In this document: piece after piece, positions 1-64,000 of the stretch | Numbering within the stretch: position 1 is the stretch's first letter | How the letters are laid out: the number at the start of each line of letters is the position of its first letter | From: Sediminivirga luteola | Lineage (GTDB): Bacteria; Actinomycetota; Actinomycetes; Actinomycetales; Brevibacteriaceae | NCBI RefSeq assembly: GCF_014639315.1 | Contig: NZ_BMFY01000007.1 | Span: 1-64,000 of the forward strand | Direction: 5' to 3' | DNA length: 64,000 nt | The notes under the pieces: model-generated | Seen by the model: only the letters and a program-made list of their open reading frames with translations | What the model was told of the DNA's origin: nothing | The model's database searches: none | Position numbers and translations under genes: made by a program

Positions 1-1232
1 CTATCGGTGCGGCAGTCCCCCAGGACTGGATCATTCAACCCGACCGGAGTCGCCTTGCCCCTTTGGTTCGTCAGCCCAAATGGCTTCCTGGCAGACACCA
101 CATCGCCGAGGAGAGGCTCCGACTCTCCGTCAACTCTGTGCGCCCTCACCTTGTCCAGAATCCGCACGCCCTCGTTGCGACGCACGAGCACGTCATAGGC
201 GTCAAGCATCCGAAGTGCGGGTTCGCCGATAGCCTCGTCTCCGATCTTGGTGGTGACCTCGCACGGTCCCTCATGGTCTCGACTCCACAACCAGTACGAC
301 ACGCCGCCTCGAATCTTCACGCCAGGAAAGACGTCGTACAGCTGCGGATAGTCGATGAGTTTCGCAAAGCGGTGGTCGGCGAGCATCCGATCCCGGAAAT
401 CGTCCAGACCCTTCCCGCCCGAGAACCATCGCGACGGGGTGATCATCACGGCATAGCGAGGGTCGAGCGCGAGTGCCTTCTCGACGAAGAGATTGTAGAT
501 GGGCGTGGCCGACGCGCCGCCACCACCGCCTCCATCCCCCAACTGATAGGGCGGGTTGCCGATGATGACGTCGAACTGCATGTTGTCTCCGAACAGCTCG
601 GCGATCCGAGCTCTGATGTCGTCGGTATGGATGAATGCGTAGGCGTGAGTTTCCAAGTCGTCACCGCGTGCGTAGCTGCCTTCGCTAGCACCGCAGTAGG
701 TGCACTTGCGGTTGGTATAGACGGCCATCTCTTCGCGCGTAAGCGGATCAACCCGAAACTCGCGTTTGCCACCGCCCCAGGCGTGGTCCGTGCGATCGAA
801 CCAGATGTTGCCGTCCTCGGTCGTGAACGACCTGGCGATCGAGTGCGGGCCGTTGGCGAACTTCGAGCAATAGACACTCCGGCGAGCCAGCAGTGCAGTG
901 AGCTGTGTGATCCCGATGCCGAAAACCTGACGGGTGAGGATGTGATCGACGCGCTGGGCGAGGTCAGGGAACGTCAGGATCAGTCCGTCGGTGAGGCGGC
1001 GAGTGATCTCGCGAAGGAAGACCCCCGACTTGGTGAAAGGATCGAGGAACGTGACATCGGGGTTGGTCCAGATGTCGGCGCCGTCGTTGGCGTCTGCCCA
1101 CGCGGCGGCAAGCGTGTCGAGCATCTGGTTCGCGAACTCCGGCGGGGTGAAGACCTCATCGTTGGAGAGGTTCGCGATGCACGTCAACACATCCGGGTTG
1201 TGCCCTCGGAGGGTGAAAGGTGCAAGGGTCAC
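1..1232 (-). CDS. Eco57I-type adenine-specific DNA methyltransferase, 3' end beyond window
   Basis: Open frame of about 410 codons running off the left edge. It starts at a GTG (1230-1232) that overlaps the stop of the preceding gene as GTGA, so the two are translationally coupled. A catalytic NPPY motif (motif IV, N6-adenine methyltransferases) lies near residue 226, preceded by a V-I-I-G strand and followed by a Gly-rich loop. Near residue 62 the SAM-binding motif I position reads DPFTKSGVFL, which differs from the usual DPACGSG. A Cys-x2-Cys pair near residue 187 suggests a small metal site. This is the Eco57I/type IIG layout in which one polypeptide modifies DNA and sometimes also cuts it; the C-terminal part that would show a nuclease or target-recognition domain is outside the window. 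Likely part of a restriction-modification or BREX/DISARM-like locus, not decidable here. Confidence 0.85.
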   Translation of the reverse strand, partial: MTLAPFTLRGHNPDVLTCIANLSNDEVFTPPEFANQMLDTLAAAWADANDGADIWTNPDVTFLDPFTKSGVFLREITRRLTDGLILTFPDLAQRVDHILTRQVFGIGITQLTALLARRSVYCSKFANGPHSIARSFTTEDGNIWFDRTDHAWGGGKREFRVDPLTREEMAVYTNRKCTYCGASEGSYARGDDLETHAYAFIHTDDIRARIAELFGDNMQFDVIIGNPPYQLGDGGGGGGASATPIYNLFVEKALALDPRYAVMITPSRWFSGGKGLDDFRDRMLADHRFAKLIDYPQLYDVFPGVKIRGGVSYWLWSRDHEGPCEVTTKIGDEAIGEPALRMLDAYDVLVRRNEGVRILDKVRAHRVDGESEPLLGDVVSARKPFGLTNQRGKATPVGLNDPVLGDCRTD

Positions 1233-1873
1233 GCGGCGGCCTCGGCGATCTGACTGACGGTCATCGTCGGGTAAGTCTGCGCGGGGACGAACAGGTCCTC
1301 GTCATCGAGCTCGCCGAATAGGGTTCCCTCGTACGAGGCGCGCTGAGTGAGGTCGTCGTAGCGAAAGTCGCGCCTCTGGAACTTGCCTTTGCCGAGGTAG
1401 CCCCACTCAGGAAAGGTGATCGGCTGGCCGCTTGGCACGGTCATGGTCAAGGCATCGCCCTGGACGATGTTCACGGCGAGAACCGCGCGGGCCGCTCGCG
1501 CCCACTGGTCATCGTTGCCGATACCCAAGAATGTGTTGAACACCTCGGCGAGATTGTGGCGGCACTCTTCGGCGTTGTCTGCGAGAAGTTCGATACCGTA
1601 GGTGCACATGAGCGCGAACAATGCGTAGTGGCGCTTCTCGAACTCGCTCTTGCCGTGCCGAAGCTCGACCGTGGCGAGCTTGCGAGCCAGGACGGGGATG
1701 AGGAAGTTGCCCGAGCCGCAGGCGGGTTCGAGTACGCGGGAGTCGATCCGCTCAGACTCGTGCTTAACGAGGTCGAGCATGTCCTCGACCATCCACGCCG
1801 GCGTGAACACCTCGCCGTGGTCCGCAACGCGTTGCTTGGACTTCACCAAGCGCTGGGCGTCTTTCAGGTTCAT
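1229..1873 (-). CDS. N6-DNA methyltransferase-like protein with motif I but no NPPY
   Basis: 214 residues, ATG start overlapping the upstream HTH gene by four bases (ATGA). Residues 21-25 read EVFTP and residues 48-58 LEPACGSGNFL, the canonical SAM-binding motif I of type I/IIG N6-adenine methyltransferases; a GIEL strand near residue 95 fits motif II. The chain ends before any (N/D)PP(Y/F) catalytic motif. The next gene has NPPY but an altered motif I, so the two together hold one complete set of motifs. They may form a heterodimeric enzyme, or this may be a regulatory or degenerate partner. Family assignment is firm; activity is inferred. Confidence 0.8.
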   Translation of the reverse strand: MNLKDAQRLVKSKQRVADHGEVFTPAWMVEDMLDLVKHESERIDSRVLEPACGSGNFLIPVLARKLATVELRHGKSEFEKRHYALFALMCTYGIELLADNAEECRHNLAEVFNTFLGIGNDDQWARAARAVLAVNIVQGDALTMTVPSGQPITFPEWGYLGKGKFQRRDFRYDDLTQRASYEGTLFGELDDEDLFVPAQTYPTMTVSQIAEAAA

Positions 1874-2130
1874 CTTCCCCCCTCCCCGTGCTCGTCGTTG
1901 TCATGAGCGTAGGAGCGTCCACCGACACCGGGATGGGCTACGTGGAGCTCTTGGTCACTGGCCGCCGCACCCGCGCGCACCCAGTCGTCTATCTCGCTGG
2001 CTTGGAACTTCCAGAGGCGTCCGACCTTGTGGGCGGGCATGGCCTTCTCGGCGATCCAGGTGTAGACGGTGTCTTTGGTGACCCCGAGGTGGGCGGCGAT
2101 GTCGTCTGCGGACAGCCACGGCTCAGCCAC
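1870..2130 (-). CDS. Excisionase-family helix-turn-helix DNA-binding protein
   Basis: 86 residues. The N-terminal 55 residues match the HTH_17/excisionase (MerR-like winged helix) pattern: LSADDIAAHLGV, then KDTVYTWI, then a wing with GRLWKF and a closing helix SEIDDWV. The remaining 30 residues are low-complexity and polar. Such proteins act as recombination directionality factors or as small transcription regulators. It heads the methyltransferase operon and is coupled to it by an ATGA overlap, so a role as regulator of that operon is as likely as one in excision of the neighbouring mobile element. Confidence 0.8.
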   Translation of the reverse strand: MAEPWLSADDIAAHLGVTKDTVYTWIAEKAMPAHKVGRLWKFQASEIDDWVRAGAAASDQELHVAHPGVGGRSYAHDNDEHGEGGR

Positions 2131-2265
2131 GTTGGTCCTCCCTCGCTCAATGGCCCAGGCAGGCCAACACCCACGATGATACCGGCTGAGGTACGGCTTG
2201 AGTTGGGTTTCTCCGGGCGTGGCCGAACGAGACGGGTTTCGAGAGTGGCCGCTGCGTTCTGCCGA

Positions 2266-3401
2266 TCAGCGTGGGATGCGCACCTTGAGCCAGGCGGTCA
2301 CCGTGTTCCGCCAGCGGTCCAGATCGCTGTTCCAGCAGAGGGTGTGGCCGGCATCGAAGGTCTCAAGCTCAACGAGGTCCGGGCGAGCGTCTCGGAGTGC
2401 TTGTGAGAGCCGGATCGGCACGGAGTCGTCTCGGGTGCCGTGGAGGATCAGGGTCGGCGTGTTGTGCTCTACGGCTCGGGATGTCCAGTCGAAGGTGGGA
2501 AGTGGGATGCGTCCTGGCAGGCCGACTGTGCGTGCCAGTGGGTCGAGGGTGAGCCACGGGATCGCGAGGTGCCCGGCTGCTGCAGGCCATCCGCTGCGGG
2601 CGCAGTTGGACTTGATGACTTCGGTCCAGTTGAGGACTGGGGAGTCGAGTACGAGCGCGGCGATCAGTCCCGGATGTCGCGGGTGGTCGGCGAGCTGGAG
2701 AGCGACAGCGGCACCCATCGACCAGCCGAAGATCACGACCTGTTCGGCTCCTCGTCGGACGGCGTACCCGATGGCCTCGTCAACGTCGCTCGTCTCTGCG
2801 TAGCCGAAGGTCGTCCGGCCGGTGCCAACTCGCGGCCCTTCTGCTGTGTTGCGGTAGCTGACGACGAGGGAGGTGTAGCCGAGTTCGGTTGCGGCGAGGA
2901 CGCCGCGGAGGGTGCCGGCGCGGGTGCTGCCGAGGCCGTGGATGTGGATGGCCCAGGTCGCGAGGTCGCCGTCGATGCGCCAGGCCGGGCATGGTCCTGC
3001 GGGGTCGTGATGGTGATGTCGCGTGTGTGGAGTCCGGCGTCGGCTGGGGTGGCGTAGTAGATGCCGCTCCAGGAGGCGCAATCGCCGGTCTTCGGAGTGA
3101 AACCCGATGTGGTGCCCGTGATCCTGCGAGCGACGCGGGTGGGTCCTCGATCGACGGTATCTGTGGCGAGCTGCGCCCAGCCGCCGTGCTCGAACCAGAG
3201 ATTGTAGATGCCTGGCGCGGCGGCCTGGTCGGTGCGGTCGAGCACGATCAGGTCGCCGTCGTCGGTGTACTCGACGCCTCGAACGGTGAGGTCGAACATT
3301 CGTGGGCCGACGGGTGCGGTGAGCCGCCGCGCGATGGCCCACCCGACCCCGGCAACCGCTGCCGCCGCGGCCCCAGCGCCGAGAGCGATGCGGCCTATCA
3401 C
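2266..3401 (-). pseudogene. Alpha/beta hydrolase with a -1 frameshift near position 3000
   Basis: Two reading frames together make one alpha/beta-hydrolase of about 378 residues. The 5' frame (start 3401) gives a membrane-anchor segment (residues 4-25) and an N-terminal beta domain; after the T-I-T-T-P strand the frame becomes nonsense. The other frame carries the catalytic domain down to the stop at 2266: nucleophile elbow GWSMG, an Asp in HGTRDDSVP, and the catalytic His in FDAGHT. Restoring one G in the CCCCG run at about 2999-3002 joins the halves smoothly. The start overlaps the DUF6545 gene by four bases, so it is the last gene of the XRE-ImmA-DUF6545 operon. The lesion may be a real mutation or a sequence error. 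Confidence 0.8.
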
Positions 3402-4408
3402 GACTCCCGCTCCTCGACGTAGGGAACGGGCGAGGTCGTCGCGAGGGCACTGTCGCTTCCGACGAGGTGGCTCTCGGCGCGTTCGAGCAGGTCGCGGTCG
3501 TCGGTGCTGATGTCGAAGGTGATGCGAGGGTCGATCATCGCGTCGCGGATTTCGACGATCACTCGGTGGAGGTGCCCTTCGGGGTCTTCGCTACTGGCGG
3601 CGAGGGGGTCGGCCTGGCTCAGCCCGGGCCGTGCGCGCGTCGCCTGGTGCCAAAGCGACTCCAGCTGCGCTGTGAGGGCGACGGTCTGCCTCTGCCGGGC
3701 GCGGTGCTGAGCGCGACGGACGGCAGGCTGGATCGCGAACCCGGCACAGAGGAACACGAAGGTCAGGACGGAGAGCGGATCGTAGGCGGACTGGATAGTG
3801 TGCATGAGGTCGAGGTGGCCCGTGGCGTGGGCAACGTCCATGACGATCACGGCGAGGCAGAGCGCGACGCCGAACGCCGACCCCAGGCTCAACAGTGCCG
3901 CGGGGAGGTGCTGGATGCCGGTGTTGTGCCGGTACTGCCTTATGGCGAGGACGAGCATCGCCACGACAATGACGAGGCAGTAGGTGAAGTTGATGATCGA
4001 GTAGACCGCCGCCGCTGGCTGTGCGCCGAGGTCGATCATAAATCGTGTGGTAGTGGTGCCGCGGTCGATGAGCAGGAACGATGCGGTGATCGCGAGCAGC
4101 GCGACGAGCAGGACGGGGATGCTGACGGCGGCTCGGACGAGCCTGGGCCGGTACTCGCCGGTCTTCATGACGCCGCGGCCGAGGAAGAACAGCCCGGTCA
4201 TCAGGAGCGCGTCCGCGATCAGGGTGGCGAGGTTGGTGCCACCGAGCAGTCGATCGACGGCGCTGTAGGCGGCATCCACGTTGAGCGTCATCGCGATGGC
4301 GATGGTGAGGGCGGCGTAGGTGATGCTTCGGTCGGTGCGTTTGCGTCGGAAGATGAGCAGGCTCGCCACGAGCGCCCACATGAGCGTTGCGACGAGCGTC
4401 TGGATCAT
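3398..4408 (-). CDS. MAB_1171c-family seven-TM membrane protein (DUF6545)
   Basis: 336 residues. About seven hydrophobic segments fill residues 1-230 (roughly 1-20, 31-50, 60-80, 95-117, 130-155, 170-192, 205-226), followed by a soluble cytoplasmic C-terminal region with the HRVIVEIRDAM helix typical of DUF6545. Members are annotated as putative transporters, but the layout also resembles 7-TM sensory receptors. The start overlaps the ImmA/IrrE stop (ATGA) and the stop overlaps the hydrolase start, so all four genes are co-translated. In Actinomycetota such proteins often sit beside XRE plus ImmA/IrrE genes, which suggests a membrane sensor for the proteolytic switch; that role is inference. 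Confidence 0.8.
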   Translation of the reverse strand: MIQTLVATLMWALVASLLIFRRKRTDRSITYAALTIAIAMTLNVDAAYSAVDRLLGGTNLATLIADALLMTGLFFLGRGVMKTGEYRPRLVRAAVSIPVLLVALLAITASFLLIDRGTTTTRFMIDLGAQPAAAVYSIINFTYCLVIVVAMLVLAIRQYRHNTGIQHLPAALLSLGSAFGVALCLAVIVMDVAHATGHLDLMHTIQSAYDPLSVLTFVFLCAGFAIQPAVRRAQHRARQRQTVALTAQLESLWHQATRARPGLSQADPLAASSEDPEGHLHRVIVEIRDAMIDPRITFDISTDDRDLLERAESHLVGSDSALATTSPVPYVEERES

Positions 4409-4869
4409 CCGAATATCTCCGAGTATCTGGACTCTGCGAACACCGACCCTCGGATGCCGGCGGCGAGCCGGTCGGCGAGGGACTCGGCGGCGATCTCGGT
4501 TTCGCTGTCGAGGTCTTGCCGCCTGAGCAGGCGACCTCTGGTGTACGGCGGGATGTTGGGCAGCAGTACCTCCCCGACTGCACAGCCGTCGCCTTCGCCG
4601 TGGCCAAGGATCATGTGGGCGAGCTCGTGGAGCACGAACTGCTGGCGATGCAGCGCGGAGTCGCTGCGGGCGTGAAGCACGACGTCTTCGGCATCGGTGG
4701 AGAGCCAGAGCGCGCAGAGGCCGTCGTGGGTGTCGAGGTCTGCGAGTTCGACGACGCGGAGCCTACGGTGCCGCCGGTCTTGGACGGTGTGGAGGAGATC
4801 GTCAAGGGCGAAGGTATTGCCGAGCTCAAGGCCCGCGACGGCCGCCGATACGGTCTGTTCGATCTTCAC
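4405..4869 (-). CDS. ImmA/IrrE family zinc metallopeptidase
   Basis: 154 residues from a GTG at 4867-4869, preceded by a purine-rich SD (AAGGGGCG). Residues 81-90 read HELAHMILGH, the HExxH zinc site of the ImmA/IrrE (M78) family, and a downstream Glu-rich helix (about 124-132) can give the third ligand. ImmA of ICEBs1 cleaves the XRE-type repressor ImmR to induce the element; here the XRE gene lies directly upstream in the same operon, so it is the likely substrate. A longer upstream reading of this frame overlaps the XRE gene out of frame and was not used. Confidence 0.88.
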   Translation of the reverse strand: MKIEQTVSAAVAGLELGNTFALDDLLHTVQDRRHRRLRVVELADLDTHDGLCALWLSTDAEDVVLHARSDSALHRQQFVLHELAHMILGHGEGDGCAVGEVLLPNIPPYTRGRLLRRQDLDSETEIAAESLADRLAAGIRGSVFAESRYSEIFG

Positions 4870-4928
4870 GGTTCGCCCCTTCTCTGTAGGGAGCAGGGAC
4901 CGGTGGCGGCTCCATCGTGCGGTACCGG

Positions 4929-5360
4929 TCAGTGCTCGGGCATGTGTGTCATTTCCTCGTCCAGGAACTTGGTGATGGCGTGGAGTGCTTTCGGCGAGAT
5001 ATCGCCGAGGGTGCGGGCAGCGTAGGACTTCACCTTCGCGGCACGCATGGACCGAACCAGGTCGAGCTGCGCAGAGACCTTCTCGGGAGTGGCAGCACCG
5101 TCCTCGCCGAGCAGGAACGCGGCGTCCACGTCGAAGAACTCCGCGAGCCCTTCGAAGACGGCGGGGTCTTGGACGTAGCGGTGGCCGTTGACCATGTACG
5201 TCCAGCGCGACCGCGACAGGTTGGTGCCTCGTTCTTGGAGGTAGCCGGCGATCTGCGAGTAGGTCGGCTCCGTGCCGGACTCGGCGACGGCGACATCCAT
5301 CAGGAGCCGCAGACGTTTGGCGAGGTCTTCGGCCGCAGCCTGGCTCTCGTCTTCGGTCAT
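4929..5360 (-). CDS. XRE-family transcriptional regulator, probable element repressor
   Basis: 143 residues from the ATG at 5358-5360, preceded by a strong SD (GGAAGGGGG). Residues about 10-75 form an XRE helix-turn-helix of the extended actinobacterial type seen in EspR-like proteins (TYSQIAGYLQERG, then SRSRWTYMVNG), followed by a helical C-terminal segment. The ImmA/IrrE gene follows after 59 bp. Its promoter and the region facing the ArdC operon contain four copies of a palindromic 14-mer, so autoregulation and repression of the divergent conjugation operon are likely. Earlier in-frame starts fall inside the operators and lack an SD. Confidence 0.85.
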   Translation of the reverse strand: MTEDESQAAAEDLAKRLRLLMDVAVAESGTEPTYSQIAGYLQERGTNLSRSRWTYMVNGHRYVQDPAVFEGLAEFFDVDAAFLLGEDGAATPEKVSAQLDLVRSMRAAKVKSYAARTLGDISPKALHAITKFLDEEMTHMPEH

Positions 5361-5421
5361 GACGGTGACCCCCTTCCCTTCGCAACGGGCAAGGCATCGA
5401 TGTAGTCCACCCAGAAGGTGG

Positions 5422-5526
5422 TTGTGCATGCTCAACCGTACTCGTTGAGCATGCACAAATCAAGGCTTGCGCATGCTCAACGGTCAGTGTTAGAACAGGA
5501 CTCCGGGGCATTTTGAGCATGCTCAA
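5422..5526. promoter_or_regulatory. Array of four palindromic 14-mer operators (TTGNGCATGCNCAA)
   Basis: Copies: 5422-5435 TTGTGCATGCTCAA, 5445-5458 TTGAGCATGCACAA, 5467-5480 TTGCGCATGCTCAA, 5513-5526 TTGAGCATGCTCAA (perfect palindrome). The first two lie in a perfect inverted repeat with 15-base arms (5422-5436 and 5444-5458). Start-to-start distances are 23, 22 and 46, i.e. one unit of about 23 with one position skipped. The array sits between the XRE gene and the divergent ArdC-led operon. The best candidate ligand is the XRE protein; this is inference. Confidence 0.75.
5435..5463 (-). promoter_or_regulatory. Candidate sigma-70-type promoter of the XRE operon
   Basis: Read on the minus strand there is a TTGATT -35 (5458-5463) and a TACGGT -10 (5435-5440) separated by exactly 17 bases. 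The spacer is almost filled by operator copy 2 (5445-5458) and operator copy 1 abuts the -10 box, which would let a bound repressor block polymerase. Confidence 0.55.
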
Positions 5527-5670
5527 TGTTGCGTCCCGGTCTCGGCTCGGGCTGCCTCAAGGAGGTGAACGATGTCCAGCTCACGGTCTGGGCGCGGGTG
5601 TTCGCGCCTACCTGCCAGGTGTACCGCCGCGCGCAGCCGCGTCGCGGCCCGCCGAAGAGGAGGCCGGAGC

Positions 5671-6750
5671 ATGGCATCGAACGAGGACGCCCGCGCGGCG
5701 CGAGAGGCGAAGCTCGACGAGCTGCACGAGAAGCTGACCGGCGCGGTCGAGTCGCTGGTCTCGGGTGACGACTGGCGCCAGGCGCTCGCCTTCGCGGCGC
5801 GGTTCCGGTCGCGGTCGTTCAACAACACGATGCTGATCTGGGTGCAGCACGAAGCCGCGTTCGAGGCAGGCCGCGTGCCCGAACCCTTCCCCACCCTGGT
5901 TGCCGGGTACCGGCAGTGGCAGGGGCTCGGTCGGCAGGTGATGAAGGGCCAGCCGGGCTACATGATCTTCGCGCCCGTGACGGGCCGGTTCGCCACCGCG
6001 ACCCCTGCCGATGCGGGCTCGTGGCGGCGGCTCGGGCCGAGGGAGACGCCGAAGGCCGGCGAGGTGGTGCGCTCGCGGATGGTCGGAGCCCGGCCGGCCT
6101 ACGTGTGGGATGCCTCCCAGACCGACGGAGAACCATTGCCAGTTCCGCCCGCTCCGACGCTGCTGGAAGGCGAAGCACCCTCGGGGCTGTGGGACGGGCT
6201 GGCCGGGCAGATTCGCGGCGCGGGGTTCGAGGTGCTGCGGGTGCCACACGAGGGGATGATCTCCGGCGCGAACGGCATGACCGACTATGAGGAGCGCACG
6301 GTAGCGGTGCGGGAGAACATGGACCCTGCTGCGCAGGTCAAGACGCTCGCGCACGAGCTGGCGCACGTGCTGATGCACGATCCCGACGACGAGGAAGCAC
6401 GTCAGCATCGCGGCATCCGCGAGGTCGAAGCCGAGTCCGTCGCGCTGATGATCGGTGCCGCGCACGGCATGGACACCACCGGGTACACGATCCCGTACGT
6501 CTCGACCTGGGCCGCCCGCGTGGACGGCCAAGAGCCCGTCCAGGTGGTGCAGTCCACCGGCGAGCGGGTGCGGAAGACCGCGCTGGCGATCCTCGACCAG
6601 CTCGACACGCTCCAGGTCGGCGACGGCACCCCGCCCGGACTCGAACGCGACGCTCCCAGTCCGCGCACCTCCCGTACGGCTGCGAACTCGGTGGAGACCG
6701 ATCGTCCGCGTGCTGCGTCGGCGCCAGCGCTGGCAGGGCGGAGGCTGTGA
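5671..6750 (+). CDS. ArdC-like antirestriction protein with ImmA/IrrE-type metallopeptidase domain
   Basis: 359 residues from the ATG at 5671, chosen because AGAGGAGG precedes it; an upstream in-frame start lacks an SD. Residues about 10-135 match the ArdC-type ssDNA-binding domain (SFNNTMLIWVQ; a GYRQWQGLGR segment; KGQPGYMIFAP). The C-terminal half has HELAHVLMH near residue 228, a zinc protease site, followed by a conserved EVEAESVA helix that can supply the third ligand. ArdC proteins protect incoming single-stranded plasmid DNA against restriction during conjugation, which suits the first gene of a transfer operon and a genome with methyltransferase genes nearby. The stop overlaps the primase start (GTGA). 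Confidence 0.85.
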   Translation: MASNEDARAAREAKLDELHEKLTGAVESLVSGDDWRQALAFAARFRSRSFNNTMLIWVQHEAAFEAGRVPEPFPTLVAGYRQWQGLGRQVMKGQPGYMIFAPVTGRFATATPADAGSWRRLGPRETPKAGEVVRSRMVGARPAYVWDASQTDGEPLPVPPAPTLLEGEAPSGLWDGLAGQIRGAGFEVLRVPHEGMISGANGMTDYEERTVAVRENMDPAAQVKTLAHELAHVLMHDPDDEEARQHRGIREVEAESVALMIGAAHGMDTTGYTIPYVSTWAARVDGQEPVQVVQSTGERVRKTALAILDQLDTLQVGDGTPPGLERDAPSPRTSRTAANSVETDRPRAASAPALAGRRL

Positions 6751-7430
6751 TGCCCGAAGCATTCGATGTCCTGGCGGCGCTCATTCGCGTGGATCGTTCA
6801 CCGAGCCTGGGGCTCGCGGCGCGGAGCCTCGCGGCGGCTGGCGTGCCCGTGTTTCCGTGCGTCGTCGAGGGGAAGCGTCCGCTGACCCGCCGTGGGTTCC
6901 TCGATGCGAGCAGCGACCCGGAACAGGTTGCCGCGTGGTGGTCGCGCACACCGAACGCGAACATCGGCATCCCGACCGGCGCTCCATCCGGCGTTGTCGT
7001 CGTCGATGTCGATGTCCACGGCCCCCACGACGGCCGCGCGGCGTTCCAGCGCGCCACCGACGCGGGGCTCGTCGATGGCGCGGGTCTGCTCGTGCGCACA
7101 CCCACCGGAGGCGCGCACGTGTACTTCCCGGCGACCCCGGGCCGCGAGCAGCGGTCGTGGCAGGCAGCCACCGCGGGCGTCGACTTCCGGGGCGACGGCG
7201 GCTACATCATCGCTCCTCCCTCCCGGCGAATCATCGACGGCAGTGTGTGCCGCTACGAGGTCGCGGACATCGCCGCGCACTCGGTCGGTCATGTGGACGC
7301 GGCCCGTCTGCGGGACTTCCTCGACCCGCGCCCCGTCGCTCCACTACGCGCCAGCAGCGGCTCGATGGATGAGGATGCTGAGCGGTTGGCGACGTGGGTC
7401 GCTGGGCGGGGTGAGGGCGAGCGGAACTGA
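6747..7430 (+). CDS. Bifunctional DNA primase/polymerase (Prim-Pol), ends at an in-frame TGA
   Basis: 227 residues from GTG 6747 (or ATG 6750). The archaeo-eukaryotic Prim-Pol domain spans about residues 20-195: PVFPCVVEGKRPL, the catalytic D-x-D in VVDVDVHG, RTPTGGAHVYF with its catalytic His, and the SWQAATAGVDFRG segment. The frame stops at TGA (7428-7430) after GEGERN, but the next 83 codons in the same frame continue the family (GLFWAACRLAEN) and match the uninterrupted module 2 homologue, which has CAG at this position. A CGA to TGA transition is the simplest explanation. The catalytic domain is complete, so a truncated primase could be active. It would prime the complementary strand after transfer. 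Confidence 0.8.
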   Translation: MMPEAFDVLAALIRVDRSPSLGLAARSLAAAGVPVFPCVVEGKRPLTRRGFLDASSDPEQVAAWWSRTPNANIGIPTGAPSGVVVVDVDVHGPHDGRAAFQRATDAGLVDGAGLLVRTPTGGAHVYFPATPGREQRSWQAATAGVDFRGDGGYIIAPPSRRIIDGSVCRYEVADIAAHSVGHVDAARLRDFLDPRPVAPLRASSGSMDEDAERLATWVAGRGEGERN

Positions 7431-7682
7431 GGCCTGTTCTGGGCTGCCTGCCGCCTCGCAGAGAACGGCGTCTCGCCCGCCGAGGCGCTCGATGCGCTGG
7501 GTGCTGCGGCACAGTCGGCGGGTCTGGGTGATCGCGAGATCACCACGACCGTGCGCTCCGCCTACCGAGCCACCCAGCCCGCATCCGAAGTGACGCCCGG
7601 CGGCCGGAGCCAGAGCGCGGGTCGGTGGTTCGGTCGCTCGGCGAGCCCACCGTCCGCAGCCTTGGGGAGGGCTGGGCTGTGA
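7431..7682 (+). pseudogene. C-terminal tail of the primase, separated by the in-frame stop
   Basis: Same frame as the preceding primase, ending at the TGA 7680-7682 that overlaps the DUF2637 start (GTGA). It encodes the helical C-terminal extension present in the module 2 primase (GLFWAACRLAEN..., ITTTVRSAYRAT). No SD and no start codon precede it, so it would be made only by stop-codon readthrough. Confidence 0.7.
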
Positions 7683-8362
7683 GGCGTGAATCGGGAGGGC
7701 GGCGCTGGGCCGCGATGACGGCGGTCGCGGGGACGGTGTTCATCGCCGCCGGGGCGTTCTGGCTGTCGTTCACGTCGTTGGCCGATCTGGCTGCTCGCTC
7801 CGGGATCGGGGCTGGGCAGGCGTGGGCGTGGCCGCTGATCGTGGACGGCATCATCGTCGTCGCCACGGTTGCCGTCGTCGCGCTCGCCGGGCAGCGCTCG
7901 GCCTGGTATCCGTGGGCGCTGCTGGTAGGCGGCGCGCTCGTGTCGGTGACGGCGAACGCCATTCATGCTGTCGTCGCCGCGGACGCCGACGTGCCAAGGA
8001 TGCTCGCGGCCTCGGTCGCCGCGGTGCCGCCCGTCGTGCTGCTGGCCATCACGCACCTGACCGTGATTCTCACCCGCACCACCGACCCCCATGCGGAACC
8101 CGCCACTGCCGACTCGTTCTCGACGAACACCGCGGATTCGATGCCTGCGCTGCCGCCTGGCGAGATGGAGGCCAACCGTCGCGATGAGGGTGTGGCGGAT
8201 CGGCGGGCGCTGGGGTGGGAGCTGCGCGAGGCGGGCTGGTCGAACAAGCGGATCGCCCGCGAACTCGGGGTGCATCCGTCGACGGTGGGCCGCTGGTTCG
8301 CCGTCGCGCACCTCACTGACACCACTGACACCGCCGACGAGCGGGAGGAGACGATCCCATGA
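7679..8362 (+). CDS. DUF2637 membrane protein with C-terminal helix-turn-helix
   Basis: 227 residues from the GTG at 7679, which overlaps the preceding stop and matches the start of the module 2 homologue. Four hydrophobic segments (about 12-35, 43-63, 70-92, 98-120) form the DUF2637 domain, seen in actinomycete plasmid and ICE transfer proteins. A polar linker follows, then a Hin/resolvase-like helix-turn-helix near residues 180-213 (LREAGWSNKRIARELGV, TVGRWF). The combination suggests a membrane-tethered DNA-binding protein that may bring element DNA to the transfer site; the domains are visible, the role is inferred. It overlaps the next gene by four bases. Confidence 0.8.
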   Translation: MRRESGGRRWAAMTAVAGTVFIAAGAFWLSFTSLADLAARSGIGAGQAWAWPLIVDGIIVVATVAVVALAGQRSAWYPWALLVGGALVSVTANAIHAVVAADADVPRMLAASVAAVPPVVLLAITHLTVILTRTTDPHAEPATADSFSTNTADSMPALPPGEMEANRRDEGVADRRALGWELREAGWSNKRIARELGVHPSTVGRWFAVAHLTDTTDTADEREETIP

Positions 8363-8763
8363 ACACCACTGAGAACCCCCAGCGCAACGATTCCGCGAGG
8401 CCCGATCCCGCACGGCTGGTGCCCGAGGAGCCGCGGGAGCGCCCCGAGTCGGTCGAAGTGATGAGTACGCCGGAGGCGGTGCGGGCCGCGCCGGTCGCCC
8501 GCGACGACAAGCGGCACGCGCTCGTTCGTGGGCGAGGCGTGGAGTGGGTGCGCCCCACTGACTTGATCGCCCGGCACTCGGCGCACGCGGCCGGGCGGGG
8601 TCTCGACTTCCAGGCCGAGCTGGCACGCCGCACCCGCACCCCGCTCGGTGCAGGTGTTCGTCGTCTCGGGGATCGCGCCCGGCGGTTGCCGCCGATCTCG
8701 GCGTTCGGGTGCAGCACCGCACCTGCCTCGCAGGTGTCCCGCTCCGGGGTCTCGATGAGTTGA
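8359..8763 (+). CDS. Conserved hypothetical ICE protein
   Basis: 134 residues, ATG start coupled to the DUF2637 gene (ATGA). The first 45 residues are acidic and low-complexity; the rest contains a segment shared with the module 2 protein at 49025: a VRPTDLIA block, an ARRTRTP block and a DRARRLPP(I/L)SAFG block. The C-terminal 15 residues differ from the homologue. No catalytic motif or membrane segment is visible and the function is unknown. Confidence 0.65.
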   Translation: MNTTENPQRNDSARPDPARLVPEEPRERPESVEVMSTPEAVRAAPVARDDKRHALVRGRGVEWVRPTDLIARHSAHAAGRGLDFQAELARRTRTPLGAGVRRLGDRARRLPPISAFGCSTAPASQVSRSGVSMS

Positions 8764-8823
8764 CGGTGGTGACAGGTCATGGCTGCGACGGCATCGGCAT
8801 GCAGGACGCGCTCGTGGGAGCGA

Positions 8824-8834
8824 GTGCGCACCTG
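8824..8834 (+). promoter_or_regulatory. Leader motif GTGCGCACCTG
   Basis: Copy of the recurring GKGYGCACCTG motif, 22 bases upstream of the start at 8857. It is followed by a CCAGGAGGTGCC stretch holding the SD. The homologous gene of module 2 has the same arrangement at 49553-49563. Confidence 0.5.
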
Positions 8835-8856
8835 CCTGCCAGGAGGTGCCGACACC

Positions 8857-9744
8857 ATGACCAGACCAACCAGCACCAGCACCGAGCAGACGGCCGACGG
8901 GGCTGAGGACTTCACCACCGGCGAGGGCCTGCGTGCCCTGCTCAATCGCCTCGCCGAGGGCGGCGAGGATGCCTGGGTTCACGACCCGGTGGCCCGCGAC
9001 CTGATGGAGTTCGCCGCCGACAAGTACCGCGCGCTCGCGAGGAAACACAGGCTCGACACCTGGGAAGCGGTGACGGCGGCGTTCGACGCGATGCAGTACC
9101 GCTCGACCCGTGAAGCCAACGATCCGTGGGCGATCATCACCCACGCCGTGCGGATCACCTGCGTCTACGAGGAACGCGCTCAAGGTCTGCTCTGCTCGGT
9201 GCACCAGGCCCGCCGCGCCCACGTCTCGGCGTTCCACGACCCTGAACGATTCTCCGAACGCGACACCGCGCTGGCCGACTACCATCCCGCGTTCCACACC
9301 ACCGACCTTCGTCCCAGCGACCTCGAACCGGAACCGCGCGACAGTCTCGGGTCAGCGCAAGCGTGCATGTCCGCTGGATCGGCGGCCGAGGACGCCATCG
9401 CGATGCTGTGCCTGCTCGACTGGCCGACCGACACGGCGCGTGCCGCTGTCGAGCACGTCTGCGGGGCGTTGATGAAGGCTGGCACCCGCCAGTCCGCCTA
9501 CGAGGCACTGCGCCGCGATCGGCACGCGCGGGCACTGCTCGACCTGCCGCGCCGCTCCTGGGCCGCGCTGCTGAAGGCGCTGCTCGGGAACCCGCACCCG
9601 GCTTACGTGGCCACCAGCAGCGGTCGCGGCATCCTGCTCCGGCTGCTGCTGGGCGAAACGCTCGACCTGCTGCTCCGCGACGACGATCTGATCCTTGCGC
9701 TCGCACTGGCCGCTCCGAGTGGTGGAGGCGGTGAGTCGTCGTGA
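8857..9744 (+). CDS. Conserved hypothetical ICE protein, about 295 residues
   Basis: Start at ATG 8857 with SD AGGAGGTG. Soluble and largely helical. Residues about 17-105 (FTTGEGLRALLNRL, DKYRALARKHRLDTWEA, DPWAIITHAVRI) and a C-terminal domain (about 170-265, EDAIAMLCLLDWPTDTARAAVEHV, YEALRRDRHARALLDLP) are well conserved in the module 2 copy, with a variable acidic linker between. It lies between the DUF2637 and ParB-like genes and overlaps the latter (GTGA). No motif assigns a function; the two helical domains and the position suggest a DNA-handling or replication accessory protein, a guess only. Confidence 0.75.
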   Translation: MTRPTSTSTEQTADGAEDFTTGEGLRALLNRLAEGGEDAWVHDPVARDLMEFAADKYRALARKHRLDTWEAVTAAFDAMQYRSTREANDPWAIITHAVRITCVYEERAQGLLCSVHQARRAHVSAFHDPERFSERDTALADYHPAFHTTDLRPSDLEPEPRDSLGSAQACMSAGSAAEDAIAMLCLLDWPTDTARAAVEHVCGALMKAGTRQSAYEALRRDRHARALLDLPRRSWAALLKALLGNPHPAYVATSSGRGILLRLLLGETLDLLLRDDDLILALALAAPSGGGGESS

Positions 9745-10742
9745 TCGAGCCACAGATCGGCAGCATCCAGCTCGACCGCACCGTCGAGTCGATCCTCGTC
9801 GGCACCCGGCACCGCGCCGACCTCGGCGACATCGACGCCTTGGCCGCGTCCATCGAGCGCGACGGGCTGCTGCAACCTCTCACGATCACCATCGATGGCG
9901 TGCTGGTGTGCGGGGCACGACGGCTCGCCGCGATCAAGATGCTCGGCTGGCGCACCGTCAACGTGTGGGTTCGCAGCGGTCTGTCTGACCGGCTCGGGCA
10001 GCTCCTCGCCGAGCAGGACGATAACATGCTGCACAAGCCCTACACACAGCTCGAAGCCGCCGGCCTGTACCGCGAGATCAAGCAGGTCATGGCCGAAGAC
10101 GCCGCCCGCCGGAAGTCCGCCACGCAGTTCAGCAGCGAGAACCAGCCGGGGAACGACGGTGGTGCAAACTTTGCACCACCGTCGAGCGGGCCACTCGGGA
10201 AGACCCGGGAGCAAGCGGCGGCGATGATTCCCGGCGGTGCGTCACACACGACGCTGGAGAAGATCGGCTACCTCGAAGACATCGCCAACAACCCCGCTCA
10301 GCCCGAGACGTTGCGCGCCGAGGCCGCCGCCGGACTGGAAAGGATCGAGGCCGGTGACCCGGTGCATCCGATCTACCAAACGATCCGCGACGCCGATACC
10401 ACCGCGCGGGAGCGGCGCGAGGCCGAGCTGCACGCCCGCGCCGAAGCAGCCGTGGCCCAGGCGAAGTCGATCAAGAAGGGCAAGCGCACCCCACCTCGGT
10501 CCCTTCCGGTCGTCACCGACGAAGGGCAGCCCGTCCGCTACCCGGTCCGGGCGTTCATCCAGACCTGGGGCGAGCTGACGAACTGGTGGACCCACTACGA
10601 CACCGACACCCTCGCCGCCGAACTGACCGACGAGCAGTTCGAGAACTTCCTCGCCACCACCGACGGCACCGTCCGGTTCGCCGACGCACTCCGCGTCGCC
10701 CGCGAAGGCACGGCGGAGCCGCCACGCCTCCGCGCGCTCTGA
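9741..10742 (+). CDS. ParB-like nuclease/CTPase-domain protein
   Basis: 333 residues, GTG start overlapping the previous stop. Residues about 5-95 are the ParB N-terminal domain: IDALAASIERDGLLQPL, then VCGARRLAAIKMLGW (the G-x-R-R box) and LGQLLAEQDDN. Residues about 155-185 (GKTREQAAAMI onward) look like a helix-turn-helix, and the C-terminal half is a charged helical region ending in a conserved WGELTNWWTHYD block. ParB-type proteins bind centromere-like sites and use CTP; in ICEs they are thought to aid maintenance or regulation. A perfect 29-base palindrome lies inside the gene (10155-10183), in the linker just before the HTH. Confidence 0.85.
   Translation: MIEPQIGSIQLDRTVESILVGTRHRADLGDIDALAASIERDGLLQPLTITIDGVLVCGARRLAAIKMLGWRTVNVWVRSGLSDRLGQLLAEQDDNMLHKPYTQLEAAGLYREIKQVMAEDAARRKSATQFSSENQPGNDGGANFAPPSSGPLGKTREQAAAMIPGGASHTTLEKIGYLEDIANNPAQPETLRAEAAAGLERIEAGDPVHPIYQTIRDADTTARERREAELHARAEAAVAQAKSIKKGKRTPPRSLPVVTDEGQPVRYPVRAFIQTWGELTNWWTHYDTDTLAAELTDEQFENFLATTDGTVRFADALRVAREGTAEPPRLRAL
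10155..10183. repeat. Perfect 29-bp palindrome inside the parB-like gene
   Basis: Arms GACGGTGGTGCAAA and TTTGCACCACCGTC around one central C. It encodes the GGANFAPP linker. The module 2 homologue has a different palindrome at the same protein position (50858-50882). Confidence 0.85.
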
Positions 10743-10761
10743 CCGCCGGCGTGGGTGCGGG

Positions 10762-10772
10762 GTGCGCACCTG
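10762..10772 (+). promoter_or_regulatory. Leader motif GTGCGCACCTG
   Basis: Identical to the copy at 8824. It lies only six bases upstream of the ATG of the VirB8-like gene, as does its module 2 counterpart at 51605-51615. No good SD is seen here. Confidence 0.5.
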
Positions 10773-10778
10773 CTCGGC

Positions 10779-11471
10779 ATGAGCCCTGCATCCACTGACA
10801 CCCGGAACCGCCGCCGACTCGTCACCCTCATCGCCGCCGGTATCGTCCTGCTGCTCCTCACGGGGGTCGGCGTCTACGGACTCCTGACTGGCCCACGCAA
10901 CAGCACCAGCACCGATCCCGACCCGGAGCCCGGCCCGGTCACCACGGCACCGCCGACCGTGGAACCGAGCACGCCGCGACCGCCGGGGGTTCCTGCGGTT
11001 CCGCGCTCAGCCGATCCCGAGGCATTCGCTCGGGGCGTCGCGTCAACGCTGTTCGCCTGGGACACGGCTTCGGGGCTGTGGCCGCTGGACTACACCTCGG
11101 CGATCCTCACGGTCGGTGACCCCAGCGGAGACGAACAGGCCGGGCTGGCCTCCGACGTGGCCGCGTACCTGCCGACCCGCGACGCCTGGATCGAGCTGCG
11201 GCAGTATGCCACCCGCCAGCACCTCACCATCGACACCGCGTACGTCCCCGCCGCCTGGGCCGACGCGGTAGCGCAGGCCCAGCCGGGGCAGCTCGCGGCA
11301 GGGACGACGGCCGTAACGATCGAGGGCACCCGCCACCGTGCCGGAGTCTGGAACGGCCAACCGGTCACCAGCGAGCATCCGGTCGCGTTCACCGTGTTCG
11401 TCGTCTGCGCACCGACCTACCCGACCTGCCACCTGCTGCGGCTGTCTCAACTCGACAACCCGCTGCGCTGA
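10779..11471 (+). CDS. VirB8-like conjugal transfer protein
   Basis: 230 residues from ATG 10779. A short basic N-terminus is followed by one membrane segment (about residues 14-35), a Pro/Thr-rich linker (about 38-75), and an extracytoplasmic domain of about 155 residues beginning with EAFARGVASTLFAWDT, the pattern of NTF2-fold VirB8/TcpC-type subunits of Gram-positive conjugation machines. VirB8 proteins form part of the periplasmic or wall-side scaffold of the channel. The neighbours (wall hydrolase, VirB6, VirB4) fit. Assignment rests on topology and context, as no catalytic motif exists in this family. Confidence 0.7.
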   Translation: MSPASTDTRNRRRLVTLIAAGIVLLLLTGVGVYGLLTGPRNSTSTDPDPEPGPVTTAPPTVEPSTPRPPGVPAVPRSADPEAFARGVASTLFAWDTASGLWPLDYTSAILTVGDPSGDEQAGLASDVAAYLPTRDAWIELRQYATRQHLTIDTAYVPAAWADAVAQAQPGQLAAGTTAVTIEGTRHRAGVWNGQPVTSEHPVAFTVFVVCAPTYPTCHLLRLSQLDNPLR

Positions 11472-11484
11472 AGAGGTTGGCGTC

Positions 11485-13095
11485 GTGTTCCGCAAAGCCG
11501 CCATCGCAGCCCTGGCGCTGCTGCTCTTCGCCCCCGCCGCCGCACTCCTCGGCATCGGGGTGCTGATGAACCCCGCTGCCGCCTACTGCGCCACCCCTGC
11601 CGGTACCGCGAACCTCGGCCCGATCCCGGACTCGCTCACCGTGACCACCACGAACGGCGAGACCTTCACCCTGAATCGTCAACAGCTCACGCACGCGGCA
11701 ACGATCATCACCGTCGGCAACGGCATCACCGACGTGGGCCGCCCGGGAATCAAGATCGCGCTGATGGCCGCGCTCACCGAGTCCACACTGCGGATGCTCA
11801 CCAACACCGGCGCATACCCTGAGTCGGCGAACTACCCGAACGACGGCAACGGCGGCGACCACGACTCCCTCGGCCTGTTCCAGATGCGCCCCCAATCAGG
11901 ATGGGGCACCGTCGCAGAGTTGATGGACCCGCAGTACCAGGCCCGAGCGTTCTTCGGCGGGCCGACCGGACCGAACTACCCCTCGCCACGCGGCCTGCTC
12001 GACATCCCCGGCTGGCAACAGATGGACCCCGGCGAAGCCGCCCAAGCCGTCGAGGTCTCCGCCTACCCCGACCGCTACCGCAACTACGCGCCCGTCGCCG
12101 ACAGCATCCTCGCCGCCCTCACCAACGGCGGCAGCACTCCGGTTGGCGTGGGTGGCCCGGCGGTCTCGTCGTCGCGGGTGGTATTCCCACTGCCCGAGGG
12201 CACCTGGGTGCTGTCCTCGCCGTTCGGGATGCGGGTGCACCCGATCACGGGCGAACGAAAGATACACACCGGCACCGACTTCGCCGCACCCGACGGCACG
12301 CCGATCCTCGCCGCCGCGGACGGCACCGTCACCATCGCCGAGTTCTCCGGCGGGTACGGCGGCCTCATCGTCATCGAGCACACCATCGCCGGCAAGACCG
12401 TCGCGACCGCTTACGCACACATGTGGCAAAGCGGCATCCACGTCCGTCCCGGCGATCGGGTGAGCGCCGGGCAGCACATCGGCGATGTCGGCTCCTCGGG
12501 CATGAGCACCGGCGCACATCTGCACTTCGAGGTCCGGCCCGGCGGCACGAACGGTGAGGCAATCGACGCCGCCGCCTGGCTCAACGAGCACGGTGCCGCG
12601 AACCTGCCGACGGCGACCAGCGGATCACCCGCTGCCTGCAACAACGCCACTGCGGGGACGCCGGTCGGTGTCGATGGAGACCCCGACCGGCTCGTCGACG
12701 ATCCCACCAGCTCGGGCAAGATCACCGCCCGCCTGCTCCACCTCTACCAGCAGACCCTCGCCACGTTCCCCGACACCGGCTGGGGCTGCTACTCACCGCG
12801 CCCCGGCACCAAGTCCGAGCATCCCCTCGGCAGGGCGTGCGACATCACCTTCGGCAACCGCATCGGCCAGCGACCCAACCCAGAACAGCTCGACGCCGGC
12901 TGGAAGGTCACCAACTGGATGAAGGACAACGCCGACGTGCTCGGCGTCGAGTACCTGATCTGGCAAGGCCAAATCTGGTCCCTCGCCCGCGACTCCGACG
13001 GCTGGCGACCGTACAACGGCGGAGGCATGCACGACCCCGCCTCCATCACCGGAGGCCACTACGACCACCTCCACGTCACAGTCAAGGTGGGGTGA
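11485..13095 (+). CDS. Three-domain peptidoglycan hydrolase of the transfer system (transglycosylase-like, M23, carboxypeptidase-like)
   Basis: 536 residues from GTG 11485. A hydrophobic N-terminus (residues 6-30) is a signal or anchor segment. Residues about 65-200 resemble lytic transglycosylases (ALTEST with a candidate catalytic Glu near residue 99, then HDSLGLFQMRP). Residues about 225-360 are an M23 endopeptidase (HTGTDFAAPDGTP, YAHM, GAHLHFEV: zinc His and Asp ligands). The C-terminal 110 residues have SEHPLGRACDITF and YDHLHVT, the H-x6-D/H-x-H pattern of extensin-like or DD-carboxypeptidase folds. It would locally open the cell wall for the channel (VirB1-like role). Confidence 0.85.
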   Translation: MFRKAAIAALALLLFAPAAALLGIGVLMNPAAAYCATPAGTANLGPIPDSLTVTTTNGETFTLNRQQLTHAATIITVGNGITDVGRPGIKIALMAALTESTLRMLTNTGAYPESANYPNDGNGGDHDSLGLFQMRPQSGWGTVAELMDPQYQARAFFGGPTGPNYPSPRGLLDIPGWQQMDPGEAAQAVEVSAYPDRYRNYAPVADSILAALTNGGSTPVGVGGPAVSSSRVVFPLPEGTWVLSSPFGMRVHPITGERKIHTGTDFAAPDGTPILAAADGTVTIAEFSGGYGGLIVIEHTIAGKTVATAYAHMWQSGIHVRPGDRVSAGQHIGDVGSSGMSTGAHLHFEVRPGGTNGEAIDAAAWLNEHGAANLPTATSGSPAACNNATAGTPVGVDGDPDRLVDDPTSSGKITARLLHLYQQTLATFPDTGWGCYSPRPGTKSEHPLGRACDITFGNRIGQRPNPEQLDAGWKVTNWMKDNADVLGVEYLIWQGQIWSLARDSDGWRPYNGGGMHDPASITGGHYDHLHVTVKVG

Positions 13096-13101
13096 TCGGC
13101 G

Positions 13102-13368
13102 ATGGGTGTCTTCCCCGACTTCGACGGGCTCGGCGGTATCGGAGACCTCCGCGCCGTGGTCGGCGCGCTCCTGACGTTAGTCCTGATCGTCGCCGTCCTC
13201 ATGCTGATCGTCTCGGCGATCGTCTGGGCCATCGCAACGGCCCACGGCAACTACGCCACCGCCAGCAAGGGACGAATCGGAGTCCTCGTCGCCGTCGGTG
13301 CCGCCGTCCTCGCCGGAGGCGGCGTCGCCTGGATGAACTGGCTCCTCAACCTCGGCCAACAGCTCTGA
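13102..13368 (+). CDS. DUF6112-family small membrane protein (first)
   Basis: 88 residues, ATG six bases after the hydrolase stop. Two hydrophobic helices (about residues 18-45 and 60-85) with a short polar loop containing A-x-K-G-R. The size and two-helix layout are like VirB2/TrbC-type pilins, and the gene always sits between the wall hydrolase and VirB6 in both modules. A pilin or channel-lining role is therefore plausible but not proved. A strong hairpin follows the gene. Confidence 0.75.
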   Translation: MGVFPDFDGLGGIGDLRAVVGALLTLVLIVAVLMLIVSAIVWAIATAHGNYATASKGRIGVLVAVGAAVLAGGGVAWMNWLLNLGQQL

Positions 13369-13392
13369 CACCGAACACCTCTGAGCCCGTTG

Positions 13393-13420
13393 ATGCCCAC
13401 GTCCTCACCGGCGTGGGCAT
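13393..13420 (+). terminator. Hairpin between the two DUF6112 genes (attenuator or terminator candidate)
   Basis: Perfect 9-bp stem ATGCCCACG/CGTGGGCAT (13393-13401 and 13412-13420) with a 10-base loop, followed by TGCTATT. The T run is weak, so partial termination or RNA processing is more likely than full termination. It would let the two small membrane proteins be made in different amounts. Confidence 0.45.
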
Positions 13421-13445
13421 TGCTATTCCGTCGCCGAGGGGTCAC

Positions 13446-13456
13446 GGGTGCACCTG
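13446..13456 (+). promoter_or_regulatory. Leader motif GGGTGCACCTG
   Basis: Copy of the recurring leader motif, 59 bases upstream of the second DUF6112 gene and downstream of the hairpin. The homologous gene in module 2 has the identical 11-mer at 55400-55410. Confidence 0.5.
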
Positions 13457-13515
13457 TGGCGTGTACCCCGTCTGCGAGTTCGTGGGCGGGCCGCCCGTCG
13501 CTAAGGAGTCCTACC

Positions 13516-13836
13516 GTGTTCGATCTGCTCGCCAACGTCATGTCCGCGCCGTTGCTGGTGCCGATGGACATCAACATTGACCCCAACACCGACGGCCTGC
13601 CGGGGATCAACCAGTTGCGAACCATCGTCGGCGCGGTGATGACCATCGGCCTGATCCTGTCCGTGCTCGCGCTGATTGTGTCCGCGATCGTGTGGGGCTT
13701 CGGCGCGAACTCGTCGAACCCGCACCTCGCCTCGCGCGGGAAGATCGGCGTCCTCGTCTCCTGCGGTGCTGCGGTGATTTGCGGCGCGAGCGTGACGCTC
13801 ATCAACTTCTTCTGGAACGTCGGCCAGTCCGTCTGA
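13516..13836 (+). CDS. DUF6112-family small membrane protein (second)
   Basis: 106 residues from GTG 13516 with SD AAGGAG. The N-terminal 20 residues are followed by DINIDPNTDGLPGI and two hydrophobic helices (about 38-64 and 78-103). The core resembles the first DUF6112 protein in length and topology but the two are distinct in sequence. The downstream helix ends with NFFWNVGQ, conserved in the module 2 copy. It precedes VirB6/TrbL by 31 bp and is probably part of the same channel. Confidence 0.75.
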   Translation: MFDLLANVMSAPLLVPMDINIDPNTDGLPGINQLRTIVGAVMTIGLILSVLALIVSAIVWGFGANSSNPHLASRGKIGVLVSCGAAVICGASVTLINFFWNVGQSV

Positions 13837-13867
13837 CCCGCCCCGTCGTCGAGAGCTGGTGTTCGTG

Positions 13868-15247
13868 ATGGGCGTGTGCGACGTTCCCGTGATCTCCTCG
13901 GTCTGCGATGCCGTCGGCGAAGGAGCTGCGTCTCTGGTCGCGGCCCCGTTCGACTGGCTCGCCCAGGCGATGGGTGCCGCCGCGGGGTGGCTGTTCGAGG
14001 CGGTCTGGTCGGTCTTCGACACCACGACGCTGGTGGATGTCACCAAGCCCGGTTACATCGCCGTCTACAACCTGTTGTTCGGTATCGCGGTCTTCGTGAT
14101 GCTGATCTTCTTCTGCCTCCAACTCATTACCGGGCTGATCCGACGCGACCCCACCGCCCTCACCCGCGCCGCCCTGGGTCTGGCGAAGTCCGTCCTCGGG
14201 TCGTTCGTGGTCATCACGCTGACGGCGCTGCTGCTGGAGGTCGTTGATCAGCTGTGCATCGGGATCGTGCAGGCCGCCGGGGAAACGACCGAGTCGATGG
14301 GCGACAAGATCGCCCTGCTCGCTGCGGGGCTGGTCGGGATCAATATCGCCGCTCCCGGCGTGGGCGCGATCATCACGATCTTCATGGCCGGGCTCGCGAT
14401 CACTGCCGCCGCGATCGTGTGGCTGTCCCTGCTCGTCAGGAAGGCGCTGCTGTTGGTGGCGGTCGTGTTCGCGCCGCTCGCGTTTAGCGGCGCGTCGTGG
14501 GATGCCTCGCGGGGGTGGATCGGGAAGTGGGCGATGTTCGTGGTCGCGCTGATCTGCTCCAAGCTCGTGCTCGTCGTGATGTTCCTCGTCGCGATCACCC
14601 AAGTCTCCGCACCGATCGACGCCGACCTCGCCTCGGTCAGCGACCCCATCGCGGGAATCGTGCTGATGGCGATGGCCGCATTCGCCCCGTATCTCACGTA
14701 CAAGTTCATCGCGTTCGTCGGGTTCGACATGTACCACGCGATCGGCTCCGAGCAGGATGCCAAGAGCGCCCTCAACCGTCCGATCCCCGTCCCGACCAAG
14801 CCGCAAGGCGGCGGCGACCCGAAGAAGGTGCTCGACGGAGCCAGCAGTGGCGGCGGGAACGCGGGCGGAGGTTCTGGTGGAGGAAGCAGCGCCCCGCCAC
14901 CGCCGAAGACCCCGGCACCGGCACACGCCGCGAGCGGCGGAGGTGCCGCCGCTGGTGGAGGGGCCGCAGCCGGCGGGGGCGGCGCAGCCGCGGCCGGTCC
15001 CGTCGCGGCAGGCGTCGTGGTCGGGGCGAGTGTCGCCAAGGGTGCCGCGACCGCCGGGCCGAAAGCCGGAACCGCGCTGGGAGCCCAGGGCGAGCACGCC
15101 GCCGACGCCGCCGCGCAGACACCGCCACCTCCCGCAGCCTCGCCTGCGGCACCGCCGTCGAGCCCGGCACCACGACCGCCGAGCACCGACCCGTCACCGC
15201 CACCGAAGCAGCCCCCGCCGCCCGCGCCACGCCCACCGAAGGAGTAG
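13868..15247 (+). CDS. VirB6/TrbL-like polytopic conjugation protein
   Basis: 459 residues from ATG 13868; the start MGVCDVP is shared with module 2. Residues 1-300 contain about seven hydrophobic segments (around 38-60, 66-85, 100-120, 140-165, 172-200, 210-235, 250-280), matching TrbL/VirB6 proteins that form the inner-membrane part of the channel. Residues about 310-459 are a low-complexity Gly/Ala/Pro tail, exposed and presumably flexible. The tail composition is conserved in module 2 but its sequence is not. The next gene, SCO6880, begins four bases after the stop. Confidence 0.85.
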   Translation: MGVCDVPVISSVCDAVGEGAASLVAAPFDWLAQAMGAAAGWLFEAVWSVFDTTTLVDVTKPGYIAVYNLLFGIAVFVMLIFFCLQLITGLIRRDPTALTRAALGLAKSVLGSFVVITLTALLLEVVDQLCIGIVQAAGETTESMGDKIALLAAGLVGINIAAPGVGAIITIFMAGLAITAAAIVWLSLLVRKALLLVAVVFAPLAFSGASWDASRGWIGKWAMFVVALICSKLVLVVMFLVAITQVSAPIDADLASVSDPIAGIVLMAMAAFAPYLTYKFIAFVGFDMYHAIGSEQDAKSALNRPIPVPTKPQGGGDPKKVLDGASSGGGNAGGGSGGGSSAPPPPKTPAPAHAASGGGAAAGGGAAAGGGGAAAAGPVAAGVVVGASVAKGAATAGPKAGTALGAQGEHAADAAAQTPPPPAASPAAPPSSPAPRPPSTDPSPPPKQPPPPAPRPPKE

Positions 15248-15250
15248 ACG

Positions 15251-16720
15251 ATGAGCAGCACGAACCACGACCGTCCCACCGCGGGCGAACTCGTGCCGGT
15301 GAAGTTCTCCCGCCTCACCCGCCGCGGTGTCCTCCTCGGTCTGTCGCTGACCCAGCTCATCACGCTCGCCATCGGCGGAGCCACACTCATCGGCGCGTTC
15401 TACGCCGGCGGCGGGATGCTGCTCGCCTACACCGCCCCCATCTGGGTACTCGCCGCCGCACTGACCTGGATACCCATCGCGGGCCGGCCCATCGTGGAAT
15501 GGCTACCCATCGCCTGCTGGTGGCTGTGGCGCACCACCGGCGGGCAACTGCTCTACCGACACAGGATCGTCGTCCCACGCCCCGTCGGAACCCTCGCCCT
15601 GCCCGGCGACATGGCGCGACTGCGCGAATACACCGACCCCGACACCAGCGCCGGAATGATCCACGACCCCCACGCCGCAACCTTGACCGTGGTGTGCGAG
15701 GTCACCCATCCCGCGTTCGTGCTCCTCGACCCCGGCGAACAGGAACGCCGCGTCAGCTCCTGGGGTCGCGTCCTGGCCACCGTCTGCCGCTCCGGGCGGA
15801 TCGCGACGCTACAAGTCCTCGAACGCACCCTCCCAGACTCCGGCACCGGACTCGCCGAATGGTGGGCCACCCACGGCACCCCGGACGGCTCGTGGGCGGC
15901 CGACACCTACGCAGAACTCATCGACCGCGCCGGCCCAGCCGGCGAACGGCACGCCACCACACTCTCGCTATCACTGGACATGAAGACCAGTGCGCGGCAG
16001 ATCAGGACCGCGGGCGGCGGGATTCGTGGTGCTGCCGCCGTGCTGCGGCAGGAGATGAACACGCTCGTCGCCGCGCTCCGCTCCGCCGACCTCTCGCCGT
16101 CGGGATGGCTGACGCCGGGGCAGATCGCGGTGATGCTGCGCTCCGCCTACGACCCCGCTATCGCCGCCACGCTGGAACGCCACGGCAGGCTCGGCCAATC
16201 CCTTGCGACCGCAGGGCCGGTCGCGGTCACCGAGACTTGGGGCAAGCTCCGCACCGACTCCGCCCACCACGCAGTGCTCTGGGTCAGCGAGTGGCCCAGG
16301 TCGCTCGTCTATCCGGGATTCCTGTCGCCGGTGCTGCTGTCCACCGGCATCCAGCGGTCGTTCTCGCTGATCTGCACCCCCATGCGTTCCGACGCCGCTG
16401 CTCGCGACATCCGCAAGAAGAAGGTCGAGCACATCTCCGACCAGGCCCAGCGCGCGAAGATCGGCCAGATCGAAGACGCCTCACAGACCGCCGAGTACCA
16501 CGACGTGCTCCAGCAAGAAGCCGACCTCACCGCCGGACACGGCATCCTCCGCTACACCGGCCTCATCGCCGTCTCCGCACCCACCGTCGAAGAACTCGAC
16601 GCCGCCGTCGCCGCCATCGAGCAAGCCGCGATCCAGGCATCTTGTGAGACCCGGCTGCTCGTCGGCCAGCAAGCCGCCGCCTTCACCGCCGCTGCGCTCC
16701 CGCTCTGCCGGAGGGTCTGA
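15251..16720 (+). CDS. SCO6880-family protein (PrgI plus VirB4 N-terminal-like)
   Basis: 489 residues. Two membrane helices (about 32-54 and 56-76) form a PrgI-like anchor after a conserved FSRLTRRGVLLGLS start. The soluble remainder resembles the N-terminal, non-ATPase domain of VirB4 (LPDSGTGLAEWW, GERHATTLSLSLDMK, VLRQEMNTLVAALRS, YPGFLSPVLLSTG, RDIRKKK). The ATPase half is encoded separately by the gene at 18501, so VirB4 appears to be split across two polypeptides. A minus-strand cargo gene and a conserved hypothetical gene lie between the halves in this module. Confidence 0.85.
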   Translation: MSSTNHDRPTAGELVPVKFSRLTRRGVLLGLSLTQLITLAIGGATLIGAFYAGGGMLLAYTAPIWVLAAALTWIPIAGRPIVEWLPIACWWLWRTTGGQLLYRHRIVVPRPVGTLALPGDMARLREYTDPDTSAGMIHDPHAATLTVVCEVTHPAFVLLDPGEQERRVSSWGRVLATVCRSGRIATLQVLERTLPDSGTGLAEWWATHGTPDGSWAADTYAELIDRAGPAGERHATTLSLSLDMKTSARQIRTAGGGIRGAAAVLRQEMNTLVAALRSADLSPSGWLTPGQIAVMLRSAYDPAIAATLERHGRLGQSLATAGPVAVTETWGKLRTDSAHHAVLWVSEWPRSLVYPGFLSPVLLSTGIQRSFSLICTPMRSDAAARDIRKKKVEHISDQAQRAKIGQIEDASQTAEYHDVLQQEADLTAGHGILRYTGLIAVSAPTVEELDAAVAAIEQAAIQASCETRLLVGQQAAAFTAAALPLCRRV

Positions 16721-16762
16721 CGGGTCTTACGTGCCTCGCAGTGTGAAGCCCGTACCAAACGA

Positions 16763-17524
16763 CTACGCGCTGTCCCTCGTGCGGTCGGCGATTGACCTTG
16801 GAGCGTCGACCTGCCGCGGACGAACGAGAACATACTCGCCGTCAGGGGTCATGCTCTCGCGCAGCAGCTCAACGACGCGCACGAGCGTCGCATCGTCAAT
16901 CGTCGGTCCGTCCAGAGCGGCGCGGACCGCGTCTTCCAACTCGCTTGGAAGCACCTCGTCGTCGATGCGGACATTGGCGAGCATTGATCGCGCGCGAGCT
17001 GCGTATTGGTCCGCCAGCAACGCTGAAAGAAGAATCGCCTGGTACTGCTCCGCCGTCATGCTCTGTGGGCTGCGCGCCAGCTCTTCCGACGGTGGCTCAT
17101 TATGCTCGGCGAGCGGACCTTCAAGGTACGCAGTAGGAACCTCATCTACCTTGCCGACTTCGACAGAGAACGTCTGCCGTGGCGGTCGAGTTGTGGCCCA
17201 CTTCCACAGTCTTGAGACACCGAGGACCGCGGCGTCCACCGCAACATCAACTCCACGTTCAATGTAGGGCGCTAACGCCTCCATGATTGCGTCGCCGACT
17301 TGGTACCGGAACTCCTGACCGGGCGAAGGGCGCGCTGGTACCAAGGGTCCGCGCGACCGCACGATCTCGTCGATGTCGGCTGGGCGAGACTCAGTAGGAC
17401 CGAGCAGGTTCTTGGTGTCGTCGTCACGGAGCAGGTCCCGTTCATACCCACGGGTCGCCCGCGACTCGGAACGGTGGGTTCCCTCGCGACGCCGCACCCA
17501 ACGCAGCTCTTCGTCGTCGTTCAT
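16763..17524 (-). CDS. Hypothetical cargo protein inserted on the opposite strand
   Basis: 253 residues, not recognised. The N-terminal 90 residues are charged and Arg/Asp-rich; residues about 90-115 form an amphipathic or weakly hydrophobic helix (VDVAVDAAVLGVSRLW); the C-terminal 110 residues are helical and acidic. Base composition is less GC-biased than the neighbours. It interrupts an otherwise plus-strand operon at exactly the place where module 2 carries an unrelated gene (58785-59714), so it is cargo. A defence or anti-defence role is suggested only by that position. Confidence 0.65.
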   Translation of the reverse strand: MNDDEELRWVRRREGTHRSESRATRGYERDLLRDDDTKNLLGPTESRPADIDEIVRSRGPLVPARPSPGQEFRYQVGDAIMEALAPYIERGVDVAVDAAVLGVSRLWKWATTRPPRQTFSVEVGKVDEVPTAYLEGPLAEHNEPPSEELARSPQSMTAEQYQAILLSALLADQYAARARSMLANVRIDDEVLPSELEDAVRAALDGPTIDDATLVRVVELLRESMTPDGEYVLVRPRQVDAPRSIADRTRDSA

Positions 17525-17630
17525 GCCTCACCTCCTCGGTGGTCGAAGTTTACCGGCGTCGAGCGCGGTGGGCTGGAGGAATGAGAAGCCCCTTGCTGCT
17601 GAATGCCTCAAATGATCTGCGGGTGCACGG

Positions 17631-17641
17631 GGGCGCACCTC
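17631..17641 (+). promoter_or_regulatory. Leader motif variant GGGCGCACCTC
   Basis: One-base variant of GKGYGCACCTG, 32 bases upstream of the start at 17674. The module 2 homologue has GTGCGCACCTG at 59731-59741. It marks the restart of the plus-strand operon after the cargo gene. Confidence 0.4.
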
Positions 17642-17673
17642 GTGGGTGACATGACCTACCGATGGAGGCCACC

Positions 17674-18504
17674 ATGCCCACGTTCTTCGATTCGACCGCG
17701 GATGCAGCGGAGGCATCCGAAGCCTTGCGCGGACTCGCGCACCCGAGCCGGGGGTTCGATCAGCCCGCCGAGATGTACGGGGTGATCGGTGATCTGTCCT
17801 CGGGGATGCGCTCGCTGCGGCAGGCACTCGATCAGATCGCCGATGTTCACGAGCGCAAGGTCGCGCACGCCTTCAATGACGCCGGAAGCCACGAGGCAGG
17901 AGTGCGTGACGCCCTCGCTGCTGCGGAGGAACTGCGTCAGGCGGCGAACCTCGTCGACCGGGCGTATGACCGGCTCGCGGAAGGGTTCATCGCCGCCGGG
18001 CGGATCGCCTGGCACCCTGAGCCCGCCGTCGAGGAGGCCGCGCCGTCTCGGTGGGTCAGTGTGGTGTTCCTTCAGGGCGAGGAGGCGGACCGGCCGTTGC
18101 GCATCCTCGGCGAGCTGGGGCATGTCGATGCGGTGGACTTCCTCGCGCAGTGGGACTACGGCGACGAGACCACGCAGGCCGCGCTGGAGAACGGGTACGT
18201 CTACGACGAGCCCGGCGAGGGCACCAACGACCAGGTGGCGCTCTCGGGCGACTACGCGCTGGTCGTCAACCCGCACGTCGGCTACGTCTCGCTCCTGCGC
18301 CGCTACACCGAACCGGAAGCAGAGCCCCAGGACGCCGAACCAGTCGGAACCCCTCCGGTGCAGGCTGGGCCGGAGTTGCTGGTGTCGTACTCGTCGCCGG
18401 GTGCCACGGAGCGGGCCGATGTGCCGACGGCGAAGCGGGATGGGTCGTGGTTCGAGCCGGCCAAGATCACGGCTGTCAAGCAGGCGCGAGGGCTGGTGCT
18501 GTGA
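17674..18504 (+). CDS. Conserved hypothetical ICE protein upstream of VirB4
   Basis: 276 residues from ATG 17674 (SD GGAGG). Residues 1-105 are a four-helix-like segment (AAEASEALRGLAHPSRGFD, MRSLRQALDQIA, ELRQAANLVDRAYDRL) like small WXG/ESAT-type helical hairpins in layout. Residues about 125-215 are a compact alpha/beta domain (RWVSVVFLQGEEAD, WDYGDETTQAALENGYVYD) seen also as an actinobacterial stand-alone domain in transfer operons. A disordered tail follows. The stop overlaps the VirB4 start (GTGA). Function unknown; conserved in module 2. Confidence 0.75.
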   Translation: MPTFFDSTADAAEASEALRGLAHPSRGFDQPAEMYGVIGDLSSGMRSLRQALDQIADVHERKVAHAFNDAGSHEAGVRDALAAAEELRQAANLVDRAYDRLAEGFIAAGRIAWHPEPAVEEAAPSRWVSVVFLQGEEADRPLRILGELGHVDAVDFLAQWDYGDETTQAALENGYVYDEPGEGTNDQVALSGDYALVVNPHVGYVSLLRRYTEPEAEPQDAEPVGTPPVQAGPELLVSYSSPGATERADVPTAKRDGSWFEPAKITAVKQARGLVL

Positions 18505-19985
18505 CCGAGGATCGCGCGCGGCTGCACACCGCAGTTCTGGTAGCGCCGTCGAAGGAGCGGCGGAAGCTCCGGAAGCAGCGCCGCAAGGCAGAGGCCCGGC
18601 TCCACGCCGAGCAGCGTCGGGCCGCGCTCGCCGCGGCGAAGGCGAAGGCCGAGGAGGAGCGTGCCGAGCGGCGCGCCACGGTCTACCTGCCGAAGTCTGG
18701 CGAACCGGGTGCCGCGAGGCTGCGCACTCCGGGTCGGTTCCATCTGACGCGGCATCAGGACACGTCGGCGACGCTGGCGGGTGCGTATCCGTTCGTCGCC
18801 GAGGGTGGGCTCGGTGCCGATGGTGTGTTCGTCGGCCAAGACCTGTACTCGGGCGGGAGTTTCGTCTACGACCCGTGGGTGCTCTACGCGCGCGGGATCA
18901 TCACCGCGCCGAACGTGGTGCTGGCCGGGATCGTCGGCTCAGGCAAGTCCTCGCTAGCCAAGTCGCTCTACACGCGGTCGCTGCCGTTCGGGCGGCGCGT
19001 GTACGTGCCCGGCGACCCGAAAGGCGAACACACCGCCGTCGCGAACGCCGTCGGCGGACGCGCCATCGTCCTCGGGCACGGGCTCAACACTCGCCTGAAC
19101 CCGCTCGACGAAGGTCACCGGCCCAGCGGACTGTCGGACGCGCAGTGGGCCTCGACCGTCGCGGCGCGGCGTCGTGACCTGATCGGCGCGCTCGCGGAGA
19201 CCGTGCTCGCGCGAGGCTTGTCGCCGTTGGAGCACACCGCGATCGACATCGCCCTGACCCAGACCGTGTGGGAGAACGACGTGCCGATCCTGCCGATGGT
19301 CGTCGATCACATCCTCGCCCCCAGCAAGGATGCCGACGGCAGGCTGGCCGAGGACGGCAGGCTCGTCGGCCACGCGCTACGCCGCCTCGTCGCAGGCGAC
19401 CTGGCCGGGCTGTTCGACGGCCCCTCCACGGTCGCGTTTGATCCGTCATTGCCGATGATCTCCCTCGACCTCTCGCGGGTCACCGAGAACTCGACCCTCA
19501 TCTCAGTCCTGATGACGTGCTCGTCAGCGTGGATGGAATCCGCACTGCTCGACCCGAACGGTGGGCAGCGGTGGGTGATCTACGACGAGGCATGGCGGCT
19601 CATGTCCCACCCGGCGCTGTTGCGGCGGATGGATGCGCACTGGCGACTCGCCAGGCACTACGGGATCGCGAACATGCTGATCTTCCACAAGCTCACCGAC
19701 CTCGACAACGTGGGCGACCAAGGCTCCGCCATGCGCTCCCTGGCCAACTCGCTGCTCGCGAACGCGGAGACGCGGATCGTGTACCGGCAGGAATCCGACC
19801 AGCTCGGACCGACCGCGACCGCCCTCGGTCTGACCGGCACTGAGCAGCAACTCTTGCCGAACCTCGGCGTCGGCCAAGGCCTGTGGCGGATCAAGGCGAG
19901 GAGCTTCGTCTGCCAGCACCAGCTCCACCCCGACGAACTCGCCCTGTTCGACACCAGCAGCCGCGCCGCGGGAGGTCACCGATGA
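18501..19985 (+). CDS. virB4: VirB4-type conjugation ATPase
   Basis: 494 residues from GTG 18501, coupled to the preceding gene. A basic, coiled-coil-like N-terminus (about 15-62) precedes the ATPase core: Walker A GIVGSGKSS at 143-151, SLYTRS and PGDPKGEH, then Walker B VIYDEAW near residue 360 and a conserved NMLIFHKLTDLDN strand. It lacks the VirB4 N-terminal domain, which SCO6880 seems to supply. VirB4 ATPases power assembly and substrate movement in type IV secretion. The stop overlaps the next start (ATGA). Confidence 0.88.
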   Translation: MTEDRARLHTAVLVAPSKERRKLRKQRRKAEARLHAEQRRAALAAAKAKAEEERAERRATVYLPKSGEPGAARLRTPGRFHLTRHQDTSATLAGAYPFVAEGGLGADGVFVGQDLYSGGSFVYDPWVLYARGIITAPNVVLAGIVGSGKSSLAKSLYTRSLPFGRRVYVPGDPKGEHTAVANAVGGRAIVLGHGLNTRLNPLDEGHRPSGLSDAQWASTVAARRRDLIGALAETVLARGLSPLEHTAIDIALTQTVWENDVPILPMVVDHILAPSKDADGRLAEDGRLVGHALRRLVAGDLAGLFDGPSTVAFDPSLPMISLDLSRVTENSTLISVLMTCSSAWMESALLDPNGGQRWVIYDEAWRLMSHPALLRRMDAHWRLARHYGIANMLIFHKLTDLDNVGDQGSAMRSLANSLLANAETRIVYRQESDQLGPTATALGLTGTEQQLLPNLGVGQGLWRIKARSFVCQHQLHPDELALFDTSSRAAGGHR

Positions 19986-20533
19986 ACCTCACGGGCCCGC
20001 GCCGATCCACCACGACCGACGACGATGCCACGGCTCCCGTCGAGCTGCCGCACGTCCTCGTCACCGTCGCCGACGACGGAAGCCTCGCCGCGACGGTCGA
20101 TGGAACACCACTTCCGTCACCGGACGCGGGCGCGTGGACGCGAGCGACGTTCGGGCCGCTCATGGACGCCATCACCAAGGACCGCACCGTCGCCGTCCGG
20201 GTCGAAGTTCGCGAGACCGATGGAAGTGTCTTCACCGATATCCTCCGCACACGCAAGACCCGACGCGCCGTGGCCCCGCCCGAGACCCCTGTGCCAGAGA
20301 CTCGTCGGAGTCGCCACGCCCGACGAGTGCCGCGCCTGGCTGAGCTCACCGCCGAGGGGTTCGTACCCGGCGAGGATGTCGCCGTCGCGACGATCGTCTC
20401 CCACACCGACGCCACCGGAACCGGCGAGGCCCACGCACTCATCGACCTCGACGACCTGCCCGACGCAAGCGCGCCCGAGGTGATCCTCCTTGGGCGCATC
20501 TCCGGCACCCTCGCGGTGCGGCGGCTGACATGA
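19982..20533 (+). CDS. Conserved hypothetical ICE protein between VirB4 and VirD4
   Basis: 183 residues from ATG 19982. An N-terminal block (PHVLVTVADDGSLAATVDG) is followed by VRVEVRETDGSVFTDI, a variable basic linker, then LTAEGFVPGEDVAVATIVSHTDA and a C-terminal strand ending in R-I-S-G. These four blocks are kept in the module 2 copy (62092). No membrane segment or catalytic motif. It is coupled by 4-base overlaps to VirB4 and VirD4, so it may be an adaptor between the two ATPases; this is inference from position. Confidence 0.75.
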   Translation: MNLTGPRRSTTTDDDATAPVELPHVLVTVADDGSLAATVDGTPLPSPDAGAWTRATFGPLMDAITKDRTVAVRVEVRETDGSVFTDILRTRKTRRAVAPPETPVPETRRSRHARRVPRLAELTAEGFVPGEDVAVATIVSHTDATGTGEAHALIDLDDLPDASAPEVILLGRISGTLAVRRLT

Positions 20534-22308
20534 ACCAGCGGCAAGCCGGGAGCATGGGCGACGAACTCACCAACGCCGCCCTCATCGGCCTGATCGGCAT
20601 GTTCGGGATCGCTCTCGTCCTCCGCGCGGCCGGCAGCGTCGCCGCGCTCCTCACCAGCACGCCCCAGCCCGACGCCGGCGCAGCGGCGGGGCTCGCCGTG
20701 CTGTTCAACCCCGGCGACCCCGCGACCGCGCTCGGTGCCGACGGACTCAACCCGCTCGTCTACTGGCTCGTCAGCACGACACTGCTCGGCGGACTCGCAG
20801 CCGGGATCGTCTGGGTCTGGATCGTGCTGCGTCGACACACGCGGAAGACCGAGACCGACCCGCACCGACTCGCGGGGATCGCGACCAGCCATGAAGTCAA
20901 GACCGCAGCATCCGCGAAGGCACTGCTTCACCGTGCGGCCACGCTGCGGCCCTCCTTGGAGTCGCCGGCACCGCAGGATGTCGGCTACCTCCTGGGGGCC
21001 AGTCGTGGCACGAAAGTCTGGGCATCGGTCGAGGACTCGATCCTGCTGATCGGCCCGCCCCGCTCCGGCAAGGGATTGCACGTCGTCATCAACGCGATCC
21101 TTGACGCCCCCGGTGCGGTCGTCACCACCAGCACGAGGCCCGACAACCTCACCGCGACCCTTCGCGCTCGACGCCGCAAAGGCGGGCCGGTCGCCGTGTT
21201 CGACCCCCAACACCTCGCCGAAGGCATCCCCGCCGGACTCCGCTGGTCACCCATTCGCGGCTGCGACGATCCGCTCACCGCGATGATCCGCGCCAACGGA
21301 CTCGCCGCCGCCACCGGCCTCAGCGCCGGAGGCGTCGAGTCGGGTGGGTTCTGGGAGGGAAAGACCCGCACCGCACTCCAGAGCCTGCTGCACGCCGCCG
21401 CACTCGACGGCCGCCCACCGGCCGAGCTGTTCAGGTGGACCCTCGACCCCAGCGCAGCGACCGAGGCCGTCGCCATCCTCAACTCCCACCCGAACGCGGC
21501 GATGGGTTGGGACGACTCCCTTGGTGCGATGATCGACGCCGACCCCAAGACCCGCGACAGCATCTGGCAAGGCGTCTCCCTCGCACTCGCCGCCCTCGCC
21601 GACCCGCGCGTGCTCGATGCCGTCACGCCCGGCCCGCACGAGCACTTCGACCCCGAGACCTTCCTCACCGAACAAGGCACCCTCTACCTACTCGCCACCG
21701 GGGCGGGAGCAGGAGCCTCCGCATCGCTGGTCGCGGCATTCGTCGAAGACCTCATCGAAACCGCCCGCAGGCTTGCCGCCCGCTCACCCGGAGCACGGCT
21801 CGACCCGCCGCTATTGCTCGCGCTCGATGAGATCGGGAACCTCGCACCGCTGCCATCCCTGCCGACGCTCATGGCCGAAGGCGGCGGCACCGGAATCACG
21901 ACCATGCCGGTCTTGCAGTCCCTCGCCCAAGCACGCGACAGGTGGAGTGAACACCAGGCCGGCGCGATCTGGGACGCCAGCATCGTCAAGATCATCCTCG
22001 GCGGCGCATCCAACAGCCGCGATCTCCAAGACCTCTCCACCCTCATCGGTGAGCGTGACGAGTACACCGACAGCGTGACCCTTGGCGACCACGGCACCCG
22101 CTCCAACCAGCGTTCGGTCCGCCGTGTGCCGATTCTGCCGCCAGACCGCATCCGCACCCTGCCGTTCGGCACCGGCATCACGATGCTGCGCTCCGCACCG
22201 CCCATCGTCACCGATCTGCGCGCCTGGCCGACCCGGCCCGACGCCGCGCAGCTCCGCAGCGACCGCAACGAACTCGAAGCATTGCTGCGCCACCGCCCCG
22301 CGTCCTGA
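20530..22308 (+). CDS. virD4: VirD4/TraG-type coupling protein (T4CP)
   Basis: 592 residues. Two membrane helices (about 15-42 and 80-100) precede the cytoplasmic ATPase: Walker A GPPRSGKG at 175-182, a STRPDN sensor segment, AVFDPQ, and Walker B LLLALDEIGN near 428-437, followed by MPVLQSLAQA. These are hallmarks of TraG/VirD4 coupling proteins that recruit the relaxase-DNA complex to the channel. It closes the transfer operon; an 80-bp gap follows before SSB. No relaxase gene is found nearby in this module, so its cargo may be supplied by the relaxase at 37920-41495 or by another replicon. Confidence 0.92.
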   Translation: MNQRQAGSMGDELTNAALIGLIGMFGIALVLRAAGSVAALLTSTPQPDAGAAAGLAVLFNPGDPATALGADGLNPLVYWLVSTTLLGGLAAGIVWVWIVLRRHTRKTETDPHRLAGIATSHEVKTAASAKALLHRAATLRPSLESPAPQDVGYLLGASRGTKVWASVEDSILLIGPPRSGKGLHVVINAILDAPGAVVTTSTRPDNLTATLRARRRKGGPVAVFDPQHLAEGIPAGLRWSPIRGCDDPLTAMIRANGLAAATGLSAGGVESGGFWEGKTRTALQSLLHAAALDGRPPAELFRWTLDPSAATEAVAILNSHPNAAMGWDDSLGAMIDADPKTRDSIWQGVSLALAALADPRVLDAVTPGPHEHFDPETFLTEQGTLYLLATGAGAGASASLVAAFVEDLIETARRLAARSPGARLDPPLLLALDEIGNLAPLPSLPTLMAEGGGTGITTMPVLQSLAQARDRWSEHQAGAIWDASIVKIILGGASNSRDLQDLSTLIGERDEYTDSVTLGDHGTRSNQRSVRRVPILPPDRIRTLPFGTGITMLRSAPPIVTDLRAWPTRPDAAQLRSDRNELEALLRHRPAS

Positions 22309-22388
22309 CGACGCTTGGAAGGGCCAGCGCACTTGCCTGACAGAGCGACCACACGCAGTTGGTCGCCCGAGTTCAGGAGGAGGCCATC

Positions 22389-22829
22389 ATGGCCATTCAC
22401 ACCCAGGAATCGTTGTCGGGCTTCATCGCTTCGGAGCCGTTGCTCACTGAGACGGCCAAGGGAGACGCTAGGTTCTTCGCCCGTATCGGCAAGGAGCACT
22501 TCCGCCGCGAGGACGATGGTTCGTTCACGCAGACCGAGACGACCTATCACCACCTGGTGATGTTCGGGCGTTCCGCTGAGCACGCGCACGCGAGCTTCGC
22601 CCAGGGCGACAACTTCGTCGCCGAGGGCTACACGCGGCCGGTCAACTACGAGCGCAACGGTCAGGCGATCGAGGGCGAAGAGTTCGTCGCCAAGAAGATC
22701 GGCCACGACACCGCGCGGACCCGCTACGAGGTGGACCGGACGCCGCGCAATGGAGTCGGCCGGGACGCAGCGGCGTACGACCCGACGCAGCGAGCAGCGA
22801 CTGCGACGCACGCCCCGGTCAGCATGTGA
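22389..22829 (+). CDS. ssb: Single-stranded DNA-binding protein
   Basis: 146 residues from ATG 22389 with SD AGGAGG. OB-fold pattern of bacterial SSB: DARFFARIGKEH, HHLVMFGRSAEHA, GDNFVAEGYTRP, GEEFVAKKIGHD. The acidic C-terminal tip of housekeeping SSB (DDDIPF) is absent, as in many element-borne SSBs. It would coat the transferred strand in the recipient. Confidence 0.85.
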   Translation: MAIHTQESLSGFIASEPLLTETAKGDARFFARIGKEHFRREDDGSFTQTETTYHHLVMFGRSAEHAHASFAQGDNFVAEGYTRPVNYERNGQAIEGEEFVAKKIGHDTARTRYEVDRTPRNGVGRDAAAYDPTQRAATATHAPVSM

Positions 22830-22848
22830 GTTCGGGAGCCACAGCACC

Positions 22849-23406
22849 ATGAACGATCAGCATGAGATGGATGAGCCGGACGTCTTCGACGGGCCGCCCC
22901 GCGTCACCAACGCGGACATGCCCGAACCGCCGCACCCCGTGAACTGGAACCTGCTGACGGCGCACGAGCTGGAGCAGGAATGGCTCGCGCTGAACCGGTG
23001 GGTTGACTGGCTGCGACGCACCTACGGCCTCACGGTCGCGGTGGTGCCGCCGTACTGGCATCACCACCCGGAGATGGTCTGGGAGCTGTCTGCGCTGCAC
23101 CTGCATTGGCTTGCGGCTTACGACCCCGAGCAGAACGCATCCGCGCCGCTCGGCTGGCACCGCGACTTCGCCGACGCACGAGAGCGTCTTCGCCATTGGG
23201 TCACCGCCTGCGGGACTCGTGGAGACCGCGACCGCCCGACCCGGCAAGCTGCTTGGCCCGGTGAGGACCCAGCGCCCACGATCCAGGACTTCACCTTCGC
23301 TGACCGGGACATCGAGTTCGTCGAGTTCGTCATCGCGCAAGTCCGCAAGCGCCAGGAGGCCGAAGACGAGTTCTACGCCAACCTGGCCGGCGACGAGACT
23401 CCGTAG
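22849..23406 (+). CDS. DUF4913 family protein
   Basis: 185 residues from ATG 22849 (GGGAGCC upstream). The core NWNLLTAHELEQEWLALNRWVDWLRRTYGL and PPYWHHHPEMVWELSALHLHW blocks match DUF4913, a family found in actinobacterial plasmids and ICEs. Trp- and His-rich helical domain, acidic N- and C-termini. Function unknown; usually next to SSB or VirD4 genes as here. Confidence 0.8.
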   Translation: MNDQHEMDEPDVFDGPPRVTNADMPEPPHPVNWNLLTAHELEQEWLALNRWVDWLRRTYGLTVAVVPPYWHHHPEMVWELSALHLHWLAAYDPEQNASAPLGWHRDFADARERLRHWVTACGTRGDRDRPTRQAAWPGEDPAPTIQDFTFADRDIEFVEFVIAQVRKRQEAEDEFYANLAGDETP

Positions 23407-23410
23407 ACCG

Positions 23411-23638
23411 ATGAGCCGCTATGCCAAGAAGACCGACCGTCGCCCCTACGAGGAGCGGTCGTTCTCCGTCCGGGCCGTCCACCGCGAACGCGCCGACCTG
23501 CACAAGCTCGCCGAGGTTCTCATCCGGCTGACGTTGCAGGAGACCGGCGAGAGCCGCGCGGCCCGCGAGGCCGTGCGGGTGCCCGACACCTACCGGGCGG
23601 CGACGGATGGCCTGGCCGCCTCCGAAGCCGCCCGGTAG
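23411..23638 (+). CDS. Small basic hypothetical protein
   Basis: 75 residues, ATG four bases after the previous stop and in the same operon. Highly charged N-terminus (SRYAKKTDRRPYEERSFSVRAVHRE) and a helix DLHKLAEVLIRLTLQE. The composition suggests a nucleic-acid-binding or adaptor peptide. A longer reading upstream is a shadow of DUF4913. Confidence 0.6.
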   Translation: MSRYAKKTDRRPYEERSFSVRAVHRERADLHKLAEVLIRLTLQETGESRAAREAVRVPDTYRAATDGLAASEAAR

Positions 23639-23819
23639 AATGAACCTTGCAAGCCTCGCGATGCGGGGTGTTGTGGCCTAAACCTCGCCGCTCGGCGAGC
23701 AACACGCACCGAGACCATCGGGTCCCGCCCTACAGCCTTCATCGGCTGCTCTCACGATCAACACCCCTCCCACCAACAGTGGGAGCGCGAGGGTCGAACC
23801 GCGTGAGAGTGAGCCCCCG
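23639..23819. other. Leader of the integrase gene with two short hairpins
   Basis: Non-coding. Hairpin CTCGCCG-CT-CGGCGAG at 23684-23699 and hairpin CTCCCAC-CAACA-GTGGGAG at about 23766-23784, the second 36 bases before the integrase start. No clear -35/-10 or SD was found. The hairpins could end the upstream operon or serve as recombinase or regulator sites. Confidence 0.4.
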
Positions 23820-25907
23820 ATGACCACCATTGCCGATGATCCGGCTACCAGCCTCATCGACCCGCCCAACACTGCGGCTGCCGCCGTGTCGTACCTGCGG
23901 GTCTCGACCCGCGAGCAGGCAGAGAAGGGCGGGACCGACGAGGGCTTCTCGATCCCCGCCCAGCGCGAAGCGACCCGGCGTAAGGCCGAACAGCTCGGCG
24001 CCGGCATCGTCGAGGAGTTCGTCGACGCGGGAGCCTCAGCCAAGTCGTCCGACCGGCCCGAACTGATGCGGATGATCCAGTACGTCAAGACCAACAAGGT
24101 CGCGTACTGCATCGTTCACAAGGTCGACCGGCTCGCCAGGAACCGCGCCGACGACGTGAGCATCCACCTCGCACTCCAACAGTGCGGGGTCATGCTCGTG
24201 TCCGCGTCCGAGAACATCGACGAGACCCCCTCGGGGATGCTCCTGCACGGCATCATGTCCACCATCGCCGAGTTCTACTCCCGCAACCTCGCCACCGAGG
24301 TCGCCAAGGGCATGACCCAAAAGGCCATCGGCGGCGGCACGAACGGACGAGCGCCCATCGGCTATCTGAATGTCCGCAAGCGCGACGAACTCGGCCGCGA
24401 AGTCCGCACCATCGAGCTCGATCCTGAACGGGCACCGATGATCGAGTGGGCGTTCAAGGCCTACGCCTCGGGCAACTGGAGCGTCAGCCAGCTCCATGAC
24501 GAACTCACCTCGCGCGGGCTGCGCAGTCTGCCCACCCCGAAGCGGCCGGCGAAGCCGCTGGCCGTGTCCACCATCCACCGGCTCCTGACCAACCCGTACT
24601 ACAAAGGCGATGTCGTCTACCGAGGCACCCGCTACAAGGGCAACCACCCGGCGCTCGTGCCCGCCGAGGTCTGGTACCAGGTCCAGTCCGTGCTCACCGC
24701 GCACCAGTGCGCCGTCGAGGCAACCCAAGTCCACGGCCACTACCTCAAAGGCACCATCCACTGCGGCCAGTGCGGGTCCCGGCTCATCGTCTCCAACGCG
24801 AAGAACCGCCACGGCAACGTCTACTGCTACTTCGTGTGCTCCGGTCGGCATTCCAAGCGCACCGACTGCACGCGCCAGGCGATGCTCATCGAGGACGTCG
24901 CGAAGCTCGTCGAGGACTACTACACGCGCGTCCAGATCACGCCGGCTCAGCAGGACGCGCTCGCGGGGATGCTCCACCACGAGTTCGACCGGCTCATGGC
25001 CGCCGAAACCGAGGAACTGGAACGCCTCACCGCCAACCGCGACCGGCTCGAAGGCGAGCAGGACCGCCTCATGCAGGCGCACTACGCCGACGCGATCCCG
25101 CTCTCCGTGCTCAAGCGCGAGCAAGACCGCATCGTCGCCGAACTCGACCAGGTGACCCGCCGTATCGACGCCCACTTCGGTGACTACGCCGACGCTCGCG
25201 CCCACCTCGACGACGCGCTCGGCCTGCTCGCCAACTGCGCTGACATCTACGCCCGCTGCGACGACACCAACCGGCGGCTGTGCAACCAGGCGTTCTTCAC
25301 GAAGGTCTACATCGACGAGGACAACGAGCTGCGCGTCGAGCACAACCGGCCCTTCGAGATGCTCCTCGATCCACAGGTCAACGCCAACGCCCTGACCTGG
25401 GCCGCAGACACCAACAAGACCCGAACCTCAACCAACGTTTCCGTTGGCAAGGGTTCGAGCCTTGTGCGTGGGGTGGACCTAACGGGAGCACTATCGAAAC
25501 TTGCCCCGCCCCTGGTTCACATGGCCGTGGTCCACCGCACGATCCGTGTTCGGCCTGGTCCTCGCAGGTCTCGGGCGGTGCCTCGAACTCGCCAGCAGGC
25601 GACGGTCAGCGATGATGCCCTCGTCTTGGCTGAGGCGCGATACGGGAAAAACGAGACGCTGCGACAGATCGCGAAAGACATTGGCGTGAGCCGTCAGCGG
25701 CTGGCCTCGCTGCTACGTGAGCGCGGGGTCCGGTTACGCAGTATCACGCCGTCGGCTGCGGAGGTGAACGAGATGGCGCGCCGGTATGCAGAAGGCGAGT
25801 CTCTGGAGCGTGTCGGCACACGGCTGGGGTACTCCGCTGGCACCGTCCGAAACCATCTTCTCGCCGAGGGCGTCGTCATGCGCGACTCGCACGGCCGACC
25901 GCGGTGA
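23820..25907 (+). CDS. int: Large serine recombinase (integrase) with an extra C-terminal double HTH
   Basis: 695 residues. The N-terminal resolvase domain begins YLRVSTREQ with the nucleophile near Ser29 and ends about residue 160. The recombinase domain (about 190-300) includes GRAPIGYL and TIHRLLTNPYYKG. A zinc ribbon follows (CGQCGSRL near 315 and a second Cys pair), then a coiled coil (about 390-460) and the usual end near residue 530. The frame continues through a T-arm-like stretch into two helix-turn-helix repeats (about 590-632 and 640-690, EARYGKNETLRQIAKDIGVS and RYAEGESLERVGTRLGYS). That tail resembles C-termini of other recombinase-like proteins and looks like a fusion made at an integration junction. 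It should catalyse integration of module 1. Confidence 0.88.
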   Translation: MTTIADDPATSLIDPPNTAAAAVSYLRVSTREQAEKGGTDEGFSIPAQREATRRKAEQLGAGIVEEFVDAGASAKSSDRPELMRMIQYVKTNKVAYCIVHKVDRLARNRADDVSIHLALQQCGVMLVSASENIDETPSGMLLHGIMSTIAEFYSRNLATEVAKGMTQKAIGGGTNGRAPIGYLNVRKRDELGREVRTIELDPERAPMIEWAFKAYASGNWSVSQLHDELTSRGLRSLPTPKRPAKPLAVSTIHRLLTNPYYKGDVVYRGTRYKGNHPALVPAEVWYQVQSVLTAHQCAVEATQVHGHYLKGTIHCGQCGSRLIVSNAKNRHGNVYCYFVCSGRHSKRTDCTRQAMLIEDVAKLVEDYYTRVQITPAQQDALAGMLHHEFDRLMAAETEELERLTANRDRLEGEQDRLMQAHYADAIPLSVLKREQDRIVAELDQVTRRIDAHFGDYADARAHLDDALGLLANCADIYARCDDTNRRLCNQAFFTKVYIDEDNELRVEHNRPFEMLLDPQVNANALTWAADTNKTRTSTNVSVGKGSSLVRGVDLTGALSKLAPPLVHMAVVHRTIRVRPGPRRSRAVPRTRQQATVSDDALVLAEARYGKNETLRQIAKDIGVSRQRLASLLRERGVRLRSITPSAAEVNEMARRYAEGESLERVGTRLGYSAGTVRNHLLAEGVVMRDSHGRPR
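25448..25464 (+). repeat. T-arm-like hairpin inside the integrase 3' region (att candidate)
   Basis: CAAGG-GTTCGAG-CCTTG: 5-bp stem with a seven-base loop like the T arm of a tRNA. Many large serine integrases end next to such sequence because their att site contains a gene end. No full tRNA can be folded around it, so it is only an att-junction candidate. Confidence 0.35.
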
Positions 25908-25938
25908 GGCCATCGGGTCCGAGCACCCAGGCCTACGG

Positions 25939-28900
25939 CTATCGATATGCGGGTTTCGCGTCGACTTTGAGCCACTTCCCTGCTCGGGCGACGCTGAGCA
26001 GAGAGGGCGCCGACGCTGAGCTGTCGCGTGATGCGGTTGCTCCATCGTCTCGCCCTGTTGCCGGCGGCGCTGAGGTGCGAAGTTGGTTCAGAGCGGCTAG
26101 TTCCGGGACGTCGGTGACGGCTGTGATGGCTCGCTTGTTCAGCCATCCGTAACGGGCGATCTGTTCGGCGGCCCGCAGGACTGTGCTTCGACGTGGTGAT
26201 GGGAGTTGACCGAACACGGACTCCAGCGTCGGCAACAGCTCAGTGATGACTGAGCTGGAGGCGGTGCACCACAGGGCGAGTGACCACTCCGCCTCGGCCA
26301 GGTCATCGTCGAGGACATCGAGCTGTTCGCGCCACCACTGAGCGTTGCCGCTGTTGGCCCGAGCTTGAGCGAGAAGTTCGGAGGGATGGCTGGCGCTTCC
26401 GAAGGCCGCTGAGCCGGGCTTCTTCGTGTAGGCGGGCGGGAAGGGAGATGCAGCGCCGATGATCGCGATCTCGGACGCAAGCCAGCACCGTCCAGTGTGT
26501 TCGTGTAGTGCGGCAGCGGTGTCCGCCCAGGGGAACGTGCTGCCTTTCTGCCCGGCCTTGAATGCTCGTTGCTTGGCGATCTGGGTGTACGGCGAACCTG
26601 CTCGTCTGAGCTGGTTGATCGCCTCGCTTCGGCGACGTTTCGACTTCTCATCACTGCCGACGAATCCGGTCTTGGAACTGGTGAGGAAGTCGCTCGGCGA
26701 CAAGGCCGCTGCGACTTGTGCGGGCATGGACCGGGTTGATGTCACGCAAGGGCATTCACCGTCCAAGACTGCGTCAAGAAGCGCTGCTTCGAGTGAGCTT
26801 CCTGGCGTAGGGATGAGGCCCGTGCTGAGGAAGAGCTCGGCGGCGCCTTCGGACAGGTCGATGTCCTCGAACGATGCGGTGACACCCGCGCCGGCCTCGC
26901 ACTCGGCACCGAGTCTGAGCCATGCGTTTTGCTGCGGTGTGCCGATGGCTGCGGCGAGCTGCCCGTACCACCATGCGCTGAATTGGCTGCGTTGGTTCAG
27001 CAACTCGCGCAGAGCGCGAACTCGCCGCTTGTTGTCGCTGTCCGCCGGGTCCTTGCTGATCAGAGTGGTGAGGCGGACCCAGGTGGGATCGGCTCCGTCC
27101 TGGTCAGGGAGGTCGGGCAACTCGGGCAGAGCGATGATGTCGCGGCGGTCGAGCGCGGATAGCAGAATTGTGATTCCGGCGTCCGAGCAGAGTGCGGTGA
27201 GGATCTTGCGTGCCTCGCGGGGGCGGCGCAGGAAGACACCGTCGGTGAGCAGTGCCCACGCGGCGAGGTAGGAGGCGGGCGAGGTGCTGTGGGCCAGCTC
27301 CTCTTCGATCCCGGCGGTCAGGGGGTAGATGCCATTGCCCTTTGCGTTGCCTCCGTAGAACCTAGCGGTGTTGAGCCAGTACGGCCGGCGCAAGAGTTCG
27401 CGCAGCACGGCCGTGCTGTCGAAGGCCGAGTTGTCCTCGCCCGCGTTGTGATAGAGGAACCGTGCGGCGAAGTACTCTCGTAGGGACAGGACTTCGAACT
27501 CGTAGGTGCCGTCGACTTTGCTGGTCAGCGCCCACAGACGGTCGCTGGCGCCCTCGAAGAGCTGGTCGACGATCGATTCACGGTTGCCGTAGGTGCGCTG
27601 GAAGTGCCGCATGGCTTCCTTGAGTTCGTCCACGCTCATGCGGCCGTTGATCTGCGATTCCTCGGTGTGGGCGTGGAGGTACCAGCCGAGGAACGGGATG
27701 ATCTCGAGCAGCTCTTCCTTGTGGTCCTTCACGGCCCTGGGGTGCTTGTTCGCCTCGCGAGCCAGGAGAAGCTCGACGTACTTGTCGTAGAGATCAGTGC
27801 GTTGCGTGGGGGTGGCTGCTCCTTGCTGGTGAAGTAGGTCGAGCAGGATCGTCAGCTGCATCGGATTGCCGGCGAGTTCGTTGATGTAGGGCTCGCGGCT
27901 CTTCTCCTTGAAGCTCTTCCGCAGGGCGCGACCGTCCTTGCCTCTGATCCCGCGGACCGTGCACCACTTGCGCAGGTAGGCGTCACGCTGCTCGACGGTG
28001 AGCTGGTTGAGGGTCACGACCTCAAACAGGTCGGGTGAGGGCTCGGGCAACTCGCCGGCGCTGGGGCGCGTGGTGACGACCACTCTCGGTGGGTCGGTGT
28101 ACGCCTTCCCGCGACCGACGAACTTGTCGATCTCTTTGACGATCCTGCCTCGGATGGTGGCGCTGCCGACTTCGTCGAGTCCGTCGAGCACGACGAGGCT
28201 GGGGACGCGCTCGAAGATGTCCTGGACCGTCTTCGCGCCAGCGGGGATACCGCCGCTCTCGTGCGTCAGCAGGTCGGCGAGGAAGCACTCGATCGTTGCC
28301 TGTTCACCCTTGCGCGCTTTGGCCTTGCGTTGCTTGCGGTCCTCGGAGTGGTCCCACACGTCGTTGCCGCCGAGCCAGAGCGCGTAGTCGCTCAGGTCGA
28401 GTCTGACGGGGAACCGCGGCCGCTCCAGCTCGGTTAGTGAGTCAGGTCTGTCGCTTTCGGGGATGAATGACCCGCGGTGGGTCTGGCAGAGGTATTGGCT
28501 GAGTGTCGACTTGCCCTGTCCTGGCGCGCCACGGACGAGGGTGAAGGGCGCCGATGCGCGCAGTAGGTAGGCGGCGGCACCGCCCAAAGTGGTCGGTGAT
28601 TGTGCTTGCAGATGCTTGCTGGCCACGGTGTGTACGCGGTCGGCGGTGACGTCGACGAACAGGTCCACGACCTTCTCTCGGTCCACATCGGACTGGCTGA
28701 ACTTGACCCGTTTGTCGTCCTCCCATTGGGCGGCGGCGACCTTGCGGATGAGGTCACGATGCGCCTTGTCCTTGCCCTCACCGACATGCTCGGCGACGAG
28801 GTATCGGACAAGGTCCCACCCCGCGAGCATCTCGGCGTAGGCCCACTTGGTCTCGGTCGGGGCGTTGTCGACCCACGGGTTGAGCGCCTCGCGCCAGATG

Positions 28901-29307
28901 CAGGTCATCTGTTCGTAACCGAAGTCCTTCGCGTACCCCTGGAGCTTCTTGTCCAGTCGGTCGAACGTGCCCGAGTCCTCCTTGGCCGTGCTCCCCACGT
29001 TGGTGACCAACGTGTAGTGGCGGACCCCCTGTGCAGCCAGGCGGCGCAGACTGGCTTCCTCGTTCTTTACCACCTGGTCGAGCCAGGAGACCGGGTCCTT
29101 CTCCTTGCCACTGAGCGACCACTTGACCTGATAGACGAGCACCTTCGAGACGTCGACCTTGCGCAAGCCGTCTCGGCCGCCGTCGGCCTGACGCAGGGCC
29201 ATCGGGATGTAGTCGGGAAACTGGTTCGCAAGCAGAGCGCTGACGAGCTGCTGGAAGTCCTGGTCCCCGAGACGCTCGTAGAGGTAGCGATGTCGACTCT
29301 CGGGCAC
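25939..29307 (-). CDS. Nuclease-NACHT STAND protein (Avs/bNACHT-like antiphage sensor)
   Basis: 1122 residues from GTG 29305-29307, chosen because TAGGAGG lies six bases upstream. Residues 1-70 look like a PD-(D/E)xK (Mrr/RecB-like) nuclease: GGRDG with Asp near 46 and Q-V-K at 60-62. A central STAND ATPase follows: Walker A GAPGQGKST at 260-268 and Walker B LVVLDGLDEVG at 371-381, typical of NACHT, then TTRPSAGE as sensor. The remaining 600 residues are helical and repeat-like, probably the target-sensing region. Such proteins recognise phage components and then cleave DNA. It is the last gene of the minus-strand defence island, 216 bp below the RyR-like gene. Confidence 0.85.
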   Translation of the reverse strand: MPESRHRYLYERLGDQDFQQLVSALLANQFPDYIPMALRQADGGRDGLRKVDVSKVLVYQVKWSLSGKEKDPVSWLDQVVKNEEASLRRLAAQGVRHYTLVTNVGSTAKEDSGTFDRLDKKLQGYAKDFGYEQMTCIWREALNPWVDNAPTETKWAYAEMLAGWDLVRYLVAEHVGEGKDKAHRDLIRKVAAAQWEDDKRVKFSQSDVDREKVVDLFVDVTADRVHTVASKHLQAQSPTTLGGAAAYLLRASAPFTLVRGAPGQGKSTLSQYLCQTHRGSFIPESDRPDSLTELERPRFPVRLDLSDYALWLGGNDVWDHSEDRKQRKAKARKGEQATIECFLADLLTHESGGIPAGAKTVQDIFERVPSLVVLDGLDEVGSATIRGRIVKEIDKFVGRGKAYTDPPRVVVTTRPSAGELPEPSPDLFEVVTLNQLTVEQRDAYLRKWCTVRGIRGKDGRALRKSFKEKSREPYINELAGNPMQLTILLDLLHQQGAATPTQRTDLYDKYVELLLAREANKHPRAVKDHKEELLEIIPFLGWYLHAHTEESQINGRMSVDELKEAMRHFQRTYGNRESIVDQLFEGASDRLWALTSKVDGTYEFEVLSLREYFAARFLYHNAGEDNSAFDSTAVLRELLRRPYWLNTARFYGGNAKGNGIYPLTAGIEEELAHSTSPASYLAAWALLTDGVFLRRPREARKILTALCSDAGITILLSALDRRDIIALPELPDLPDQDGADPTWVRLTTLISKDPADSDNKRRVRALRELLNQRSQFSAWWYGQLAAAIGTPQQNAWLRLGAECEAGAGVTASFEDIDLSEGAAELFLSTGLIPTPGSSLEAALLDAVLDGECPCVTSTRSMPAQVAAALSPSDFLTSSKTGFVGSDEKSKRRRSEAINQLRRAGSPYTQIAKQRAFKAGQKGSTFPWADTAAALHEHTGRCWLASEIAIIGAASPFPPAYTKKPGSAAFGSASHPSELLAQARANSGNAQWWREQLDVLDDDLAEAEWSLALWCTASSSVITELLPTLESVFGQLPSPRRSTVLRAAEQIARYGWLNKRAITAVTDVPELAALNQLRTSAPPATGRDDGATASRDSSASAPSLLSVARAGKWLKVDAKPAYR

Positions 29308-29523
29308 GGGCTGCCTCCTAGACTCCAACCCGATCGTCTCGCTGGTGCGGTCGGGAAACCTCTGTTGTGTTCTTCAATTGAACCCGACGACTCCGACAGG
29401 CTTGAGGAACTACACGCCGCATGCCGAGGTCCATGACTTTGCCCGAATCGACCCCCGTCGCAGAAGTAGGGACGGCTGCCCCGGCGGAGCGCCTGGAGCC
29501 CGTGTCCGACGAGTTGCGGACAC

Positions 29524-29838
29524 TCACGTCCCCTCACTGCGCCTTGCGCCGTGTGAACCTGGGTCGGACTGCCCGAGTGCCTTCATGAGGGTCGGCAGAT
29601 ACCGCTGAACCTGCTCGCGATCGCTGTCCTTCTCGTCCTCTGTCAGGTCCTCGTAGCGGGTCGTGGCTTGTCGAGTCCATTGATCGACGAGGTCGGCCGG
29701 GATACGCAGTGACCCGTCCGGGAGTGGTTCACACTTCTTGTGCAGGTACAACTGCCAGTGGGCCCATCGTTCGTGCTCGATCGACGCGAGTTCTTCGAGG
29801 AGTTCCGGCTTTTGAAGCGCGTCGTTGATGCTAGTCAT
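29524..29838 (-). CDS. Small RyR-domain-like protein of the TIR-caspase operon
   Basis: 104 residues. ATG shares one base with the caspase stop (TGATG), so it is co-translated with it. The pattern LLEELASIEHERWAHW (His22, Trp25), then YEDLTEDEKDSDREQV (Tyr62, Leu65, Glu69-Lys70, Asp73-Arg74) and a final LPTLM helix matches the RyR domain signature (H-x2-W, Y-x2-L-x3-EK-x2-DR). The 30 residues between replace the usual GW-x-YG loop, so the match is partial. RyR domains have been proposed by comparative genomics to bind nucleotide signals; beside a TIR enzyme this suggests a cADPR-type ligand. The fold is inferred from the motif only. Confidence 0.65.
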   Translation of the reverse strand: MTSINDALQKPELLEELASIEHERWAHWQLYLHKKCEPLPDGSLRIPADLVDQWTRQATTRYEDLTEDEKDSDREQVQRYLPTLMKALGQSDPGSHGARRSEGT

Positions 29839-30830
29839 CAGATCAGGTTCTCGTTGACGAGATTCCAGTAGTGCTGACCGAGGACAGTCAACTCACACGA
29901 CTTGCGCTGCATCGCGGCATGCCACATGTGTGGCGCATCAACGGGGCGAACGAGGTTGACGCGAACGTAGGCCTGCAAGACCTTGAACACAGCGGTGTGT
30001 TCTGGGTCAGGGGGAGGGATCGTGGGGTCTTTGAGCTGTTCGGTGAAGCGTTCGGGCTCGTATGAAGGGTCAAGTGGGAAGTCGTAGTCGGCAGATGGAA
30101 AGTGAGTGGTAAGCGCCTGGAGCGATGCAAGGGGGATAGGAGCCTCCGCTTTGCGAAGGGACACGAAAGTCTTGACGTTGGTCTTGAAGACGGGGCGCTG
30201 AGCCCAGGGGCCGAGCGACTGGTCGATGTGCGCGTAAACGCTTCCGGGTGTCACATCACCGACGAGGTTGGCTGCCGCGCCGTTGAGTGCGTCGACGAAT
30301 AGGTTGGTGAAGACGCCCGCGCCACCTCCGGGAACTTCCAGCGCGTACTGGTTCTCAGTCGACGCCGTGAGGATGGTGACGCCGTCGTTGAGTTCGGCCA
30401 TCGATCTGGTGATGGCGTCGTTACCGGCGGCGCCGCTGTGACAGCTGTCGAGGATGATGACCTTGTTGCGTGCTGGCGAAGTGTTGGCCATCGTCATGAC
30501 CTCATGAAGAGCGAGTCCATCATCGCCATCTGCTGAGTCGCTGGCGCAGAGGAACCCTCCGGTGTCTTCGACGTACCCATGCCCTGCGAAGTAGAACAGT
30601 GCGATCTCGGCGTCGTCGGCGAAAACCTCACGGACGGCATCCTTGAGGTCCTTCTTGATCACCGGCTGACCGGCTCCAGTACCTGTGAGGAGCTGAGGAG
30701 TCGTAAAGTTGAGCGTGCCGTCGGCATGGCGTTCGAGCGCGGCACGAACTGAGTGGGCATCGTTGACACAGCCGCTCAGAGAACCGATGTGGTCGTAGTG
30801 ATCTATACCGACGATCAGCGCCTTGCGCAT
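29838..30830 (-). CDS. Caspase-like protease (peptidase C14), TIR-linked
   Basis: 330 residues, ATG 7 bp after the TIR stop with SD GAGGCGGAC. The caspase-hemoglobinase fold is clear: [19 protein letters not shown] at 3-21, the catalytic His in FAGHGY (His84) and the catalytic Cys in ILDSCHSG (Cys130). The C-terminal 120 residues are a separate helical domain that could bind a ligand or the partner. TIR plus caspase-like protease is the composition of type IV Thoeris, in which a TIR-made cyclic ADP-ribose derivative activates indiscriminate proteolysis and stops phage growth. The fold is certain; the signal is inferred. Confidence 0.88.
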
Positions 30831-30837
30831 GTCCGCC

Positions 30838-31209
30838 TCATAGCGAATCGATGAAGCTGCTGATGTTGGCGTCGGTCCACTCCACTGTGCGGATGCCCGC
30901 GATCGCCGTCCTGTCAGACTTGTAGGCCCAGATACCGAGGACGGGCTTGTCCTCCTCGGTCGCGCATTGGATCTCCCACTCCTGTCCGGTTGAAGTCAGA
31001 GAGTTCTCGCTGACGAGGACGATCACGCCGTGTGAGCGGCGGATGCGGGTGCGAACCCTGTCCTTCCAGCCGCTGTCGTAAGGCTCCTTCACCGACATGT
31101 CGATGAACTCGTAGGGCGCCCGCGGGCTCAATGACTGCCCCTTGAGGAAGTCTCGCTGGCGCTCGTCCTCGATCGCGAACGCCACGAACACTGTTTTCAC
31201 GTCCGACAT
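30838..31209 (-). CDS. ThsB-like TIR-domain protein (DUF1863/MTH538 family)
   Basis: 123 residues from ATG 31207-31209 with SD AAAGGAG. Sequence blocks [46 protein letters not shown] and [17 protein letters not shown] follow ThsB TIR proteins; the candidate catalytic Glu is E79 in the W-E-I segment. ThsB TIRs sense phage and turn NAD+ into a cyclic ADP-ribose isomer that switches on an effector. It is the first gene of the operon; the caspase-like and RyR-like genes follow on the same transcript. No transmembrane segment. Confidence 0.88.
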
Positions 31210-31467
31210 CGCATCTCCTTTGATGGATCAGGTTCTACTCAGCGACTCGGGCATCGTGACGCTGCTCACACGTTTCCAGTCTACCGCCGTCAACCCTGCG
31301 ATGCGGGGCCAAGTCGGGGCGTGGGCCGACATGCACCAGCAACTGGCGACCCGCCTCTCCTCCGCCCAGGCCTTCCGTCACCCGCTGAACCAACGTAATC
31401 TGGGAAGTGGCGGCCTCTACCTGCTACGCCACCACCGGATGTGGTGACCGACCGGACGGCCTCGGCT

Positions 31468-31514
31468 GGACAGTCCTTCGACTCCTTGTCGCCGGAGACT
31501 CGGAGAGGACTGTC
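31468..31514 (+). repeat. Inverted repeat covering the SD of the 31518 gene
   Basis: GACAGTCCT (31469-31477) pairs with AGGACTGTC (31506-31514); a shorter inner pairing ACTCC/GGAGA is possible. The SD of the next gene (GAGAGGA, about 31503-31509) lies in the downstream arm, so the fold would hide it. The remaining divergent region 31210-31467 shows no clear promoter or gene. Confidence 0.4.
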
Positions 31515-31517
31515 GTC

Positions 31518-31871
31518 ATGTTCCGCTTGATCTGGACCGCCAGCGTCCACACTCGCTGCTTCCTACGCCGCTACATGCCCACCAACATCGTCCTGGACGC
31601 GATCCGCACACGACGAGGGCTGCGTTGGGGCGTCCCGGCGATGCTGCTCGCCCTTCCCTACCTGTATGGCGCGAGCATCGTTACGACCCTCATTGCCAAC
31701 GGTGCGCCAGCATGGCTGCACTTGATGGCTCTGCTCCTGGTGTGGAACGCGATGAAGTTCATCGTCATAGGACCGGTCAGCCTGTTCCTTCTCGTCCGTG
31801 CAAGGGCTACGGAGTCCCGTGATCGACAGATCGAACGCCACACGATCGCAGCTGGCGCTCGCGCCAACTGA
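31518..31871 (+). CDS. Small membrane protein (often annotated sulfate permease)
   Basis: 117 residues from ATG 31518 (SD GAGAGGA). A basic N-terminus FRLIWTASVHTRCFLRRYMPTN is followed by two hydrophobic segments (about 39-62 and 66-92) and a charged tail. The same short family occurs widely in Micrococcales, sometimes labelled sulfate permease without experimental support. It stands alone between the divergent defence operon and the AraC gene. True function unknown. Confidence 0.7.
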   Translation: MFRLIWTASVHTRCFLRRYMPTNIVLDAIRTRRGLRWGVPAMLLALPYLYGASIVTTLIANGAPAWLHLMALLLVWNAMKFIVIGPVSLFLLVRARATESRDRQIERHTIAAGARAN

Positions 31872-31892
31872 ACCGTGCGACAGGACGGGAGG

Positions 31893-32837
31893 TCATGCAA
31901 CAGCTCGGCGAGGCTCCCGGCTGAGCTTGCGATAACGGCCGGGACTCACGCCCACGCACTGGCGGAACAGGCGAGTTGCATGGTTACGACTCAACCACCC
32001 GACCTCGTGGGCTGCTTGCTCGACGGTCACCTCGGTTTCCCGGAGCAACCGAGCCATCTGCTCGGCTCGAAGCATCGTCAAGTACGCCAGCGGTGTCTTG
32101 CCGTAGGCGTCGACGAAGACCCGGCTCAGCTGTGCCGGTGACAGGTGCACAGTGTCGGCGAGGCGGTCGAGGGTCCACCGTTCACCAGGCGCACCGCGGA
32201 GCATCTCGACGATTTGACGCACTTCGGCACGCAGCGGGGCGAAGCCGCGGTGACGCGGGAGGCCGGGCCGGGTGGACTTCCGTTGAGACGGAGACCGGCG
32301 CGAGGCGGTGGTGCGCACGAACGGGGTCACCACGTCGAGCACCGCGAAGAGTAATGCCTGCGTCCGGTAGAACCGCTCCGGCGACGGCCCGTCGAGGCTG
32401 AGCGCGACCAGCTCGTCGAGCCAGGGCATGAGCATCCCGGCGCGGTCTTCGCCGAGCCGGAGTATCTGCGCCGGTTCGGAGTACAGCTCGTCGGCGAAGT
32501 CCTGAGCATCCCATCGGTCGGCCAGCAACGCGGCGTGCTGCCAGAACACCTGGTCGATCACGTAGTCGCGGTCCAGGTAGAGAGTGGTGACGGTGATGGA
32601 GCCTTCGGGCTCGCTTCCGCACAGAGTGCTCGCGCCGAGCGCCACGACGTCGCCGACAGTGACGGGTTTCTCGCCGAACTCGCTGAGAAGGATCGCCGAG
32701 CCGTGCCGCACGAAGATGAGCTTCACGCAGTCGTAGGCGACGGGTGCGATGGGTCGATGAATCGAGCGCGTGCGGGCGAGGATCGGGGCGAAGGACGCGC
32801 GACTATCACCGGTTGCGGTTTCCTCGATCGACGACAC
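31893..32837 (-). CDS. AraC-family transcriptional regulator (paralogue A)
   Basis: 314 residues from GTG 32835-32837. The N-terminal cupin-like sensor domain (about 35-200) contains VKLIFVRHGSAILL and ADELYSEPAQILRLGEDRAGM; the C-terminal AraC double HTH (about 215-305) has WTLDRLADTVHLSPAQLSRVF and VTVEQAAHEVGWLSRNHATRLFRQ. It is about 90% identical by eye, in the sensor domain, to the regulator at 46148 on the opposite strand. It follows the TetR-NmrA-ASCH-VOC operon by 28 bp. It could activate element genes, but no target site was proved. Confidence 0.85.
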   Translation of the reverse strand: MSSIEETATGDSRASFAPILARTRSIHRPIAPVAYDCVKLIFVRHGSAILLSEFGEKPVTVGDVVALGASTLCGSEPEGSITVTTLYLDRDYVIDQVFWQHAALLADRWDAQDFADELYSEPAQILRLGEDRAGMLMPWLDELVALSLDGPSPERFYRTQALLFAVLDVVTPFVRTTASRRSPSQRKSTRPGLPRHRGFAPLRAEVRQIVEMLRGAPGERWTLDRLADTVHLSPAQLSRVFVDAYGKTPLAYLTMLRAEQMARLLRETEVTVEQAAHEVGWLSRNHATRLFRQCVGVSPGRYRKLSREPRRAVA

Positions 32838-32865
32838 ACGCTCGGGCTACTTGCACGTGTGCCGG

Positions 32866-33633
32866 TTAGGTTCGCGGTGCCGGTGTCAGCAGAGCGAACT
32901 GTGCTCCAGCGGGGTCGGCCAGCACGGCGACGCGTCCGGCTGGGATGTCGCTGGGTTCGGCGACGAGGGTCGCTCCGAGCCGTAGCGCGTTCGTCAGGAC
33001 TTGGTCGGTGCCGATGGCTGGGTCGACGGTGAAGTAGACGCGCCAGTGCGCCGGACCACCGTCGTGGGCAACGATCTGGTGGCGTCCGGCCACGGGTGCC
33101 TGATGTCCGGTCGGCGTCCAGACTGCGTAGTCGTAGGTGTCTGCGTTTCCGATCTGTGTCGAGCCGAGTCCGACGAGCCGAGCGTAGAAGTCGTCGGCGA
33201 CGCTGCCTCTAGGGGTCAGAAGCTCGGCCCACGCGAACGCGCCGGGGGTGTGACTGGCGAAGCGCCAGCCCGGTCGCGGCTGCCAGAGGCCGGTGATCGC
33301 GCCCGTGGGATCAGCGATGAGTGCGACTTCTCCCTGGCCGGGGACGTCTACGGGACCGTACAGAATGCGGGCATCGCTTTCGGCTGTGTGCCTCGTGGCG
33401 CGGGCGATGTCGTTCGTGGTCAGGTAGACCGTCCACGCTGCGGGCTGGTCGCCGTCTGTTTGGCGGAGCCCCGCGATCACGGCGCCGTCGAGCGTGCGAG
33501 AGTAGCGGTAGCCGGCCGGCGCCTTGTCCTCGATGCGCCTGCCGAACAGTTCGACGTAGAACTGGGCGGCTGCATCGGAGTCGGGGGTTTGGAGGTCGAT
33601 GAGGTTCGGGACACCGGCGGTGGTCTCGGTCAT
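32866..33633 (-). CDS. VOC family protein with two glyoxalase-type domains
   Basis: 255 residues from ATG 33631-33633. Two tandem VOC domains (about 9-118 and 133-250): PNLIDLQTPDSDAAAQFYVELFG and AWAELLTPRGSVADDFYARLVG open each. This Cfp30B-like layout is common in Actinomycetota. Members bind metal or small electrophiles; substrate unknown here. It is the last gene of a four-gene operon with 4-base overlaps under a TetR regulator, so it probably acts with the NmrA-like enzyme on a xenobiotic or stress metabolite. Confidence 0.82.
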   Translation of the reverse strand: MTETTAGVPNLIDLQTPDSDAAAQFYVELFGRRIEDKAPAGYRYSRTLDGAVIAGLRQTDGDQPAAWTVYLTTNDIARATRHTAESDARILYGPVDVPGQGEVALIADPTGAITGLWQPRPGWRFASHTPGAFAWAELLTPRGSVADDFYARLVGLGSTQIGNADTYDYAVWTPTGHQAPVAGRHQIVAHDGGPAHWRVYFTVDPAIGTDQVLTNALRLGATLVAEPSDIPAGRVAVLADPAGAQFALLTPAPRT

Positions 33634-34217
33634 GGGGCGGGCCTTTCGGGACTGGTAGCTGACAGGTAGGCCCGGCCGCGGGCGGAGAGTTCGTAGCCGG
33701 TGGGCAGGCTGCGGGTCAGGCCGTGCTCTTTGAGGGTGCGGATGCGGCGTTTGAGGGAGTCCTTGCCGAGCGGCAGTCCATCGACGAGCTGCCCGGCGGT
33801 GATGCCCGGCTGGCCTGCGATCCGGTTCAGCGTGGTGCGTGCCCACGGGGTGCGGGCGTCGAGGCGGTCCAGCAGGGCGTCGATGTCGGCGATATCGGAG
33901 GGCGAGAGCACTGCGTTCTCCGCGAGCGCTTCTCGGGCATCGGAGCCGACCCACGCCACAGCGATCCGCCACAGCGGGATGCTGTCGTCCCCGCGGAAGG
34001 TGGTGAGCAGCTCCTCGAGGGTGGCGTAGCCGGCGTCCCGCGCGGCAGTGGCGTCGAGCTGTTCGGGGTCGGCTCGGTCGATCGCCTCGATGCGCACGAT
34101 GCCGGCCACGGTGCGGAACGTCGATCCGGGTGTCACGCGAGGCGTCGTCCAGCGGCGATAAGCGATAGCGACCTTCCCGGTGGCGACATCGTGGGCGATC
34201 CGGTTGGTGAGGATCAT
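33630..34217 (-). CDS. ASCH-like domain protein with C-terminal winged-helix segment
   Basis: 195 residues from ATG 34215-34217. The N-terminal 110 residues (ILTNRIAHDVATGKVAIAYRRW, TFRTVAGIVRIEAI) resemble an ASCH/PUA-type beta barrel expected to bind RNA or a nucleotide. Residues about 125-190 look like a winged helix (GQPGITAGQLVDGLPLGKDSLKRRIRTLKEHGL). Both junctions are 4-base overlaps with VOC and NmrA genes. Role within the operon unclear; a translation or transcription modulator is possible. Confidence 0.75.
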   Translation of the reverse strand: MILTNRIAHDVATGKVAIAYRRWTTPRVTPGSTFRTVAGIVRIEAIDRADPEQLDATAARDAGYATLEELLTTFRGDDSIPLWRIAVAWVGSDAREALAENAVLSPSDIADIDALLDRLDARTPWARTTLNRIAGQPGITAGQLVDGLPLGKDSLKRRIRTLKEHGLTRSLPTGYELSARGRAYLSATSPERPAP

Positions 34218-35041
34218 CGGGCTGCCCTGACGAACTCGGTGACCGGTCGTGGTGCGCGACCCAGAACCTCGGCGGTGTCGGGAAGCACGGGCGCGGCATG
34301 GCCGGCGTCGATCGTCGCGAACAGGCTGGTGAGGGTGTTGACGTAGTCGGGGTGCCACCCCAGGTCGAGCGCTGCGCGGCGAAACTCCTCCTCCGAGACC
34401 GGCTGATACTGCTCGATCGGAATCGTGGAGTCTCGACAGGCGGCGGCGAGGTCGGTGAAGGTCAGGCTCTGTGGTCCGGTCAGTGCGTACTCGCGGCCGT
34501 CGTGATCGCCGAGGAGGGCTTCGACGGCGACGGCGGCGATGTCGCGGGTGTCGATGAAGCTGACCGCGGCATCGCTGGTCGGCAGGCGCAGCAAGCCGTC
34601 GTGTGCGTCGGCGAGGGCGCGCAAGGGGCCGTCGGTCAGGTTCTGGAAGAACCAGTTCGGCCGCAGGATCGTCCAGGCCAGGTCACTGCGTTGCAGGTGC
34701 AGTTCAACGGCGCGCTGCTCGACATCGGCCGGAGCGTATTCCATGCCCAGGGCGGTCATCAGCACCACGCGCTCGGCACCTCGGCGCTGGGCGAGGTCGA
34801 GGAACTCGACCACCGCTGTCCCCAGCCCGGTGACCGAGCGGTGGCCGTCGTCGCCTCCGGGGACGATCAGGAAGACCCGGTCCACGCCCTCCAGTGCCGC
34901 CGGCCACGTTGCTGGGTCGCTCCAGTCCAGCGGGATGGCGCTGCGGCGGGACGCTGCCCGCACGTCGACGTCCCGAGATTGAAGCTGTGCCAGCGCTTCG
35001 CGGCCGACTTTCCCGCTGGAGGCGGTGACCAGGGCCGTCAT
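34214..35041 (-). CDS. NmrA-like NAD(P)-binding oxidoreductase/regulator
   Basis: 275 residues from ATG 35039-35041. Rossmann start TALVTASSGKVGREAL (degenerate G-x2-G-x2-G), ERVVLMTALGMEYAP, the SDLAWTILRPNWFFQN signature of NmrA/HSCARG and quinone reductase 2-like proteins, and FIDTRDIAAVAVEALLGD. These enzymes reduce quinones or sense NAD(P) redox state. Coupled by overlap to tetR upstream and the ASCH gene downstream. Confidence 0.85.
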   Translation of the reverse strand: MTALVTASSGKVGREALAQLQSRDVDVRAASRRSAIPLDWSDPATWPAALEGVDRVFLIVPGGDDGHRSVTGLGTAVVEFLDLAQRRGAERVVLMTALGMEYAPADVEQRAVELHLQRSDLAWTILRPNWFFQNLTDGPLRALADAHDGLLRLPTSDAAVSFIDTRDIAAVAVEALLGDHDGREYALTGPQSLTFTDLAAACRDSTIPIEQYQPVSEEEFRRAALDLGWHPDYVNTLTSLFATIDAGHAAPVLPDTAEVLGRAPRPVTEFVRAAR

Positions 35042-35655
35042 GGGTTGGTCCCGAGGACGAAGGCGAGCTGGGCGAGCACCACATCGCGGTAGTCCAGATC
35101 GGCCGAGGCTCGGTGCCCTAGCACGAGGGGGTAGAGCAGGCCGTCCATTGTCGCGACCACCACGTCCACGATCGCGGTGACCGCGAACCGGGGAGAGAAC
35201 GAGCCAGACTCCACCCCACGCTCCATCGCGTCTAAGAACGGTTGTCGGTACTGTTCGGCCAACGCGGCGGCGTGGGCGCGCAGCTCGGCATCGTGAGCGG
35301 CGGCGGTCCAGAACTCCATCAGCATCCGCCACGTCGGCACCGGCGTGGACAAGCCGCGGTCGACCAGCGCGACCAACTGCTGCCACGGGTCCTCGAACCC
35401 TGCGGCCAGCTCGGCCAAGGCCTCGACCTCGCCCGAGGTCGCACCTTGAAGTGCCTCGATGAGCATGTCCTCACGGGACCCGAAGTAGCCCTGCAATGTC
35501 GACACCGCGACACCCGACGCCTGCGACACGTCGGCGAACCGGGTCGCGGCATACCCACGCTCGGACAACACCTCCACGACCTGCTCCAGCACCTGTGCTC
35601 GTCTGGTCCCGCCAGCACGCCGCGTCCGCGTCAACCTATTCTCGCTCATGCTCAT
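35038..35655 (-). CDS. TetR family transcriptional regulator
   Basis: 205 residues; starts at 35655 or at the second ATG six bases on. N-terminal TetR HTH at about 18-62 (VLEQVVEVLSERGYAATRFADVSQASGVAVSTLQGYFGSREDML), then a helical ligand domain of TetR_C type. The start codons lie inside a perfect 42-bp inverted repeat (35644-35685), the evident operator, so it represses itself and the NmrA-ASCH-VOC genes fused behind it. Confidence 0.9.
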   Translation of the reverse strand: MSMSENRLTRTRRAGGTRRAQVLEQVVEVLSERGYAATRFADVSQASGVAVSTLQGYFGSREDMLIEALQGATSGEVEALAELAAGFEDPWQQLVALVDRGLSTPVPTWRMLMEFWTAAAHDAELRAHAAALAEQYRQPFLDAMERGVESGSFSPRFAVTAIVDVVVATMDGLLYPLVLGHRASADLDYRDVVLAQLAFVLGTNP

Positions 35656-35685
35656 ACCGTATCACCATACGGTATGAGCATGAGC
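35644..35685. promoter_or_regulatory. TetR operator: perfect inverted repeat with 19-bp arms
   Basis: Arm 35644-35662 GCTCATGCTCATACCGTAT, spacer CACC, arm 35667-35685 complementary. The core ATACGGTAT/ATACCGTAT is a typical TetR-type half site. The operator covers the tetR start codons. Confidence 0.8.
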
Positions 35686-35692
35686 GGTCCTG

Positions 35693-36586
35693 CTATCGGC
35701 CGTTGGCTCGGAGGATCGCCACCGCCGAGACGGTGGCATAGCCGCGCCATTCGAGGGCTGCGGCCTCGGAGTAGCTGGTGAAGTCCACGATCCACCCACC
35801 ATCGCTCTGCTGCCCGTTCTCCAGACGATCCAGGTCAGCGACGACTGCGGCCTCGTCGACAAGGCTGCGGACCGGACGTCCCGGCTCGGGCGCGAAATCG
35901 AGGAGATGGAGCGTCTCACCTGCGGCCCCTCCTTCGACCGGGATCGCACCGTCAGCAGGCACGTATTTGCCAAGGCGCTGCAGGAATTCGTGGGCTTCGG
36001 GGTGGCTGTCAGCGGCCGCATCAAGGAGCTGAAGGGCGAACGACAGGACGTAGGCGAAAGGCTTCTCGTCCATCTGGTCAATCGCGTCGAAGCAGTAGCG
36101 GGTGACCCGTGCCAGCCAGGGATGCTCGCGCGCTTTCTGAGTGTCGCGGGCGAGGCGATGAGCCTGGGCGGCGACGCCGGCAGTGATCTGCAACGACGAC
36201 TCCTCCGGGTCGGACTCGACCCAGAAGGGAGCGCAGGCCGCGGGGTTGGCGATCGGCAGTGCGAACGGGAGGCCGCCGTCGGGAAGAGTCACGGAGTCGA
36301 GCCAGTCGAACAGTTGGGTCGTCGCCGATGTCGTCTCCGCACCAGCGTCACCGATCGCCTCCAGCGCGTGAAGGGCACCGGCTGGTTGGCTCTCGGGCGC
36401 GCGAAGATCGGGCTCGATGCCCCAGCTGTAGCCGCCGTCACCGTTGCGGTAGCCGTCGACCGCAGCCAGCACCGCGGCACGATCGGTCGCGGTCGTCCCT
36501 CCGGTGAGCAGGGCAAAGCGTCGTCGATCCAGTACGCGTCCGTGGGCTGCCAGGAACGATGCCGCTCGCCCGATGTCGTAACTCAT
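35693..36586 (-). CDS. Prenyltransferase/squalene-cyclase-fold protein
   Basis: 297 residues from ATG 36584-36586. Alpha-toroid repeats are visible: AAVDGYRNGDGGYSWGIEPDL near the N-terminus and ENGQQSDGGWIVDF near the C-terminus, the G-x-GG-(Y/W) QW-like motifs of terpene cyclases, prenyltransferases and related binding proteins. The DXDD catalytic motif of cyclases is absent, so a non-cyclase role is likely. Lone gene upstream of tetR; function unknown. Confidence 0.75.
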   Translation of the reverse strand: MSYDIGRAASFLAAHGRVLDRRRFALLTGGTTATDRAAVLAAVDGYRNGDGGYSWGIEPDLRAPESQPAGALHALEAIGDAGAETTSATTQLFDWLDSVTLPDGGLPFALPIANPAACAPFWVESDPEESSLQITAGVAAQAHRLARDTQKAREHPWLARVTRYCFDAIDQMDEKPFAYVLSFALQLLDAAADSHPEAHEFLQRLGKYVPADGAIPVEGGAAGETLHLLDFAPEPGRPVRSLVDEAAVVADLDRLENGQQSDGGWIVDFTSYSEAAALEWRGYATVSAVAILRANGR

Positions 36587-36681
36587 GCTTCCCACGGTGT
36601 CACGGGGGATGCGCTGTGGTCTTGGACGAATCGGTCAGCCCTGAGGATGCTGCCAAACACGGTGGTCGCTTGCAGCGGTCC

Positions 36682-37365
36682 TTATGCGGCGAGCGCGCCG
36701 GGAGTGGTTCCGGCCAGACGTTGGGCGTCGCGGTTCAGGTGGGATTGATCGACATATCCGGCCATCGTGGCGGCCTCGGCGAGCGGGGTGCCCGATCGGG
36801 CCAGGTGGAGAGCGTACTGAAAACGGTGGATCGCGGTGAGCGTCTTCGGGCCGTACCCGAACAGCTTGTCGCTGACGCGACGCAGGGTGCGTTCCGAGAG
36901 ACCGTGACGGTATGCCATGTCCGTCACGCTGAGGCCCGCCCTTGCGGTCTTGTCCAACGACTCGGCGAGTCGAAGCGCAGACGCTTCGGGCGCGGCCTTC
37001 TCCCAACGCGTGACAAGAAGGCGCTCCAGCGCCGCCGCGGGATCAGCGTGGGCGCTCTCCGTCACCATGTTCGGCACCGTGATCAGCTCACTCAGATCGA
37101 ACCGCTGATCGGTCAGCTCGTGTGCGGGAATGCCCATCAGAACATGCGCGGCGCCCGGTGGCAGCCTCAACCCCCACGTCACCCCGCCGGTCTCGGACGA
37201 CGAGATCATGGCGGTGGTGTCCGCGCCGGCGAACAAGAAGCGACCCTCGGACCACATGAGGTCCATGACTCCATCAGGCAGAATGCGTAGATCGCCGGGC
37301 TCGGCCTCGACTCGCCACAGCAACGCCCCGGTGCGGGGGCCACGCCGAGCTGTATAGCTGCCCAT
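36682..37365 (-). CDS. AraC-type regulator with DUF6597-like sensor domain
   Basis: 227 residues from ATG 37363-37365. The N-terminal part (GSYTARRGPRTG, RILPDGVMDLMWSEG, LRLPPGAAHVLMGIPAHEL) matches the DUF6597 sensor; the C-terminal HTH region (about 135-225) has LSVTDMAYRHGLSERTLRRV and PLAEAATMAGYVDQSHLNRDAQ. A third, distinct AraC-family protein in the window. It may regulate the prenyltransferase-fold gene 95 bp downstream. Confidence 0.82.
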   Translation of the reverse strand: MGSYTARRGPRTGALLWRVEAEPGDLRILPDGVMDLMWSEGRFLFAGADTTAMISSSETGGVTWGLRLPPGAAHVLMGIPAHELTDQRFDLSELITVPNMVTESAHADPAAALERLLVTRWEKAAPEASALRLAESLDKTARAGLSVTDMAYRHGLSERTLRRVSDKLFGYGPKTLTAIHRFQYALHLARSGTPLAEAATMAGYVDQSHLNRDAQRLAGTTPGALAA

Positions 37366-37410
37366 TGTCCGCACCTCCCCGCGTAGACAAGATTCTACCG
37401 TCGGCCATAG

Positions 37411-37887
37411 TCAGGAGTCGGTCTCAGTCGAGTTCGCGAGAACTGGCATCGGGCCACTGCGGACGAAGCGGAACCGCGGGGTGCTGTCGTTGACTCGGGT
37501 CGCGACGTCCGAGTCGTAGGCGGCAAGAGAGCCGTCTGCGGTGACGACGTGCTGGCCGTAGCGGGCGCCGACGGCGATGAGGATGGTGCCCTCGATGTCG
37601 GCCGCTGGCCAGCGGACGGGGTTGAGATGTCCGGCCACGTCGAGGAAGCCTCCTTCGGCGACTTTCGGGATCGCGCGGATGTAGCCGGAGGCATAGCAGG
37701 CCCCACCAGCTTCGACGACAAGGCGCTGGCTGATGATCCCGGAGACGATGAGCCTGCCGCCGGTGCGGACGTGGACGCCGCCGTAGGCGGCACCCAGGAG
37801 CCGGGTGGGTCCGCTGACGCGCAGGAGCGTCCGTTGGTCGTCGTAGAAGACCACCTCGTCGCCGCTGTCATGGACGCGCTCCGTCAT
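37411..37887 (-). CDS. Hypothetical beta-rich protein downstream of the relaxase
   Basis: 158 residues from ATG 37885-37887. Alternating short strands with Gly turns (GGVHVRTGGRLIVSGIISQRLVVEAGG, GGFLDVAGHLN, IEGTILIAVGARYG) suggest a single-stranded beta-helix like bactofilin or polymer-forming proteins. It starts 32 bp after the relaxase stop and is probably co-transcribed with it. No known partner role. Confidence 0.6.
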   Translation of the reverse strand: MTERVHDSGDEVVFYDDQRTLLRVSGPTRLLGAAYGGVHVRTGGRLIVSGIISQRLVVEAGGACYASGYIRAIPKVAEGGFLDVAGHLNPVRWPAADIEGTILIAVGARYGQHVVTADGSLAAYDSDVATRVNDSTPRFRFVRSGPMPVLANSTETDS

Positions 37888-37919
37888 GCTTCTTCACGCT
37901 AGCCCGTCTGGCCGGACGT

Positions 37920-40900
37920 TCACAGGCGGCGGCTCTGGTCGACCCGCTGCGCGTCCCTGCGCGGGATGGGCTGGGCGGAACGCTCGGCGGCGGACTGGGC
38001 GCGGCGCAGCGCGGCAGACGCTGCCCGGTACTCGTCCGACTGTTGCGCTCTGGTGATGTCCTTCGGGTTGCCCAGCGGCGCCGGCCCGATGATGTCGTAG
38101 CGGTGCCGGTACAAGGCGATGGTCGTGGCGGCGGTGAGCCAGGCATTGCGAGCGCGCAGGTTCGCGCTGGGACGCCCAATGTGCGCGGTCCAGTCCTCCC
38201 CCGCATTGATCGCATGGTGGAGAGCCTGTTGGGCGGCGGCCTCGATGAGGGCGGCTCGTTCGTTGAGTGCGGCTCGCATGTCGTTCGGGATCGGTTCGGC
38301 GGGAGTCGCGATGAGCCCGGCTGCCCGTCGCGCCCGTGTGCTCCGACCTTCCGGCAAGCGCGTCGTGGCCTGGTCGATACTCGTGGCGAGTTGGGCCGCG
38401 GGGTCGGTTGGGTCTTCGCCGGGAGTGAGGGACGGGGCCAGGGCGGTCAGGATCGCGGTGACGTCGTGGCCGGCAGCTTCGTGGCGGGCGAGTGCGCCTT
38501 CGAGGTGGTCGTAGTAGGGGCTGGTGAACACGTCATCGGCGACGTCCTCGGGGAACGGTGCGACATCGAGCAGTGCCGCCCACCGGTCGACTTGGGCTTC
38601 GCGGGCCAGGACGTCGTACTCGTCCAGCAGCGTGGACAAGGAGGCGTGACGGTCGGCCTCGAGCTTGAGTGTCTCGGTCGCCGACAACTCGGCGTCGCTG
38701 CGCGCGAGCACACGTGCCAGTTGCTCGGTCACGGTCGCGGTGTCGGGCTGGTCGAGGTGGGGTTCGACCTCGTGCGGGTCGGGCTGGACGACGTAGGCGT
38801 GATTGCTCTCGCGTCCTCGGGTGAGGGCGACGTAGAGCAGCTCCCGCGACGCCTTCTCAGGATCGATGAGTGCATGGGCGGTGTCCACGGTCGAGCCCTG
38901 AGCCCGGTGAACCGTCGAGGCGTAGCCAAGCTCCAAGTCCTCGCGCACGTATCCGGCAGGCAGCACGAGCGCCTTCCCGCGCGGAATGTCACCTTTGCCG
39001 AGCCGACGCACGGCGCAGGAGCCGTCGTCGTAGCGGTAGGTGATCTGCCAGCGGTCACCGTTCTTCACCCACGATCGCCCGGTGCTCAGGCGCCGGTCGT
39101 TGCGACGGGTGACAACGAGATCCCCAACGCCAGCGGCCGTCCCGTCGTGCAACCGCACGCCGTCGGCCTCGACGACGCCCGCCTCGATAAAGTCGGCGCG
39201 GGCGCGTTGGTTCAGCTCGGCCACCGTGTCGCCGTTGCCCGCGATCATCAACGTCGAGCGGCCCGCAGCCCGGTCTGCCCGCCAAGCGTCGTAGACGGCA
39301 TCGAGCATCGCGTCGAGTTCGCCGTCGTGAAGTCGTCCGTGCGTGTCGTAGGTCTCCAGGATACCCGCGTTCCCGTGGCGTAGACCGAGGCTGGCGCTCT
39401 TCTCCCACTCGTTCGCGAAGCGGCGCACGTCGGTCAGCTCGGGCACCTTGTGGCGGTGGCGCACGAGCATCCCGAACGCTCCCCCGGTCTCGATCGCCGA
39501 GAGCTGCGCCCAGTCACCGATGAGCAGGACCTTGGCGCCGACCTCAGCGGCGTGGGTGGTGATGCGGTCCAGGGCGAGGGTCCCGGCGAGCGAGGCTTCG
39601 TCGACGAGCACGAGCTGCCCGGGCTGGAGGTTCCACCGGTCGCGGTGGTGTTCGTAGAGGAACTTAGCCGTGTTCTCGGCCCGGACGCCGAGGGAGTCTC
39701 CGAGAACTTCGGCGGCGGCCGCGGACGGGGCCAGACCGATCACGGAGTCCTTGCCGTGCGCGGCCGTCCATGCCCGGTGCAGGGCGCGCAGCGCCGTGGT
39801 CTTCCCGGCCCCGGCAGGCCCAACGAGCAGATCGAGGGTGAGTCCGGAGCCTGCGATCACGGTGATCGCCGCCGCCTGGTCCGCCGCGAGCTGGACGCCC
39901 TTGATCTTGCGTGAGATGTGCCTGGCGAGCAGCCGTCCGGACAGCTGCGGCGCGTCCGCGGTCTGGGAGTGATGAAGGAGCCGGGTTTCGGCGTCCAGGA
40001 TGTCTTGGCTCGAGTACGCCACCTGATCGGCGGGCTGGAAGCGAGTCGAGCCGTCCATGCTCCGGTAGTGGTCGGGCACCGCGCGGTCATAGTCGGGTGT
40101 GAGCCGCAGGGATGCTTCCTCGGCGCGGGCGACGATCTGGTCGAGCACCGCCGTACGGTCGTCGGTCGTGGCGAACCGCACGCCCATGATCTGGCGCATC
40201 GCCTCGGCGTGCAGATTCCACCGTGTCCATGTCGCCCGCCGGTTGCCGACCTCCATCAGCACCACGGCCGCGATGTCTTGCACCTGTTCCAGGCCCACGT
40301 CGTCGGCGCGCAACCGCGCCTCCGTCGAGCCCTGCGCCAGGAGAAGTCCTGCCCAGGTCGTCGCGTCCTCACCCAGTACGACGGTTGCGCGCTCGCGCCA
40401 CTCGGCGGTCAGCTCGGCCAGGGAATGCAACTCCTTGTCCGGCCGCGTCTCCAAGGTCGCTTGCTGGCGCAGCCGCGCAATCGTCGCCGCCGAGGGCTGG
40501 CGTCCATGCTCGGCGACGTACTCGGCGATGAGCCGGTTCTTGACCTGCTCGATCCCATCGGCCCCGTCGCTGGTGCCGGTGGTGCGGCGGGAGAACTCTG
40601 CGATCAGCTCGGCGGGTACGCCCTCGATCTCCCAGCCAGTGTTGCGGTCCTTCCCGCGGTCCACCGGAGCCCAGGAGACACCGAGCAGGCGAGCGGTGTG
40701 ATCGGTGAGGAAGGCGTTGTACGACGCCGACATCGCGACCGTGGCGCGGTGCAGGGTGCGCGAATCCAGAGTGCGCCAACGTCCGTCTTCGCCCTGGACC
40801 TTATTCGAGACGACCACATGGGTGTGGAGCTGCGGGTCCGCCGCGCGGGAGTCGTAGTGATCGAACGCGCTGGCGATCACCCCGGCGACGGGCATCCGCG

Positions 40901-41495
40901 CGATCCCACCGCGCCCGACCCTGGTGGCCGCGACGCGCTCCTCCAGCATGGTCATCGTGTCGCGCAGCGCAGAGTGATGGGCCTGCGCAAGCAGCGCTTG
41001 CGTCCCGGCGTCGGCGACGCCCCACACTACGCTGAGCGACTTCGGCGGCGAGAACGTCAGATCGAAGCCTGCAACCGCGGTGCGCGGCTTCTTCGCAACC
41101 TCTTCCTCACGGATGCGCTCGATGGCTTCCTGCCGTTGCGCACCGGTCAGCGACGCATCCAGCCGCGCAACCCTCGCCGCAATCCGCTCCCGCGGGGGAA
41201 GCAGCCGCGGATACGGCGACCCGAGCTTCTTGCCGGTCACCGGATGCACGCCCTCGCCGAGCAGCCTGGCGAGGTGCTCCTCGGTCACCGTGTCGCCGTC
41301 CGCGAGCGCTGGACCCTGGCCGGTGTCGAGACTGGACAGGCCCGTGCCAAGCCACGTTCCTGGAGGACAGCCGGACTCGGTGTAGTACCGGGTCAGCGGA
41401 GTGCCCATGTCCCGGTCGCCGTCGCCCGCGGCGACTGACCTCAACAGGTATTCGTACCCGCGGCCCGACGACATCACGCGGATCGTCATCACCAC
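37920..41495 (-). CDS. MobF (TrwC/TraA-type) relaxase-helicase
   Basis: About 1190 residues from GTG 41495 (ATG 41489 also possible). The relaxase domain has a Tyr pair at 37-38 (RYYTESGC) as candidate nucleophile, GFDLTFSPPKSLS at 143-155, and the metal-binding His triad around DPQLHTHVVVSNKV (224-226). The C-terminal SF1B helicase has Walker A GPAGAGKTT near 560, VLVDEAS near 628, GDWAQLSA, and a C-terminal TVHRAQGSTVD motif. It nicks oriT and unwinds the transferred strand. It is the only relaxase in the window and is transcribed away from module 2. Its SD is buried in a 14-bp hairpin. Confidence 0.92.
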   Translation of the reverse strand: MVMTIRVMSSGRGYEYLLRSVAAGDGDRDMGTPLTRYYTESGCPPGTWLGTGLSSLDTGQGPALADGDTVTEEHLARLLGEGVHPVTGKKLGSPYPRLLPPRERIAARVARLDASLTGAQRQEAIERIREEEVAKKPRTAVAGFDLTFSPPKSLSVVWGVADAGTQALLAQAHHSALRDTMTMLEERVAATRVGRGGIARMPVAGVIASAFDHYDSRAADPQLHTHVVVSNKVQGEDGRWRTLDSRTLHRATVAMSASYNAFLTDHTARLLGVSWAPVDRGKDRNTGWEIEGVPAELIAEFSRRTTGTSDGADGIEQVKNRLIAEYVAEHGRQPSAATIARLRQQATLETRPDKELHSLAELTAEWRERATVVLGEDATTWAGLLLAQGSTEARLRADDVGLEQVQDIAAVVLMEVGNRRATWTRWNLHAEAMRQIMGVRFATTDDRTAVLDQIVARAEEASLRLTPDYDRAVPDHYRSMDGSTRFQPADQVAYSSQDILDAETRLLHHSQTADAPQLSGRLLARHISRKIKGVQLAADQAAAITVIAGSGLTLDLLVGPAGAGKTTALRALHRAWTAAHGKDSVIGLAPSAAAAEVLGDSLGVRAENTAKFLYEHHRDRWNLQPGQLVLVDEASLAGTLALDRITTHAAEVGAKVLLIGDWAQLSAIETGGAFGMLVRHRHKVPELTDVRRFANEWEKSASLGLRHGNAGILETYDTHGRLHDGELDAMLDAVYDAWRADRAAGRSTLMIAGNGDTVAELNQRARADFIEAGVVEADGVRLHDGTAAGVGDLVVTRRNDRRLSTGRSWVKNGDRWQITYRYDDGSCAVRRLGKGDIPRGKALVLPAGYVREDLELGYASTVHRAQGSTVDTAHALIDPEKASRELLYVALTRGRESNHAYVVQPDPHEVEPHLDQPDTATVTEQLARVLARSDAELSATETLKLEADRHASLSTLLDEYDVLAREAQVDRWAALLDVAPFPEDVADDVFTSPYYDHLEGALARHEAAGHDVTAILTALAPSLTPGEDPTDPAAQLATSIDQATTRLPEGRSTRARRAAGLIATPAEPIPNDMRAALNERAALIEAAAQQALHHAINAGEDWTAHIGRPSANLRARNAWLTAATTIALYRHRYDIIGPAPLGNPKDITRAQQSDEYRAASAALRRAQSAAERSAQPIPRRDAQRVDQSRRL

Positions 41496-41499
41496 GGCC

Positions 41500-41530
41500 G
41501 GCCCCTTCCGAGACGATCTCGGAAGGGGCC
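41500..41530 (-). promoter_or_regulatory. 14-bp hairpin occluding the relaxase ribosome-binding site
   Basis: GGCCCCTTCCGAGA (41500-41513) and its complement (41517-41530) with a 3-base loop. On the minus strand the second arm contains GGAAGGGG, the SD six bases before GTG 41495, so folding should block translation of the relaxase. Confidence 0.6.
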
Positions 41531-41541
41531 GCCTCAGCGGT

Positions 41542-41552
41542 CAGGTGCGCCC
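41542..41552 (-). promoter_or_regulatory. Leader motif GGGCGCACCTG (minus strand) upstream of the relaxase
   Basis: Same motif as upstream of module genes, here oriented toward the relaxase start 47 bases away. Confidence 0.45.
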
Positions 41553-41625
41553 CGCGCGCCCGCTCTGCACCCTTGGTGCCAACCGTGTGGAGGAAATCTA
41601 CGGGCCTCTGATCAAGCCAGCTGAG

Positions 41626-41647
41626 CGGACCACCGTCAGGTGGTCCG
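41626..41647. repeat. 9-bp hairpin CGGACCACC-GTCA-GGTGGTCCG
   Basis: Perfect inverted repeat with a 4-base loop in the relaxase leader, 59 bases from the end of the SWIM-like gene. It could be its terminator or part of oriT. Confidence 0.5.
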
Positions 41648-41705
41648 AAGAGTTCAGCGATGCGTCAGCAAGCAACGCTATGTACTAGCCGGCGCTGGCC
41701 CTCGC

Positions 41706-42269
41706 CTACAGAATGATGGTGGCGTAGAAGGTCCGCGGATCGATGTCGGCTAGCGCGAGCATGTCGTCGGACGCTGATCCCCCCGAGTGCGGCGCGGTCA
41801 CTCTCGGCATCCGAAGCCGGACGGCGACGACAGGTTCTTCGTCGACCTTCTGGACGAGGGCGTAACAGATAGCGAGGACGTGCCGTCGACTCGCTTCGCC
41901 GGTGTCGCTGGTAGCGGTGATCTCACCAATGGGCGGCGTAATCGATACTCCGGCGGAGGTCAGTTCGGTGACGAGGTGGTCGGGCAGGTCGCCGCTCCAC
42001 GACGACGCGGCTTGGCCGATGGTCCGGGCGACCACGTTCTGTTCTTCACGGTTCCAGGTCGGGATGTTCAGAGTGATCTTGTGCTCGTGGCCGCGTTCGG
42101 TGAGCCGAACGGTGACCTGGTTTGTCTCGATGGCCAGGTCTTCGATGGCGCGGCGGGCCAGGGCGCGGGCGCGGGGTAGGTCGCGGTCGGGTGGTCCGGT
42201 GATGAGGACGGGTTCGATCATCTTGAGCCAGGCGCGTCCCCATGCGGTGGCGCCGAACTCACGGGTCAT
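41706..42269 (-). CDS. SWIM-associated protein without a zinc finger
   Basis: 187 residues, ATG overlapping the SNF2 stop. The N-terminus REFGATAWGRAWLKMIE, DLPRARALARRAIEDLAIETNQVTVRL matches the region before the SWIM finger in proteins encoded next to SNF2 helicases. The C-x-C-x(n)-C-x-H finger itself is missing: the protein has a single Cys. So it is a shortened or degenerate partner of the helicase; whether it functions is unknown. Confidence 0.7.
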   Translation of the reverse strand: MTREFGATAWGRAWLKMIEPVLITGPPDRDLPRARALARRAIEDLAIETNQVTVRLTERGHEHKITLNIPTWNREEQNVVARTIGQAASSWSGDLPDHLVTELTSAGVSITPPIGEITATSDTGEASRRHVLAICYALVQKVDEEPVVAVRLRMPRVTAPHSGGSASDDMLALADIDPRTFYATIIL

Positions 42270-44044
42270 GGGGTGGCCCCCAGATTGAGCCGCAGCACCT
42301 CATACAGCTCGTCGTCGCCGAGGGTCAGCAGGTCGGCGTCGCTGCCTGTGAGGGCTGCGTCGGCGAGTCCGCGTTTGCGGGCCTGCATGGTGGCGATGTG
42401 GTCTTCGACGGTGCCGGCGGCGCGCAGGGTGTAGACCGTGACGGGCTGGTCTTGTCCGATGCGGTGGGCGCGATCGGATGCCTGGTCCTCGACGGCGGGG
42501 TTCCACCAGCGGTCGTAGTGGATGACAGTCGTGGCGCGGGTGAGGTTGAGGCCGAACCCGGCCGCGCGCAGCGAGAGCACGAGGATGCTCGGTCCGGTGC
42601 CGTCCTGGAAGTCGCTCACGATGCGGTCGCGGCTGGTCGGGCGTAGTCCGCCATGCAGGAACGGGACCGTGATGCCGTGACGCTCGGCGAGGTCGCCGGC
42701 CAGGAGCCGGCCCATCGCGGTGTATTGGGTGAAGACCAGGCAACCGGTGCCGGTGGTCAGGGTCTCGTCGAGCATGTCGCTCACGCGGTCGAACTTGCCC
42801 GACCGCTTTGCCAGCGGCCCGTCCTGGCCGAGGACCTGGGCAGGGTGATTGCAGACCTGCTTGAGTCGGGTCAGCAATGCCAGGACGTTGGTGCGGCGGG
42901 TGGCGCCGAAGCCCAGGCCCGTGTCGAAGCTCTCGGCCAAGGCCCTGTCGTAGAGGCGGCGTTGCTCGTCTGTGATGGTGCAGGCGATGTCGATGACCTG
43001 GCGGGCCGGGAGTTCGGGCGCGACCTCGGCCTTGGTCCGTCGAAGCACCAGGTCGCGGGTGTGGGTGGCGAGCCGCTCGGCCGCGGTCGTTGAGCCGCGG
43101 CGTTGGATCGGGATCACGTAGCGGTCGCGGAAGCGACTGCGGGTGCCCAAGAAGCCGGGTCGGACGAGGTCACCGAGTGCCCACAGGTCTCCCAGCTCGT
43201 TCTCCACCGGGGTGCCGGTGATCGCCAGCCGATAGTCGGCCCGGATGGCCGTGGCGGTGCGGTAGGCGAGGGTGCGAGGGTTCTTGATCTGCTGGGCCTC
43301 ATCGAACGCCACCACACCCCACGAACACTCGGTGAACCTCGCGGGGTCACGGCGCAGGCGCGCATAGGTCGTCACGGTCACGGTGCCAGACCCGGGCTCG
43401 CAGCGGTCGCCGACAATGCGTAGTCCGGGGGCGTGGCGGGTGATCTCGCGTTCCCAGTTCGTGCTCACCGAGGTCGGGCAGATCACCAGATGCGCCTCCT
43501 CAGACTTGCCGAGCATGAGGGCGAGGGTCTGGATGGTCTTGCCCAGCCCCATGTCGTCCGCCAGCACCGCGCCGCCCTCGTGACCGGTGAGCCATTGCAC
43601 GCCTGCGAGCTGATAACCACGCAGCCTCGCCGCCAGCCCCGCACCGACGAGCGTGTCAGTGAGCCGCAGAGCGCTGTGGAGGTGCAGTGTGGTGGCCCCG
43701 GCGGTGTGAATGTGAGCGCCGTCGACGGCTACAGCACAGTGCGCCGCCACCGGTAGGAGCGCCGTATCGGCATCGGGGTCTCGCGCCAGGTGTGTCCAGG
43801 CCCGCAGCGAGTCACTGTCGGTCTGCGCTGGCTCACGATCACGGAGCCAGCGCCATCCCTCGTGCAGGCTCATCTCTTGGCCGGAGACGTCACGGGCCAC
43901 GATCTTGTCGCCGTCAGGGATCGCCAGTCGCATCGTCGCCGTGGTGTCGGCGGGTACGCCGGAGTCGAGCGTGGCCGGGTCAGGCGTCCAGAGGAACCAG
44001 CTCGCACGCTCGGGCAGGTAGGTCAGTTGTGAATCGGCGGTCAC
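42266..44044 (-). CDS. SNF2-family DEAD/DEAH helicase
   Basis: 592 residues. Motif I DDMGLGKT near 164-171, motif II FDEAQQIKN near 245, motif III ITGTPVEN, motif V LSLRAAGFGLNLTRAT and motif VI DRAHRIGQ are all present. Bacterial SNF2 helicases of this type pair with SWIM proteins; some serve in defence or DNA repair. The N-terminal 110 residues are unassigned. It overlaps MarR upstream and the SWIM-like gene downstream by four bases, so a drug-type regulator and a helicase share one transcript. Confidence 0.88.
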   Translation of the reverse strand: MTADSQLTYLPERASWFLWTPDPATLDSGVPADTTATMRLAIPDGDKIVARDVSGQEMSLHEGWRWLRDREPAQTDSDSLRAWTHLARDPDADTALLPVAAHCAVAVDGAHIHTAGATTLHLHSALRLTDTLVGAGLAARLRGYQLAGVQWLTGHEGGAVLADDMGLGKTIQTLALMLGKSEEAHLVICPTSVSTNWEREITRHAPGLRIVGDRCEPGSGTVTVTTYARLRRDPARFTECSWGVVAFDEAQQIKNPRTLAYRTATAIRADYRLAITGTPVENELGDLWALGDLVRPGFLGTRSRFRDRYVIPIQRRGSTTAAERLATHTRDLVLRRTKAEVAPELPARQVIDIACTITDEQRRLYDRALAESFDTGLGFGATRRTNVLALLTRLKQVCNHPAQVLGQDGPLAKRSGKFDRVSDMLDETLTTGTGCLVFTQYTAMGRLLAGDLAERHGITVPFLHGGLRPTSRDRIVSDFQDGTGPSILVLSLRAAGFGLNLTRATTVIHYDRWWNPAVEDQASDRAHRIGQDQPVTVYTLRAAGTVEDHIATMQARKRGLADAALTGSDADLLTLGDDELYEVLRLNLGATP

Positions 44045-44511
44045 GGACTCTCGTCCAGCAGGGCGCGGGTGTTGTGCAGGCTGGTCTCGATGAATCGTGC
44101 GATCACCTCCTGCTCGCGTGCGGTGAACCCGGCCAGGGTCGCGCGGGTCTGCGCATCCAGGCGCCCGTAACGGTCCAGCATCTGCTCACGCACCGCCGGG
44201 ACGGCTTCGATCAGCACGCGGCGCCGGTCAGCGCCATCGCGGACCCGCTGCACCAGCCCGGTTTCGGTCAGCCGGTCGATCATGTGCGTGATCGCCCCGG
44301 TGGTCAGCCGCAGCCTGCGTGACAGCTCGCCGGCCGGCAGTGGTCCGTCCACGATCACTTCGTGCAGACACGCTAGATCAGAGGGACCGATGCCTGCCTC
44401 ACGGGCGACCGCCTCGTTCACCGCATCGACCGCCGACAGCCACGGGGGCAGGGCGCGTGCGATCCGCTCTACCGCATCGGGCTCCGCCGGGGTCTTGCCG
44501 TCACTCGCCAT
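44041..44511 (-). CDS. MarR family transcriptional regulator
   Basis: 156 residues from ATG 44509-44511. Winged HTH at about 50-105 (GPLPAGELSRRLRLTTGAITHMIDRL, ETGLVQRVRDGADRRRVLIE) with the basic DGADRRR wing. Divergent to the MFS exporter with an operator candidate between them; the classical arrangement for efflux control. The stop overlaps the SNF2 start (GTGA). Confidence 0.88.
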   Translation of the reverse strand: MASDGKTPAEPDAVERIARALPPWLSAVDAVNEAVAREAGIGPSDLACLHEVIVDGPLPAGELSRRLRLTTGAITHMIDRLTETGLVQRVRDGADRRRVLIEAVPAVREQMLDRYGRLDAQTRATLAGFTAREQEVIARFIETSLHNTRALLDESP

Positions 44512-44521
44512 CCCACCAGTG

Positions 44522-44560
44522 TACCTGAACTACTCATTATCTTAGTCATTCAGGTATTAT
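44522..44560 (+). promoter_or_regulatory. MFS promoter with TACCTGAA/TTCAGGTA operator
   Basis: Perfect 8-base arms at 44522-44529 and 44549-44556 separated by 19 bases, likely the MarR site. A TATTAT -10 box (44555-44560) overlaps the right arm and lies seven bases before ATG 44567, so the mRNA may be leaderless. Confidence 0.55.
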
Positions 44561-44566
44561 GTGGGC

Positions 44567-46006
44567 ATGCGCACTCGAACTCTTGGCCTCGTCGCGATCC
44601 TGCTGGCAGTCTTCGTCGACCTGCTCGGCGTGACGATCGTGACTGTTGCCCTGCCCTCCATCACCACCGATCTGGACGCCAGTGCCGCCCAAGCCCAAGC
44701 GGTGCTGTCCGGCTACACGCTGACCTTCGCGGTCGGGCTCATCACTGGCGCCCGGCTGGGCAGACTGCTCGGCCTACGGCGCGCGTTCGTCATCGGCGTG
44801 GTCGGCTTTACCCTCGCCTCCCTAGCCTGCGGACTCGCCGATGCCGCGTGGCTGCTCGTGGCCGCCCGCGTCATTCAAGGACTGTTCGCGGCGCTCATGG
44901 TCCCGCAGGTCCTGGCGTTCATCCAGCTCATGTACGAACCGAGCGAGCGAGCCAAGCCAATGGCCGCGTTCTCCGCTCTGCTGGGCATCGCCGCCGCCGC
45001 GGGTCCGATCCTCGGCGGCGTGCTCATCGCCCTGGACTTGTTCGGCACGAGTTGGCGGGGCGTGTTCCTGGTCAACGTGCCCATCGGCATCGCCGTCATC
45101 ATCCTGGCGCTGCGGACCCTGCCGGCGGCACGCTCCGAGACTCGGGTTCAGCTCGACCTGCTCGGCCTGGTGCTCTCGGCCGCGTCCTTGTTCCTGATCC
45201 TGCGGGGGCTGGCGGGCCTGGCCGACACCGACACTCCGCTCATCGAAGCCGCCGCCATTGCCGGTGGCGCGGTGCTATTCGTGGTGTTCTTGATCCAGCA
45301 GCGCGCCAGCGACCGCCGTGGCGGTCAGCCGTTGGTGCCGTTGGCGTTGCAGCAGCGCAGCACCTTCCGGTCCGCGATGGCGGTCCAGGTGTTGTTCTTC
45401 ATCCCTGTGATGGGCTTCTCCCTGGTCATGACCCAGTACGTCCAGAGCCATCTCGACTACAGCGCCCTCATGGCCGGCCTCGTCGTGCTGCCCTGGGCGA
45501 TCCTCACCGGAGTCGGCGCGGGCATCGGCACCACTGCACTCCTGCCACGCCTGGGACGCCTCGTCGTCCAAATCGGCCTTCTCACCATGAGCCTGGGCAT
45601 GGCGCTGGTGATCGTCGCCGTCCTTCTGGCCTCCGACCAGCCCGCCTTCGCCTCGTTCCTGCCCGGCGCCGCCATCGGCGGGCTCGGCATGGGGCTGGTC
45701 GTCGGACCGCTGACCGAGACCGCCCTGGCCCGAGTGAGTCGCGACCACGCCTCGGAGGCATCTGGCCTGTTCAACAGCGTCGGTCAACTCTCAGCCAGCT
45801 TCGGCTTCGCCACTGTCGGCAGCACCTACTTCGCCATCACGGCAACCGCAACCGGCCCCTCCGATTCCGCCTACGACCAAGCACTCAGTTTCGCGCTAGG
45901 TGTTGGCATCGCTGTCGCCCTCATCGCCACCGTGGTCGCCTTCCGCCTACCCCGGCATCACATCGCCGGCAGCACCCCGACCACAGAACCAGATGCGTAT
46001 CGGTGA
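44567..46006 (+). CDS. DHA2-type MFS multidrug exporter
   Basis: About 479 residues from ATG 44567 (GTG 44561 also in frame). Fourteen hydrophobic segments are expected; the MFS signature GARLGRLLGLRRAFVIGVV follows TM2, and VIQGLFAALMVPQVLAF is the antiporter-type motif of TM4-5. DHA2 members expel drugs or dyes by proton antiport. Regulated by the divergent MarR. Possible contribution to resistance of the host; substrate unknown. Confidence 0.88.
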   Translation: MRTRTLGLVAILLAVFVDLLGVTIVTVALPSITTDLDASAAQAQAVLSGYTLTFAVGLITGARLGRLLGLRRAFVIGVVGFTLASLACGLADAAWLLVAARVIQGLFAALMVPQVLAFIQLMYEPSERAKPMAAFSALLGIAAAAGPILGGVLIALDLFGTSWRGVFLVNVPIGIAVIILALRTLPAARSETRVQLDLLGLVLSAASLFLILRGLAGLADTDTPLIEAAAIAGGAVLFVVFLIQQRASDRRGGQPLVPLALQQRSTFRSAMAVQVLFFIPVMGFSLVMTQYVQSHLDYSALMAGLVVLPWAILTGVGAGIGTTALLPRLGRLVVQIGLLTMSLGMALVIVAVLLASDQPAFASFLPGAAIGGLGMGLVVGPLTETALARVSRDHASEASGLFNSVGQLSASFGFATVGSTYFAITATATGPSDSAYDQALSFALGVGIAVALIATVVAFRLPRHHIAGSTPTTEPDAYR

Positions 46007-46040
46007 CAGGAGCATCACGTGTCCGGGGTGCCTCTCCGAT

Positions 46041-46063
46041 GTGACGCACGCGCGGTGCGTCAC
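46041..46063. repeat. 9-bp hairpin GTGACGCAC-GCGCG-GTGCGTCAC
   Basis: Perfect inverted repeat between the MFS and AraC genes. No T run follows, so it may be a regulator site (for instance for the downstream AraC) or a weak terminator. The rest of 46007-46147 holds nothing recognisable. Confidence 0.5.
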
Positions 46064-46147
46064 AGTCGCGCGGGGGCATCTCCATCAGGACACCGCCTGA
46101 CAGTTCTCGAACGGCACAGCAGGCATCGTTCGTGAGGTGCCAGGGCG

Positions 46148-47116
46148 ATGACAGGAGCCGCACATGCCACGGCCCCTTCTGCTGGGAGCGGGTCGGCCAA
46201 CGAAGCTCTCGGTAGCGAGCCCACCGAGTTCCACCCGATCATCGCGCGAACTCGCACGATTCATAGCCCCATCGGTCCGGTCGCCTACGACTGCGTGAAG
46301 CTGATCTTTGTTCGCCACGGATCGGCGATCCTGCTCAGCGAGTTCGGCGAGAAACCGGTCAACGTCGGTGACGTCGTGGCGCTCGGCTCGAACACCCTGT
46401 GCGGAAGCGAACCCGAAGGCTTCATCACCGTCACGACCCTCTACCTCGACCGCGACTACGTCGTCGATCAGGTCTTCTGGCAACACGCCGCCCTGCTGGC
46501 AGACCGCCTCGATGCGCAGGACTTCGCCGATGAGCTGTACTCCGAGCCCGCCCAGATACTTCACCTCGGCGAAGACCGTGCCGGGATGCTGATGCCCTGG
46601 CTGGATGAGCTGGTGGCTCTCAGCCTGAATGGGCCATCACCGGATCGGTTCTACCGGATGCAGGCACTGCTGTTCGCGCTACTCGATATCGTCACGCCCT
46701 ACGTCAAGACGACACCCACTCGGCGGTCTCCGACGCAACGGAAGACCACGCGAGCCGGTGTGCCGCGTCATCGTCGATTCGCTCCGCTCCGAGTCGAGGC
46801 GCGCGAAGTCGGCGAGCTGCTGCGCGATTCTCCTGCCGAGCGGTGGACGCTGGACCGGCTTGCTAGAACAGTTCATCTTTCGCGTGCGCAGTTGAGCAGG
46901 GTCTTTGTCGACGCCTACGGCATGACACCCTTGGCGTACCTGACGACGCTGAGAGCTGAGCAGATGGCACGATTGCTCCGAGAGACCGATCTGACTGTCG
47001 AGCAGGCCGCCCGCGAGGTGGGATGGTCGAGTCGCAACCACGCGGCGCGACTGTTTCGCCAGTGCGTGGGCGTCAGCCCCGGCCAATACCGGCGCGTTGC
47101 GCGGCAAGCCGCGTGA
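46148..47116 (+). CDS. AraC-family transcriptional regulator (paralogue B)
   Basis: 322 residues from ATG 46148. Sensor domain YDCVKLIFVRHGSAILL and SEPAQILHLGEDRAGM, AraC HTH at the C-terminus (WTLDRLARTVHLSRAQLSRVF, LTVEQAAREVGWSSRNHAARLFRQ). Close paralogue of the regulator at 31893 in inverted orientation; the N-terminal 30 residues differ. It directly precedes module 2, where module 1 has ArdC, and may control module 2 transfer genes. Confidence 0.85.
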   Translation: MTGAAHATAPSAGSGSANEALGSEPTEFHPIIARTRTIHSPIGPVAYDCVKLIFVRHGSAILLSEFGEKPVNVGDVVALGSNTLCGSEPEGFITVTTLYLDRDYVVDQVFWQHAALLADRLDAQDFADELYSEPAQILHLGEDRAGMLMPWLDELVALSLNGPSPDRFYRMQALLFALLDIVTPYVKTTPTRRSPTQRKTTRAGVPRHRRFAPLRVEAREVGELLRDSPAERWTLDRLARTVHLSRAQLSRVFVDAYGMTPLAYLTTLRAEQMARLLRETDLTVEQAAREVGWSSRNHAARLFRQCVGVSPGQYRRVARQAA

Positions 47117-47421
47117 GCTGATGCTCACGATCTGCTCGTCTCCTGGTCTCGATTCCTTCACTCTCAACCGTCGGCGACGCCGGGGCGAAGGGCGGGCTGG
47201 TAGTCCGGTAGGGACTCGTCGGGTTCACCGCCGCACCTGACGGTCACTGTCCTTGTCCGTCTCGTTGTCCCGGTGGTCCCGGCGTACCTGAAGGTCATCG
47301 AGCCCGATCGGCTCGGTGCCCAGGGGATCGGGAGGAGACCACGATGACAACGAGGGCATGGGAGACAATCGCGACGGCGCATAGGGCGCTGGGGACACGT
47401 CTGGTGTTGTGAGGCCGTGCC
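47117..47421 (+). other. Leader of module 2, little recognisable content
   Basis: 305 bp with no large gene and no remnant of ArdC that could be identified. The only candidate is the 22-codon ORF described separately. No copy of the leader motif GKGYGCACCTG was found here. Confidence 0.5.
47344..47412 (+). CDS. Possible 22-residue leader ORF before the primase
   Basis: ATG 47344 follows a good SD (GGGAGGAGACC) and the frame ends at TGA 47412, nine bases before the primase ATG. The peptide is Thr/Ala/Arg-rich with no known motif. It could be a leader peptide, an artefact, or a trace of a lost C-terminus. Confidence 0.3.
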   Translation: MTTRAWETIATAHRALGTRLVL

Positions 47422-48330
47422 ATGTCTGCCGCCTTCGACGTCCTCGAGCAAGCCAGCCACCTGCGCCTGCCGGAAGCCGCTCGCGTCTATGCGACCGCGG
47501 GTGTGCCGGTGTTCCCGTGCGTTCCGGGTGAGAAGCGGCCCCTGACGGAGCAGGGCTTCCACGACGCCACCACCGACCTCACGCAGATCGAAGCGTGGTG
47601 GTCGCGCTGGCCGGAGGCGAACGTCGCCCTGCCCACCGGACCTGTCTCGGGCGTCGAGGTGGTCGATGTCGATGTCCACGACAGCGGTTCTGGCTACAGC
47701 GCGTGGGAGCGCGCCAGAGACGGCGGGCTGGTCGAGGGGTGGGGTGCGCTGGTGCGCACGCCGTCGGGTGGACTGCACGCCTACTACCCGGCGGGCGGGC
47801 GGGAGCAGCGTTCGTGGCAGGCCCCGAGGGCGCATGTGGACTTCCGCGGGACCGGTGGCTATGTCGTCGTCCCGCCGTCCAGGGCCAGCTTTGGCATGGA
47901 TCAGGTCGGTGTCTACGAGCTGATCGCGACCACAGCCTCTGCGCCGATGCCGGTCGATGCGGTACGTCTTCGGGACTTCCTCGATCCGCGCCCGCCAGTC
48001 GCTTCGTCTTCGGTAATGCCGGTGCGTGGGGTGGACGCCGGTCGGCTGTCGCGGTGGGTGTCCGCTCTCTCTGAGGGTGAGCGAAACCAGGGTCTGTTCT
48101 GGGCGGCTTGCCGTCTGGCCGAGTCGGGCACCGCGCCGGGTGAGGCCCTGGCGGCGCTCGGGCCTGCTGCCGAGCAGGCTGGGCTCGGCTCGCGGGAGGT
48201 CTCGGCCACGATCCGCTCCGCGTTCCGCACCACCGCCCCGCACGCAGGCGGTCAGGGCTCCTCGGCGGGCAAGCAGCACGACGCTCCGCGACGCGCGTCA
48301 CGGTCTGTCATTGGGCAGGTGCTCTCATGA
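47422..48330 (+). CDS. Bifunctional DNA primase/polymerase (Prim-Pol), full length
   Basis: 302 residues from ATG 47422. Prim-Pol motifs: PVFPCVPGEKRPL, catalytic VVDVDVHD, RTPSGGLHAYYP, SWQAPRAHVDFRG. The C-terminal helical extension (GERNQGLFWAACRLAES, EVSATIRSAFRT) is continuous here, which shows that the module 1 copy is interrupted. Last codons overlap the DUF2637 start by four bases. Confidence 0.88.
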   Translation: MSAAFDVLEQASHLRLPEAARVYATAGVPVFPCVPGEKRPLTEQGFHDATTDLTQIEAWWSRWPEANVALPTGPVSGVEVVDVDVHDSGSGYSAWERARDGGLVEGWGALVRTPSGGLHAYYPAGGREQRSWQAPRAHVDFRGTGGYVVVPPSRASFGMDQVGVYELIATTASAPMPVDAVRLRDFLDPRPPVASSSVMPVRGVDAGRLSRWVSALSEGERNQGLFWAACRLAESGTAPGEALAALGPAAEQAGLGSREVSATIRSAFRTTAPHAGGQGSSAGKQHDAPRRASRSVIGQVLS

Positions 48331-49028
48331 ACCCCGGATCGTCGCCGGTGGTGCGTCGTCGCGGAGGACGCCTGGCCGTGATGACCGCGGTGGCCGGGAC
48401 GGTGCTGATCGCGTTGGGGGCGTTCTGGCTGTCCTTCACCGCTCTGGCCGATCTGGCCCGGCGTTCGGGCATAGAGGCGGGGCAGGCGTGGGCATGGCCG
48501 CTGATCGTGGACGGCATCATCGTCGTCGCGACCGTCTCGGTCGTCGCGCTGGCCGGACAGCGGGGTGCGTGGTATCCGTGGATGCTGCTGGCCGCTGGGG
48601 CGATCGTCTCGGTCACGGCCAATGCCCTGCACGCCATCGTCGCCGCGGATGCCGATGTGCCCGGCGTACTGGCTGCCTCGGTCGCTGCCGTGCCGCCGTT
48701 GGTGCTGTTGGCAATCACCCATCTGACCGTGATCCTCACCCGGCCCCTTCCCGAACCCGCACGCAGCGGAGTGTCCGTCGAGGACGACGCGGTGCTCCCG
48801 CGCGCGGCGGTCCGCGAGCTGGTCACTCCCGATTCGACCGAGACCGGCGCTGAGCCTGCGCCGGTGGAGCGGGACCGGCGTGAGGTCGCCGCCGAACTGC
48901 GAGATGCGGGCTGGTCGAACAAAGCCATCGCATCCCGCGTGGGAGTGCACGCGTCCACGGTGGGTCGGTGGTTCGCCGAGCCCACCTCCCTGGAGAACAG
49001 CCGCGAAGGCCAGGAGACGCGACCATGA
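48327..49028 (+). CDS. DUF2637 membrane protein with C-terminal HTH (module 2)
   Basis: 233 residues from ATG 48327. Four hydrophobic segments (about 18-40, 48-68, 75-97, 103-125), acidic linker (about 140-185), and a helix-turn-helix at about 188-222 (LRDAGWSNKAIASRVGV, HASTVGRWFA). Its clean ATG supports the GTG chosen for the module 1 homologue. Coupled to the next gene (ATGA). Confidence 0.8.
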   Translation: MNPGSSPVVRRRGGRLAVMTAVAGTVLIALGAFWLSFTALADLARRSGIEAGQAWAWPLIVDGIIVVATVSVVALAGQRGAWYPWMLLAAGAIVSVTANALHAIVAADADVPGVLAASVAAVPPLVLLAITHLTVILTRPLPEPARSGVSVEDDAVLPRAAVRELVTPDSTETGAEPAPVERDRREVAAELRDAGWSNKAIASRVGVHASTVGRWFAEPTSLENSREGQETRP

Positions 49029-49498
49029 GCGAACAGGACCGAGACGACCAGCAGGTGCCCAAACGGGCGACGCCACCGGACGGCCCTGCCCGACCGGACG
49101 TTCAGGAGTCGACGACCGAGGAGTCGAGGGCTACGGCGTCCGAGCGGACGACGGCCCGCGAGCGAGAGGTCTCCGAACTGGCTCGCCGCCGCGACCCCTC
49201 GCTGGACGGGAAGGATCCCGCCACGGCGCGTGATGCCGCCCGGTGGGATGCGCGCGGTGTGGCGTGGGTGCGCCCGACCGATCTGGTGGCGCAGTCCAGC
49301 GCCCGGTGGGCGGGCCGTGGCATCAGCTTCGAGACCGAGCTGGCCCGACGCATGCGCCGCCTTCCCCTCGAAGCGACCGCCGCGACTCGGACGGCGATCA
49401 GCGAGCGTGCGCGCCGGTTGCCGCCGTTGTCGGCGTTCGGCCGCAGCCGCGGGTCCGGCCACTCGGGGACCAGCCGGTCGGAAATCGGGTTGGGGTGA
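49025..49498 (+). CDS. Conserved hypothetical ICE protein (module 2)
   Basis: 157 residues from ATG 49025. Polar first 70 residues; the conserved part holds WVRPTDLVAQSSARWAGRG and ERARRLPPLSAFGR, both shared with the protein at 8359. Unlike module 1 it has extra Arg-rich sequence in the middle (LARRMRRLPLEATAATR). Function unknown. Confidence 0.65.
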   Translation: MSEQDRDDQQVPKRATPPDGPARPDVQESTTEESRATASERTTAREREVSELARRRDPSLDGKDPATARDAARWDARGVAWVRPTDLVAQSSARWAGRGISFETELARRMRRLPLEATAATRTAISERARRLPPLSAFGRSRGSGHSGTSRSEIGLG

Positions 49499-49552
49499 CA
49501 CAGGCCCATGACCACTCCCGGGAGAGCGACGAGCGAGGTTCCTGGGGAGCGC

Positions 49553-49563
49553 GTGCGCACCTA
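49553..49563 (+). promoter_or_regulatory. Leader motif variant GTGCGCACCTA
   Basis: Twenty-two bases before ATG 49586, the same spacing as the module 1 copy at 8824. The following CCAGGAGGTGCC is identical too. Confidence 0.5.
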
Positions 49564-49585
49564 CCGTCCAGGAGGTGCCACCACC

Positions 49586-50449
49586 ATGACCACGACCAAC
49601 GTCCCATCACGAACGGACTTCACCACCGGCGAAGGCCTGCGCGCCTTGCTGCACCGGCTCCACCAGGGTGGTCCGCGGGCATGGCGCGCCGACGCGGAAG
49701 CTGCCGCGCTGATGCACTACGCGGCGGAGAAGTACGCGCCCTTGGCTCGCAAGCACGGTCTGGATGCGTGGGAGGCGGCGTCGGCGGCGTTCGAGGCGAT
49801 GCGCACCCCGGCAACAAGGCGGGCCGATGACCCGTGGGCGGTGGTCACGCGCGCGGTGCAGGTGACCTGCATCGCCGAGGAACGCGGCAACGGACTGTTG
49901 TGCTCGCCGCATCAGGCCAGGCGGGTGCAGTTCTCGGTGTTCCACGACGCGGAGCGCTTCAGCGACCGCGAGAACCCGCTGGCCGACTTCCATCCCGCGT
50001 TCCACCATCACGACCCGACCGGCACCGACCTCGCATCAGGACCGGAGCCCACGACGGAGTCGTCCACTGCGGCTTCCAGCGCGGCCGAGGACACGATCGC
50101 GCTGTTCACCATGCTCGGCTGGCCCCCACACACCGCCCGCGGCGCGATCGAGTACGTGTGCGAGCGTCTCGCCCGTGCCGGGTCCCGGCACACGGCGTTC
50201 GAGGCGCTGCGCCGCGACAAGTCTGCCCGGGCGCTGCTCGACCTGCCTGCGCCCTCGTGGCACGGGCTGCTGCGGACCGTGCTCGGCAACCCCGAACCCA
50301 CCTATACGGGAACGTCGCTGGGACGGGGTGTGCTGGTGCGGTTGCTGATCGGTGAGCCGTTGCGGGTGCTGCTGCGCGATGACGACCTGGTGCTGACCAT
50401 CACCGTCGCGGCCCCGAGTTCACCCTCTGGGGGCGAGGGCCGTGGGTAA
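49586..50449 (+). CDS. Conserved hypothetical ICE protein (module 2 copy)
   Basis: 287 residues from ATG 49586 (SD AGGAGGTG). Conserved blocks with the gene at 8857: FTTGEGLRALLHRL, KYAPLARKHGLDAWEAASAAFEAM, DPWAVVTRAVQV, SPHQARRVQFSVFHD, EDTIALFTMLGWP, FEALRRDKSARALLDLP. The linker near residues 150-175 is not conserved. The stop lies inside the ParB-like gene (8-base overlap). Confidence 0.75.
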   Translation: MTTTNVPSRTDFTTGEGLRALLHRLHQGGPRAWRADAEAAALMHYAAEKYAPLARKHGLDAWEAASAAFEAMRTPATRRADDPWAVVTRAVQVTCIAEERGNGLLCSPHQARRVQFSVFHDAERFSDRENPLADFHPAFHHHDPTGTDLASGPEPTTESSTAASSAAEDTIALFTMLGWPPHTARGAIEYVCERLARAGSRHTAFEALRRDKSARALLDLPAPSWHGLLRTVLGNPEPTYTGTSLGRGVLVRLLIGEPLRVLLRDDDLVLTITVAAPSSPSGGEGRG

Positions 50450-51563
50450 CCGAGACGGGCACATCGAGCTGGAACGCACCGTCGCCTCGATCATCGTCGG
50501 ACGCCGGCACCGCACGGCATTCGGAGACATCGACCAGCTCGCCGTCTCCATCGACCGCGACGGGATCTTGCAACCGATCACCGTCACCCCCGACGGTGTG
50601 CTGGTGTGCGGGGCCAGGCGCCTGGCGGCGATCAAGAAACTCGGGTGGCGGACCGTGAAGGTGTGGGTGCGCGCCGGGATCACCGACCGTCTCGGGCAGC
50701 TGCTGGCTGAGCAGGACGACAACCAGCTGCACAAGCCCCTCACCCAGACCGAGCAAGCTGCGCTCTACCAGGAGCTGAAGGCGCTGATGGCCGAAGACGC
50801 CGCCAGCCGCCAAGAAGCCTCACGGTTCACCGCCGAAGGACAAAAGCCCAGGTCACACGGTGGGGCCACGGTGGCCCCACCGCCCCGCCCCGGGTCTGGG
50901 AAGACACGCGAGCAGGCCGCCCTGATGGTCACGGGCCGCAATTCCTACACGAGTCTGGAGCGCATCTCTCGACTCCAAGACCTCGCGAACGATCCAGCCC
51001 AGCCCGCGCGTGTGCGCGAGCGTGCGGCCGCCGAGCTGGAGGCTGTCGACGCTGGTGCGTCTATCACCGCGGCCGTCCAGAACACCAACGCTGAGCTGTC
51101 GTGGGCCGAGCTGGACCGGCTCGCTGCCGATGAGTCCCAGCCGGTCATGGTGCGCCGCCGCGCCGAGAGTGAGGCGGCACGGGTGCGTGAGCAGGCCGCA
51201 CGCGACGCGAAGGCCGCCGAACTGGAGGCTCTCGCCAAGGAAGCCCTCGCCCGGGCCAAGGCGGCCAGCAAGAAGCGTCCTTCCCAGCGCCGCACCCCGG
51301 CGACGCCGCTGGAGGGAGTGGTGTTGCCGCCGCGGGCGTTCGTGCACGTCTGGGCCGAGCTGGGCGGCTGGTGGCACCACTACGACCCGGCACAGATCGC
51401 CGCCGAAGTGACCGATGAGGACTGGGAACGGTTCGAGGTCACCGTGGCCGGGACGATCGCGTTCGCCGAGCACGTCCGCACCCTGCGCACCCCCGAGACC
51501 GACACCGCGGACGAGGACAGCGAAGAGACCGCAACCCATCCGCGTGAGCCGATAGCCGTCTGA
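50442..51563 (+). CDS. ParB-like protein (module 2)
   Basis: 373 residues from GTG 50442. ParB domain at about 8-100 (IDQLAVSIDRDGILQPI, VCGARRLAAIKKLGW, LGQLLAEQDDN), HTH-like GKTREQAALMV near 150, and a longer, coiled-coil C-terminal region than in module 1 (about 195-285, Ala/Glu/Arg-rich). The end conserves HVWAELGGWWHHYD. A 25-base palindrome lies in the linker before the HTH. Confidence 0.85.
   Translation: MGNRDGHIELERTVASIIVGRRHRTAFGDIDQLAVSIDRDGILQPITVTPDGVLVCGARRLAAIKKLGWRTVKVWVRAGITDRLGQLLAEQDDNQLHKPLTQTEQAALYQELKALMAEDAASRQEASRFTAEGQKPRSHGGATVAPPPRPGSGKTREQAALMVTGRNSYTSLERISRLQDLANDPAQPARVRERAAAELEAVDAGASITAAVQNTNAELSWAELDRLAADESQPVMVRRRAESEAARVREQAARDAKAAELEALAKEALARAKAASKKRPSQRRTPATPLEGVVLPPRAFVHVWAELGGWWHHYDPAQIAAEVTDEDWERFEVTVAGTIAFAEHVRTLRTPETDTADEDSEETATHPREPIAV
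50858..50882. repeat. 25-bp palindrome inside the module 2 parB-like gene
   Basis: Arms CGGTGGGGCCA (50858-50868) and TGGCCCCACCG (50872-50882) with a 3-base centre. It encodes the GGATVAPP linker, matching in position the palindrome at 10155-10183, although the bases differ. Confidence 0.8.
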
Positions 51564-51604
51564 CACGGCCGCGCGATCCTGCGCCCCTCCTGCCCTGGGT
51601 GGCG

Positions 51605-51615
51605 GTGTGCACCTG
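51605..51615 (+). promoter_or_regulatory. Leader motif GTGTGCACCTG
   Basis: Six bases before ATG 51622, as in module 1. The intervening TGAGGC may act as a weak SD. Confidence 0.5.
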
Positions 51616-51621
51616 TGAGGC

Positions 51622-52296
51622 ATGAACCCCTCTGACCTGACTTCCCGTCGCCGGGTGCTGATTGCCGTGATCGCCGCCGCCGTGGTGCTACTGGTGATCG
51701 TCGGCGTCGGCGCCTACGGCCTCATCCGCGGACCCCAGCCCACCGGCCCCAGCGGCGACGACGCGGTGACGCTCGCGCCCGGCCCTACCGGACCGTCCGG
51801 AACCTCGGCCACGCCTCGCCCCCTGTACGACACCACCGATGCAGAGGCGTTCGCCCGCTCCGTGGCGGTGTCGTTGTTCACCTGGGACACCACCGGCAGC
51901 CACGGACCCTCGGACTACGCCCAGGTGCTCGTCGACGTCGGCGACCCCACCGGGACCGAGACCTCCGGGCTGGCCTCTGACGTCCGCTCCTACCTCCCGG
52001 CCACCGACGCCTGGGCACAGCTACGGACGCATCAGACCAAGCAGTGGATCACCATCGAGACCGTCGAGATCCCCGACGCCTGGGCCGATGCCGAAACGCA
52101 GGCAGCCCCAGGGCAACTGCTGCCCGGCACCACCGCCTACACGATCACCGGCACCCGCCACCGGGCCGGCATCTGGGGCACCGAACCCATGCAGACCGAA
52201 CGCCCGGTCTCGTTCACGGTCTTCATCGCGTGTGAGCCCTCGTTCGATGCGTGCCGGTTGCTGCGGCTCTCCCAAGTCGACAACCCCCTGCGTTGA
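51622..52296 (+). CDS. VirB8-like conjugal transfer protein (module 2)
   Basis: 224 residues. Basic start, one TM (about 14-35), Pro/Gly/Thr linker (about 38-68), then the folded domain beginning EAFARSVAVSLFTWDTTG and ending CRLLRLSQVDNPLR, the latter nearly identical to module 1 (CHLLRLSQLDNPLR). Role assigned by topology and position next to the wall hydrolase. Confidence 0.7.
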   Translation: MNPSDLTSRRRVLIAVIAAAVVLLVIVGVGAYGLIRGPQPTGPSGDDAVTLAPGPTGPSGTSATPRPLYDTTDAEAFARSVAVSLFTWDTTGSHGPSDYAQVLVDVGDPTGTETSGLASDVRSYLPATDAWAQLRTHQTKQWITIETVEIPDAWADAETQAAPGQLLPGTTAYTITGTRHRAGIWGTEPMQTERPVSFTVFIACEPSFDACRLLRLSQVDNPLR

Positions 52297-52314
52297 GAGA
52301 CGGGGTGATCCGGG

Positions 52315-53916
52315 ATGCGTAAGATCCTCACCACCTTCGTTCTCGCCGCGTTTTTCCTTGGCCCCTCGGTGGTGCTGCTGGGTCTGGGGGTGCTGATGAA
52401 CCCGGCCGCCCGCGCCGAGGCGATCTGCCTACCGGGCACCACTCTGACGGTCGGGCCGATCCCGGACTCCCTGACTGCGACCACCCGCAACGGCGAGGCG
52501 GTCACGCTGAACCGGGCCCAGCTCACCCACGCCGCCACGATCATCACCATCGGCGGGCAGACCGAGGGCATCGACGACCGCGGCGTCGTGATCGCGCTCA
52601 TGGCCGCGTTGACCGAGTCCCACCTGCGGATGCTGTCCAACACCAGCGCCTACCCGGAGTCGGGTGACTATCCCAATGACGGCAACGGGTCCGATCATGA
52701 CTCGCTGGGCTTGTTCCAGATGCGCCCCGCCACCGGGTGGGGCACCGTCGCGGAGTTGATGGACCCCACCTATCAGGCGCACGCGTTCTACGGCGGACCC
52801 GAAGGCCCGAACCACCCGAGCCCGCGGGGTCTACTGGACATCCCCGGCTGGGAACAGATGGACCCCGGCGAGGCCGCCCAAGCGGTCGAGGTCTCCGCCT
52901 ACCCGGATCGGTATCAGAACTACCAGCCGGTCGCTGAGACCATCCTCGCCACCCTCACACGCCCGGCAGGCGGTGGGGACTCCGGTGTAGTGCCCGAGAC
53001 ATCCCGGGTGCTGTTCCCGCTGCCCGAAGGGACGTGGACCAAGACATCAGACTTCGGGTGGCGCACCCACCCCATCACCGGAGAACGGTCCTTCCACACC
53101 GGCACCGACTACGCCGCCGCGGACGGCACACCGTTGTTCGCGGTCGCCGATGGCCGCGTCACCACCGCGGAGTTCTCCGGCGGATATGGCGGGCTGATCG
53201 TCATCGACCACACCGTCGCCGGGCAGCGGGTCGCCACCGCCTATGCGCACATGTGGTCCCACGGCATTCACGTCCAAGCCGGTGACACCGTGACCGCCGG
53301 ACAGCACATCGGCGACGTCGGCTCCTCGGGCAACTCCACCGGACCCCACCTGCACCTCGAAGTGCGCCCCGGCGGACCAGGCGCCGAAGCCGTCGACGCC
53401 GCCGAGTGGCTCGCCGAGCATGGCGCCAGCGAACACGACGGCGGCGAGACGGCCGGACCGGGATGCGCGCCCGGCGGGGACACCGGACCGCCCACAGAGT
53501 TTCCCGGCGGCGATCCCGACGCGATGGTCGACGACCCCACCAGCGATGGGCAGATCACCGCGCGCACCGCCCACGCCCTCGAACAAGTCCGCGCCGCGTT
53601 CCCCGAATCGGCCTGGGCCTGCTACTCACCACGCCCCGGCACCGTCTCCGAACACCCGCTCGGGCGAGCCTGTGACGGCACCTTCGGCAACGCCATCGGC
53701 GAACCTGCCACCGGCCAAGCCCTCGAACTCGGCTGGGCCGTCACGAACTGGCTCCAGACCCACGCCGAGTCCCTCGGCGTGGAGTACCTGATCTGGCAGG
53801 ACCAGATCTGGTCGCTCGCTCGCGCCGATGAGGGCTGGCGCCCCTACACCCGAGGCACCGATGTCACGACCAGGCACCTCGATCACGTCCACGTCACGAT
53901 CCGAGAAGGGGCCTGA
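52315..53916 (+). CDS. Three-domain peptidoglycan hydrolase (module 2)
   Basis: 533 residues, ATG 52315, 18 bp after VirB8. Hydrophobic N-terminus (residues 4-30); transglycosylase-like segment with ALTESHLRML and HDSLGLFQMRP; M23 domain with HTGTDYAAADGTP, YAHM and GPHLHLEV; C-terminal carboxypeptidase-like domain with SEHPLGRACDGTF and LDHVHVT. All metal ligands seen in module 1 are kept, so both copies look active. Confidence 0.85.
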   Translation: MRKILTTFVLAAFFLGPSVVLLGLGVLMNPAARAEAICLPGTTLTVGPIPDSLTATTRNGEAVTLNRAQLTHAATIITIGGQTEGIDDRGVVIALMAALTESHLRMLSNTSAYPESGDYPNDGNGSDHDSLGLFQMRPATGWGTVAELMDPTYQAHAFYGGPEGPNHPSPRGLLDIPGWEQMDPGEAAQAVEVSAYPDRYQNYQPVAETILATLTRPAGGGDSGVVPETSRVLFPLPEGTWTKTSDFGWRTHPITGERSFHTGTDYAAADGTPLFAVADGRVTTAEFSGGYGGLIVIDHTVAGQRVATAYAHMWSHGIHVQAGDTVTAGQHIGDVGSSGNSTGPHLHLEVRPGGPGAEAVDAAEWLAEHGASEHDGGETAGPGCAPGGDTGPPTEFPGGDPDAMVDDPTSDGQITARTAHALEQVRAAFPESAWACYSPRPGTVSEHPLGRACDGTFGNAIGEPATGQALELGWAVTNWLQTHAESLGVEYLIWQDQIWSLARADEGWRPYTRGTDVTTRHLDHVHVTIREGA

Positions 53917-54188
53917 TGAGCATGGACGTCTTCCCGGACTTCGGTGCCGTGGGCGGGGCCGATGACCTTCGCGCCGTGATCGGCGCGCTGCTGACATTCG
54001 TCCTCATCGTCGCCGTGCTCATGCTGATCGTCTGTGCCATCACCTGGGCGCTCGCCACCGCCAACGGCCACCACACCGCCGCGACCAAGGCACGCGTCGG
54101 CGCGTGGACAGCCCTCGGCGCTGCGGCGCTCGCCGGTGGTGGCATCGCGTGGGTGAACTGGCTGCTCGACCTCGGCAGTCAGCTCTGA
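53916..54188 (+). CDS. DUF6112-family small membrane protein (first, module 2)
   Basis: 90 residues; ATG shares a base with the hydrolase stop. MDVFPDFGAVGGADDLRAV then two hydrophobic helices (about 19-47 and 62-87). Matches the gene at 13102. In this module it is parted from its DUF6112 partner by an inserted minus-strand gene. Confidence 0.75.
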   Translation: MSMDVFPDFGAVGGADDLRAVIGALLTFVLIVAVLMLIVCAITWALATANGHHTAATKARVGAWTALGAAALAGGGIAWVNWLLDLGSQL

Positions 54189-54222
54189 GCCCGGCCCGTC
54201 CCATGGGGTCGGTCTCAGCCGG

Positions 54223-55242
54223 TCAGATCGAGACATCGATCGCACCTGTGGCGAGGAAGTAGGGCGACGTGACCGGGAGTCGCCGCGAGTGAACCATCCG
54301 GAATCGGGCGGCCTGCCACCACGGGCCGATGTCGTGGGTACCGGTCAGGAACACGACTCGGCGCCCGTCGGACCACGGGACGACCGAGGGGCCGCAGACT
54401 CCCCGTCCCATCCACGACGGGATACCGGCCACGTCGGTGTCGAGAAGCCGCTGCGGCACTGACCAGTCCGCGCGATCAGGCGACGGCCTCGTCGCCCGCA
54501 TGAGCCACAGCCCCTGGCTCGGGTAGGGGGTGGTGCCGTGCAGGTTGGTGCCGCGGGCGAGCATCATCTCCCATCCTTGCGGGGTCCGGTAGACCGCGTT
54601 GTCGAAGAATCCCTCCTCGGTCGTGGCGAAGCGGCGGGCAGGCTCCCACTCGATACCATCGACGCTGTCGGCCACGTGAAGCTCAAAGTCGGGCTGCTCG
54701 CCGGGGGCGACCTCGTGCGGAGTAGCCAGGAACCACATCCGGTAACCGCTCTCGACCGCGACCACGAGTGGCTCGAGAACACTGGCCCGGCCCGGCCATC
54801 CGGCCAGCGCCGGCACGTCCCGCCGCAGCCATTCACCTCGGACCCCGCGCGTGAGGACGCCGATGGCGTACGCGCTGCCCTCGCCGTAATGCCGCGCGCT
54901 TGCGCGGCCGGCGTAGTAGATCCGCGCATCACGGCCCTTGTGAGGTGGGACGTAGCTGGGGGTGTGCATGCCGCCTGCGTCCCACGAGCCCTTGGGCGGG
55001 TCGGGGGTGATCGGGTGCCGGTCGAGCATCCATCCCGCATGTCCTGGTTCGGCGCCGACGGGTAGGCGCGCCCGATAGAGGCGGTTGCGGAAGGTGGCGG
55101 AGAACCCGCCGATGAACATCACCCAGCGGCCGTCGATTAGATGCACGTCCGGATCGCTGAGGCCGAGGACGCCTCTCGGCATCCGGGAACCGAGCATGTC
55201 CCAGATCGGCTCGGCGATGAGTGGGCTCGGCGTGAATGACAT
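54223..55242 (-). CDS. Five-bladed beta-propeller glycoside hydrolase-like protein (GH43/32 fold), cargo
   Basis: 339 residues from ATG 55240-55242 (SD GGAGG). Blade-like repeats: LSDPDVHLIDGRWVMFIGG near 30, ARIYYAGRAS near 115, YRMWFLATPHE, FFDNAVYRTPQGWEMMLARG, GVCGPSVVPWSDGRRVVFLTG. The D-P-D-V start and alternating W/Y-rich strands are typical of arabinanase/levansucrase-type propellers; catalytic residues were not mapped and no signal peptide is seen. It sits on the opposite strand between the two DUF6112 genes, so it is cargo, perhaps metabolic. Sequence from 55243 to 55399 is non-coding and unremarkable. Confidence 0.65.
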   Translation of the reverse strand: MSFTPSPLIAEPIWDMLGSRMPRGVLGLSDPDVHLIDGRWVMFIGGFSATFRNRLYRARLPVGAEPGHAGWMLDRHPITPDPPKGSWDAGGMHTPSYVPPHKGRDARIYYAGRASARHYGEGSAYAIGVLTRGVRGEWLRRDVPALAGWPGRASVLEPLVVAVESGYRMWFLATPHEVAPGEQPDFELHVADSVDGIEWEPARRFATTEEGFFDNAVYRTPQGWEMMLARGTNLHGTTPYPSQGLWLMRATRPSPDRADWSVPQRLLDTDVAGIPSWMGRGVCGPSVVPWSDGRRVVFLTGTHDIGPWWQAARFRMVHSRRLPVTSPYFLATGAIDVSI

Positions 55243-55399
55243 GGCGGCCTCCGTGGTGAGCGCGCTTGAGCGCGGACTCCCCTGAGTGCCAGGTAGGTCA
55301 TCACCAGCGTAGCGAATCACCGGTGTGGCGATCCCAGCGATCCATGTGCCTTGCGTGACTACTGCGAAGCTCATCGGCGATCAGTCAAGCCGGGAACGA

Positions 55400-55410
55400 G
55401 GGTGCACCTG
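55400..55410 (+). promoter_or_regulatory. Leader motif GGGTGCACCTG
   Basis: Identical to the module 1 copy at 13446-13456 and before the same gene; here it also follows the cargo gene, so it may restart transcription. Confidence 0.5.
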
Positions 55411-55455
55411 TCCGACGAGAACCACCTCTCGTCGAGCTTGAAGGAGCACCCCGCC

Positions 55456-55785
55456 GTGAACACTCTGACCCTCATCACCGAAGCCGCCGCCCTCTACGGT
55501 TCGGCGTTGCCGATGCAGATCGACATCAACCCCAACGACTCCGGCCTGCCGGGCATCGGCCAGCTGCGCACCATCGTGGGCGCGGTCATGACCGTCGGCC
55601 TGATCCTGTCCGTCCTCGCGCTGATCGTCTCGGCGATCGTCTGGGGCTTCGGCGCCAACAGCTCCAACCCCCATCTCGCCGGACGCGGGAAGGTCGGCGT
55701 CCTCGTCTCCTGCGGGGCGGCGATCATCTGCGGCGCCGCGGTCACGCTCATCAACTTCTTCTGGAACGTCGGCCAGCAGGTCTGA
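55456..55785 (+). CDS. DUF6112-family small membrane protein (second, module 2)
   Basis: 109 residues from GTG 55456 (SD AAGGAG). DINPNDSGLPGIGQL, helix about 40-66, polar loop SSNPHLAGRGK, helix about 80-106 ending NFFWNVGQ. Very similar to the protein at 13516, one of the best conserved pairs between modules. Confidence 0.75.
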   Translation: MNTLTLITEAAALYGSALPMQIDINPNDSGLPGIGQLRTIVGAVMTVGLILSVLALIVSAIVWGFGANSSNPHLAGRGKVGVLVSCGAAIICGAAVTLINFFWNVGQQV

Positions 55786-55827
55786 GCCCACCCACCAACT
55801 CGACTCTGCGTGAAGGAGTGATCTGCG

Positions 55828-57240
55828 GTGGGTGTGTGCGATGTCCCCATCATCTCGTCCGTGTGCGATGTGGCCGGTGAAGCCGCTGCCACCCTCGTCT
55901 CCGCCCCATTCGACTGGCTGGCCTCGGCGATGGGTGCCGCCGCGGGCTGGCTCTTCGAGGCCGTGTGGGCGGTGTTCGACACCACCACTCTGGTCGACGT
56001 CACCAGCGATGAGTACGTCGGTGTCTACAACGTCCTGTTCGGCGTCGCGATCTTCATCATGCTGATCTTCTTCTGCCTCCAGCTCATCACCGGACTCATC
56101 CGCCGCGACCCCACCGCACTGTCTCGCGCTGCGCTGGGGCTGGCGAAGTCCGTGCTCGGGTCGTTTCTGGTCATCACGATCGTGGCGCTGCTGCTGGAGA
56201 TCACCGACCAGCTCACCATCGGGATCGTCCAGGCCACCGGGAACACGATGGAAGGCATGGGCGATCGCATCGCCCTGCTCGCCGCCGGACTGGTCGGCAT
56301 CAACATCGCCGCCCCCGGTGTCGGAGCGATCATCACGATTTTCCTCGCCGGGCTCGCGATCAGCGCGGCAGCGATCGTCTGGTTCTCCCTGCTGGTCCGC
56401 AAAGCCCTTTTGCTGGTCGCGATCGTGTTCGCGCCCATCGCTCTGGCGGGTTCGTCGTGGGATGCGACCAAGGGTTGGTTCTCCAAGTGGGCGGCCTTCG
56501 TCCTGGCGCTGATCGTCTCCAAGTTGGTGCTCGTGGTGATCTTCCTGGTCGCGATCACCCAAGTCTCAGCACCCATCGAGGCCGACCTGGCCTCGATCAG
56601 CGACCCGATCGCCGGGATCGTGCTGATGTTCATCGCCGCGTTCGCGCCCTACATGACCTACAAGTTCATCTCCTTCGTCGGCTTCGACATGTACCACGCG
56701 ATGAGCAGCGAGCAGGAGGCCAAGGGCGCGATGAACCGGCCCATCCCCACCCCGTCCAAGCCTGCCGGAGAAGGACCGAAGAAGATCCTCGACGACACCT
56801 CCGGTAACGGCGGCAAGGGCGACGGCGGTGACGGGGGTGGGGGTGGTGGGCCGACGCCGCCGAAGACCACCCCGAAGAACGCGCCAGCCACCGCCGAGGC
56901 AGGCAAGGGAGCGACCGCCGGCAAGACCGCGGGAGCCGGTGCCGGATCTGGCGGCGCCGGTGCCGCCGGTGGTGGTGCGGGTGCCGGTGCTGCGGCCGCG
57001 GGGCCGGCTGCCGCCGCGGTGGTGGCGGCGAAGGTCGCCAAGGACTCCGCGACGGCCGGTCCGAAAGCTGGTGCTGCGGTCGGCGGTCATGCCGAGGCCC
57101 AGGCAGGGGCGGCGGACCAGACGGCGAGCACCCCGCCACCGGCCACTACTCCTGCGCCGGTGCCACCAGCCCAGCAGACGAAGCCGCCCGCGCCGTCGTC
57201 GAAGCCTGTCCCACCGCCGTCCTCGAAGCCGAAGGAGTGA
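55828..57240 (+). CDS. VirB6/TrbL-like conjugation protein (module 2)
   Basis: 470 residues from GTG 55828 (SD AAGGAG, 5'-coupled to nothing). Membrane part (1-300) with the conserved FFCLQLITGLIRRDPTALSR loop and ITQVSAPIEADLASISDP; tail (about 320-470) rich in Gly, Ala, Pro, Lys. The membrane part is nearly the same as in module 1, the tail only in composition. Confidence 0.85.
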   Translation: MGVCDVPIISSVCDVAGEAAATLVSAPFDWLASAMGAAAGWLFEAVWAVFDTTTLVDVTSDEYVGVYNVLFGVAIFIMLIFFCLQLITGLIRRDPTALSRAALGLAKSVLGSFLVITIVALLLEITDQLTIGIVQATGNTMEGMGDRIALLAAGLVGINIAAPGVGAIITIFLAGLAISAAAIVWFSLLVRKALLLVAIVFAPIALAGSSWDATKGWFSKWAAFVLALIVSKLVLVVIFLVAITQVSAPIEADLASISDPIAGIVLMFIAAFAPYMTYKFISFVGFDMYHAMSSEQEAKGAMNRPIPTPSKPAGEGPKKILDDTSGNGGKGDGGDGGGGGGPTPPKTTPKNAPATAEAGKGATAGKTAGAGAGSGGAGAAGGGAGAGAAAAGPAAAAVVAAKVAKDSATAGPKAGAAVGGHAEAQAGAADQTASTPPPATTPAPVPPAQQTKPPAPSSKPVPPPSSKPKE

Positions 57241-57247
57241 CCCTGTG

Positions 57248-58723
57248 ATGGCACGCAAGCACAGCGATCACGATCAACGCGACGACGGCGTGCTGACGCC
57301 GGCCAAGTTCTCCCGCCTCACCCGTCGCGGCGTTCTGCTCGGGCTGTCGTTGCCGCAGCTCATCACCCTCGGAGCTGGTGTGCTCTCGGTCGTCGGCGCT
57401 CTGTACGCCGGTGGCGGCGTCCTGCTGGTCTACACCGCCCCCGTCTGGGTGGCCTGCGCGGTGCTGACCTGGGTGCCCGTGGGTGGCAGGAAGCTGATCG
57501 AGTGGCTGCCGGTCGCCTTCCGGTGGGTCTGGCGTGTCACGGGCGGGCAGCTCTTGTATCGCCGGACGGTGGTCAAGCCGCGCCCCGCCGGAACCCTGGC
57601 ACTTCCGGGTGATGCCGCGAACCTGCGGGAGTTTCTGGACCTCGAGACCGGGGCGGCGATGATCCACGACCCGCACGCGAACACCCTCACCGCCATCGTC
57701 GGGCTGTCCCACCCGGCGTTCGTGCTCCTGGACCCCGGTGAGCAGGAACGCCGCGTCACCGCCTGGGGCCGCGTCCTGGCCACCGCCTGCCGCTCCGGGC
57801 GCATCGCCCGGCTCCAGGTCACCGAACGGACCCTGCCCGACTCCGGGACCGGCCTGGCCGAATGGTGGGCCGAGCACGGCACCGACGACGGTTCGTGGAC
57901 CGCAACCACCTACGGCGAGTTGATCGAGCGCGCAGGACCGGCCGGGGAACGCCACGCCACCACGCTGTCGCTGGCGTTGGACATGAAGAACAGCTCCCGG
58001 CAGATCAGGACCGCAGGCGGCGGACTACGGGGAGCCGCCGCCGTCCTGCGCCAGGAGATGACCACCCTGGTCGCCGCGCTGCGTGCTGCAGACCTCACAC
58101 CATCTGAATGGCTGACGCCAGGTGAGGTGGCGGTGATCCTGCGGGGTGCCTATGACCCGGCGATCGCGGCTACCCTGGAGCGCCACGGCGAACTGGGACG
58201 CGATCTGGCCACCGCCGGACCTGTCGCCCTCACCGAAAGCTGGGACCACCTACGCTCCGACAGCGCACATCACGCGGTGCTGTGGATCTCCGAATGGCCG
58301 CGCTCGATGGTCTACCCCGGCTTCCTCGCACCGCTCCTGCTCTCGACGGGCATCCAGCGCACGTTCTCCCTGGTCTGCACCCCGATCCGCTCCGACCAAG
58401 CAGCGCGGGACATCCGCAAGAAGAAGACCGAGTACATCTCCGACGCCGCCCAACGGGCGAAGATCGGGCAGATCGAGGACGCCTCCCAGACCGCGGAGTA
58501 CCAGGACGTGCTCCAGCAGGAGGCCGACCTGACCGCCGGCCACGGGGTGCTGCGGTACACCGGCCTCATCTCCGTGTCCGCACCCACCGTCGACGAGCTG
58601 GAGGCCGCAGTCTCGGCGGTCGAACAGGCCGCGATCCAAGCCTCCTGCGAGACCCGCCGCCTGGTGGGCCAACAGGCGCAGGCATTCGCGGTCGCGGCCC
58701 TGCCGCTATGCCGGAGTGTGTAG
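57248..58723 (+). CDS. SCO6880-family protein (module 2)
   Basis: 491 residues from ATG 57248 (GTG 57245 adjacent). Two N-terminal membrane helices (about 33-56 and 58-78) after FSRLTRRGVLLGLSL; VirB4 N-terminal-like body with LPDSGTGLAEWW, ERHATTLSLALDMK, LRQEMTTLVAALRA, DIRKKKTEYISD. The partner ATPase is at 60605, after a cargo gene. Confidence 0.85.
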   Translation: MARKHSDHDQRDDGVLTPAKFSRLTRRGVLLGLSLPQLITLGAGVLSVVGALYAGGGVLLVYTAPVWVACAVLTWVPVGGRKLIEWLPVAFRWVWRVTGGQLLYRRTVVKPRPAGTLALPGDAANLREFLDLETGAAMIHDPHANTLTAIVGLSHPAFVLLDPGEQERRVTAWGRVLATACRSGRIARLQVTERTLPDSGTGLAEWWAEHGTDDGSWTATTYGELIERAGPAGERHATTLSLALDMKNSSRQIRTAGGGLRGAAAVLRQEMTTLVAALRAADLTPSEWLTPGEVAVILRGAYDPAIAATLERHGELGRDLATAGPVALTESWDHLRSDSAHHAVLWISEWPRSMVYPGFLAPLLLSTGIQRTFSLVCTPIRSDQAARDIRKKKTEYISDAAQRAKIGQIEDASQTAEYQDVLQQEADLTAGHGVLRYTGLISVSAPTVDELEAAVSAVEQAAIQASCETRRLVGQQAQAFAVAALPLCRSV

Positions 58724-58784
58724 TCCCCGTCGGGAACGCGTGGTGGTCGATGATGGGGAGACCATCGACGAGACGGAGACACCT

Positions 58785-59714
58785 ATGGCGGACCTTCCCG
58801 ACCATGAAGAGCGAGCCATCCGTGACTATGTCGACAGTCAGTCCCCAGCCGACGATCGCGCAGAGCTCGTGCAAAAGGTCGGTTCGCACCGCGTGCTGGG
58901 TCATGTGCATGAGGTGTACGACGTGCACTGCACTTCAACGCGCTGGTGGGTCATGACGAACCCAACCAATCTCTACCTCCAGTCCGATTTCCCGCAGGCC
59001 GAGCAAGCCCTGATCTTCCATATCGGCCTTGGCGCATTCATGGCGGAGCGGAGCCGAGCCGAGCTTGATGAAGACGCGGAAGAGCACGTCTCCTCGTCAT
59101 GGCGACGGTTTCGTCAGGCGCTCGAAGCGATGGACGAGGCTTCAGAGTCAGAGGACTTCCAAGCTGTCGGGATCAAGTGCAGGGACGCGCTCATCGCTCT
59201 TGGAAAGTCCCATATGGACGCGCCGTGGCTTGGCGAGGTTCCGGGAGCGCCGAAGGCAGCGGACTTCAAGGGTTGGGCGAGCATCTACGCTGAACGCCTC
59301 ACAGATGGGCGGATGCGTAACTACCTCAAAGCTCTGGCGGACAAGACCTGGGACTTGACGGTCTGGCTCCAGCACTACAGCAATGCCACGCCTGTCGACG
59401 CTGACATCGTGCTTGAGGCTACTGCTCACCTCATCGGTACGTTTGGCAAAGTCATCCGGCGACGTGAAGCAGGAGAGCCGGAGCGGTGCCCGCGCTGCGA
59501 GTCCTACCAGTTGGCTGAGGACATTCAGCACGACGCGGAACAGCGGGGCTTCTTCGCTTCGACAGTCTGTGGCGCTTGCGGCTGGCGCTCGGATGTGGAC
59601 TTCACCCCGTGGGCGGAGCATTTCGAAGGATCTGACATCGAGGGCTATCTCTCCAGTCCCGGACTCGGCATCTCGGATCGACTTCATCCCGAAGGAGATG
59701 ACTCCGCCGGTTAG
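58785..59714 (+). CDS. Hypothetical cargo protein with C-terminal zinc ribbon
   Basis: 309 residues from ATG 58785; an upstream in-frame start overlaps the SCO6880 end and lacks an SD. The first 230 residues are a soluble helical domain of unknown type (QALIFHIGLGAFMAE, FQAVGIKCRDALIALGKS); the end has C-P-R-C near 236-239 and C-G-A-C near 264-267, a zinc ribbon. It replaces the unrelated minus-strand cargo of module 1 at the same slot, and its base composition is less GC-biased than the neighbours. Possible defence-related sensor; no direct evidence. Confidence 0.65.
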   Translation: MADLPDHEERAIRDYVDSQSPADDRAELVQKVGSHRVLGHVHEVYDVHCTSTRWWVMTNPTNLYLQSDFPQAEQALIFHIGLGAFMAERSRAELDEDAEEHVSSSWRRFRQALEAMDEASESEDFQAVGIKCRDALIALGKSHMDAPWLGEVPGAPKAADFKGWASIYAERLTDGRMRNYLKALADKTWDLTVWLQHYSNATPVDADIVLEATAHLIGTFGKVIRRREAGEPERCPRCESYQLAEDIQHDAEQRGFFASTVCGACGWRSDVDFTPWAEHFEGSDIEGYLSSPGLGISDRLHPEGDDSAG

Positions 59715-59730
59715 GGGCTGGCTGGCGAGC

Positions 59731-59741
59731 GTGCGCACCTG
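59731..59741 (+). promoter_or_regulatory. Leader motif GTGCGCACCTG
   Basis: Thirty-six bases upstream of ATG 59778; the module 1 homologue has GGGCGCACCTC at 17631. It is immediately followed by a small hairpin (59744-59762). Confidence 0.5.
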
Positions 59742-59743
59742 AC

Positions 59744-59762
59744 AGACGTCAACCGTCTGTGA
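59744..59762 (+). repeat. 7-bp hairpin ACAGACG-TCAAC-CGTCTGT
   Basis: Perfect inverted repeat in the leader of the 59778 gene, just after the leader motif. Possibly a terminator for the cargo gene or a regulator site. Confidence 0.4.
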
Positions 59763-59777
59763 GAAAGGGCGCCGCTC

Positions 59778-60608
59778 ATGCCTACGTTCGATGATCCGAT
59801 CAGCGACGCCTCGGAGGCATCGGCTGCGCTGCGTGGTCTGGCCCACGCGACCCGTTCCTTCGACGACCCGGCTGACACCTATGCGCTGATCGGTGACCTG
59901 CTGGCCGGGGTGCGATCGCTGCGCCAGGTGTTCGATCAGCTCGCTGCCGCGCACCTGTCCCATCAGGCTCGTGCGCACGATGACGACGGTGTCCATGCCG
60001 CCGGTGCACGCGATGCGCAGATGGCGGCCGACGACCTGCATCAGGCCGCCGCGCTCGTGGACGGCGCCGAGGAGCGCCTGAACCGGGCGTCGCAGGCGTC
60101 GGGGCGGGTCGCGTGGCATCCCGAGCCCGAGCCCGACCACACGATCCCGGAGCCGCGGTGGGTGAGCGTGGTGTTCCTGCAGGGCTCCGAGGCCGACCCG
60201 GTACTGGAAATGATCGACCGCGACGGCACCGACACGGCCATCGACCACCTTGCCGGGTGGGACGACGGCGAGGAGACCACGCAGGCGGCACTGGAGAACG
60301 GCTACGTCTACGACACGCCTCCGTCTGGTCGGTGGGATCGCGCCGTCACCCGCGGTGACTACACGCTGACCTACGACTACCTGCACGGCCACGTCGGACT
60401 GCTGCGCGCCCACGTCCCCGAGCCCGAGTACGCCGAACCCGAGCGATCCGGCGGCGCGCACGCAGGGGCGTTCGGGGTCGGTCAGGGGTTCAGTCAGCGT
60501 CGCGCATCGCGGCCGGTCGACCAGGCCGGTGCTCCGAGGCCGGGTCGCTCTGTATCGCCCGTGCGGCATCCGGCCTCGCGACCCGAGGTGCGGGGGTTGG
60601 GCCTGTGA
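59778..60608 (+). CDS. Conserved hypothetical ICE protein upstream of VirB4 (module 2)
   Basis: 276 residues. Helical first 110 residues (DASEASAALRGLAHATRSFDD, VRSLRQVFDQLAA), then RWVSVVFLQGSEAD and WDDGEETTQAALENGYVYD shared with the gene at 17674; the last 50 residues are disordered and differ. Overlaps the ATPase start (GTGA). Confidence 0.75.
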   Translation: MPTFDDPISDASEASAALRGLAHATRSFDDPADTYALIGDLLAGVRSLRQVFDQLAAAHLSHQARAHDDDGVHAAGARDAQMAADDLHQAAALVDGAEERLNRASQASGRVAWHPEPEPDHTIPEPRWVSVVFLQGSEADPVLEMIDRDGTDTAIDHLAGWDDGEETTQAALENGYVYDTPPSGRWDRAVTRGDYTLTYDYLHGHVGLLRAHVPEPEYAEPERSGGAHAGAFGVGQGFSQRRASRPVDQAGAPRPGRSVSPVRHPASRPEVRGLGL

Positions 60609-62095
60609 GCGCCGAGCGTGAGCGGCTGCACAGCACGGTGCTGGTTGGCCCCAGTGGTGAACCTCGCCGGTACCGCAAGGCCCGCCGTCGGGCGGCAGCA
60701 GCGATCGAGACGGACGCTAAACGGGTCCGGACCGCCGAGCTGAAGGCCAAGGCCGAAGCCGAGCGTGCCGAACGCCGAGCCACGACCTACCTGCCCCGGG
60801 CCGGTGAGCCCGGCGCCGCCGCGTTGCGGACACCGGGACGGTTTCGGCTGCCTCGCCATCAGGACACCTCCGCGACGTTGGCCGGGGCCTATCCGTTCTT
60901 GGCCGAGGGCGGCCTGGGCTCTGAGGGCGTGTTCGTCGGCCAGGACCTGTACTCGGGCGGCAGCTTTGTCTACGACCCGTGGGTGCTGTACCAGCGCGGC
61001 ATCATCACCGCCCCCAACGTCGTGCTGGCGGGGATCGTTGGCTCAGGCAAGTCCTCGCTGGCCAAGTCCCTCTACACCCGCTCGATCCCGTTCGGGCGCC
61101 GCGTCTACGTCCCCGGTGACCCCAAGGGCGAGCACACTCCGGTCGCCGAGCTCGTCGGCGGTAAGGCGATCGTGCTCGGTCATGGGCTGGCGAACCGGCT
61201 GAACCCGCTCGATGAGGGGCACCGACCCTCGGGGGTCTCGGACCTGGAGTGGACCACCCAGGTCGCCTCCAGACGTCGTGACCTGATCGGTGCGCTGGCC
61301 GCGACCGTGCTGGAGCGGTCGCTGTCGCCGTTGGAGCACACTGCGATCGATGTCGCGCTGACCGCCGTCGTCGCGGGCAACGACGTGCCGATCCTGCCGA
61401 TGGTCGTCGACCACATCCTCCAGCCCCGCGCCGACGACGACAGCGACGGGCGGCTGGCTGAGGACGGTCGGATGGTCGGCCACGCGCTGCGCAGGCTCGT
61501 GGCCGGTGACCTGCAAGGACTCTTCGACGGACCGTCCACGGTGGCGTTCGACCCGAGCTTGCCGATGATCTCACTCGACCTGTCCCGGGTGGCGGAGAAC
61601 TCCACCCTCATCAGCGTGTTGATGACGTGCAGTAGCGCGTGGATGGAGTCGGCGCTGCTGGACCCGGCCGGTGGGCAGCGGTGGGTAATCTACGACGAGG
61701 CCTGGCGGCTGATGTCCCATCCCGCGTTGTTGAAGCGGATGGATGCGCAGTGGCGCCTCGCGCGGCACTACGGGATCGCGAACATGCTGATCTTCCACAA
61801 GCTCACGGACCTGGACAACGTCGGCGACTCCGGCTCGGCCATGCGCGCGCTGGCCTCCTCGCTGCTGGCCAATGCCGAGACCAGGATCATCTACCGCCAG
61901 GAGTCCGATCAGCTCGGCGTCACCGCTTCCACGCTCGCCCTGACCGGCACGGAGCAGAAGCTACTGCCCGGGCTGGGCACGGGTCAGGGGTTGTGGCGGA
62001 TCAAGGACAGGTCCTTCGTCTGCCAGCACCAGCTCCATCCTGCCGAATTGGAGGCCTTCGACACTCGGCTCCGGATGACCGGGGGCCAGTCATGA
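60605..62095 (+). CDS. virB4: VirB4-type conjugation ATPase (module 2)
   Basis: 496 residues from GTG 60605. Walker A GIVGSGKSS near 144-152, PGDPKGEH, Walker B VIYDEAW near 362, NMLIFHKLTDLDN. N-terminal basic coiled coil (about 20-60). The core is one of the best conserved proteins between the modules. Overlaps the next start (ATGA). Confidence 0.88.
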   Translation: MSAERERLHSTVLVGPSGEPRRYRKARRRAAAAIETDAKRVRTAELKAKAEAERAERRATTYLPRAGEPGAAALRTPGRFRLPRHQDTSATLAGAYPFLAEGGLGSEGVFVGQDLYSGGSFVYDPWVLYQRGIITAPNVVLAGIVGSGKSSLAKSLYTRSIPFGRRVYVPGDPKGEHTPVAELVGGKAIVLGHGLANRLNPLDEGHRPSGVSDLEWTTQVASRRRDLIGALAATVLERSLSPLEHTAIDVALTAVVAGNDVPILPMVVDHILQPRADDDSDGRLAEDGRMVGHALRRLVAGDLQGLFDGPSTVAFDPSLPMISLDLSRVAENSTLISVLMTCSSAWMESALLDPAGGQRWVIYDEAWRLMSHPALLKRMDAQWRLARHYGIANMLIFHKLTDLDNVGDSGSAMRALASSLLANAETRIIYRQESDQLGVTASTLALTGTEQKLLPGLGTGQGLWRIKDRSFVCQHQLHPAELEAFDTRLRMTGGQS

Positions 62096-62676
62096 GCCGC
62101 CCCCGCTACCGCCGCTCCGGCAACCCCGGTGAGCCGGACGCCGGCCGGACACAGGACCACGACAAGTCGGCGGCGCCGGTGGTGCTGCCGCATGTTCTGG
62201 TGCGGGTCGACGACGACGGCACACTCGCGGTCACCGTGGACGGTGAGCCGTTCGAGCCCGAAGAGTTCGCCCCGCCCTGGCGGCGCTCGGGCTTCGGGAC
62301 GCTGATCGATGCGGTGACCGGTGACCGGCGGGTGCCGGTGCGGGTGGAGGTCCGTGAGGTCGACGGCACCGCGTTCACCGACATCATCACCGCCGCCCGA
62401 CGGCGCCCCGCCCCCGAACCCGAAGGCGAGTCGGCGCCCGAGGAGGCGACGGCGGCGGTCGAACTGGTGGAGGTCACCGGTGAGGGCTTCGTGCCGGGCG
62501 AGGATGTCGCGGTCGCGGTCATCGTCGCTCACACCGACGCCACACCGGCTGGCAACGCCCGCGCGCTGATCGACGCGGCCCAGCTCGACGCCGCCCGCTT
62601 GGCCAGTGCTGGAACCGGTGAGGTGTTCCTGCTCGGCAGGGTCTCGGGTGTCCAGGTGATCGTGAGGCCGCGATGA
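62092..62676 (+). CDS. Conserved hypothetical ICE protein between VirB4 and VirD4 (module 2)
   Basis: 194 residues from ATG 62092. Blocks PHVLVRVDDDGTLAVTVDG, VRVEVREVDGTAFTDI, VTGEGFVPGEDVAVAVIVAHTDA are shared with the gene at 19982; the Pro/Glu linker differs. Overlaps VirD4 (ATGA). Function unknown. Confidence 0.75.
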   Translation: MSRPRYRRSGNPGEPDAGRTQDHDKSAAPVVLPHVLVRVDDDGTLAVTVDGEPFEPEEFAPPWRRSGFGTLIDAVTGDRRVPVRVEVREVDGTAFTDIITAARRRPAPEPEGESAPEEATAAVELVEVTGEGFVPGEDVAVAVIVAHTDATPAGNARALIDAAQLDAARLASAGTGEVFLLGRVSGVQVIVRPR

Positions 62677-64000
62677 GTGCGCCGCGGACGCCGGGGACGG
62701 GTGACGGTCTGGCGAATCTCGCGATCGGCGCCCTGATCGGACTGGCGGGACTGGCTGGGGTGCTGCGCTTGGCGGGCACGATCGCCGCGTTCCTCACAGG
62801 CGCCCCACAACCGCGAGCGGGGGTCGCAACCGGGTTCATGGTCCTGGTGCAGCCTGGCGATCCCGGCGCCGCTCTGGACGCCGAGGGGCTGAGCGCGGTG
62901 GCGTACTGGATCACCGCGGTCATGCTGCTCGTCGGTTTGGGGGTGCTGGCGTGGTGGGTGTGGGGTCAGGTCCGCGACCATGCCCGCCGGGTCGAGGTCG
63001 ATCCGCGACGACTGGCGGGCACAGCGACTCGTAGTGAGGTTGCCCGCGCCGCCTCCGGGCGTGCGCTGCTGGGTCGCGCGTCGACGTTGCGGCCTTCGCT
63101 CGACAAGCCCCAGACCGGGGATGTCGGCTACCTGCTGGGGCGTTCGCGTGGCGCGAGCGTGTGGGCGAGTGTGGAGGACTCGATCCTGCTCGTCGGCCCA
63201 CCTCGTTCGGGCAAGGGCCTGCACGTGGTCATCAACGCCATCCTCGATGCGCCCGGCGCCGTGGTGACCACGAGTACCCGGCCGGACAACCTCACCGCGA
63301 CGTTGAAGGCGCGTGAGCGTGATGGGCGGCCGGTGGCGGTGTTCGACCCCCAGCACTTGGCTGAGGGTGTGCCGGCGGGGTTGCGGTGGTCTCCGGTGCG
63401 CGGCTGTGAGGACCCGCTGACGGCGATGATCCGCGCCACCGGTCTGGCCTCTGGCACCGGCCTGTCGGCTGGTGGTGTGGAAGGTGGCGGGTTCTGGGAA
63501 GGCAAGACCCGCGCCGCACTGCAAGCGCTCCTGCACGCCGCCGCCCTCGACGGGCGTCCGCCATCGGAGCTGTTCCGGTGGACCCTCGACCCCACCGCCG
63601 CCGCCGAGGCCGTCAGCATCCTGTCGAACTCCTCCCAGGCCGCGACCGGGTGGGCCGAGTCGTTGGAGGCGATGATCGAGGCCGACCCCCGCACCCGCGA
63701 CTCGATCTGGCAAGGCGTCTCCCTGTCCCTGGCCGCGCTGGCCGACCCGCGGGTGCTCGACGCGGTGAGCCCACGGGCAGGTGAGCACTTCGACCCCCAG
63801 ACCTTCCTCACCGGCTCGGGCACCCTGTATCTGCTGGCCACCGGCGCGGGGGCGGGGGCGTCGTCGGCATTGGTGGCGGCGTTCGTCGAAGACCTCGTGG
63901 AGACCGCACGGCGCATCGCGGCCCGATCGGCTGGCGCGCGGTTGGACCCGCCGCTGTTGCTGGCGCTGGATGAGATCGGCAACCTCGCACCCCTGCCGTC
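62673..64000 (+). CDS. virD4: VirD4/TraG coupling protein, 3' end beyond window (module 2)
   Basis: First 442 codons from ATG 62673. Two membrane helices (about 12-40 and 74-98), Walker A GPPRSGKG near 175-182, STRPDN, AVFDPQHLAEG, and Walker B LLLALDEIGN at the very end of the window. Same length to this point as module 1. Presumably couples the relaxase-DNA complex to the module 2 channel. Confidence 0.9.
   Translation, partial: MSAPRTPGTGDGLANLAIGALIGLAGLAGVLRLAGTIAAFLTGAPQPRAGVATGFMVLVQPGDPGAALDAEGLSAVAYWITAVMLLVGLGVLAWWVWGQVRDHARRVEVDPRRLAGTATRSEVARAASGRALLGRASTLRPSLDKPQTGDVGYLLGRSRGASVWASVEDSILLVGPPRSGKGLHVVINAILDAPGAVVTTSTRPDNLTATLKARERDGRPVAVFDPQHLAEGVPAGLRWSPVRGCEDPLTAMIRATGLASGTGLSAGGVEGGGFWEGKTRAALQALLHAAALDGRPPSELFRWTLDPTAAAEAVSILSNSSQAATGWAESLEAMIEADPRTRDSIWQGVSLSLAALADPRVLDAVSPRAGEHFDPQTFLTGSGTLYLLATGAGAGASSALVAAFVEDLVETARRIAARSAGARLDPPLLLALDEIGNLAPLP

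Follow-up and report, generated by a model that had tools for sequence, protein, structure and literature searches.

A DNA dyad inside ParB-like genes of mobile elements changes together with residues of the encoded protein

Self-encoded sites and two ParB-like genes

The Streptomyces plasmid SCP2 encodes the ParB-like protein ParT, and the only parS of ParT has been mapped by ChIP-seq and BLI to an 18-bp inverted repeat within the parT coding sequence itself (PMC12260392). The DNA-binding protein lambda O has its inverted-repeat sites (ori-lambda) inside its own gene (PMC5043065). Lambda O belongs to a different protein family. Chromosomal ParB and Noc bind a palindrome as dimers, with few HTH-area residues setting specificity; their DNA preference is conserved per family, and their sites lie mostly near oriC (PMC7383237). 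In B. subtilis, parS lies inside spo0J. KorB of RK2 and BisD of ICEclc (PMC7423338) are ParB-fold regulators of conjugative elements. KorB is known to control a conjugative element, and the sites of KorB and BisD lie in promoter regions. Neither is known to have a self-encoded site. We found no report of covarying self-encoded sites in ParB-like genes in the open-access literature searched (the open subset of PubMed Central), and the word start "palindrom" is absent from the main text of a survey of ParB-CTPases (PMC12704722).

The window, which is the whole 64-kb stretch of DNA analyzed here, contains two ParB-like genes with one dyad of this kind each and no array of sites. ParB-like gene 1 (9741-10742, plus strand, 333 aa) encodes an N-terminal ParB-CTPase fold, a linker that is coded by the dyad and predicted to be disordered, a predicted HTH domain, and a C-terminal domain. 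Dyad 1 (10154-10184, strandless) is 31 bp long and reads CGACGGTGGTGCAAA-C-TTTGCACCACCGTCG, with 15-bp arms, 100% complementary, around a 1-nt centre (10169). When the pairs are numbered outward from the centre (d1, d2, and so on), d9-d1 are T GG T GC A AA, and d10-d12 form a CGG/CCG core common to the whole family. ParB-like gene 2 (50442-51563, plus strand, 373 aa) belongs to a second element and hosts dyad 2 (50858-50882, strandless), which is 25 bp long with 12-bp arms and a 1-nt centre (50870); its central pairs are AC/GT, versus AA/TT in dyad 1. An earlier note, made from sequence alone, had reported both palindromes, placed them in the same linker (GGANFAPP versus GGATVAPP), and stated that their bases differ while both remain perfect. 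All of this held. The first palindrome is larger than the 29 bp with 14-bp arms given there, and the arms of the second are 12 bp rather than 11 bp; each earlier arm length is one short if the 1-nt centre is counted.

Both dyads share a codon register in which the centre is a third codon base; each third position therefore faces another third position, and the first and second bases of a codon face the second and first bases of its partner. The dyad codons spell D-G-x-y-n1-n2-y'-x'-P-S, and for the dyad to hold, the first two bases of the y' and x' codons must be reverse-complementary to those of y and x. Both dyads stop about three codons short of the first predicted HTH helix. Perfect arms of at least 12 bp (loop at most 12) occur at five places in the window, both dyads among them; each dyad is the longest perfect repeat of its own gene, and gene 2 also contains two imperfect repeats of 12-13 nt. 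Apart from the gene 2 dyad, the dyad 1 29-mer has no further copy in the window within 10 mismatches, and no second copy of dyad 1 was found in the genome within 3 mismatches. The source genome carries four such ParB-like genes. The possibility that a mobile palindromic insert (REP- or RPE-like) landed in the gene would fit an in-frame palindrome in the linker, but is all but excluded by the single genome copy within 3 mismatches, by a register that is constant across the family, and by the base-by-base covariation described below.

Other repeats of the window were recorded in their own right. The longest perfect inverted repeat (35643-35686, 20-bp arms, 4-nt loop) lies near the boundary of two minus-strand ORFs. 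A 15-bp perfect inverted repeat with a 7-nt loop (5422-5458) lies shortly before the ArdC/ImmA-like gene at 5572. Another 15-bp perfect inverted repeat with a 3-nt loop (41499-41531) lies directly upstream of a TrwC-type relaxase gene (37920-41495, minus strand) and is a possible candidate for a nic/oriT region. A half-site-like sequence 979 bp upstream of gene 1, GACGGTGGTG, was considered as a second site and rejected as not cognate, because it is kept in relatives with another dyad type (L039, L041, L042, L044, and L059).

The gene 1 protein matches PHROG 12047. Pfam ParB_N matches (E 6.8e-5 for gene 1, and 1.1e-5) fall just under the curated cutoff, a profile match to Spo0J (1vz0) has E 6.8e-6, and Noc was matched by sequence too. 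Foldseek returned Noc (7nfu, E 2.5e-4), with ParB and KorB also among the fold matches; VIA Z was only 5-6 for ParB chains, and the TIGR00180 match was far under its cutoff. On balance, the N-terminal domain fulfils the fold criterion of the ParB/Noc CTP-clamp family, the ParB-CTPase fold. The AF2 model is mediocre (mean pLDDT 65, pTM 0.28). It places helices at residues 151-161 (low confidence; block 151-160 at 42) and 169-183, with pLDDT below 50 for residues 124-164 (the linker and the first HTH helix) and 77-94 for blocks 171-240. No Pfam HTH model matched, and the HTH is therefore a prediction. In gene 1 it spans residues 151-183 (10191-10289, plus strand), based on the AF2 helices and covariation; in gene 2 it lies at 50892-50990 (plus strand) by alignment.

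The likeness to SCP2 ParT consists of a candidate site inside the own gene of a ParB-like protein, here without binding data. In a like scan of SCP2 parT, the best repeat was an 18-bp perfect one, the letters of which were not compared with the published parS. ParT has no CTPase domain and has a ParA partner, whereas the window protein has a ParB-CTPase-like N-domain and no ParA was found. Moreover, the site here is about 27 bp long with an odd centre, lies before the HTH, and covaries across a family. Lambda has several iterons, whereas the window genes have one dyad and encode a ParB-like protein. Chromosomal ParB and Noc resemble the window protein in the fold of the N-domain and, as inferred here, in the use of a dimer on a palindrome with few specificity residues; unlike theirs, the site here is a single in-gene one that changes with the protein.

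The dyad is kept as a dyad while its bases change

Relatives were drawn from the source genome itself, from 60 genomes of the family (14 with a match), and from 396 genomes of the order (53 with a match); the order-level search was supplemented by 20 more stretches, and further relatives came from GTDB contigs (51 loci), plasmids, and phages. From 125 loci scanned, 105 were kept that scored above 150 bits against a window protein, with the duplicates L005 and L006 removed; this cut was set on protein similarity and not on the dyad. The earlier note had named homologues lacking the palindrome as what would refute its claim. This was checked, and the dyad was present at the orthologous place in 101 of the 105 loci (91 distinct genes, some fetched from two collections), with scores of 7 to 15, the values 7 and 8 occurring once each. 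Among the four loci without a dyad, L095 matches no further than residue 127, and L097 is interrupted by an internal stop (codon 251) and its dyad has decayed. L102 and L103 look intact, yet have no dyad. As a side observation, the decay in L097 is as expected if the dyad persists only while the gene works.

The linker motifs of these loci include GGANFAPP, GPAKFAGP, GAGKFPAP, GPGKFPGP, GGGKFPPP, GGEKFSPP, GSAKFADP, GGGQCPPP, GGATVAPP, and GGVVTTPP, among others. Their residues are chemically unlike, yet the codons are still complementary or nearly so: G, P, A, S, R, E, T, and V occur at x, A, G, E, R, D, and V at y, and T, N, K, Y, Q, E, D, P, V, and H at the first central codon.

Selection on the dyad was evaluated with 68 distinct 31-mers from the 101 loci, the four dyad-less loci being left out. 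Across d1-d14, 892 of 952 paired cells were complementary, compared with a mean of 657 and a maximum of 697 in 2000 shuffles of the right arm. The third-position pairs (d3, d6, d9, and d12) were complementary in 268/272 cells versus 93 expected from the codon usage of each gene, and 2000 codon-usage draws never exceeded 120. Pairs d10-d11 (GG/CC) were invariant in 68/68, and d12 was complementary in all 68 (C/G in 64, T/A in 4). Complementarity fades beyond d13, which suggests a site of about 27 bp. The median site score was 13 (of 14), compared with 5.6 after synonymous recoding, and only 2/68 genes held an equal or better palindrome elsewhere. Compensatory change was measured on 32 sites, hand-chosen as diverse. 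Changes on both sides were found in 12 of the 14 pairs and in 98 cells, compared with 27.5 ± 3.9 after shuffling and 9-31 when the partner was slid. One of the five measures, that of further pair types, was near chance (25 versus 21.2, a value reached by 25 of 500 shuffles). These results show that homologues keep the dyad as a dyad while its bases change, synonymous positions included; the synonymous-site complementarity and the compensatory pairs lend strong support to the inference of the earlier note that the dyad itself is under selection.

Two rival explanations bear directly on these data. According to the first, the GGAxxAPP protein motif is conserved and the palindrome arises by chance of the code, the DNA being unselected. 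In its favour, codon positions 1-2 of Gly/Pro and Ala/Ala are mutually complementary in this register. However, this leaves unexplained the excess at third positions, as well as the codon complementarity that persists at x, y, and the first central codon despite widely differing residues there, and the linker is predicted to be disordered. We regard this explanation as all but excluded. According to the second, which was among the roles raised in the earlier note, selection favours a hairpin in the coding part of the mRNA, which would act on translation pausing or stability or be bound by a regulator. As RNA, the segment does form a hairpin of 14 bp with a 3-nt loop (61-nt stretch, -32 kcal/mol, z -3.6), but any dyad this long folds as RNA. 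Furthermore, the innermost pair d1 is unpaired in the RNA fold, yet it is complementary in 66/68 sites (A/T in 61, C/G in 4, T/A in 1), 5 of which carry a changed pair. A pair that cannot form in RNA thus covaries, and protein residues follow the bases of the dyad, as shown below; the hairpin is disfavoured and very unlikely to be what is selected.

Dyad base pairs go with residues of the same protein

Mutual information with the dyad pairs was calculated for 316-318 protein columns in 89 distinct, weighted proteins, with the dyad-coding residues 137-150 excluded. The top columns were T171 followed by K174 for d1-2, P164 followed by G166 for d3, T170 for d4-5 (H169 being second or third), K154 for d6, K125 followed by K154 for d7-8, and K125 for d9. 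Residues 151-183 (33 columns) took four of the top five places for d1-2 and for d3, two each for d4-5, d6, and d7-8, and none for d9. Columns outside the HTH, namely H209, L304, Y267, T275, and R226, were also high in these lists.

The associations are sharp at the level of residues. An acidic residue 154 was found in 39/39 proteins with d6=C and in 0/48 with another d6; K, R, or Q at 170 in 27/27 with d4=G and 0/52 with d4=C; an acidic residue 125 in 9/10 with d9=G and 0/76 with d9=T; and T171 in 66/68 with d2=A and 2/16 with another d2. These groupings were picked after the first 89 proteins had been viewed. Pairs d6 and d9 are third codon positions, and the codon of d9 encodes glycine in all 101 loci, so the linker protein can hardly tie these bases to distant residues. 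In gene 1, where residues 154, 170, and 171 of the predicted HTH are tied to d6, d4, and d2, the codons concerned (all plus strand) are those of K154 (10200-10202), identified by covariation, and of T170 and T171 (10248-10253; T171 tied to d1-d2) at the start of the predicted recognition helix. The codon of K125 (10113-10115), which goes with d9, lies at the end of the helix preceding the linker. Gene 2 aligns with K154, T170, and S171 at these HTH positions, and S171 accompanies its AC/GT dyad centre.

The contribution of shared descent was evaluated by independent contrasts on the supported branches of a tree built from the protein without residues 118-189. On this tree d6 changed at least 20 times, d4 at least 16, d9 at least 9, and d2 at least 7. 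The contrasts agreed in 11/11 cases for d6/154 (p 0.001), 10/10 for d4/170 (p 0.002), and 8/9 for d9/125, with 1 undecided (p 0.008). Support for d2/171 was weaker (3.5/6, with 2.5 undecided and none opposite, p 0.25). An earlier tree test with broader groups and a quick tree gave 6 same, 0 opposite, and 1 undecided for y and the helix (p 0.031), 3.7/4 for x and 154 (p 0.125), and 2.4/3 for the centre (p 0.25). Taken together, particular base pairs of the dyad are associated with particular residues of the protein that the gene encodes, and the majority of these residues fall within the predicted HTH.

Predictions were fixed before 15 blind loci were fetched from 394 genomes of the class. Left out of the blind set were 7 rows already used (from the source genome, G137, G189, and G270), and 4 extra loci, seen before the predictions and hence not blind, were added; many held-out rows are closely related to one another. 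The dyad was present in 19/19 held-out loci, the lowest scores being 7 and 8. With residue 154 located by an xxRxxAA anchor, the d6/154 rule held in 15/15 blind and 4/4 other loci (13 with C and D; 6 with T and K, T, or S). This anchor was adopted only after gaps in the MAFFT alignment had been seen; by the MAFFT column alone, 14 of 15 readable loci were right, L156 was wrong, and 4 were gaps. Judged by eye, d4=C occurred without K, R, or Q at 170 in 13/13, d9=T with a non-acidic 125 in 15/15, and d2 agreed with the T171 rule in 18/19, with L283 (A with S) being wrong. Neither d4=G nor d9=G occurred in this set.

Natural swaps were also found. Over most 30-nt bins, L042 and L059 share about 90% identity with gene 1, but identity falls to 60 and 63% in bins 420 and 450, which hold the inner dyad and the HTH start; a further drop, to 67%, occurs at 750. 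Both loci have a dyad of the GCG-GG type, and their HTH reads GRADEQ...SYKTLDK versus GKTREQ...SHTTLEK in gene 1. Between L050/L051 and L057, y changes from GG to GC on both arms along with SYKT to SHTT. Pairs of genes from one genome shared a specificity triplet in 0/18 cases, where 7-11% is expected per pair (P 0.13-0.26); as evidence for orthogonal sites within one genome, this is suggestive only.

A further rival holds that the dyad is bound by another protein, such as a host regulator, a nucleoid protein, a recombinase, or a relaxase. It is left standing by the lack of binding data for the gene's own product. However, residues of the gene's own product can be predicted from the dyad pairs, both across independent branches and in further genes, and four elements with four dyads in one genome are unlike the target of one host factor. 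This rival is very unlikely. For the recombination or oriT role that the earlier note had listed, nothing was found in favour, and the covariation is the only test bearing on it.

A putative self-encoded address and its possible roles

We propose that the palindrome serves as a binding site on double-stranded DNA, about 27 bp long and centred on one base, which is recognised by a dimer of the gene's own ParB-like product. This reading is very likely (probability about 0.88); the covariation with the predicted HTH of the same protein supports the parS-like or operator role suggested in the earlier note, in the absence of binding data. Each HTH of the dimer would read one half-site. Residue 171 (and 174) would read d1-d2, and residue 170 (and 169) would read d4-d5; residue 154 would read d6, with T, G, or A accompanied by K/R or a neutral residue and C by D/E, and residue 125 would go with d9. 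Because the N-domain resembles the CTP-clamp (ParB/Noc/KorB) fold, the site is probably the single loading place from which a CTP clamp would slide onto its own element, which is inferred from fold similarity only.

The neighbours of gene 1 encode an ArdC/ImmA-like protein, a primase-polymerase (6747-7430, upstream of gene 1), DUF2637, an M23 peptidase, DUF6112, a TraG/VirD4 coupling protein, an SSB, and a serine recombinase; with this gene content the locus resembles an integrative conjugative element. For the gene 1 protein, full-length matches of 100% identity occur in records under the names Agromyces mediolanus and Tessaracoccus caeni, and matches of 99% in Propionicimonas and Leifsonia records; such near identity in records of other genera indicates that gene 1 travels. 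No ParA family was found among 42 ORFs (25 plus, 17 minus) at 5572-25907 with Pfam E up to 0.01, a search that does not exclude shorter ORFs or a host ParA. The upstream gene (8779-9744, plus strand), which overlaps the start of ParB-like gene 1, has no Pfam or NCBIfam match and is therefore not a recognisable ParA. A scan of 7000-12000 for sigma-70-type promoters found none. Two side observations concern possible defence genes. Downstream of the serine recombinase of element 1, the stretch 25939-30830 holds a NACHT-type NTPase gene (weak match) beside a caspase-like gene on the minus strand, possibly a defence island, where a PADLOC model matches the caspase gene but none matches the NACHT gene. 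An SNF2/helicase gene at 42266-44044 resembles DpdE and ZorD of defence systems (PADLOC).

Three consequences of binding were ranked. Because no ParA was found and the gene precedes transfer genes, we prefer control of the own operon, by autoregulation or by silencing of the downstream transfer genes, and hold it to be nearly as likely as not. Partition or marking of the element without a ParA of its own may be considered second. As a rival in its own right, a centromere for active partition of the excised element is possible: the protein is ParB-like, and SCP2 ParT has its parS inside parT (PMC12260392). However, the element ORFs searched offer no ParA partner, and an integrated element needs partition only when excised. 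Replication initiation comes third and is unlikely. In that rival the dyad is a replication origin and the protein its initiator, like lambda O. It is favoured by a self-encoded site with type specificity, by the primase-polymerase gene upstream, and by the annotation of the next gene in phage phiAH14a as a replication protein; against it stand the single dyad instead of an iteron array, the ParB-CTPase-like fold, and the finding that DUF6551, rather than a helicase loader, follows the gene in both Staphylococcus phage IMEP5 and M. abscessus phage phiGD20-1. The data do not resolve whether the downstream role is regulation, partition, or replication, and the ranking is a tentative proposal.

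Outside the close family, dyads that differ in sequence occupy the corresponding position immediately ahead of the HTH. Among relatives of Pseudomonas phage phiAH14a (IMG/VR), 13/16 loci scored at least 8, with an even centre. By eye, GDTRD accompanies CCGG-type sites in 10 loci, and GKTRD accompanies GTGG-/GGTGG-type sites in L121, L148, and the imperfect L140, a pairing of site and residue in the same sense as in the window family. Staphylococcus-type phages were less perfect, with 3/11 IMG/VR loci scoring at least 8 and 8 at 7.0. Among 18 loci below 150 bits, a repeat of at least 8.5 preceded the HTH in 7 (L019, L116, L119, L121, L122, L123, and L125), L117 had a repeat of 7.0, and no clear repeat before the HTH was found in L108-L115, L120, and L124. 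Vibrio phage eugene (L122) has 12-bp arms, and L119 and the 50% identical L185 both have 14-bp arms of different sequence. Single-query scans of viral contigs with the two window genes and L122 found no relative. In 22 further ParB-like genes found with PHROG 12047, which we take to be ordinary chromosomal-type ParB from their length and search context (they are unannotated), no linker dyad of at least 8 was found; in one of these controls, L177, the N-domain contains an 11-bp repeat (5-nt loop).

Repeats before the HTH were also observed in ParB-HTH-methyltransferase fusions. Out of 88 further loci, 14 were scanned, and tblastn found no ParB part in 10 of these. The repeat of L155/L266 has 15-bp arms, the L155 fusion gene lying at 697-1980 on the minus strand. 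L267/L179 score 8.5 before the HTH, with their best repeat, of 11 bp, in the methyltransferase part, and L193 has an imperfect repeat scoring 9.0. It is possible that the fusion methyltransferase acts on or near its own site.

In kind, the window genes likely join ParT and lambda O, the difference being a family whose address was rewritten repeatedly together with its reader. The dyad and the HTH lie within about 140 bp and would therefore pass on together, as a single cassette, in both inheritance and exchange; related elements that share a cell may in this way keep their addresses distinct. A bolder reading, towards which we lean only slightly, is that proteins of a class widespread among mobile elements carry their own DNA address, as an identity tag, in the reading frame that encodes them, in conjugative elements of Actinobacteria, in phages of Firmicutes and Proteobacteria, and in ParB-methyltransferase fusions. 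If it is true, each protein would load on its own element and no other, related elements within a cell would remain separate, and about 100 matched gene-site pairs would spell a residue-by-base recognition code.

A gene that stores both a DNA-binding protein and its target turns the sequence database into a table of matched protein-site pairs, which makes specificity change in such proteins directly testable; in this family the switches are frequent and consistent. Such genes could yield many mutually independent ParB-site pairs for labelling DNA, and could show how one stretch of DNA is selected simultaneously as code and as binding site and how mobile elements keep their identities apart.
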